Shown: positions 1-26,726 of the stretch, piece after piece
Position numbering within the stretch: the first letter of the stretch is position 1
Layout: each line of letters starts with the position of its first letter
Source: a virus
Virus record (IMG/VR): IMGVR_UViG_3300044974_000711
Coordinates: 1 to 26,726 of that record
Strand: one strand, 5' to 3'
DNA length: 26,726 nt
The notes under the pieces: model-generated
The model's database searches: none
Told to the model about the DNA's origin: nothing
The model's input: only the letters and a program-made list of their open reading frames with translations
Program-made: the position numbers and the translations under genes

Positions 1-678
1 TATACTGACAATGCCCAGCGTGGCATTGGCTGTGACACGGGGAAAGCCCTGCACAGTAAAATCAATACCAGCCACATCCACATTGGCCTTGCCCCAGGTA
101 TCTAGATCCTTTAAGACCAATAACACACCCGAGCTATTGCTGCTCAGCACATCAACATCATAGGCATTGGGACCATAAACACCAATGCTGCTCTGACTGC
201 TTACATGTGTAACTAGGTTAATCTGTGTTACGGGCAACAATCTACCGTTCACTGTGCCTGATAGTGAGGCAGTATTTACATTGGTAAATGTTTCGCTCTG
301 TGTGTCGAAATTCATCACAGTTTCAATTCGTTCCAGATAACTGCCTGTGATATTGGCTCGTGTTTTAATATAACGGCCCACCAGGACACCTGCTGGTTGT
401 GCTGTATAGGTTATATTGTCCGTGCTTACCAAATAGCTGATGGTGCAAGTTCGTGGATCCAGGCTGCTGCCTCTATCAAACTCTGCGCTACTTATGGGAT
501 AACCTGCGCGGCTAACACCTAGGTCAATGGCATTACTGGTAAAGGTCCAGGTCTGGCTGTTAGTGGTCCAGGTGCTCCAATTTGCAGTGCCATTAGCCCA
601 GGTCAGGCTCTGACTGGCCAGATTAGCCCAGGTCAGTTCCAATTCGTCAGGATAATAGCGGCGATCATGTATGGGCAT
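1..678 (-). CDS. Phage tail fibre/tip-associated protein (3' end outside window)
   Basis: This frame stays open for 226 codons from an ATG at 678 to the window edge, so the C-terminus is missing. Its ATG overlaps the TAA of the upstream tail tip gene in a TAATG junction, which fixes the start and suggests coupled translation. The N-terminus carries an LTWAN pentapeptide twice (residues 15-19 and 25-29), encoded by a direct DNA repeat of the 15-mer ATTAGCCCAGGTCAG. A segment around residues 75-105 reads like the beta-sandwich fibre domains that follow gpJ-type proteins (YLVSTDNITYT, then VGRYIKTR). The position directly after the tip protein suggests a fibre or tip accessory. No enzymatic motif is visible. 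Confidence 0.75.
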   Translation of the reverse strand, partial: MPIHDRRYYPDELELTWANLASQSLTWANGTANWSTWTTNSQTWTFTSNAIDLGVSRAGYPISSAEFDRGSSLDPRTCTISYLVSTDNITYTAQPAGVLVGRYIKTRANITGSYLERIETVMNFDTQSETFTNVNTASLSGTVNGRLLPVTQINLVTHVSSQSSIGVYGPNAYDVDVLSSNSSGVLLVLKDLDTWGKANVDVAGIDFTVQGFPRVTANATLGIVSI

Positions 679-2750
679 TATGCAAATTCCGTTTTATTGG
701 TATAATTAGTGGTGTTACCGGTAGCCTCGACTGTGGTCACCGTGGCTTCTGCTTCCGGACTAAATGTGCCAGCTGGATTACGATATTGAACTCTAAACAC
801 ATAAGTTCTACCAAAATCTAAACCAGTAATTGTATGTCTATATGCGGGCACTCCGCCAGATTCCGAATTCTGAACAGCTGGAACTTCTTGCCAAAAATTA
901 TATGCGGTCTGGCTTTGCAATCTATATTCCATGACTAAGGTTGCAGCATCTTCCGTATATTTAACATATACATCCACTGCAGTTACTTGCCCTGTGCTGC
1001 GTTGCGTTAGGTAACTTTCTATGCTAAGGATTTCTGCTGCGCTCAATGCACTAGGACTGGGATAATATATGTCTGCTATCTCTCCACTGCCTGCGGCAGC
1101 GCGCGTAATGGCTCGGGCCTCGGGCACTATTTCTGGTTCTTCACCATAGATATTGTCATCATGTTCAGCTGCAATTATGCCAAATGTATAGTCTGAATTC
1201 ACAGTAAGATTGGTTATTCGAAATTTACCATCAATAACTAATCCGCTGGGTGTGGTCTGCGTGAAACTGCTACCGGGATAATTGCGTGTGCTATAACCAT
1301 ACTGTATGGTAACAATATCACCTATATCCAGGATGGCTGCACTGCTGTCTGCGGTTAGGCCTATGGTTTTACTACGACTGCGGCTTCGTTGTAGAATTAT
1401 TCTAGCCAAATTATGTGCAGTGGTAGCACTAACAATATGTTCTAGGGTTAAATCCAGCTGATTTAACCTATTGTTGTCTTCAGTCTGATACTGCAAATCC
1501 AGTGCACTGCCCGGAGTGGGATAGGTTAATTCTACTGCCTCATAGGTAGGATTGTCAGAACCTATGCCACCTCCCATGTAGGTCACCACCACACGATTAT
1601 ATTTGGTCTGTGTGTTTTCTGCCTCTATGCTGATTTCACCTATGATATTGGTATGATTCAAGGTCATAACAGGATTACTGGCAATGGCATATACGCTGCC
1701 ATCTATACCATTATCTTCTACGGCCAGTCTGAATCGGCCCTGACTGTAGGGCAAACTGCATCGCATATTTTGCAGCATGGTTTTTACATTATCCATGATT
1801 TTACGATCGGTAAAGATTACACTATGGCCTTCATGATGTTGAGCCTGGGGCAATTGCAAATACAATTCATTTAAATTCCATTTATTTGCTGCTAGAAAGA
1901 AACTGTTCCAGTTAATTTGATCATTGGGCAATCCTTTACCGTATAGGGGGTTGCGTAAATAATCCAGTAAATGGTCTACGGGATTAGCTGACCAATATAG
2001 GTCTGTTTCCGCCGCATAGGCTGTAGCTCGATCCGTAACCGGATAGGCAAGATACGCTCCAGTTAAGATTTTACGGCCACGCAGGATAAAGTTAATTCTA
2101 GGTATACCACCACTCCAGGGATTAGCTTCGGCTTCGGCTGTGTTGGTAACGGTGGGATAGGTCAATCTAAATGCCACATAGGCAACGCCGCCTAATAGAT
2201 GTGCACTGGTCCAGGTATTGGTGCCTACTCCGCCCTGAATTAGACTGCTGGGCGTCTGATTGGCCAGGCCGTGAAATGCCTGAAATGTAACAATACCACT
2301 GAAACGACCTGTATCTAGGGTATAAGTGCTGCCATGTGTGGTCTCACCAGTCCAGGCCAGCTGATCATCTATATACATACGCTCTATGGCGTCAATTTCG
2401 CCTTCCGATAAGGTTAATACTAGATATAGATAACGATTGCTGTCACCACCTGTGCTAACAAATACACGCTGGCCGCCCACTTTACGACGACCATATATGA
2501 CTGGTATGGCAATGTCAGTGCCCTGTAAATTGTTAATCACAGCACCGTTCTGTGCTACGGCATTGCTGACATTACTGGCACCTTCAAATATGTCGGGATT
2601 AATAATGGCTTTTAGTGTATCACCGGCAACTGTGCCAATTACTGCACCACCAATAACACCAGCTAGCACAGCTATGCCTAGGAATGGTGCAGCAAAGAAT
2701 CCAATAACACCACCAGCGATACCACCAATAATACTACCAAGACTAATCAT
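678..2750 (-). CDS. Tail tip / host-specificity protein (lambda gpJ-like)
   Basis: This 690-residue protein is the probable distal tail tip (central fibre) protein that contacts the host. The first 45 residues are a glycine/alanine-rich hydrophobic stretch with repeated GG pairs (for example IIGGIAGGVIG), common at the N-terminus of this family. Next comes the tip core (GTDIAIPVIYGRRKVGGQRVF near residues 77-97), then long beta-rich domains. Near residues 640-680 a fibronectin type III-like repeat ends the protein (HTITGLDFGRTYVFRVQYRN). It follows tape measure, two tail proteins and GNAT, the normal position for a gpJ homologue. Its start overlaps the GNAT stop by 8 bp. The receptor is unknown. 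Confidence 0.85.
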   Translation of the reverse strand: MISLGSIIGGIAGGVIGFFAAPFLGIAVLAGVIGGAVIGTVAGDTLKAIINPDIFEGASNVSNAVAQNGAVINNLQGTDIAIPVIYGRRKVGGQRVFVSTGGDSNRYLYLVLTLSEGEIDAIERMYIDDQLAWTGETTHGSTYTLDTGRFSGIVTFQAFHGLANQTPSSLIQGGVGTNTWTSAHLLGGVAYVAFRLTYPTVTNTAEAEANPWSGGIPRINFILRGRKILTGAYLAYPVTDRATAYAAETDLYWSANPVDHLLDYLRNPLYGKGLPNDQINWNSFFLAANKWNLNELYLQLPQAQHHEGHSVIFTDRKIMDNVKTMLQNMRCSLPYSQGRFRLAVEDNGIDGSVYAIASNPVMTLNHTNIIGEISIEAENTQTKYNRVVVTYMGGGIGSDNPTYEAVELTYPTPGSALDLQYQTEDNNRLNQLDLTLEHIVSATTAHNLARIILQRSRSRSKTIGLTADSSAAILDIGDIVTIQYGYSTRNYPGSSFTQTTPSGLVIDGKFRITNLTVNSDYTFGIIAAEHDDNIYGEEPEIVPEARAITRAAAGSGEIADIYYPSPSALSAAEILSIESYLTQRSTGQVTAVDVYVKYTEDAATLVMEYRLQSQTAYNFWQEVPAVQNSESGGVPAYRHTITGLDFGRTYVFRVQYRNPAGTFSPEAEATVTTVEATGNTTNYTNKTEFA

Positions 2751-3198
2751 TGTGTAATCTCCTAGTCAGGACCTGTCCTAGATATCCGAATCCTTGCTCC
2801 TGATATAGCATATTGGTGCCAGTGTCTACGGGTGTATAATCGCCAATCATTAGTTCCTGCGCCTGCCACCGCTGTGCCCAGTCAGCCATATAATTCAAGA
2901 TGGCTATGTAATTTTCGGGGCGGCTTAGTGGGCTTTGTATATACACAAATTCTATGCTGGCCTTAACGCCCTGACTAAAACATAGTGGTGCTAATATGGC
3001 AATGGCAAAGCCACGAACCGTGCCCTCATGCGTGAATACAGCCACTTCGGCTTCAGGTCTGATCACTGCAGTTCGTATAAAATTTAAAGTTGTATCCCAG
3101 TCAAAACCATAATGTTCACCATATGGACTAGCCATCCAGTATTCTCTGGCTAGGTCTGTAATGTTTTTAAGGTCGCCGGCCACTGCAGTTCTAATCAT
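2743..3198 (-). CDS. GNAT-family N-acetyltransferase in the tail operon
   Basis: About 151 residues with the layout of a GNAT acyl-CoA transferase. An N-terminal MIRTAVAGDLKNITDLAREY matches the first beta strand and helix. A central strand pair (AEVAVFTHEGTVRGFAIAIL) is followed by an acidic strand (SIEFVYIQSP) and a C-terminal YQEQGFGYLG segment typical of the fold. I chose the ATG at 3198 because it forms an ATGA overlap with the preceding stop; the longer reading would start at a TTG (3210). It sits just upstream of the tip protein, where related phages often carry an NlpC/P60 or other small gene. The canonical Q/RxxGxG/A acetyl-CoA loop is not clear, so the substrate and even activity are open. 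Confidence 0.75.
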   Translation of the reverse strand: MIRTAVAGDLKNITDLAREYWMASPYGEHYGFDWDTTLNFIRTAVIRPEAEVAVFTHEGTVRGFAIAILAPLCFSQGVKASIEFVYIQSPLSRPENYIAILNYMADWAQRWQAQELMIGDYTPVDTGTNMLYQEQGFGYLGQVLTRRLHND

Positions 3199-3767
3199 AC
3201 ACGACCCCAACGCAGATCTGATATCTCTACTGTGCTATATTGGAATCCTAAATCGCCCGGAAAGTGTCTTTGCTGACTGCCCGTATTGGTTCTGCGTCCT
3301 GCCTCACGGTCAAAATCATAGAACTGATTACTGGTATCAAAAGTAACAGTGGTTTCCGACTGACTGTCCTGAATACTGGCACCGGTAATGGTGCCACGAT
3401 ATATTAATACGGGATCCGCAATTAGGGCCAATGAAGTGGTATTGAAGAATTGTTTATAAATTGCAATAGGTCTATGCAAATAGTTGTCACTGAGCGCCAC
3501 ATCCACAAATAAATTGGTGGCTGCACTAAATGTTACATTGACATTGTTTATTCTAAGTTCTGTGCTTTCACCGAAACCACTAAATGCTAGGAAATTGCCC
3601 TGACTGATATAGGTCTGACTGCCACCACTGGTCACTGTGCTGGTTGTAATATCCCATAATGCTGTGGTCAAGTATAGGGGCGTATCTAAACCAAATTCCA
3701 CCAATTCACAACTAATGTAATTGGTTGACTGTAAAGCTGTGGCTACTGCCGCGGTAAAAGTTCGCAT
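3195..3767 (-). CDS. Minor tail protein (DUF2163-like family)
   Basis: This 190-residue protein matches my memory of a tail family common in environmental phages: it starts MRTFTAAVATAL and ends with FPGDLGFQYSTVEISDLRWGR. Internal landmarks are SGGSQTYISQGNFLAFSG, a strand ESTELRINNVNVTFS, PVLIYRGTITG, and QFYDFDREAGRRTN near the C-terminus. These proteins lie between tape measure and gpJ-like genes and are thought to build the tail tip baseplate; the exact role is inferred. It begins 1 bp inside the upstream gene's stop and ends in an ATGA overlap with the GNAT gene. Confidence 0.75.
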   Translation of the reverse strand: MRTFTAAVATALQSTNYISCELVEFGLDTPLYLTTALWDITTSTVTSGGSQTYISQGNFLAFSGFGESTELRINNVNVTFSAATNLFVDVALSDNYLHRPIAIYKQFFNTTSLALIADPVLIYRGTITGASIQDSQSETTVTFDTSNQFYDFDREAGRRTNTGSQQRHFPGDLGFQYSTVEISDLRWGRV

Positions 3768-4423
3768 TAAAGGCTTTCCTGCAATTTAAGTGTAATTGCA
3801 CTGGTATCACCCAGTCCAAAGTCATAGGTCTGATTACTATTTGTTAAAAATACTCTAAACAACACATTGTTATAATTTACAGTGGTGCTGGAACCGGTTA
3901 CTGCAGTTATTAGTCCAGGAAATATATTCAATACGCCAGTGCCACTGCCGTTAAAGCTGACATCATCAGTTAATTGGTATATTTTTGTATGATTGCTGAA
4001 TGTAATGAAGTCACCGGCAGTAAGTCCCTGACTGGCACTTTGACCAGCTGCAGCGAATGAGGCGCTGGTCCAGGCACTGGTGCAGGTTACGGCAGTGGCA
4101 CCAGTGCTGGCTGAAGTGCCCACAGTTAGTGTAGCACTAACTGCCTGACTGGCCAACATGGCGGTTACTGTGCCCTGTGTGTCCGAAAATTCCGGTAACT
4201 CAATATCAAAATCCAGTAAATTATTGCGCTGTTTAGCTATAAAAGCCATGACCTGTGCTGCTTGTGTGCGCTGCAAACTGCGATACTCACAGTCAAACTG
4301 CCAATACTGAGTGGCATATTGTTTGGTTTGACGACGACCACTAATACTTACACTGGTCTGACTGGGTATAACACTGCTCATAGATATTTTAACAAAATCT
4401 GTGATGGGTAAGGTGCCTGACAT
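3767..4423 (-). CDS. Distal tail protein-like component
   Basis: This 218-residue protein lies directly after the tape measure gene. The N-terminus (SGRRQTKQYATQYWQFDCEY) resembles the distal-tail/gpM-like proteins of aquatic phages, where a conserved 'SGR.q....~~~y.~~~~~y' strand pair is followed by an ILPEFS-type segment (here IELPEFSDTQG). The C-terminus has beta strands including AGDFITFSNHTKIYQLTDDV, also typical. A Shine-Dalgarno AAAGG lies 7 nt before the ATG, formed by the last bases of the tape measure stop region. It likely connects the tube to the tip. Confident as a tail protein, less so as a true Dit homologue. Confidence 0.7.
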   Translation of the reverse strand: MSGTLPITDFVKISMSSVIPSQTSVSISGRRQTKQYATQYWQFDCEYRSLQRTQAAQVMAFIAKQRNNLLDFDIELPEFSDTQGTVTAMLASQAVSATLTVGTSASTGATAVTCTSAWTSASFAAAGQSASQGLTAGDFITFSNHTKIYQLTDDVSFNGSGTGVLNIFPGLITAVTGSSTTVNYNNVLFRVFLTNSNQTYDFGLGDTSAITLKLQESL

Positions 4424-4433
4424 ATTGTTGCCT

Positions 4434-7052
4434 TTATACTGTAGCTCTTCGACCGCGGTCGTTTTGTGCTTGTCTTATCATATTAATTATCATTGGTCGT
4501 CGCTCAGCCAGCAACTGGTCAAATCCTCGTGCATCCACAGTGTTCACAGTAAAGTTAATATTGGTAGTGCCACCTAATTGGTTGTTGGGTGTGACCATGC
4601 CTCCACCACTGGGTGCAGTTATTAATTCAGGCCCACGCTCACCCACAATATACTGTTGACCTCCCACTATACTGCCGCCCAGAGCTCGACCCTGATAGGT
4701 CTGCGACCTAATCTGTGCGACCTGCGCTAGACCTGCAGCTACCACTGCGGCAGCTGCCAATACATTGAATGGCGGAGGATAAGTAGCAAGGGCTTTTGTA
4801 GCACCCATGTAAGTATTCATAATGGCATTGGCAATGTTAAATGCCTTGGCTGCTTCAAACGCACGACGATTGTAACGACCTAAACTATCGAATATGGTTG
4901 CACCTTGCTGTAGGGCAAATTGCGTTTTTTCCATTTCTGATTTCTGTTCGAATGCAGCTCGTTCACGGGCCATAGCTTTAGCATTTTCCAGCGTGAAACC
5001 CTGACGCTGTAAATCCTGCTGAAACATGCTCTGACGCATGGCATTCAGTCGTTCTTGTTGTTGCACTTCTAGATCATAGATCTGTGTTTTTAGTATTAAT
5101 TCCTGATTGGCCATAGTGAATTGCATATTCATTGTTCTGGCAATATTGGCCGATTGCAATTCGAACATGGTATTTTCAAAAATTAATTCCTGATTGGCCT
5201 GGTTATAGCTTAACTCGCTGAGTTCCTGTAATTGTTGTAATCTTATTTTAAATAGTTCATTCTGACGAATCAGTGCAGCATTTTCCAATTTAAACTGTTC
5301 GTCCAATTTTGTTCTAGTAAGTTGCATTTCTGCACTTATTCTATCACGAGTATATTGTGTGGTTAATCTGGTTAATGCATCCTGATATTGCTGTTCACTC
5401 ATTAAACTATTCTGAATAAAATAATTTTCCAGTGCGATTCGATCTGTAATGAATTTTTGTTCTACAGCAATTCTTGGGTCTGAGGCCTGTGCACTGGATT
5501 TTATTACTGATTCACCAGCCTGTCTTATTTCTTCGTTTAGAGTTTGGATTCTTTCATATTGCTGTCTTTGTTGTTCAATGGCCGATAATTTGCGCATTTC
5601 ATCGTTGGTAACTGCCTCTGAATATCCAATTAATTTACCCTGACTGTCCGTTATTTCTTTTACAAGGGCATTTTCCAGTCTATACATAAGTGCAACTCGT
5701 TCACGCTCCTGACCGGTGAGGCCTGCAAGAACCATTTCTTGTTCCGCAGATTTTATTAATTGACGGTAACTGGCTTCACGACTGTATTGGGCTTTAAGTC
5801 GCAAGCCTTCCTCTTCTACGGCACGCCTACCATTACGCTGGGTTTGATCAGCAATGTGTTGTTCAATAAATGCTTGTTGCATTAATAGGCCATTAATTTC
5901 CCCCTGATCCACTACTATGGATCTGGTAAGGCCTAGATATTCTTTAACTCGATTTACTACTCTATCCCAGTAGGTATAAATTGTTGCACCAAGTCCTGAT
6001 ATAGTGGCAAAAACCGTTGGGTATTGTTTAGCAAGATGATCTTGTCTATGGGATAGTTCTCGTAATAATTGTTTGAATGACTCCCAAGGGCCTACATTAA
6101 AGCGTGGAGTCATTCGGACATAGTCCCTTATGGATTCATATGTTTTCCGTGCAGTGGTCCCTAAACTGCGAAAGCTTGCGGCTAAAGTAGCGATTAAACC
6201 GCCAGTAGCCATTAGTGCAGTTCCAAACCTGAATCCTAGAGCTGTTACTGCAACAATTAAACCTACTTCCAATATGCCCTTAATTATGTTCAGGCTGGCT
6301 GCTAAACTATCTACAGCCTGTGCTATGCGTATAATAGCATTAGCCGCAGTGCCAGCACCACCAGTTGCGCGATCCAGTTCACCAACAAAATTGGTAAAGC
6401 TGTTGCTTAACACTGTTAGTGCCTGACTGATGGTGGGTAGTGCTCGTGCAAAATTACGCTCTATCTGATCTGCAGCAGCGGCCACACTGTCAATTAAATC
6501 ACGACCGGTAATTCGACCTTGTTCACCCAATAATTTTAATGCACCAACTGTGACACCGAATCTATTAGCTATAGCAATAGCCAGATCTGGCATGCCTTCC
6601 AGGATACTGTTTAGTTCATCGCCGCGAACTGAATCCTGTGCTAGTGCCTGTCCCAATTGCACTAGGGCACCACTGGCTGCTTGTGCACTGGTGCCACTGG
6701 CACTTAAACTTTTGCTGATTAATTCTGTGGTGCGTAGAGCTTGTTCATTGTTTACACCTAGATCTCGGGCACTACGAGCAATGGTAAAATATAGTTGACC
6801 GGTATCGGCCAGTGGAGTTCGTGCTGTGTTAGCTATTTGTGTGATACTGCGAAGGGTGCCAGCTACATCGCCCTGTGCCACAGCGACCTGGTTAAGTCTA
6901 TTGGTTAGTGTGGTGCTGACATCTGCTATACTGGCCAGAGCGCGAGCGGTGCCTACTGTAACAACGGCAGCCAGTGCTGTTTGTAAATTACCCAGTGCTC
7001 GTTCTGCCTGTGTGGTATCAGCACGGACTTTAATTGTTGCGGTGTCGGCCAT
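4434..7052 (-). CDS. Tape measure protein
   Basis: 872 residues, the longest gene here. Residues about 20-215 match the tape measure N-terminal domain (TIGR02675): ANTARTPLADTGQLYFTIAR, then SISKSLSASGTS-like and QDSVRGDELNSILEGMPDLA. A hydrophobic segment at about 255-295 (VGLIVAVTALGFRFGTALMA) may insert in membrane during DNA entry. A long glutamine/glutamate-rich coiled coil follows (about 430-720), then an alanine-rich hydrophobic stretch and a C-terminal GERGPELI motif seen in many tape measures. At the usual rule of about 0.15 nm per residue the tail would be roughly 130 nm. Its ATG lies inside the 3' end of the frameshifted chaperone reading frame. AAGGA sits about 10 nt upstream. Confidence 0.95.
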   Translation of the reverse strand: MADTATIKVRADTTQAERALGNLQTALAAVVTVGTARALASIADVSTTLTNRLNQVAVAQGDVAGTLRSITQIANTARTPLADTGQLYFTIARSARDLGVNNEQALRTTELISKSLSASGTSAQAASGALVQLGQALAQDSVRGDELNSILEGMPDLAIAIANRFGVTVGALKLLGEQGRITGRDLIDSVAAAADQIERNFARALPTISQALTVLSNSFTNFVGELDRATGGAGTAANAIIRIAQAVDSLAASLNIIKGILEVGLIVAVTALGFRFGTALMATGGLIATLAASFRSLGTTARKTYESIRDYVRMTPRFNVGPWESFKQLLRELSHRQDHLAKQYPTVFATISGLGATIYTYWDRVVNRVKEYLGLTRSIVVDQGEINGLLMQQAFIEQHIADQTQRNGRRAVEEEGLRLKAQYSREASYRQLIKSAEQEMVLAGLTGQERERVALMYRLENALVKEITDSQGKLIGYSEAVTNDEMRKLSAIEQQRQQYERIQTLNEEIRQAGESVIKSSAQASDPRIAVEQKFITDRIALENYFIQNSLMSEQQYQDALTRLTTQYTRDRISAEMQLTRTKLDEQFKLENAALIRQNELFKIRLQQLQELSELSYNQANQELIFENTMFELQSANIARTMNMQFTMANQELILKTQIYDLEVQQQERLNAMRQSMFQQDLQRQGFTLENAKAMARERAAFEQKSEMEKTQFALQQGATIFDSLGRYNRRAFEAAKAFNIANAIMNTYMGATKALATYPPPFNVLAAAAVVAAGLAQVAQIRSQTYQGRALGGSIVGGQQYIVGERGPELITAPSGGGMVTPNNQLGGTTNINFTVNTVDARGFDQLLAERRPMIINMIRQAQNDRGRRATV

Positions 7053-7550
7053 TTTTTAAGAGTTCCTTATTTCTTTCCTGCTCTATACGGAAAAAAGCAG
7101 CCCAGCATTTTAATTCGAATTGGGATAGATTCATTCCTTGCTCTAATGTAATTCCGATTTCACGACAGACCTGCATTAGAAAGTAAATGTCACTATCCTG
7201 TTTTAGTTTTTTTCTATGTCCTCAACTGAATCTGTATCCACACCATTTAGTGCTGAGGCAATGCGTATAACAATCTGTGGGTCTACTTCATTCAACAGTG
7301 TTATGCGATCTGCAGCACTGAACATACGATGGCCTTCCGCAGTGCGAGCTTTAACAATTAGGCTCTGCACCAAGGCATCCACTGTCTTGCCTTCTTGCTG
7401 TAATTTTAATATGGTGCTTTCGTCTTTAAGAGTGCTGGTTGGATAGTAATACACAGTGGTGTTCCATTCTGGCACCGCGATGCTGCGTAAACTGCCATCC
7501 AGTCTACTTCTAAAATGTTCGGTTGCTTTCTGTAATACTGAGTTTGTCAT
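7030..7550 (-). CDS. Tail assembly chaperone, -1 frameshift product (gpGT-like)
   Basis: Predicted 173-residue fusion made by -1 ribosomal slippage. The heptamer A AAA AAC (minus strand 7212-7206) lies in frame (GAA AAA AAC TAA). After slipping, the ribosome reads CTA AAA CAG and continues for 58 codons before a TAA at 7032-7030. The added T-domain contains QVCREIGITLEQGMNLSQFE and CWAAFFRIEQERNKEL, resembling the tryptophan/aromatic helix of other T-domains. The extension has no ATG of its own with a good ribosome site and ends 23 bp inside the tape measure gene, as in lambda. I saw no obvious downstream hairpin or pseudoknot, so the efficiency is unknown. Confidence 0.88.
7203..7550 (-). 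CDS. Tail assembly chaperone, short form (gpG-like)
   Basis: 115 residues located between the tail tube/gp10-like genes and the tape measure, the position of lambda G. The sequence (KATEHFRSRLDGSLRSIAVPEW, then VDALVQSLIVKARTAEG and ITLLNEVDPQIVIRIASAL) resembles the N-domain of tail chaperones, with a beta strand pair followed by helices and a late acidic tail. Such proteins coat the tape measure while the tube polymerises. The last sense codons are GAA AAA AAC followed by TAA, which contain a frameshift heptamer, so a minority of ribosomes should make the longer GT form. Confidence 0.85.
   Translation of the reverse strand: MTNSVLQKATEHFRSRLDGSLRSIAVPEWNTTVYYYPTSTLKDESTILKLQQEGKTVDALVQSLIVKARTAEGHRMFSAADRITLLNEVDPQIVIRIASALNGVDTDSVEDIEKN
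7206..7212 (-). promoter_or_regulatory. Programmed -1 frameshift heptamer A AAA AAC
   Basis: On the minus strand the heptamer A AAA AAC occupies the last two sense codons of the short chaperone frame and is followed at once by TAA. This is a canonical X XXY YYZ site, placed where tail chaperone frameshifts occur, and the -1 frame downstream is open for 58 codons. Confidence 0.9.
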
Positions 7551-7552
7551 TG

Positions 7553-7834
7553 TTAATACCTTCTAGCTATTTGATTAATTGCGGGTTGCACAATACCCCG
7601 TGGTGCTTGACGACTACTACCCTGATCAAGCTGCCGAATATAGGGTCGTGCATTTATTATGGTTGTTTTCAGGCCACGGCCTTGTGATTGCCAGGCGGCT
7701 CGGGCAGCACCAGAACGAACTGGGGTAAGAGCTCGTGCTGCAGTCTGGAACTCACGCATTACCTGTTCAGTAAATGCCCCCAGTTCCTGTTGTAATCCAG
7801 GTAAAGATTGACGGTCAAGCAGAACCCGGATCAC
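7553..7834 (-). CDS. HK97 gp10-like tail completion / minor tail protein
   Basis: 93 residues with the signature of the HK97-gp10 family: a helix (LGAFTEQVMREFQTAARALT), then PVRSGAARAAW, a central strand ending in INARPYIRQLDQGSS, and an APRGIVQPAINQ C-terminus. Members sit at the head-proximal end of the tail and help join it to the connector. The predicted start is GTG at 7834, 3 bp after the tail tube TAA; the nearest in-frame ATG (residue 25) would delete the first helix, so GTG is preferred. Confidence 0.8.
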   Translation of the reverse strand: MIRVLLDRQSLPGLQQELGAFTEQVMREFQTAARALTPVRSGAARAAWQSQGRGLKTTIINARPYIRQLDQGSSRQAPRGIVQPAINQIARRY

Positions 7835-7837
7835 TGA

Positions 7838-8260
7838 TTAGCTACCTGTTGCATCGGTAAGTGTCATTGCGCCATTGCCAGTAAAGCTAATGGTGCCTTC
7901 TACCATACCGTCTAGGCTGGTGCTAACACTTAAGCCGGTAACAATAATACTACCGGCGATTTTTGGATATCCTGAAGTGGCACTATTGCCAGCTGGATAG
8001 CCAATAAATGCAGCACTGTTGCCCACTGTGATGCTGCTGATACCGGATACATTAGCAGTGGTGCCGCCACTTACTTGGTTATAGTAAATATCTGCGCTGC
8101 CTGACCACTCTTTTTGTGTTGAGTAGTGTGATTTCCAGTCATCACCCATCACAGTTCTTTCCACTGTGTTATTGGTCATGTCAATGCTGAAGCTACGGAC
8201 TTCAGCAACTGCGACGCCTTGGATAAAAAGTGCGCCGTCTTGCCCTGTAAATGTTGCCAT
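7838..8260 (-). CDS. Major tail tube protein
   Basis: 140 residues beginning MATFTGQDGALFIQGVAVAEVRSF. It resembles the tail tube family: an N-terminal strand, the FSIDMTNNTVERTVMGDDWKSH element, EWSGSADIYY, and a C-terminal VEGTISFTGNGAMTL strand. It should polymerise into the tube around the tape measure. It follows the tail terminator and a 61-residue protein and overlaps the latter by 1 bp. The glycine/serine-rich middle (SGGTTANVSGISSITVGN) is probably a loop or strand pair facing the lumen or surface. Confidence 0.88.
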   Translation of the reverse strand: MATFTGQDGALFIQGVAVAEVRSFSIDMTNNTVERTVMGDDWKSHYSTQKEWSGSADIYYNQVSGGTTANVSGISSITVGNSAAFIGYPAGNSATSGYPKIAGSIIVTGLSVSTSLDGMVEGTISFTGNGAMTLTDATGS

Positions 8261-8445
8261 TATTCTGTCTCCTGTGTGGTTTTACTGCCAGTCTTAGGTG
8301 GTCGTAGTATGGCAGCTACTGGGGCATCAGCCTGATCAGGTGCACGCACATAACCTGCCTGTTCCCAACTAGCGACCTCACTGGGTGCTACCCAGCGAAT
8401 TCCGCCACCATTATGCATTGCTATTTTGCCTGTGGTGTCTATCAT
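8260..8445 (-). CDS. Small unknown protein between tail terminator and tail tube
   Basis: 61 residues. The N-terminal half (KIAMHNGGGIRWVAPSEVASWEQAGYVR) looks like the short 'E-V-xxW-xxAGY' proteins that many phages encode near their head-tail genes. The rest is proline, lysine and threonine rich and probably disordered. It lies 3 bp after the tail terminator stop and overlaps the tail tube ATG by one base, so it is almost certainly translated with the virion genes. The function is not known; a virion decoration or assembly role is a guess from position. Confidence 0.65.
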   Translation of the reverse strand: MIDTTGKIAMHNGGGIRWVAPSEVASWEQAGYVRAPDQADAPVAAILRPPKTGSKTTQETE

Positions 8446-8448
8446 AGT

Positions 8449-8874
8449 TTAACTTTCCCCTCTTGTATATGTATAAAAAACTTCATAGCTCATTACAAAC
8501 TGACCATAAGGTGGTATGGTTGGTTGTAGTTCAATGCCGGTAATTCGTGCATTCTTACTGTAATTATCCCGCTTTCGATCCTGCTCTAGGCGATCTTCAA
8601 TGGCTTCAATCAGGGTGTTGCGGCGCTGATCGATTTCTACACCCTGAACATAACCAGTGATGGCTATTTCCAGTGTGCCACTGCGTGTGCGACTGGGTCG
8701 CATACTTTCGTCCAGCCTAGTTTCGCGTAATAATTCCACTGTGATGCAGGGAAATTGACTATTGGCCAATTCCGCAGGCACAATTGGGTCGCGTGTAACA
8801 AATCCAATACGAGGATCGTCAATATCACGCAATTGTGCTACGATATCCAGTGCGATTTCGTTGCGAACGCTCAT
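8449..8874 (-). CDS. Tail terminator protein (lambda gpU-like)
   Basis: 141 residues. The alternation of an N-terminal helix (MSVRNEIALDIVAQLRDI), a strand with FPCITVELLRETRLDE, a strand GTLEIAITGYVQG, a helix RRNTLIEAIEDRLEQD and a last strand QFVMSYEVFYTYTRG matches the gpU/tail terminator fold. This protein caps the tube when it reaches the tape measure length and joins the head. It sits between connector and tube genes, as expected. Its ATG overlaps the connector stop by 4 bp. Confidence 0.78.
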   Translation of the reverse strand: MSVRNEIALDIVAQLRDIDDPRIGFVTRDPIVPAELANSQFPCITVELLRETRLDESMRPSRTRSGTLEIAITGYVQGVEIDQRRNTLIEAIEDRLEQDRKRDNYSKNARITGIELQPTIPPYGQFVMSYEVFYTYTRGES

Positions 8875-9317
8875 CGTTGCAACCTCATAAAGTATTGAGG
8901 TTGGCGTTCCCCAGCTTCTACGGTGCCATCATCATTGTAATCATACTCTACTCCATCTTGCAATACCAGCTGAAATTCGCGTTCAAATTGAGTGGTGAAA
9001 TGCTGCATCATCTCTTTGAATTTGTCACCTTCAGGTTGGAATTTGCTTAATTTTGGTAGTATATGATCGGCCATGCACAAATATACTGCTGCGCGAGTGA
9101 ATTGGCCCACTGTTAGTAAGGTCTGATCCATCTCCACAGCAATGCCTCGAACCACAATGTCATACCTATTGCTTTTCCAGGTAGGCCACCAACGAATTCT
9201 TAGTTGCCTATATATGTCCTGTTCAGTCTTAGTGATTTCATCGGTGAAATCTGTGATGCCATAATCTAAAACATCGGGCACATATTCTTGGATATCAGTT
9301 ATTGTAAGCATGGTCAT
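8871..9317 (-). CDS. Head-tail connector protein with EF-hand-like loop
   Basis: 148 residues, placed straight after the major capsid gene. Helical N-terminus (ITDFTDEITKTEQDIYRQLRIRWW) and central helices (FTRAAVYLCMADHILPKL; FKEMMQHFTTQFEREFQLVL) resemble head-completion adaptors of aquatic phages. Near the C-terminus residues 126-137 read DYNDDGTVEAGE, a canonical calcium EF-hand loop (ligand positions D1, N3, D5, T7, E9, E12 and the invariant G6). GAGG lies 10 nt before the ATG at 9317 and falls in a small hairpin. It probably builds the ring below the portal. Confidence 0.78.
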   Translation of the reverse strand: MTMLTITDIQEYVPDVLDYGITDFTDEITKTEQDIYRQLRIRWWPTWKSNRYDIVVRGIAVEMDQTLLTVGQFTRAAVYLCMADHILPKLSKFQPEGDKFKEMMQHFTTQFEREFQLVLQDGVEYDYNDDGTVEAGERQPQYFMRLQR

Positions 9318-9338
9318 TGTTTATGTTCCTCGAGGGAC

Positions 9339-9358
9339 GGGGGGCTTCGAAGCCCCCC
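9339..9358 (-). terminator. Perfect 20-bp palindrome after the capsid gene (attenuator/stabiliser hairpin)
   Basis: GGGGGGCTTCGAAGCCCCCC is fully self-complementary and lies 8 bp past the capsid stop codon. The RNA would fold into a very stable GC hairpin with a UUCG-type turn. No T-run follows, so it is not a classic intrinsic terminator. A second small hairpin (GTCCC TCGA GGAAC, one G-U pair) follows at once and covers the GAGG ribosome site of the connector gene. The pair may stabilise capsid mRNA and lower connector translation. Confidence 0.75.
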
Positions 9359-9365
9359 AGCCAGT

Positions 9366-10202
9366 TTAGATAGCCTTATTGCCTGTGATTTTTACACCAA
9401 ACTGTTGTTGTAGGACGGCTGATCCCTGAACAGCAGTTAGCATAATATCAGTAGCGCGAGTCTTAGCCTGACGCTGTGTTTCTAATGCAATACCGCCTCG
9501 AATTGCATGAGCCAGTGCCATGGGACTGAATACACCTGCTGTAGCATTATTGCCACTGGTAGGAACAAGAGCTGATTCTAACACTGTGCAACCAGCGATG
9601 CGACCAATATAAAAGTCCATAAGAACATTTTCACCAACATTGCTGAGGCTGGGGATATTGTTGCCACCGGCTAGTGCAAGTTCTTTCTTTAGGTTGTAGG
9701 CAACACCAGGATGCACAACAGCATAGAAAGGACCGGTTAATTTGCGACTGCGTAATGTTGCAACGGCTTGTAGAATACTGTCTACAGTAACTTCTGCATT
9801 AACATTTGAGCTAATTTCATCGAAGTTACTAAATTGAGTGAAAACACCAGTATCCATTTTTTCTGCAATTGCACGACCGGCTTGTAGGCCTAGGTCAGCG
9901 ATAACATCGCGTTGTGCGCTGTCACGCAAAAGGTCGGTAACTTGGAAATAAGTTCCGATTTCAGCTAGTGTTAAGCTTACACTGGTAGTGTTGGTGTTGG
10001 CTTGTGTAGCCTCAGTGCCTTCTGTGAGGTCAGCTGCACTTACTGATGCATATACTGGGATTTGTAAAACTTTACCGGCATTAGCTGGGTAAGTTAATGC
10101 AGTAACGATTTGACGGGCTACGCTGTTTTCATATGCTGCAAATTGTGCGTCGCCCAATAGGTTCGTGAATAATTCACTGTTGATTGTGGTATCATTGGCC
10201 AT
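9366..10202 (-). CDS. Major capsid protein
   Basis: 278 residues, directly after the scaffold and with the strongest ribosome site seen here (AAGGAG, 8 nt before ATG). The order portal-scaffold-capsid and features such as the N-terminal helix region (ELFTNLLGDAQFAAYENSVARQI), PVYASVSAADLTEG, TYFQVTDLLRDSAQRDVI (a spine-helix-like segment), FYAVVHPGVAYNLKKEL and the C-terminal ALAHAIRGGIALETQRQAK strand fit HK97-fold capsids. No protease gene or obvious cleavable delta domain is present, so the mature protein is probably full length and uses the separate scaffold. Confidence 0.92.
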   Translation of the reverse strand: MANDTTINSELFTNLLGDAQFAAYENSVARQIVTALTYPANAGKVLQIPVYASVSAADLTEGTEATQANTNTTSVSLTLAEIGTYFQVTDLLRDSAQRDVIADLGLQAGRAIAEKMDTGVFTQFSNFDEISSNVNAEVTVDSILQAVATLRSRKLTGPFYAVVHPGVAYNLKKELALAGGNNIPSLSNVGENVLMDFYIGRIAGCTVLESALVPTSGNNATAGVFSPMALAHAIRGGIALETQRQAKTRATDIMLTAVQGSAVLQQQFGVKITGNKAI

Positions 10203-10213
10203 TTTTAATCTCC

Positions 10214-10885
10214 TTAGTGTTGGCGTTGTTGTCTATACTCTTTGTATAGTTTGCGGTCCGCAGCATTATCCATGTTCAATTTTGTAATATCAATTGCACC
10301 GGCGCCTGTGCCTCCGCGTTGACTTTGTGTGCCTGAACCTGCAGGTGTAGCCTGAACAAAATGTGGATTCTGGTCTAACCATTCTGTGACGAATTGGGCC
10401 AGATCCATACCTTGCCCTTTATCCGTATATCTTAATTTGCCAGTTTGGGGATTAATTACTTCCACTTCACCGCCTTCATTAAGACGAACCTGATCCTTTA
10501 ACAATTGAACCACCTGACTGGGATTAACAGCACGATTACGACTGGCTAAATCCAACAATCTACCATCAATTTTCACATTCTGTATTTCAGCCTGCAATTG
10601 CTTAATGGTCTGGTCCTTTTTGCCCACAGTTTCCTGTAGTATAGATTCAAATTCTGCACGGGTTTGTGCTGCTTGCATCCTACCGTTCTCTTCGGCTTCT
10701 ACTAGCTTGTTGTAACGATCGAGATCCACATTGCGATAACGCTGTTCAAATCGTTTGCGCTCCTTGGCCACTCGTTCACTTACAATTTCATTAACTTCAT
10801 CCTGTGTGAAAGAACGAAGTCGTGCATCCTGATTTTGCTCATCGCCGGATTCAGTATCACCGCCCACTAATTGGTTGTCTGTCAT
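10214..10885 (-). CDS. Capsid scaffolding protein
   Basis: 223 residues between portal and capsid genes. It is highly charged: an acidic N-terminus (VGGDTESGDEQNQDARLRSF), a long coiled coil (residues about 28-105, with KERKRFEQRYRNVDLDRY and KKDQTIKQLQAEIQ), a helical domain, a glycine/glutamine-rich linker, and a basic C-terminal helix (ADRKLYKEYRQQRQH) that likely binds the capsid shell. No protease motif is visible, so it should be recycled rather than cleaved. AGAGGA lies about 6 nt before the ATG, and a TATAAATA octamer 49 nt upstream. Confidence 0.85.
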   Translation of the reverse strand: MTDNQLVGGDTESGDEQNQDARLRSFTQDEVNEIVSERVAKERKRFEQRYRNVDLDRYNKLVEAEENGRMQAAQTRAEFESILQETVGKKDQTIKQLQAEIQNVKIDGRLLDLASRNRAVNPSQVVQLLKDQVRLNEGGEVEVINPQTGKLRYTDKGQGMDLAQFVTEWLDQNPHFVQATPAGSGTQSQRGGTGAGAIDITKLNMDNAADRKLYKEYRQQRQH

Positions 10886-10934
10886 CTTGTCCTCTTGTTG
10901 AGTATAACCCGGTATCTAACCGGTATGTAGCAAT

Positions 10935-10942
10935 TATTTATA
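10935..10942 (-). promoter_or_regulatory. TATAAATA octamer upstream of scaffold/capsid
   Basis: On the minus strand TATAAATA begins 3 nt after the portal stop codon and ends 49 nt before the scaffold ATG. It matches the T4 late promoter core exactly and the other copies in this window. No -35 element is evident. It would give extra transcription of scaffold and capsid. Confidence 0.5.
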
Positions 10943-10945
10943 CCT

Positions 10946-12562
10946 TTACGACCTGCCGCCAGTGTGCATCTTAATGGGTTCCCACTTAGCACACCAGTAA
11001 TCTGGCTGAACCTGTGCACCGTTCCAACGCACACACATACCGAGATCATAGTATTCGCAATTATCACACTGTTCAGCGCCCTGCGCAGGCTGGTAAGCCT
11101 CCGGTAGATCTGGACTAATGGGATTGCCTCTGATATCAGTTCTGTCTGGTATACTGGCCTGTGCTGGCGGTGCGAATGCAGGTTGCCAGTATTCAATGCT
11201 TTCAGCCAATTCGGATTCATCTGTAATTACATCGCTGATAATTTCACGCACAGCACGCATTACATGTGGATTTGTGGGATCTAGAGCTAGACTGCGTTCA
11301 GCTATGGTAAGATCCTGCAATCGGTCACGCATATTAAATGAATTGGGATAATCGATTTCTCCATCCCAGACACGGCCCTGAAACAGCGCCCAAAATCTCC
11401 ACATCTGCTCTTCGGCATATTCTAAATTGTCGGCTTTTTCGCTGAGTTTCACTTCCAGCTGACGAAATTCTGTATCCATGGCCACACCGCTCAGTGTGCG
11501 TGTGGTATTACCTCGAGCTGTGCCCATGTTGGCCATGCGATCTATGGCTTCTATCTTGGTGCGTATACTGCTCATGATGCCTTCTAGATTACTGCTGCTG
11601 GGCTGCAACAAATAGGGTTTTAGTCCACTATCCTGATGTTCGGGCATGATAATTCTAGCACCGGCACCCGCACTGGCCTGCACATCCATGGTGCTTACCA
11701 GGCTGGGATGATTATTGATACGAATTAATTGTTCTATTTCACTTAATTCGTCGTAGATAGCTCTTTGCATTTGTGCAATATCAGCTATATCACTGACACC
11801 TATACCTCTACGATGACTGCGGCTGGCATAAACACAAACTGCGGGTATAACCTGCAATTGATTTGGTATTACCTCCAAGGTAGTGCCCTGGGGTTCGCGT
11901 GGCTGATAGGCTCTAAGCTCAACGCGATCTGGATAGTATTCTCTGGTATATACAGTGTCACGATCACTGTAGCCCAGATAGCCATCGTTCTCTAGGATTT
12001 TGAGATATGTTAACTGGTATAGACCATTACTCAGTCTGGTATATGCCCAGTCCAGGACATTTTCCGGAGTTATTACGCTAATGTAGGGTCTAATGCCCTG
12101 ACTGAGTTCTTGGGCTCTAGTGCCAGCCTGTGCCTGTGGTTTATCCACTATGATCCAGCAATGCCCGTATATACTGCTCTGTATATTAACATCACGCATT
12201 ATGGCATCCAGTGCACGCCCTTCTAGGTCTGCATCTTGTAGGAAAGATTCAAGACCGGGATCATTACCCAGTGTGCCCCAGTTTCGCTGTATGGGCAACT
12301 GGAAGATAAAGCTATTATAAACATGGATAACACTTTTACAGTGATTGTCCAGAGGTGTTTGCAGTATGCGATTGCGATAGTCTTCTTCGCTTTCGAACTG
12401 ATAACGAGTTAGGTATAGACCATTTTGGTAATCCTGGCCGCCGGTATAACTATCACGCAAAAAGCGCCAATTGTTAATATTCAGCCGGTATTCAGGATGC
12501 ACTGTGGTTACCATGTCCACGGTGCTGGTGTTTAACTTATTGGAATTGACGCTGATAACCAT
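10946..12562 (-). CDS. Portal protein with C-terminal four-cysteine motif
   Basis: 538 residues directly after TerL, length and order typical of portals. Portal-like features include an early helical region (YRLNINNWRFLRDSYTGG), a wing/stem region with DELSEIEQLIRINNHPSL and a GVAMDTEFRQLEVKLSEKADN helix near residues 365-385, which resembles the long clip/stem helix of SPP1/DUF4055-like portals. Unusually, the last 45 residues contain C499-x2-C502-x7-C510-x13-C524 with aromatic and tryptophan neighbours, like a HiPIP or zinc-binding fold. GAGGAC lies about 8 nt before the ATG. Confidence 0.88.
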   Translation of the reverse strand: MVISVNSNKLNTSTVDMVTTVHPEYRLNINNWRFLRDSYTGGQDYQNGLYLTRYQFESEEDYRNRILQTPLDNHCKSVIHVYNSFIFQLPIQRNWGTLGNDPGLESFLQDADLEGRALDAIMRDVNIQSSIYGHCWIIVDKPQAQAGTRAQELSQGIRPYISVITPENVLDWAYTRLSNGLYQLTYLKILENDGYLGYSDRDTVYTREYYPDRVELRAYQPREPQGTTLEVIPNQLQVIPAVCVYASRSHRRGIGVSDIADIAQMQRAIYDELSEIEQLIRINNHPSLVSTMDVQASAGAGARIIMPEHQDSGLKPYLLQPSSSNLEGIMSSIRTKIEAIDRMANMGTARGNTTRTLSGVAMDTEFRQLEVKLSEKADNLEYAEEQMWRFWALFQGRVWDGEIDYPNSFNMRDRLQDLTIAERSLALDPTNPHVMRAVREIISDVITDESELAESIEYWQPAFAPPAQASIPDRTDIRGNPISPDLPEAYQPAQGAEQCDNCEYYDLGMCVRWNGAQVQPDYWCAKWEPIKMHTGGRS

Positions 12563-12587
12563 TATGCTGTCCTCGTAGTATATTTAC

Positions 12588-13832
12588 TCATCTATATGTC
12601 ACAGTTTGAACACCCCAACGCTGTGGTTCAGCTGGCATGTCCTGTGTGTTGCGTGTAATTGGGAATAGGAATTCCACTGCGTAACCCAGGGCATCTGTAA
12701 TATGATCGTAGCCCTGATCCTTGTTGGGAATCAGTGTATCCTCTCTATATGTATGTTTTTCCAAGGCTTCTATCAATCTACGACAGCCTGGATCCACAGT
12801 CAATCTGCGTTGACCCTGTGCATTTAACAATAAGGCATTCACTGAATTGATGCGATCACGCACACTGGGATGTGCTGTTCTATATTTTACCTGAAATCCA
12901 GCCTGTTGTAATATCATGATATCAGTGCGACCACCTGCACTGGTTTTTCTCTGCACACCGGCGGGGTCGGGAAATACCATAACTGTGTAATTTGCGTATC
13001 TGCGCTGTATTTCCTCCACCATCTCCTGTGTATTGCTGTTGTATATAACAATTTCTGATTCCACATGTAGACCCAGATTGGTTCTATGCATAATGACTGC
13101 AGTCATAGGACTTACATTAAAGTCCATGCCCACTATGATGGTATTTGCGCTGGCAGCTTGCTGCTGCACTGATTCAGCACGATCAAAGTTGTAGTAGATC
13201 TGACCTTCATAGGTTTCAAAGCTGGCTAGATATTCCTGCCTATACTGTCTAATATCCATGTCAGCCTGTGCTTGTAGTATTTCTTCCTCTGAAACATTAC
13301 CGCCTTCAGCTGTGGTATAGGTCCAGGCTGACCAATTTGGAGTATCTCTCTGACTAGCTGACTGGTATAAGTCATAAAACCAATTGCGTCCCATAGGAGT
13401 GCCAATAAACATACCATGACCTCGTCGGTCGCTAAGGGTAGGTCTAATTACTTCAGTCCAGGCTCTATGGTCAATCATAGCTGCTTCATCAAATATTACA
13501 AAGTCAAGACTTACACCACGCAGGCTGTCTGGGTTATCTGCGCCTCTGAGACAGATACGACTGCCATTGCGCAATGTTAGGCTGAGATCGCTTTCGTTCT
13601 TATCGGCGATCCAGCGCAGGTCGTAGAGTCTGTATTTCAGTCTATCCCAGACTATCTGTCTAGCCATACGGTAACTGGGTGCAATATACCAGCAGGTTCT
13701 AGCAGGTTCCCGAGCAAAGCGTGCCAGTTCTCTGATGGCCAGGGTGGTTTTACCCCAGCGTCTGCCAGCCACCACCACACGGAAACGGTGACTGTCCCAG
13801 GCCACTGCTCGTTGTCCTGGATTTAGGGCCAT
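12588..13832 (-). CDS. terL: Terminase large subunit
   Basis: 414 residues with both terminase activities visible. The ATPase has Walker A AGRRWGKT (residues 22-29), Walker B VIFDEA (112-117, D115/E116) and a GTP coupling-like motif (144-146). The RNase H-like nuclease has acidic residues D237 (GMDFN), D289 (FPDPAG) and D376 or D380 (GYDHITDAL). It packages DNA through the portal and cuts the concatemer. It overlaps the TerS stop by 1 bp. The protein is short but complete. The packaging strategy (cos or pac) cannot be read from it. Confidence 0.96.
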   Translation of the reverse strand: MALNPGQRAVAWDSHRFRVVVAGRRWGKTTLAIRELARFAREPARTCWYIAPSYRMARQIVWDRLKYRLYDLRWIADKNESDLSLTLRNGSRICLRGADNPDSLRGVSLDFVIFDEAAMIDHRAWTEVIRPTLSDRRGHGMFIGTPMGRNWFYDLYQSASQRDTPNWSAWTYTTAEGGNVSEEEILQAQADMDIRQYRQEYLASFETYEGQIYYNFDRAESVQQQAASANTIIVGMDFNVSPMTAVIMHRTNLGLHVESEIVIYNSNTQEMVEEIQRRYANYTVMVFPDPAGVQRKTSAGGRTDIMILQQAGFQVKYRTAHPSVRDRINSVNALLLNAQGQRRLTVDPGCRRLIEALEKHTYREDTLIPNKDQGYDHITDALGYAVEFLFPITRNTQDMPAEPQRWGVQTVTYR

Positions 13833-14233
13833 TACAGTGCGTCGTCCTGCCAGGGCAATACTGTATCCTGATCGGCTGCAGCATCTTCACGCTGATGTAA
13901 TAGCACTTTGCCCAGAAATATCAGCATGGTCACATTGCCATTCAAGGCCTGTTTAATCTGCTCATGGCGCAATCTAGCGCGAGTTTCTGCCTGACATTGT
14001 TTTACGAGATCTCCATATCGTCGTCTAATTACTGATTCAGTAACTCCAAACCATTCTGCTATTTCAGTTTGGTTGCAATGTAAACGAGCCAGTTTTATCA
14101 CTGTGGTCTGATCTATTTCAGCGCGCGGTCTACCTGCGCCATTACGGCGTGGTTCACCTGTGCTGATCACTGTATCGGCGTCGGGATGTGCTATGGGTTC
14201 TATGTCAGGTAAACTGTCAATGATATCGCTCAT
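13832..14233 (-). CDS. terS: Terminase small subunit
   Basis: 133 residues immediately before TerL. Residues about 44-73 form a helix-turn-helix (VIKLARLHCNQTEIAEWFGVT, then ESVIRRRY), the DNA-recognition unit of many small terminases. A helical oligomerisation region follows (LRHEQIKQALNGNVTMLIFLGK), the usual 'A...GN..~~~~lgk..L' pattern, and a short acidic tail that may contact TerL. The first 43 residues look disordered. It should recognise the phage packaging site and load TerL. Confidence 0.9.
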   Translation of the reverse strand: MSDIIDSLPDIEPIAHPDADTVISTGEPRRNGAGRPRAEIDQTTVIKLARLHCNQTEIAEWFGVTESVIRRRYGDLVKQCQAETRARLRHEQIKQALNGNVTMLIFLGKVLLHQREDAAADQDTVLPWQDDAL

Positions 14234-14568
14234 AGGCTTCTTTGCTTTACAATAATTCTAAAAAAGCGTTCATCTCGTATACCCTGCGTGGTGGTAATGC
14301 GATTGGTCACTGTATAGGTATTGCCCACACTGCCATTGGCTAGATATACTGTGCATCTATGGTCCACTGCGGTTAAGACATTGGCCTGAAATTCACTTAG
14401 TGGTAGTGGATCTGAGGTAATGGTGCTCACTGTCCAATGTGCTGATGCAATCTGATCTCCGCCCACTATCCAGTCTGCCCAATCCACAGTATAGTCCAGT
14501 CTAGCATCCGGATCTTTCTCTATATAAGCACCAATTCTGTCCGTTTTATATCCGGATATTGTGGTCAT
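14230..14568 (-). CDS. Ig-like virion protein, unknown role
   Basis: 112 residues of predicted beta structure. The pattern LDYTVDWADWIVGGDQIASAHW, then CTVYLANGSVGNTYTVTNRI and DERFFRIIVKQR matches a family of small phage proteins seen in many tailed phages next to fibre or head genes, with an immunoglobulin-like fold. They are usually presumed to decorate capsid or fibres. It overlaps terS by 4 bp (ATGA) and its own upstream neighbour by 4 bp, so it is cotranslated with the terminase genes. Confidence 0.75.
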   Translation of the reverse strand: MTTISGYKTDRIGAYIEKDPDARLDYTVDWADWIVGGDQIASAHWTVSTITSDPLPLSEFQANVLTAVDHRCTVYLANGSVGNTYTVTNRITTTQGIRDERFFRIIVKQRSL

Positions 14569-15482
14569 ACTTGTCTCCTTCTGGTTGTCGCATAAGGTGC
14601 GATGCCTTCAATTAATACACGATCTTCTGGCTTAACGGGTAAAACTCTAAGATCGTATACCTTAATAATTCTGGTCTCACAGGGCAATATGGGCATGGGT
14701 TCACGCCTTGCCACTAATACTCTAGTTTCAGGACCGACTATGAGACTTCTATATGGATCTCTGTAGATGAATACTGCAAAGGTGGCCATAATATCTATGG
14801 CAGGTAACAGTGCTTGTGCACGGAATAACAATCCTGCTGTGCCATTTAGGCCTGATTGGTCAATATGCTGACTGAATGCAGCAGCTAGGCTGGCTGTATT
14901 CTGGCTGATAATGCCAGTAATGCCTATATCAAAGTCTGCCTCTGACAGCATTTGCACCTGAGCTGACTGCAATAAACCACTAAGTGGAATTAGCATGGCT
15001 GCAGCACCGGCCAGGGTTACTGGCTGTTGGAATATATGATTGCCCTGAATCTGGCTGGTGAACACTGAGTCTAATTGGCCGGCACCCCGTAATATATAAT
15101 TGCCTGTGCCGGTTAACTGGGTTACAATATCAAACTGCACTGGTTGTTGGAATATATGATTACCCACAGCCTGAACACTGGCAGCCGCAGGTAGGACTTG
15201 TGGCGCAGGCTGATCCATAACGAGACCAGCACTGACAGTCATTGAGGTCTGCACATGAGCACACCAGCCTTCTGGTCCCCAAATATTGTTGGGCCAATCA
15301 TCCCAAAAAGGTGCTGTGCTGTCCCAGGTATAGGTGCCGCACAGGCCTGAAATTGTGACAACATCTGTGGCGCAGGTCGCAGACAGCGTGGCCTGCACTG
15401 TGATGGGATCGGCTTCAAAGAAGCCTGACTCCGCATAACCGGCCTGTATATAACCTGAGATATCACCAGCAAGTATGGCCAT
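14565..15482 (-). CDS. Repeat-containing fibre-like protein
   Basis: 305 residues. The N-terminus (MAILAGDISGYIQAGYAESG) resembles phage fibre proteins that start with short glycine-rich strands. The middle carries GNHIFQQPV twice, at residues 107-115 and 147-155, with a related GNYILRGAG at 127-135, so a 20-residue period of beta turns. The matching DNA 17-mer repeats exactly at 15025 and 15145. The C-terminus has three ETR/EDR units (PETRVLVARRE, CETRIIKVYD, PEDRVLIEG), a motif often tandemly repeated in phage proteins of this position. The product is probably a structural decoration; no enzyme motif is visible. AAAGG lies 12 nt before the ATG. Confidence 0.65.
   Translation of the reverse strand: MAILAGDISGYIQAGYAESGFFEADPITVQATLSATCATDVVTISGLCGTYTWDSTAPFWDDWPNNIWGPEGWCAHVQTSMTVSAGLVMDQPAPQVLPAAASVQAVGNHIFQQPVQFDIVTQLTGTGNYILRGAGQLDSVFTSQIQGNHIFQQPVTLAGAAAMLIPLSGLLQSAQVQMLSEADFDIGITGIISQNTASLAAAFSQHIDQSGLNGTAGLLFRAQALLPAIDIMATFAVFIYRDPYRSLIVGPETRVLVARREPMPILPCETRIIKVYDLRVLPVKPEDRVLIEGIAPYATTRRRQV
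15025..15161. repeat. Pair of 17-bp direct repeats, 120 bp apart
   Basis: TGTTGGAATATATGATT is present identically at 15025-15041 and 15145-15161, inside the fibre-like gene. The spacing is exactly 40 codons and encodes the two GNHIFQQPV copies, consistent with internal duplication of a repeat unit. Confidence 0.9.
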
Positions 15483-15498
15483 ACTGGATGCAGTGCCT

Positions 15499-15918
15499 TT
15501 AAGCTAATGTCACTGTGAGATTATTGGTGTTAATGGTAAAAGTATCGCCAACAGTGACATTTTTGCTGATGGTTAAATTGCCATAGAACAAAACATTGCC
15601 CTGTGCTGCAGTAGCACCATCCATAACTGCCACAGTGGTCACTATGCCCCAGTCCGCAGTAGCAGTGGGAAAGGTAATGGCTGCACTGTTAGTGATACTG
15701 CCACCGGTGGCTGCATTGCCGAATGTGATGGCCTGGCGTGCATAGGCACTACCTGAGGTGCTGACTTCGTTGGCACTGCCAATGGTGTTATTTTCTAAAT
15801 TGGCAATAGTGGTAAACAGTGCTAGATAGGTGGTGCTGGGTGCAGTATAAGCTGCTGTGCTATATCTTAACACATGATCTAATAATTTATTTTCTAGGTA
15901 GTCACTGGCTGCTGACAT
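15499..15918 (-). CDS. Phage tail fibre-like virion protein
   Basis: 139 residues of a family common in tailed phages. The signature is an N-terminal YLENKLLDHVLRYSTAAYTAP, then TYLALFTT, a GSAYARQAITF segment, ATADWGIVTTVAVMD and a final strand NVTVGDTFTINTNNLTVTL. Such proteins are often annotated as fibre or minor structural proteins. A good AAGGAG lies 8 nt before the ATG, and a CATAAATA element 46 nt upstream, in one of the few real gaps of the operon. Confidence 0.75.
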   Translation of the reverse strand: MSAASDYLENKLLDHVLRYSTAAYTAPSTTYLALFTTIANLENNTIGSANEVSTSGSAYARQAITFGNAATGGSITNSAAITFPTATADWGIVTTVAVMDGATAAQGNVLFYGNLTISKNVTVGDTFTINTNNLTVTLA

Positions 15919-15964
15919 TGGGTGCTTCTCCTTGTAGTAGGTAGGGACCTATTCTGTATCCCTG

Positions 15965-15972
15965 TATTTATG
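15965..15972 (-). promoter_or_regulatory. CATAAATA, late-promoter-like variant
   Basis: One-base variant of the TATAAATA octamer, in the 62-bp gap before the fibre gene starting at 15918 and 46 nt from its ATG. Listed because of its position and orientation; alone it would be weak evidence. Confidence 0.3.
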
Positions 15973-15980
15973 GCTGCCCT

Positions 15981-16940
15981 TCATGCTGTGGGCGGGTATA
16001 CAAATGAATCGGGCAATCTCTGATCGGTGGGTGTCCATCTGGTGCTAATTTTAAGTCCTAAACTTTCATATACTGGCGCACTGGTATCGCTATCTGCCAG
16101 TGGATCAACTATACTGGCAGGAATACTGAAACCACCAGACCAATCATAACGGTGTGTGGTCACTGACAGTGATCCACCGGAATCCGTAATGGTGGTGGTG
16201 CCCTGAGTTCGAGTGGGACGAGCTCTTAGTGGTTCTGTCCATATTCGGTCTATGTCGCGTCCGGGCTGATTGTGTTGGTTATAGGCAGTCCAACGAGCTC
16301 CCGGTTTATTTCGATGTGACATGTCCAGGAAACTGGTGCTGTATCTTATAAGGGCAATTTGGGGATGTTCCCATACACGCTCATATATGCCCGGTGTCTC
16401 TGGTGTGCGCCATTCGTTTCTATGTGGTCTAGTAAAATTGCCAATGCCCTGATTAAGTGCACTGGGACTATAAGTGGTTGGGCTATCCTGTGGATCGTCC
16501 TGGTAGTATTGCCATTTAATATATGGTGAAGTAACCTCGGATTGCTCCAGGGTTAATCTATGATCAGGTAACTGATCATTAACTCGGCAGATGGTATTGG
16601 CTCCCGAATTGCTGTTCTGAAATATAATGCTATACCAGGCATTGGGTTCTATATCAGTCCAGGCCATTTCCTGTATAACCAGGGTTGTAGCAGTTTGACT
16701 ATAGGCAATGTTTAAGTTGTGCCATCTAAATGCCTGATATATGGCTCTTTCTGTAACCTCAAAGCTGCCAATATAAATCCAAAAGCTCAGTGTATTTGCC
16801 CCCCAATTCTGCAGGCTGTTTTCTGTGGGCACTGTGGCAGTGCTGCCGCCTAAATTAATAGGCCATTGTATAGTATAACCCACAGGCTGTGTGTCAATGG
16901 GTAAATCGCTCTGACTGACATGGCGATGAATACCGGTCAT
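15981..16940 (-). CDS. Lectin-like (LamG-type?) receptor or fibre protein
   Basis: 319 residues. The first half could be a concanavalin-like jelly roll: NTLSFWIYIGSFEVTERAIYQ, then TTLVIQEMAWTDIEPNAWYSIIFQNS and CRVNDQLPDHR resemble the LamG pattern of a tryptophan-ended strand, then a 'W-y-s-i' strand and an 'n-g' turn. The second half (residues 160-319) is rich in R, W, P and T, without a recognised fold. It lies among fibre genes and starts in an ATGA overlap, so it is probably a virion adhesin. The domain call rests on pattern only. Confidence 0.55.
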   Translation of the reverse strand: MTGIHRHVSQSDLPIDTQPVGYTIQWPINLGGSTATVPTENSLQNWGANTLSFWIYIGSFEVTERAIYQAFRWHNLNIAYSQTATTLVIQEMAWTDIEPNAWYSIIFQNSNSGANTICRVNDQLPDHRLTLEQSEVTSPYIKWQYYQDDPQDSPTTYSPSALNQGIGNFTRPHRNEWRTPETPGIYERVWEHPQIALIRYSTSFLDMSHRNKPGARWTAYNQHNQPGRDIDRIWTEPLRARPTRTQGTTTITDSGGSLSVTTHRYDWSGGFSIPASIVDPLADSDTSAPVYESLGLKISTRWTPTDQRLPDSFVYPPTA

Positions 16941-17470
16941 TCAAAACCTCTAACAACGGTGACTAGGTATGTGCTGGTGCCCACAGTACTGATATGCACC
17001 ATGTCGGTCACATTAGCATCTGTGCTTAAAAATCTGTCATTATTGCTGGCACGCACTGTATTGGGCCAAGTAGCCACAGCTGGTGGATTGCCATGTTCAA
17101 ACAAAACTGTCACTGTGCCCGATGTGGGAAAGTTACTAAAACTGATTGCCAAGTTACCAGAAACCTGACATCTTTGCACATTGCCATCGTTGTAATTTAT
17201 GGTTATAGTATTGGCCTGTGTGCCTAAATTAGCTGTTCGTTCTGTAAATCTATGCAGTTCTAAAAATCCGTTTTGCCATTGACTGGCTGTGCTGTTGTAT
17301 TGCAATATGTGTGCATTAGCTGCACTGGTAATGGCCACATTGCTGAATTCTGAGACCACAGCATTAATATTCTCTATGGCTTCTTTGATCTGTATACGAG
17401 CCAGTGCAGGATTATCTAATCCCGAATCTACATTTGCTGTGGTAATTGGTGTGGTATTTGGCCAAGTCAT
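16937..17470 (-). CDS. Fibre protein with WPNT N-terminal module
   Basis: 177 residues. The first about 45 (MTWPNTTPITTANVDSGLDN, then PALARIQIKEAIENINAVV) are shared with two other genes of this window (25361-25786 and 25809-26291) and may anchor all three to the same virion site. The C-terminal about 105 residues (VQRCQVSGNLAISFSNFPTS to TYLVTVVRGFE) match the fibre tip of the gene at 18915-19850 in overall pattern, including the last strand before a final 'G[FY]'. It overlaps both neighbours by 4 bp. Confidence 0.7.
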   Translation of the reverse strand: MTWPNTTPITTANVDSGLDNPALARIQIKEAIENINAVVSEFSNVAITSAANAHILQYNSTASQWQNGFLELHRFTERTANLGTQANTITINYNDGNVQRCQVSGNLAISFSNFPTSGTVTVLFEHGNPPAVATWPNTVRASNNDRFLSTDANVTDMVHISTVGTSTYLVTVVRGFE

Positions 17471-17859
17471 AGTTCCATGTCCTCAGGACTCCAGGGATTA
17501 TTACTGGTAGTCCATGTTTGAGTTGCTTCGTTCCAGTGTGGGAATTGGCCTGGCTGCAATTCAGGTAGAGGCAGAGGTCGACGCCAGGTTAGTGTGGGTA
17601 GATCCAGGATCCAGGTGGTATCTGCATCGGGGCGGGGGCCTATAAATGCATCTAGATCAGGCCTATAGATCATGCCGGGTCCAGCAAAATTGCCACGGTA
17701 TGGGGTGCCACCTGCCACATGCACATTGCTGCGTGTATTATAGCTGGTCTGTAACCACTGTTCAGGTGGGCCAAATAGGCCTGTATCAATTTGGGATTGT
17801 TCGGCTACAATAACTTCGGTTACTGTGTTAGTGCTGTCTATTCGTGCGAAATGTGCCAT
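17467..17859 (-). CDS. MAHFA-type conserved phage structural protein
   Basis: 130 residues beginning MAHFARIDSTNTVTEVIVAEQ, followed by WLQTSYNTRSNVH, RGNFAGPGMIYRPDLDAFIG and a closing HWNEATQTW. This is a widely shared small protein of aquatic phages (cyanophages and others), usually next to fibre genes. The function is unknown, though virion association is likely. SD AAGGG lies 9 nt upstream of ATG. Confidence 0.8.
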   Translation of the reverse strand: MAHFARIDSTNTVTEVIVAEQSQIDTGLFGPPEQWLQTSYNTRSNVHVAGGTPYRGNFAGPGMIYRPDLDAFIGPRPDADTTWILDLPTLTWRRPLPLPELQPGQFPHWNEATQTWTTSNNPWSPEDMEL

Positions 17860-17870
17860 TGGTCTTGCCC

Positions 17871-18911
17871 TTAAGCTTCATATGCAATAATTAATATGCC
17901 ACTGCCGCCATTATTACTATTGGTAGTGGCACCTGTATTTGTCATTTTTGCAGTGCCACCGCCACCACCACCAGTATTAACACCGCCACCGCCGGTCTGA
18001 TTACTGTTGGTTCTAACGCTGGTGTTACCACCGCCACTGCCGCCAATGCCAGGCTCATAAACGGCATAGACATTTGAAGTGCCGCCAGGTCTAAATCCAC
18101 CGCCACCGCCACCTGCGTAAAAGGTCGCGTTACCGGAAATATTGCTGCTGAATCCAGGTCCACCATTGCCGCCGTATAGGCCAGTGGCATTACCGGTAGT
18201 GGTATTACCGGTAAAATACCAGGCTTCTCCTGCACCACCACCTCCACCGCCACCGCCACATACAAATGTATAATCTCTAGTTCTTATTTGCGCGGCAGTC
18301 CAGGCTGGAGTGCTCACAATTGTTATCAGGCTAGCGGTAATGTTACCGCTGAGTTGCGCCCGACCATTGCCACCTCCATAGCCCTGACCCATGCCAGTTA
18401 CAGAATATTGCGTGCTGTCAGCTCCAGTAGTTGCACCAGGATAATTTGTTGAACCATTGGCATTCCAGACCGCGCTGGCTCCGCCACCACTGCCGCCACT
18501 ATGCGCTCTACTACCCCCACCATTGGTGGTATTGCTACTAGGTGCACCTACTTCAGCGCCGCCGGCGCCTCCGCCCAGTGCTACTACTAGATTGCTGCCA
18601 CCTACATGCATATAAGTGGCTGCACCATTGGCATTGGTGGGCCAGCTGGTGCTGACACCGCTGCCACCTGCACCCACCACCACAGTATAAGTTGTGCCTG
18701 CGGTAACTGAGAAAGTCTGATCAACCACGCCACCTCCACCGCCACCTCCACCTTCCCAGCCTGCGCCGCCAGCACCACCTCCACCTACGGCCAGTATACG
18801 AGCTGATGTAACACCGGCGGGTGCCACCCAGCTGCCTGAACTGGTAAAAGTAGTAATGGTAGTGCTGGCGGCCTGCGTAAATCCAAATGCTGCTCTAGCT
18901 GCTCCAAACAT
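17871..18911 (-). CDS. Glycine-rich fibre/adhesin
   Basis: 346 residues, extremely glycine rich with runs of 5-8 glycines. It starts with a strand TITTFTSSGSWVAPAGVTSA, typical of the phage glycine-rich tail fibre domain, and contains ARILAVGGGGAGGAGWEGG, then TYTVVVGAGGSG, and ends in GGSGILIIAYEA. Glycine-rich repeats of this kind can form polyglycine-II bundles that support variable receptor loops at the tip of phage adhesins. The variable turns are likely the host-range determinant. The simple GGC/GGT codon repeats in DNA make this gene prone to slippage and recombination. Confidence 0.82.
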   Translation of the reverse strand: MFGAARAAFGFTQAASTTITTFTSSGSWVAPAGVTSARILAVGGGGAGGAGWEGGGGGGGGVVDQTFSVTAGTTYTVVVGAGGSGVSTSWPTNANGAATYMHVGGSNLVVALGGGAGGAEVGAPSSNTTNGGGSRAHSGGSGGGASAVWNANGSTNYPGATTGADSTQYSVTGMGQGYGGGNGRAQLSGNITASLITIVSTPAWTAAQIRTRDYTFVCGGGGGGGGAGEAWYFTGNTTTGNATGLYGGNGGPGFSSNISGNATFYAGGGGGGFRPGGTSNVYAVYEPGIGGSGGGNTSVRTNSNQTGGGGVNTGGGGGGTAKMTNTGATTNSNNGGSGILIIAYEA

Positions 18912-18914
18912 AGT

Positions 18915-19850
18915 TTATAGGTATCCTTTGGTTAATGCAGCATAATAAGTGGTGCCTATATAAGCTACACTCATTATGTCCACCGCATTGGCTGTGGTTG
19001 TTAGTGTGCGGCTGTTACCAGCAAATCGCATATTGCTGGTTAAAAGTCTGCTGCCAGTGGGGTCTTGTGTTAATATAAACACACCACTCTGTCCACTGGT
19101 GGGATTTAGGAACTGACTGAAAGTTAGGTTGCCTGTTAGTGTCAGGGTCTGTATGGTGCCATTGGCTAAATTTGGTGTAAATGTGCCGGATACATTACCC
19201 AGTGCAACCACAGTTTCCTGATATCGGGTAAATGCTGTATTAGCTGTGGTCAATGTGTTGGTTACTGTAACTGAATTAGCAGTTAGGGGGCCGGTGACGA
19301 CAGCACTAACTTCATCCGGGTGTAGAATATTAGCAGCGAATACGGTCCCAGTGGCTGAAACATTAACGGCCGTAACTGTATCCGCCTCAAAAGTAGCGCC
19401 CGCATTACCTATATATCTAGCTTCAATGGAATCTGCATCTATGCTGGTATTGACCACCAAACTGCCCGTAGTAGTATCCCCAAGACTCACAGTGCCAGGA
19501 GTTTGTAGACTACCTGTTACCAGAATGTTGGTTATACTAGCACTGCTGGCTGTGATATTACCGGTGACATCTAAATTAGCGGATATGGTAGTGACACCCG
19601 TAACATCTAAACTAACTAATGTGCCTACTTGAGTGATACCACCCTGACTGCCGTCCTGTATACCACCATATATCTCTGTGCCCACATTGCCTATAGTTCT
19701 AACATTAATCGTGTCTGCTGTAATATTGCCCGTATAGGTGGTTAAGTTGGCAGCTTCTAATTTGTTGGTGTTCAAATTAGTTAGGTTGTTGTCCATTTCG
19801 GTAAAGGTCAGTGCACTGCCTTTGCCTGCTCTAGTTGTAATTGCGGTCAT
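18915..19850 (-). CDS. Tail fibre protein, beta-helical
   Basis: 311 residues. The N-terminus MTAITTRAGKGSALTFTEMD (then NNLTNLNTNK) is the KGSxLTxxEMDxNxTNLN module found at the start of many phage fibres. The middle consists of imperfect repeats of VT/IT strand-turn units (ITADTINVRTIGNVGTEIYG; IDADSIEARYIGNAGATFEA), consistent with a beta-helix or triple spiral. The last about 100 residues form a fibre tip (GTIQTLTLTGNLTFSQFL to AYIGTTYYAALTKGYL) related to the C-terminus of the 16937-17470 product. It follows the putative glycosyltransferase by 40 bp and precedes the glycine-rich adhesin by 3 bp. Confidence 0.82.
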   Translation of the reverse strand: MTAITTRAGKGSALTFTEMDNNLTNLNTNKLEAANLTTYTGNITADTINVRTIGNVGTEIYGGIQDGSQGGITQVGTLVSLDVTGVTTISANLDVTGNITASSASITNILVTGSLQTPGTVSLGDTTTGSLVVNTSIDADSIEARYIGNAGATFEADTVTAVNVSATGTVFAANILHPDEVSAVVTGPLTANSVTVTNTLTTANTAFTRYQETVVALGNVSGTFTPNLANGTIQTLTLTGNLTFSQFLNPTSGQSGVFILTQDPTGSRLLTSNMRFAGNSRTLTTTANAVDIMSVAYIGTTYYAALTKGYL

Positions 19851-19890
19851 TGTGCTTGGTGTCCTTGGTATGCCCGTGGTATCTGTATAT

Positions 19891-20409
19891 TTAGCGATCC
19901 AATTTCAGCCACTGGGCCAGCTCAGCTGGTGTATGCATGTAAATTAAGTATACACCCCAGCGATCTCGTGCTGCCTGTGCCTGTGTGCGCCATCTATTAC
20001 GAATATGATGGCCAGCTGCAGCCTGGGTCAGTTTATTATGTGGTTGCACCACCTGATCGCCTATATCGTGATTAATACCATCAAAGCCCAGGGCAGCAGC
20101 TACTTGTATTCCCCAACCACGCAATAAACAGCACATTACATCATAACCTGTGCCCCGTTCACAGTTTACTCTATTATAGGGCCTGTCTGCCTTCAGATCT
20201 CGGGCCATGTAAACTGTTTCGGGCAGTATGTCAGGGGGTAATAGATCCACATAGGCCTGACTGCCTATACATACAGCATCAGTCTGACCTGGTCCCTGAT
20301 ATCTGTTCAGTCTAACTGTGATTATGCTGCTGGGCAACTGGTATTGGTCTAATAAATTCACACTGGGACCATTGCCCAAGACTAGGATTCTACTGGCTTT
20401 TTGTGTCAT
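19891..20409 (-). CDS. Putative glycosyltransferase (sialyltransferase/MptE-like fold)
   Basis: 172 residues. Near the N-terminus ILVLGNGPSVNLLDQYQLP matches the nucleotide-binding GNGPS motif of GT42/GT29 sialyltransferases and MptE/DUF115-like enzymes. VRLNRY (residues 32-37) fits the following 'R.N.[FY]' element. GTGYDVMCCLLRGWG (86-100) and VAAALGFDG (103-111) match the later 'tSG..~~~~a...G...i.l.G.D' elements. The catalytic histidine of this fold cannot be assigned; H134/H135 are candidates. It lies in a fibre cluster, so it could modify virion or host surface sugars. It has no Shine-Dalgarno, but a TATAAATA octamer 9 nt upstream. Confidence 0.65.
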   Translation of the reverse strand: MTQKASRILVLGNGPSVNLLDQYQLPSSIITVRLNRYQGPGQTDAVCIGSQAYVDLLPPDILPETVYMARDLKADRPYNRVNCERGTGYDVMCCLLRGWGIQVAAALGFDGINHDIGDQVVQPHNKLTQAAAGHHIRNRWRTQAQAARDRWGVYLIYMHTPAELAQWLKLDR

Positions 20410-20746
20410 ATGCGTTTTTATTTATAGGTTCAGTCTGTGTGCTTAATTCCTGCACCAGTTCAATTATGGTTTGCAGATCTAAAGGTGCATATAATCGTTG
20501 TGGTCTATGATCTGCATCCAGTATATCCTGAGCTGCAGTTGCAGTTTTAGCCAATTGGAGATCTGCATATATGCCTAATTGTCGTAATTGTATAATGTCA
20601 CGCCATAGACGGTAATTGCCATATCCAGTATCCACATACATTCTATAACTGGTCAAATCCGGTATGCTGACCCAATTGAGTCTATATACTATACCCTGTG
20701 TGCGACCACTGGGCCTACGGCCAATTTCATATAATATTGCTTCCAT
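20390..20746 (-). CDS. Unknown protein upstream of the glycosyltransferase
   Basis: 118 residues, not recognised with confidence. It starts MEAILYEIGRRPSGRTQGIV and contains PDLTSYRMYVDTGYGNYRLW, an aromatic segment, then helical sequence (DIIQLRQLGIYADLQLAK). A run of six guanines lies about 8 nt before the ATG and may serve as ribosome site. It overlaps the next gene by 20 bp and its 3' end carries that gene's TATAAATA element. A structural or regulatory role cannot be decided. Confidence 0.6.
   Translation of the reverse strand: MEAILYEIGRRPSGRTQGIVYRLNWVSIPDLTSYRMYVDTGYGNYRLWRDIIQLRQLGIYADLQLAKTATAAQDILDADHRPQRLYAPLDLQTIIELVQELSTQTEPINKNAYDTKSQ
20419..20426 (-). promoter_or_regulatory. 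TATAAATA octamer 9 nt before the glycosyltransferase start
   Basis: Minus-strand TATAAATA inside the last codons of the upstream gene, ending 9 nt before the ATG at 20409. With transcription starting a few bases downstream, the message would have almost no leader, which fits the absence of a Shine-Dalgarno. Confidence 0.45.
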
Positions 20747-20781
20747 CTGTTAACCCCCCACTAAATTTGTGCTAACAAATA

Positions 20782-20789
20782 TATTTATG
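20782..20789 (-). promoter_or_regulatory. CATAAATA variant and small hairpin before the 20746 gene
   Basis: CATAAATA lies 35 nt before the ATG in a 73-bp gap. A 6-bp hairpin (ATTTGT, loop TAGC on this strand, ACAAAT; 20765-20780) follows, then the G6 ribosome site. Same orientation as the gene; weaker match than the exact octamers. Confidence 0.3.
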
Positions 20790-20819
20790 GGTTGTTGTAT
20801 AAAATGGGTATCTAGGGTA

Positions 20820-21134
20820 TCAAAATGGGCATTTTCGGCTATTACGGATTATCTGGGTCAGGGCGCGTCGATATCGTTGTTGTCTCAGTATGCTGCCGCT
20901 GGGTCTGGGCAAGCCCAATAGTTGTCTCAGCCAGGCCTGTTGTCTGCGATGGGCTATTCTATGTGTTATTTGTTGTATGCGATCTGGTGGGGCGTGTAGT
21001 ATACGGGGTGCTGTGGCTGGGTCCTGTAAAACTAGTCGATACCAGTAGTGTATATCTAATTGTGCTGGATCTAAAGCCAGTGCTAGTTGTAGATAGGCCC
21101 GCATTTGTGCAGTTAGGCGAATTCGTTGACGCAT
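20820..21134 (-). CDS. Small arginine-rich unknown protein
   Basis: 104 residues, very rich in R, Q and L (about one residue in six is arginine). Predicted helices include LTAQMRAYLQLALALDPAQL and RIAHRRQQAWLRQLLGL. No known motif; a nucleic-acid-binding or small virion protein would be plausible from charge alone. There is no clear Shine-Dalgarno before the ATG at 21134, and it is preceded by a 193-bp structured gap. A competing plus-strand frame exists over the same DNA, so this call is tentative though it fits the direction of the operon. Confidence 0.45.
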   Translation of the reverse strand: MRQRIRLTAQMRAYLQLALALDPAQLDIHYWYRLVLQDPATAPRILHAPPDRIQQITHRIAHRRQQAWLRQLLGLPRPSGSILRQQRYRRALTQIIRNSRKCPF

Positions 21135-21209
21135 ATTATTTGGCCAGTTTCAGCGTGGGATACTGGCCCAATCCCCCCGGAGCTGAGCTAGTGCAGCTCA
21201 CGCTGTGGG

Positions 21210-21217
21210 TATTTATA
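21210..21217 (-). promoter_or_regulatory. TATAAATA octamer in the structured gap
   Basis: Exact copy of the octamer, just downstream of the 11-bp hairpin and 75 nt before the ATG at 21134. If active, it starts a transcript whose leader holds the CAGCGTG, TGAGCT and GGCCAGT elements. Confidence 0.45.
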
Positions 21218-21237
21218 CTAGAGGCGGCCAAAGAAGT

Positions 21238-21265
21238 GGGCCAGAACATGCTCTTGTTCTGGCCC
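21238..21265 (-). terminator. 11-bp perfect hairpin, possible terminator
   Basis: GGGCCAGAACA and TGTTCTGGCCC pair perfectly around a 6-nt loop. It lies after the stop of the CxxC gene and before a promoter-like octamer. On the minus strand the bases after the stem are ACTTCTTT, only partly T rich, so termination may be weak; on the plus strand G runs follow instead. It may instead be part of a larger RNA fold. Confidence 0.5.
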
Positions 21266-21327
21266 TGGGGGGGTTTAGGATATATAAGTTCAAAAAATGT
21301 CAAAAATTTCGAAACAAGCATCGCTGC

Positions 21328-21594
21328 TCATCTGTATTTAGCCATGCTGGGATGTTTATAGTAGATATCTGTCATCTCAGCTATTCTTTGTTCAGTTTGC
21401 CGTTGGCGATTATAAGCTTCTACTTCTCGCCATTCTGCTTTATCCAAGTATGCAATATGACATTGGCATTTTTGGCAGATTACTTGGCCATATACACCTT
21501 GTTCACCATCAAACTGTCTATATTGTTTAGGATGAGCTCGATGCCTATGTATAACACGGTTTTCCTGGCGTCGTTGCTGTCTATTCTGTTGCAT
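21328..21594 (-). CDS. Small CxxC protein, unknown
   Basis: 88 residues from the ATG at 21594, which sits 4 bp past the lipoprotein stop. A longer reading to 21795 would overlap the lipoprotein gene by nearly 200 bp and is rejected. The N-terminus is basic (QQNRQQRRQENRVIHRHRA). The middle has VYGQVICQKCQCHIAYLD, with C-x2-C-x-C-H that could bind zinc. A charged helix follows (EWREVEAYNRQRQTEQRIAE). The start lacks a Shine-Dalgarno and probably relies on coupling. DNA or RNA binding is possible but not shown. Confidence 0.6.
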   Translation of the reverse strand: MQQNRQQRRQENRVIHRHRAHPKQYRQFDGEQGVYGQVICQKCQCHIAYLDKAEWREVEAYNRQRQTEQRIAEMTDIYYKHPSMAKYR

Positions 21595-21598
21595 AGTG

Positions 21599-21901
21599 TT
21601 ATTTATTACGGCCAGTGCTGATAATATGGGTTGTGTTGCCCAGGGTATTAATTCTATAGCCGCCCTGTGGTATAAGCACATAGGTGCTGTTAAATTGGCC
21701 TGTGCCTGGTGTGCCTGTGGGTCGCCAACTTTCAGGAGGCACCGGGCAATTGCGATCAGTTCGTAGGTGTTTAGGGATAATTTGCCAGTTAGCATCCTGA
21801 CAGCCCATCATTTGATTAGCACGAATGGCCTGCGGGATAGTGGGCATGCCGCCACAACCTGTTAAGCTTAGGAGTGCAATTGCAATCACAGTGGTTTTCA
21901 T
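21599..21901 (-). CDS. Phage lipoprotein, unknown role
   Basis: 100 residues with a clear lipoprotein signal: MKTTVIAIALLSLTGCGG, a lysine, a hydrophobic core, and lipobox L13-T14-G15-C16. After cleavage C16 would be acylated and the protein anchored in the cell envelope. The mature part is short and proline/threonine rich (CPVPPESWRPTGTPGTGQF), with two further cysteines. Such lipoproteins in phages can block superinfection or act as outer-membrane spanins, but no Rz-like partner is adjacent. It starts in an ATGA overlap with the upstream gene, so it is expressed from the strong promoter at 22.3 kb. Confidence 0.75.
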   Translation of the reverse strand: MKTTVIAIALLSLTGCGGMPTIPQAIRANQMMGCQDANWQIIPKHLRTDRNCPVPPESWRPTGTPGTGQFNSTYVLIPQGGYRINTLGNTTHIISTGRNK

Positions 21902-22266
21902 TGTGCGTGTCCTGTATATTTGTGGTGTAAAAATGCCAGTTGTTGTTTAAAATTATCCATATACTGCTGATCTAACCAAAAGAATGAATAATAAACACTA
22001 TAATGGACAGGTGCTGCACCGCACAATAAAGCATAGGTCAGCATCTGCTCAAAATCCTCCACGGGTAAGACCACGCCCGTTTGATCGGGTTGCCAACTGG
22101 GTAAATGTTCGTAGTAATTGCCTTGGTAGATTGTAATTTGGTAGTGCACCTTCATGTCCAGTCCCAAACCCGAAGTAAAACCCAAATTGATCAAGGGTCT
22201 ATCTATAAATTTTGTGTCGGTGCTACCAATTGGCGGTAGGTTTATGTGCGCCGCTGTCTTTACCAT
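21898..22266 (-). CDS. Unknown protein, possibly leaderless first gene of an operon
   Basis: 122 residues, no recognised family. It holds FIDRPLINLGFTSGLGLDMK, strands (VHYQITIYQGNYYEHLPSW), and an aromatic C-terminal part (VHYSVYYSFFWLDQQYMDNF). There is no Shine-Dalgarno; instead a TATAAT hexamer ends 6 nt before the ATG, so the transcript would begin at or next to the A of ATG. An internal ATG at residue 38 is the only other start and has no clear ribosome site. It heads the unit with the lipoprotein and the CxxC gene. Confidence 0.65.
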   Translation of the reverse strand: MVKTAAHINLPPIGSTDTKFIDRPLINLGFTSGLGLDMKVHYQITIYQGNYYEHLPSWQPDQTGVVLPVEDFEQMLTYALLCGAAPVHYSVYYSFFWLDQQYMDNFKQQLAFLHHKYTGHAQ

Positions 22267-22272
22267 GCAGAT

Positions 22273-22301
22273 ATTATAACGCCTTCCCCATTATTTGTCA
22301 A
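22273..22301 (-). promoter_or_regulatory. Consensus sigma70 promoter (TTGACA-17-TATAAT)
   Basis: Minus strand: -35 TTGACA (22301-22296), exactly 17 bp, -10 TATAAT (22278-22273). Both hexamers match the bacterial consensus at all six positions. The -10 lies 6 nt from the ATG at 22266. Expected use is by host RNA polymerase soon after infection or in the prophage. Confidence 0.85.
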
Positions 22302-22309
22302 TATTCAGT

Positions 22310-22323
22310 TATTTATATAAATA
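22310..22323. promoter_or_regulatory. 14-bp palindrome giving divergent TATAAATA elements
   Basis: TATTTATATAAATA is a perfect palindrome. Read to the right it gives TATAAATA at 22316-22323, 33 nt before the plus-strand ATG at 22357. Read to the left it gives TATAAATA at 22317-22310, 43 nt before the minus-strand ATG at 22266. It lies between the only divergent genes of the window. An operator (repressor site) is the alternative reading. Confidence 0.55.
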
Positions 22324-22356
22324 TCCATAAGTAATTTAACGCCACAAGGTGCCGAG

Positions 22357-22566
22357 ATGAACATATATCGATTTTTGCGTGAGTTGCATATTGAGTGTCC
22401 AGTTGAGGTAGTGCATTCAATGACAGGTCCACATCAGGCCTTATTAAGATGTCGCAGTCACTGTTGTGTATTGGGTCCCATTGGCAACCAGACTGCCAGT
22501 CGTATAGTGGATCGTCTGGATCAGAAACCCAATTTGCGTGTCAGTGATTTAACATTTGCCAGTTGA
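22357..22566 (+). CDS. Possible small plus-strand protein
   Basis: 69 residues, the only plausible gene on this strand. It fills the space between the divergent promoter region and the convergent DUF3820-like gene, whose 3' end it overlaps by 18 bp. AAGGTG lies about 8 nt before the ATG. The sequence (MNIYRFLRELHIECPVEVVH, then ALLRCRSHCCVLGPIGNQ) includes four cysteines and looks like a small regulator rather than a structural protein, but no family is recognised. No minus-strand gene occupies this DNA, which supports reality. Confidence 0.45.
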   Translation: MNIYRFLRELHIECPVEVVHSMTGPHQALLRCRSHCCVLGPIGNQTASRIVDRLDQKPNLRVSDLTFAS

Positions 22567-22830
22567 CCGCTGAGGTCTAAGTTCAGATCTGAATTCAGGT
22601 CTACGCTGTAATTCGTCGGCCAACCATTGTGCCATGCCCTGATCCTGGTAATTAAGCACACACCACTTCAAGTAATCGGTGGGCACATCTTTTAGGTAAT
22701 AGCCCTTATATTTTCCCCAGGGCATTTTTGCCAGTCTATCCTGAGGGCCTGACCAGCTCCGGGGTAGAAGGCTTTCTCTAGGCATTTCCTCTATTTGCAA
22801 CACTTTTTTTGGGGGTTTTCGGGGCTTCAT
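22549..22830 (-). CDS. DUF3820 / ExoX C-terminal-like protein
   Basis: 93 residues from the ATG at 22830, one base after the TAA of the upstream gene; the longer reading uses TTG at 22839. The core MPWGKYKGYYLKDVPTDYLK, then WCVLNYQD, matches the small 'pfGkykGk.l.dvP.~YL.Wl' domain known from DUF3820 and the C-terminus of exodeoxyribonuclease X. The domain probably binds nucleic acid. The basic N-terminus (KPRKPPKKVLQ) fits this. It likely serves DNA metabolism rather than the virion. Confidence 0.8.
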   Translation of the reverse strand: MKPRKPPKKVLQIEEMPRESLLPRSWSGPQDRLAKMPWGKYKGYYLKDVPTDYLKWCVLNYQDQGMAQWLADELQRRPEFRSELRPQRSTGKC

Positions 22831-22831
22831 G

Positions 22832-23650
22832 TTAGGCAATCCCCCGTGGCGCAGTATTTCTGTGCAGTGATTGCGGTGACCTTCGTGTTAACTGTCCCCA
22901 GTAACCTGAACTGTGATAAAAAGCTTGTTGTCGAAAACTTACTTCTTGGTCCATGTCTATGGTATATCTTTCTTCGTCTAGATGAAGCACAACGGCCACA
23001 ATCCTGTTGTCCCGCATTAGTCCAGCCACAAGGGTATTGGATTTCCATTGCGAACGAGCACCCCTATCGTGCACTCTGCCCAAATACCATTCACCTTCAA
23101 GTTGTCGGTAATGATCTATTAAATGTGGGGTGGCCTGTTGAAAAAACGAGTCATCATGTTCATTGCGCCGCATTTCGCGAGTTCTACTAGGATGTTTTAA
23201 TTCAGCAGTTAATTCAAAGATTTCACCCGTCTGGACCAATTCTGAATTTTGTAAATTTATTGCTAACTTACAACCCCTTCGGGTTCGTGAATGTTGCACA
23301 CTGATCCAGTTATACGCGCGAGAACTAGTTTCCGCGGCCATTGTTCTACCCGAACCCCACTGGCCATCTTCTTTTCCCAACTGCTCTGCTACCTGATCCC
23401 TCTGCTCAGACCACTGAGCTCCTAAGCCCTCTGGGCTGGGAGACGAAGTCTCCTTCCCATCAGGAGCTGAAAGCAAATTCGGTCTCGAACTTTCATCGCT
23501 ATAGCGCGAAATATCTTTTTGTCTTTTAGTCTTTTTGTCTTTAGATAGATCTCGCGGTCTGTGTAAATTTAAACCCTGATCGCGATTACTTGTTCCCGCA
23601 TCTGTATCCGTAAAATAAACCGCTGCCGCGGCATTATCACCTGTTGCCAT
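22832..23650 (-). CDS. Unknown hydrophilic protein with hairpin-rich coding DNA
   Basis: 272 residues from the ATG at 23650, chosen because GGGAGG lies about 9 nt upstream; an ATG at 23665 overlaps that site. The first 110 residues are charged and low complexity (DLSKDKKTKRQKDISRYSDE; PSPEGLGAQWSEQRDQVAEQ) and likely disordered. The rest looks folded (GCKLAINLQNSELVQTGEIF; LVAGLMRDNRIVAVVLHLDE) but matches no family I know. Base use and palindrome density differ from neighbours, suggesting acquisition. It is preceded by a strong promoter, and its stop is one base before the DUF3820 ATG. Confidence 0.65.
   Translation of the reverse strand: MATGDNAAAAVYFTDTDAGTSNRDQGLNLHRPRDLSKDKKTKRQKDISRYSDESSRPNLLSAPDGKETSSPSPEGLGAQWSEQRDQVAEQLGKEDGQWGSGRTMAAETSSRAYNWISVQHSRTRRGCKLAINLQNSELVQTGEIFELTAELKHPSRTREMRRNEHDDSFFQQATPHLIDHYRQLEGEWYLGRVHDRGARSQWKSNTLVAGLMRDNRIVAVVLHLDEERYTIDMDQEVSFRQQAFYHSSGYWGQLTRRSPQSLHRNTAPRGIA
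23404..23468 (-). repeat. Cluster of four nested/adjacent hairpins inside the 272-aa gene
   Basis: Perfect stems are AGCTCCT/AGGAGCT (23417-23423 with 23462-23468), which encloses AGCCC/GGGCT (23425-23437) and GGAGAC/GTCTCC (23439-23453). Together they give a three-way junction. Beside it, GCTCAG/CTGAGC (23404-23419) forms a 4-nt-loop hairpin that competes with the outer stem. This resembles a small palindromic element inserted in an ORF. Confidence 0.6.
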
Positions 23651-23672
23651 TATATATCCTCCCATATAAGTT

Positions 23673-23680
23673 TATTTATA
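23673..23680 (-). promoter_or_regulatory. TATAAATA octamer before the 23650 gene
   Basis: Exact octamer, 22 nt upstream of the ATG, just downstream of the -10 (TATAAA) of the sigma70 promoter, so two potential start signals for the same gene lie in tandem. Confidence 0.45.
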
Positions 23681-23682
23681 CA

Positions 23683-23711
23683 TTTATACAAAAAACCGTA
23701 TTTTTTGTCAA
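23683..23711 (-). promoter_or_regulatory. Sigma70 promoter (TTGACA-17-TATAAA)
   Basis: Minus strand: TTGACA at 23711-23706, 17 bp, TATAAA at 23688-23683. It lies about 32 nt before the ATG at 23650 and is followed by GGGAGG. Sequence upstream of the -35 (CAGAATATT) resembles the one at the 22.3 kb promoter (CTGAATATT). Confidence 0.78.
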
Positions 23712-23887
23712 ATATTCTGAATACATCCCTGTTAGATATAATTCTACATATACAGGACATACCAACATATATGTGCACGGAATATCAGGCCAGATCACGC
23801 CAATTCAGTGCAGATATAGACTGCTATAGGCTCGATTATGGGGTATTTCAGGCCTGCTAGGCCAGTTATTTCGCTAGCAGTATATAA
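23712..23887 (-). other. Non-coding gap with a 7-bp hairpin
   Basis: 176 bp between the 2OG oxygenase stop and the promoter at 23.7 kb, with no convincing gene. CTGCTAG and CTAGCAG (23854-23860 and 23874-23880) pair perfectly around a 13-nt loop just past the oxygenase stop; there is no T-run, so a terminator is doubtful. An overlapping GGCCT/AGGCC stem adds a competing fold. The remainder is unremarkable. Confidence 0.45.
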
Positions 23888-24487
23888 CTAGGGCATGTTG
23901 AGGTAAGTTAAACTATCCGGATCGCCCACTGGGCCACGACACCAGGTATTAAATGCCAGGCTAGCTCTAACACCAGCTCTAGGCTGTGCTGGCACCTGAT
24001 GTCGTAAATTGCTGCTGAATATCAAGATGTCACCAGTTCGAACCGCTGTATGCCAAATATTGCTATTAAGCACAGTATATCGTTTTGCGCTGAATTCTAT
24101 AGGCCAGGGATTAGCTCGTTCAAATACTATCCAGTCCGGATCAGCACAGGCCAAGTATACCACACCACTTAATATGCTGTTAGGATGGCAGTGTGGGGGG
24201 TGTGGCTCATGGTCTGTTAATTGGCTTATCCAGCTCTGTGTGATATAGAATTCAGTCTGTGGGCTATGAATTATATGCCGGTTATAGTCCTGAACTGCTT
24301 GTAGACATGCAGTGCGTAGTTCATGGTAATGGGGCAGATCTAATACAGTTCGGTTTAGGCTAAATTGGCCTCTAGCAGGTTCCGTCTGCCAATCGGGCCA
24401 GGTTCCAGTATATTGGGTTCTCCAGATGACCTGGGGAAATACACATTCCACAGTCATAGGTGAATCGCCAGTTGCTCCGGGTAACAT
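23888..24487 (-). CDS. 2OG-Fe(II) oxygenase-like protein
   Basis: 199 residues resembling TIGR02466 (putative 2OG-Fe(II) oxygenase), common in aquatic phages. Key points: the strand HCHPNSILSGVVYLA with H99 and H101, a later H163 (SSNLRHQVPAQ), and R174 in RASLAFN, where the 2-oxoglutarate carboxylate would bind. The iron ligands are likely H101 (or H99) and H163; the exact triad is not certain. The substrate is unknown: protein, nucleic acid or small molecule. No Shine-Dalgarno is seen; TATATT ends 5 nt before the ATG. An alternative start is ATG at residue 11. Confidence 0.8.
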   Translation of the reverse strand: MLPGATGDSPMTVECVFPQVIWRTQYTGTWPDWQTEPARGQFSLNRTVLDLPHYHELRTACLQAVQDYNRHIIHSPQTEFYITQSWISQLTDHEPHPPHCHPNSILSGVVYLACADPDWIVFERANPWPIEFSAKRYTVLNSNIWHTAVRTGDILIFSSNLRHQVPAQPRAGVRASLAFNTWCRGPVGDPDSLTYLNMP

Positions 24488-24560
24488 GGCGTAATATAAC
24501 AGATTGGTGATTTAAGTGGAATTGCACGAACATTGCATTCGTGCTGCTGGCGATTCATCT
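24458..24560 (-). repeat. Inverted repeat around the oxygenase start
   Basis: AGATGAATCGCCAG (minus strand, 24560-24547) can pair with CTGGCGATTCACCT (24471-24458), 14 bp with one mismatch. The loop contains a second perfect 7-bp hairpin (GCACGAA/TTCGTGC, 24524-24544) and the start codon at 24487. Read-through RNA from upstream would fold here. Confidence 0.6.
24493..24498 (-). promoter_or_regulatory. TATATT -10-like element at the oxygenase start
   Basis: Minus-strand TATATT, five of six consensus bases, ends 5 nt before the ATG. The best -35 at 17 bp (TTCCAC) is poor, so the call is tentative. Together with the lack of a ribosome site it suggests a leaderless start. Confidence 0.35.
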
Positions 24561-24561
24561 G

Positions 24562-24569
24562 TATTTATT
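24562..24569 (-). promoter_or_regulatory. AATAAATA, late-promoter-like variant
   Basis: One-base variant of TATAAATA, 74 nt before the oxygenase ATG and just after the HNH gene stop. A transcript from here would include the small GCACGAA hairpin and the 3' arm of the inverted repeat. Confidence 0.3.
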
Positions 24570-24578
24570 CCTACACTT

Positions 24579-25136
24579 TTAGGGTTCTTGGTCCAGCCAC
24601 TGATAGGCACGACCTTCGCGTATAGCTTTAGTGATGCCTCTAATATCCTGTGCTGGAATATCTGGCCAACGAGCCTGGACCGCCGTGATGGGCCAGTCTC
24701 TAAATGCTCGCATCTGTTCCACTGTATATTTGTAAGCTCTGCGGCGCTGTCTGACCTGAGTTATACCTAATTTAGCCCATTCCTGGCGCTGATGTTCTCT
24801 AGCTCTTTGTGCCATTTCACTGGTGCTACCAGCCCCTAAATGATCTGGACGACAACAACGAGGGTTATTGCATAAGTGTATAATATCCTGATTGGGTCGT
24901 AAACGACCGGGATTGGCGATCTGATACATTAATCTATGTGCTGTATACATGCGGTGACTGCGATTTGTTCGATCAAATACATGCACCATACCATAACCCT
25001 GGCGGTGTAACCCACCTCTAACCACATACCAACAGCCTGACGCCTGTTCTTCGATTCGGCCCTGTAAACGAGCTAGGTTGAAATATAACCCATCCACTGT
25101 GTCTGGATAACGGCTACGAAATAATTCTGGTCGCAT
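24579..25136 (-). CDS. HNH endonuclease
   Basis: 185 residues with a clear HNH core: SGCWYVVRGGLHRQGYG (C35 first), AHRLMY (H67), IIHLCNNPRCCRPDHLG (H87, C89, C94, C95, H99). H87 and the H-N-H histidines bind metal at the active site, and cysteines may hold zinc. The C-terminal 35 residues (YTVEQMRAFRDWPITAVQAR, then GITKAIREG) look like a helical DNA-binding module. Free-standing HNH genes of this kind in phages usually act as homing endonucleases; a packaging role is less likely here, 10 kb from terL. AGGA lies about 9 nt before the ATG. Confidence 0.9.
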   Translation of the reverse strand: MRPELFRSRYPDTVDGLYFNLARLQGRIEEQASGCWYVVRGGLHRQGYGMVHVFDRTNRSHRMYTAHRLMYQIANPGRLRPNQDIIHLCNNPRCCRPDHLGAGSTSEMAQRAREHQRQEWAKLGITQVRQRRRAYKYTVEQMRAFRDWPITAVQARWPDIPAQDIRGITKAIREGRAYQWLDQEP

Positions 25137-25158
25137 ACTTAAACATCCTATAATTGTG

Positions 25159-25166
25159 TATTTATT
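25159..25166 (-). promoter_or_regulatory. AATAAATA variant upstream of the HNH gene
   Basis: One-base variant of the octamer, 22 nt before the HNH ATG and overlapping the stop of the preceding gene. The orientation fits the gene. Confidence 0.3.
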
Positions 25167-25434
25167 AACGAATTTGGATGTAATAAAAAGGAATATCTGC
25201 CACGGTCAGGGTATTGCAGAATCTACTGGCATGCATTGGGTTAGTGAAGTTATAGACCGAGCAGTAATCGGTGTAGAAATCTGGTGCACGCAGTTCTGGC
25301 GGCCTGTATTGTTTTGGGATGCGAACCTGGTAATTACCCAGTCGGCCTAGATGGGGTCGTTTAGCTGCTGCTGATATTGGCACCGATGCTAATTCGTCGC
25401 CAATTTGATCCTGTATACACTGCCAGACAGACAT
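25165..25434 (-). CDS. Unknown small protein overlapping a fibre gene
   Basis: 89 residues from the ATG at 25434, which has GGAG 9 nt upstream. A start at 25467 is possible but has GGAG touching the ATG. It overlaps the end of the upstream fibre-like gene by 74 bp in another frame. The product (MSVWQCIQDQIGDELASVPI, then RIPKQYRPPELRAPDFYTDY and RFCNTLTVADIPFYYIQIR) reads like a soluble folded protein, but no family is recognised. Confidence 0.6.
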   Translation of the reverse strand: MSVWQCIQDQIGDELASVPISAAAKRPHLGRLGNYQVRIPKQYRPPELRAPDFYTDYCSVYNFTNPMHASRFCNTLTVADIPFYYIQIR

Positions 25435-25786
25435 TACCTGAATCTCCATTGCTGCAATAGCTGACATCTCCGGATGTAGCTGTTAGAGCTTGTAATTGAA
25501 CTACAGTTTGAGGTGCAAGATTAACAATATTTTGAATATTTACTCGTTGTGTAGCACTATTCAAAGTAATGGCAGTATTGCTGGTGCTGGTAATATTGGG
25601 GTTGATCTGTCCGGTGGGTATTCGACCTGTGCTATCCAGGCTGGGGATGCCGCTGACTGCAGCACGACTGTTAATAATGGTGTTAACTGCAACCACGGCC
25701 GCTAATAGATCGGGCCTAGCACTGGCGGGTGAATCTGAGGTGCTGTCTAAATTAGTTGTGTTTACTGTGGTATTGGGCCATGACAT
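25361..25786 (-). CDS. Fibre-like protein with WPNT module and C-terminal SNW tip
   Basis: 141 residues. The first about 45 (MSWPNTTVNTTNLDSTSDSP, then ASARPDLLAAVVAVNTIIN) are the N-terminal module shared with two other genes of the window. The C-terminus (GDVSYCSNGDSGNVCLAVYT, then GSNWRRISIG) is a common short fibre tip in phages, with two cysteines. It follows its sibling (25809-26291) by 22 bp. SD: GAGGAA, about 8-10 nt upstream. Likely a short decoration or fibre protein. Confidence 0.7.
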   Translation of the reverse strand: MSWPNTTVNTTNLDSTSDSPASARPDLLAAVVAVNTIINSRAAVSGIPSLDSTGRIPTGQINPNITSTSNTAITLNSATQRVNIQNIVNLAPQTVVQLQALTATSGDVSYCSNGDSGNVCLAVYTGSNWRRISIGANISSS

Positions 25787-25808
25787 CGTGATAATTCCTC
25801 GGGTTTAT

Positions 25809-26291
25809 TTAAATATAGCCTAGATCCAAATCTGCCAGATATTCGGTGGTGCCAGTGCGCTGAACGGTTAACCTATCCACACTGGGTGCAGTGCCTGACA
25901 GTGTGGTTAGACCACCACGGAATAGATACTGGCTGTTTGCTGAGATCTGTGCACCTTCCTGAAAATAGCCCGCAGTGACATAACCAGAGGCCACATAAAG
26001 TGAGGCCGTGGTGGTGGCCTGGCGTATAACCAGTTCCATGCTGTGGCCCAGGGGCAAATTGGTGGGTGCATTTAATGTGAGACCTGTGTTAGCCTGAATA
26101 CTGTGAACTGGTCCTAACGCATAATTGGGCGTGTAAGTGGTTACATTACTCTGGGTATAAACACCAGTACTGGCCTGTATGATTTCATTTAGGGCCACAA
26201 TGGCTGCATAGATATTCTGTCTACTGCTACTGATACTGCCTGCAGCTGAGTCTAAATTAGCAGTGCTAATGTTAGCAGTGGGCCAGGTCAT
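25809..26291 (-). CDS. Fibre-like protein with WPNT-type module
   Basis: 160 residues. The N-terminus (MTWPTANISTANLDSAAGSI, then SSRQNIYAAIVALNEIIQ) belongs to the shared module, and the C-terminus (VDRLTVQRTGTTEYLADLDL, then GYI) matches the last strand of the tips in the 16937 and 18915 genes. The middle is beta rich. The start overlaps the XhlA-like gene by 4 bp, linking fibre and lysis-type genes in one message. Confidence 0.7.
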   Translation of the reverse strand: MTWPTANISTANLDSAAGSISSSRQNIYAAIVALNEIIQASTGVYTQSNVTTYTPNYALGPVHSIQANTGLTLNAPTNLPLGHSMELVIRQATTTASLYVASGYVTAGYFQEGAQISANSQYLFRGGLTTLSGTAPSVDRLTVQRTGTTEYLADLDLGYI

Positions 26292-26551
26292 AATACATAC
26301 CTTGCAATTAGTGCACCTGAAACTGCAGTTAATACACCCACTAGAGCCAGGCTACCGGTAAGATAAGTTCGCAGTGTATTCTGACGATCACGCTGTATGA
26401 TATCACCAATGGTTTTTAGGTCACGAGCCATGTCAGTTAATCTCTGTTCAACTGCACATAGTCTAGTATACAATTGCTGGTATCTTTGTTCACAGGCATC
26501 TACATGCAGTGCAAGATCGGTGCTTTCTTGTGGCAAACTTATCTGTGTCAT
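26288..26551 (-). CDS. XhlA-like coiled-coil membrane protein (possible holin component)
   Basis: 87 residues: a helical coiled-coil N-terminal part (LHVDACEQRYQQLYTRLCAV, then EQRLTDMARDLKTIGDI) and one C-terminal membrane segment (TGSLALVGVLTAVSGALIA). This is the layout of XhlA/hemolysin-type proteins, often accessory to phage holins. The membrane segment is single and there is no partner endolysin in the window, so a lysis role is inferred. It has no Shine-Dalgarno of its own; its ATG follows a 14-codon minigene by 2 bp. Confidence 0.7.
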   Translation of the reverse strand: MTQISLPQESTDLALHVDACEQRYQQLYTRLCAVEQRLTDMARDLKTIGDIIQRDRQNTLRTYLTGSLALVGVLTAVSGALIARYVL

Positions 26552-26553
26552 TG

Positions 26554-26598
26554 TTATCGCTTATAGGGTGGGCGTGGTGTTTTATTTCTTTTTTTCAT
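26554..26598 (-). CDS. 14-codon minigene, candidate leader peptide
   Basis: ATG at 26598 encodes MKKRNKTPRPPYKR, then TAA. AAGGAA lies 5-6 nt upstream. It overlaps the end of the previous gene (stop 26582) in another frame and ends 2 bp before the XhlA-like ATG, which itself lacks a ribosome site. The very basic peptide could be real, or the frame may serve only to deliver ribosomes to the next gene. Confidence 0.45.
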   Translation of the reverse strand: MKKRNKTPRPPYKR

Positions 26599-26726
26599 AT
26601 CGTTTCCTTAAAGATTTAGGTGCTGCTTGTCTAGCAATACTGTAAGCTATGGCCACTGCTTGTGCAGCTGGTCGGCCTGCACGAATTTCAGTTCTAATAT
26701 TACTGGCAATAGTTTGTTTTCCGTAA
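26582..26726 (-). CDS. Small conserved phage protein (5' end outside window)
   Basis: Only the last 47 codons are inside the window; the frame is open to the edge. The sequence (YGKQTIASNIRTEIRAGRP, then AAQAVAIAYSIARQAAPK) belongs to a widespread family of short basic phage proteins with the core 'K.I..Ni~~E~~aGkp..QAvAIA~s~Ar', found near structural genes. No function is established. The basic tail is RKRYEKKK. Its last codons hold the ribosome site and start of the minigene. Confidence 0.75.
   Translation of the reverse strand, partial: YGKQTIASNIRTEIRAGRPAAQAVAIAYSIARQAAPKSLRKRYEKKK

Follow-up and report, generated by a model that had tools for sequence, protein, structure and literature searches.

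Genome organisation of the window

The window, by which we mean the whole 26,726-nt stretch of viral DNA analysed here (GC = 46%), encodes head, packaging and tail genes, the last of which are of siphovirus type. On the minus strand we recognised the terminase large subunit (12588..13832), the portal protein (phrog_145; 10946..12562), the head scaffolding protein (10214..10885), the major capsid protein (9366..10202), the tape measure protein (4434..7052) and a block of tail tip genes encoding a distal tail protein, a tail protein, an acetyltransferase and the central fibre J (678..4423). Adjoining the large subunit, also on the minus strand, is the gene for a helix-turn-helix-like protein (13832..14233), a putative terminase small subunit whose weak HTH matches fall below the Pfam cut-offs; its orthologue in phage DSL-LC06 is annotated as a DNA-packaging protein. 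Among the small accessory genes are orphans and those for an HNH endonuclease and a 2OG-Fe(II) oxygenase. Rfam and tRNA searches returned no matches. Directly downstream of the capsid gene, a long G+C-rich hairpin on the minus strand (9318-9365, ggggggcttcgaagcccccc) has the appearance of a terminator.

Two contigs, L065/L062 (99.7-100% identity) and L004 (about 95%), bridge positions 1 and 26726 of the window over the same 41 nt, and the window (1..26726) is therefore essentially a whole genome. This genome measures about 26,767 bp and its map is circular; the window lacks 41 nt of it, between end and start. These contigs, by closing the circle, rule out that the window is a piece of a larger phage. 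No direct repeats of at least 15 nt were found at the contig ends; permuted ends could give circular maps.

Octamers and sigma70 promoters upstream of genes

The octamer TATAAATA occurs exactly six times in the window, five times on the minus strand and once on the plus strand, precisely where an earlier note on this DNA had located it by eye. Three of the minus-strand copies lie 49 nt upstream of the scaffold gene 10214-10885 (10935..10942; kept in the 95% identical contig G009), 9 nt upstream of gene 19891-20409 (20419..20426, overlapping the 3' end of gene 20390-20746) and 75 nt upstream of gene 20820-21134 (21210..21217). A fourth (22310..22317) is found 43 nt upstream of gene 21898-22266, and a fifth (23673..23680), which closely follows a sigma70-like promoter, 7 nt upstream of the orphan gene 22832-23665. 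The plus-strand copy (22316..22323) precedes ORF 22357-22566 by 33 nt. Together with the fourth copy it forms a perfect 14-bp palindrome, TATTTATATAAATA (22310..22323), composed of two overlapping divergent NATAAATA elements, and ORF 22357-22566 is the one small plus-strand ORF that opposes the minus-strand genes there, in agreement with the earlier description of an overlapping pair between the only divergent genes of the window. All six copies point towards a start codon, as had been claimed, over a range of 7-75 nt instead of the 9-75 nt originally given.

Variants of the octamer precede further minus-strand genes. AATAAATA lies 22 nt upstream of the HNH endonuclease gene 24579-25136 (25159..25166, minus strand; kept in G001 and G009) and 74 nt upstream of the 2OG-Fe(II) oxygenase gene 23888-24487 (24562..24569, minus strand), whilst CATAAATA lies 35 nt upstream of gene 20390-20746 (20782..20789, minus strand) and 46 nt upstream of the virion gene 15499-15918 (phrog_240; 15965..15972, minus strand), whose orthologues in G002, G003, G005 and DSL-LC06 likewise have ATAAATA 45-68 nt upstream. 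These four, at distances of 22-74 nt, match the earlier count of at least four more genes with such variants; a fifth AATAAATA/CATAAATA variant (21600) falls inside genes. In addition, GCTAAATA, the late promoter form of the Aeh1 type, is present 37 nt upstream of the tail gene 18915-19850 (19888..19895, minus strand).

Dinucleotide shuffling of the window gave an expectation of 1.86 TATAAATA in total, in place of the roughly 0.4 per strand that the earlier note had calculated under equal base frequencies, and 2/100 shuffles reached at least the six copies observed. As the count by itself is thus modest (about p = 0.02), the weight of the argument rests on position, strand and conservation across relatives.

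Both sigma70 promoters of the window, each on the minus strand, adjoin a TATAAATA. A canonical TTGACA-N17-TATAAT (22273..22301) lies upstream of gene 21898-22266 and is a putative early promoter; a sigma70-like TTGACA-N17-TATAAA (23683..23711) lies upstream of gene 22832-23665. Comparable pairs of early and late promoters were observed in the relatives G002, G003 and G012. A few genes have a separate canonical TTGACA-N17-TATAAT, several of these promoters adjoining an octamer, and TTGACA is as a rule absent about 17 nt upstream of the octamers themselves, the true sigma70 promoters being separate boxes. Behind the double promoter, the orphan gene 22832-23665 encodes a protein of 277 aa with a low-complexity N-terminus, possibly a fast-evolving early or hijack protein. 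Similarly built proteins occur in G012, G017 and G019, without recognisable kinship to it.

Relatives of the window and genome-wide placement of the motif

A search of IMG/VR with aligned capsid proteins returned 303 relatives, 80 of which were fetched; the longest contig among these is 30.5 kb. In four of them (G002, 27.6 kb; G015, 28.8 kb; G018, 30.5 kb; G019, 30.4 kb) both ends break within one gene, which indicates circular maps here too, and a further family member, DSL-LC06 (OR003941, L027; 29.8 kb), was deposited as circular. The genes common to the whole family are those for virion and packaging, whilst accessory genes vary by member, with methyltransferases, glycosyltransferases or nucleases present in some relatives. 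The glycosyltransferase of DSL-LC06 had no match elsewhere, and tail proteins gave no usable signal on the identity of host or helper. Two scans of about 85,000 genomes for integrated copies retrieved only one relative, on a free 28-kb MAG contig. In G019 (L237, L238), a 149-aa protein encoded between the portal and scaffold genes (9396-9845, in coding-strand orientation) resembles Dps/ferritin by eye.

We then counted the shared core ATAAATA by position and strand, with gene calls from a simple purpose-written ORF caller whose individual boundaries are approximate. Across ten genomes, 40 copies were intergenic and in sense orientation (expected 10.5) and 3 intergenic and antisense; within genes there were 17 sense copies and a single antisense one (expected 29). 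In this set ATAAATA is the most over-represented intergenic heptamer, apart from Shine-Dalgarno words, and the most antisense-depleted of 5440 heptamers in genes. None of 20 other A5T2 heptamers displayed such a pattern of placement and avoidance in the ten genomes, and the sigma70 box TATAAT showed no antisense depletion there. The pattern recurred in a replication set of 56 independent loci (520 kb) outside the first count, with 80 intergenic-sense copies (expected 18.2) and 4 intergenic-antisense ones. The earlier note had envisaged an equal motif frequency inside genes as the finding that would speak against promoters; instead, the coding regions of these loci hold 9 sense copies (expected 36) and 1 antisense copy (expected 53.8).

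Correspondence to T4-type late promoters

Alignment of 49 sites revealed that the first base is free and that A/T is mildly preferred downstream, with no informative upstream column; a -35 partner for the octamer was ruled out, none being conserved. This form equals the late promoter consensus of cyanophage S-PM2, NATAAATA (PMC2984593); that of the T4-like phage Aeh1 takes the form RCTAAATA (PMC2988020), which also sits upstream of genes in the window's family. In the positive controls T4, S-PM2, KMB17 and DSL-LC02 the motif is likewise placed upstream of genes and avoided in antisense, and Aeh1 shows this pattern for RCTAAATA. Five non-T4 phages lack it (HTVC111P, HTVC112P, Vibrio 1.082.O, Venkman and CRP-4), of which HTVC111P and HTVC112P are, by terminase and capsid, among the nearest named relatives. 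The statistics, the form of the motif and the controls support the assignment of the octamers as putative T4-type late promoters, NATAAATA without a -35 element, and thereby the earlier proposal of a T4 late promoter core in a non-T4 structural module. Judging by the motif, they would be recognised by a sigma factor of the gp55 family.

The likeness to T4 and S-PM2 extends to the NATAAATA core without a -35 element, to its position upstream of virion genes and to its avoidance elsewhere. Overlapping early and late promoters have been described in S-PM2 (PMC2984593), and in S-PM2 and RB49, as here, certain genes combine an early sigma70 promoter with a late one. In contrast to the gp55-gp33-gp45 system of T4 and S-PM2, the genome studied here is unrelated, of siphovirus type and without gp55 or gp45, and its promoters would be read in trans.

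Genes not found in the family and the probable source of the sigma factor

No gp55 (phrog_234) was found in 33 viral family records, the window among them, in which profiles detect nothing at E<=10, whereas gp55 was found in 9/9 T4-like controls; gp45 (phrog_223) was likewise absent from the window and 13 other viral family records. The earlier note had suggested a search for these genes in the rest of the genome. The window turns out to be the whole of that genome, less 41 nt, and neither was found in it. At the sensitivity of PHROGs and Pfam, the window proteins include no replication, integrase, endolysin or transcription-factor families, and the relatives examined likewise yielded no recognisable polymerase, helicase or primase. 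With siphovirus-type virion genes and neither gp55 nor gp45, the window falls outside the T4 superfamily. The lack of recognisable replication genes had not been foreseen in the earlier note. According to the source paper of DSL-LC06, each of the seven genomes it covers has replication proteins (PMC10611076), although the deposited annotation of DSL-LC06 lists none.

The most serious alternative is that of a self-sufficient small lytic phage running on host enzymes, with octamers that act as -10-only promoters for a host sigma factor. TATAAATA does contain TATAAA, which matches the sigma70 -10 box at 5/6 positions, family genomes also have canonical TTGACA-N17-TATAAT promoters, and many small ORFs have no assigned function. 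We nevertheless consider it unlikely: the octamer has a free first base and no conserved -35, ATAAATA is strongly avoided in antisense whereas TATAAT is not, and the pattern is missing from non-T4 phages whose terminase and capsid are related. It would also be unusual for a tailed phage to show no recognisable initiator, helicase or primase across several near-complete genomes.

It is less probable still that the family encodes its own late sigma and replication initiator, diverged beyond recognition, among its orphan ORFs. Each genome has about a dozen short proteins that lack known relatives, among which either function could hide. The orphans have almost no alignment depth, and some lie near dual promoters (21898-22266 and 22832-23665 in the window; cluster G002_4963-5409). 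Against this, the motif is family-wide, yet no non-virion gene is, and the gp55 profiles that recovered every T4-like control came back empty. A conserved orphan early gene was also considered as a candidate sigma or initiator and rejected, as iterative profiles gave no family-wide gene. Since gp55 was not found in the family and its members share no candidate gene, another phage is the most likely source of the sigma.

Links to T4-like phages

Two accessory genes of relatives point towards T4-like phages. The nuclease of G003 matches phage records of T4-like-typical sizes and host genera, one of which, KMB17, belongs to the Straboviridae and has gp55, and the AAA ATPase of G006 (L130; phrog_1250) has 1111 phage-record matches, mostly T4-like by host and size.

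A further lead comes from the marine Porticoccaceae MAG MED754, where the relative C59 (27,961 bp; L231, L232) is co-binned with a T4-like contig of 118.7 kb, C28 (L224-L227, L229, L230), which carries gp17-gp23, gp41, gp43-gp47, gp62, UvsX, UvsW and gp55. C28 has 28 ATAAATA upstream of genes and C59 has seven, all of them intergenic; none of 21 S-PM2 core (T4-type) proteins matched C59. Among 112 Porticoccaceae genomes, gp55 was present in 2 and a family element in 2, with both together in 1, and G086, the only other genome of this host family with a relative, has no gp55. C28 and C59 are thus suggestive of a helper-satellite pair, a single case in which binning can be chance. The GC content and tetranucleotide profile of the window differ from those of C28.

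The joint presence in MED754 of phage contigs of 28 and 119 kb would also fit a two-part virus with its replication and gp55 genes on a second replicon, in obligate mutualism as opposed to parasitism, an arrangement that would account just as well for the shared promoter code and for the lack of replication genes. We regard this as highly improbable, as the 119-kb contig, with terminase, tail and capsid (gp23) genes of its own, does not need the small element.

Divergent octamer pairs in three family members

Divergent octamer pairs are present in three distinct members, namely the window (with its near-identical contigs), DSL-LC06 (4428-/4442+) and the MAG contig C59 (881-/890+), and each adjoins a divergent gene. 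The two octamers are offset by 7 nt in the window, 14 nt in DSL-LC06 and 9 nt in C59. This variation speaks for two promoters placed back to back, of which the palindrome is a side effect, and against a conserved dyad; we interpret the palindrome as overlapping, putative late promoters that would serve the one divergent gene. A perfect dyad amid divergent genes and beside a sigma70 promoter might call to mind a repressor operator at 22310-22323; there is very little to recommend this reading, since the dyad is not kept in DSL-LC06 or C59, yet both divergent octamers are, and a conserved operator palindrome is ruled out by the differing offsets. That the octamers are chance occurrences in AT-rich gaps, as the shuffles of the window alone might still allow, deserves practically no credence in view of the 56-locus set, where 80 copies stand against 18 expected from the gaps' own composition and the antisense orientation is nearly empty.

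Discussion

Our computations establish the motif, where it is placed and avoided, the near-completeness of the genome and, within the reach of profile searches, which genes are missing. Having their own particle genes but no recognisable genes for copying DNA or reading their promoters, the elements of this family are probably parasites of larger T4-like viruses. We therefore hold, with good confidence, that the window represents a tailed satellite virus with a small genome (27-30 kb), to which a T4-like helper provides late transcription and replication, and that its octamers are late promoters read by gp55. For the family as a whole, the 303 IMG/VR matches probably represent a widespread group of bacterial 'virophages' of 27-30.5 kb, with tailed virions that look autonomous, genomes made up almost entirely of virion and packaging genes, and virion genes under the late promoter code of the T4 superfamily, that parasitises late transcription and replication.

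In such a cycle, where the helper's identity, its part in replication and lysis and the early use of sigma70 promoters are our inferences, host sigma70 would first read the few early promoters upon co-infection. The helper would replicate, and its gp55-loaded RNA polymerase would then transcribe the virion operons of the satellite, probably with gp45/gp33. DNA replication, lysis and the late sigma would be supplied to the satellite by the helper, whilst the satellite would build its own virions and package its own DNA with its own terminase.

Bacterial satellite viruses with their own virion were reportedly first described in 2023, from one host genus. The closest precedent is that of the Streptomyces satellites MiniFlayer and MulchRoom, which keep encapsidation genes and lack key replication genes (PMC10690885); own capsid and packaging genes and missing key replication genes are thus shared with the family described here. 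Their helpers, like the one proposed here, are large and virulent, and MiniFlayer is without an integrase (PMC10690885), a gene that we likewise did not find in the window. They are smaller, at 15-17 kb against 27-30 kb here (PMC10690885), whereas the window has a full siphovirus tail and terminase, a circular map and no terminal repeat that we could see. The helper would also be of another class, deduced from the promoter code and not from co-culture, and the window's family comprises hundreds of environmental contigs.

The combination of an own capsid with the late promoter of a large helper is accepted logic for virophages (PMC6723459). Sputnik and mavirus are, like the elements described here, small dsDNA viruses with their own capsid and the late promoter of their helper (PMC6723459); in contrast, the window belongs to a bacterial tailed virus that is structurally unrelated to them and whose dependence is presumptive. 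DSL-LC06 and its cluster VC_342_0 have the same virion genes, motif and divergent octamer pair as the window; the accessible text of their source describes VC_342_0 only as an orphan phage group and leaves the promoter code and the missing replication genes unremarked (PMC10611076). The satellites PICI, P4, PLE and PICMI depend on helpers, as proposed here, but use helper capsids and mostly integrate, whereas the window encodes a virion of its own and gave no sign of an integrase. The hallmarks of PICI, P4 and PLE, namely an integrase, an own replicase and a helper-derived virion, were not observed in the window.

In marine and fresh waters, T4-like phages rank with the most abundant viruses. 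If our reading is true, a large environmental family of satellites is tied to them, and late promoter codes would offer a general computational means of matching satellites to helpers, as for virophages. The window's family would allow a direct test of the extent to which gp55/gp45-coupled late transcription acts in trans on foreign DNA. It also suggests that some phage genomes held as 'complete' in databases are not self-sufficient.
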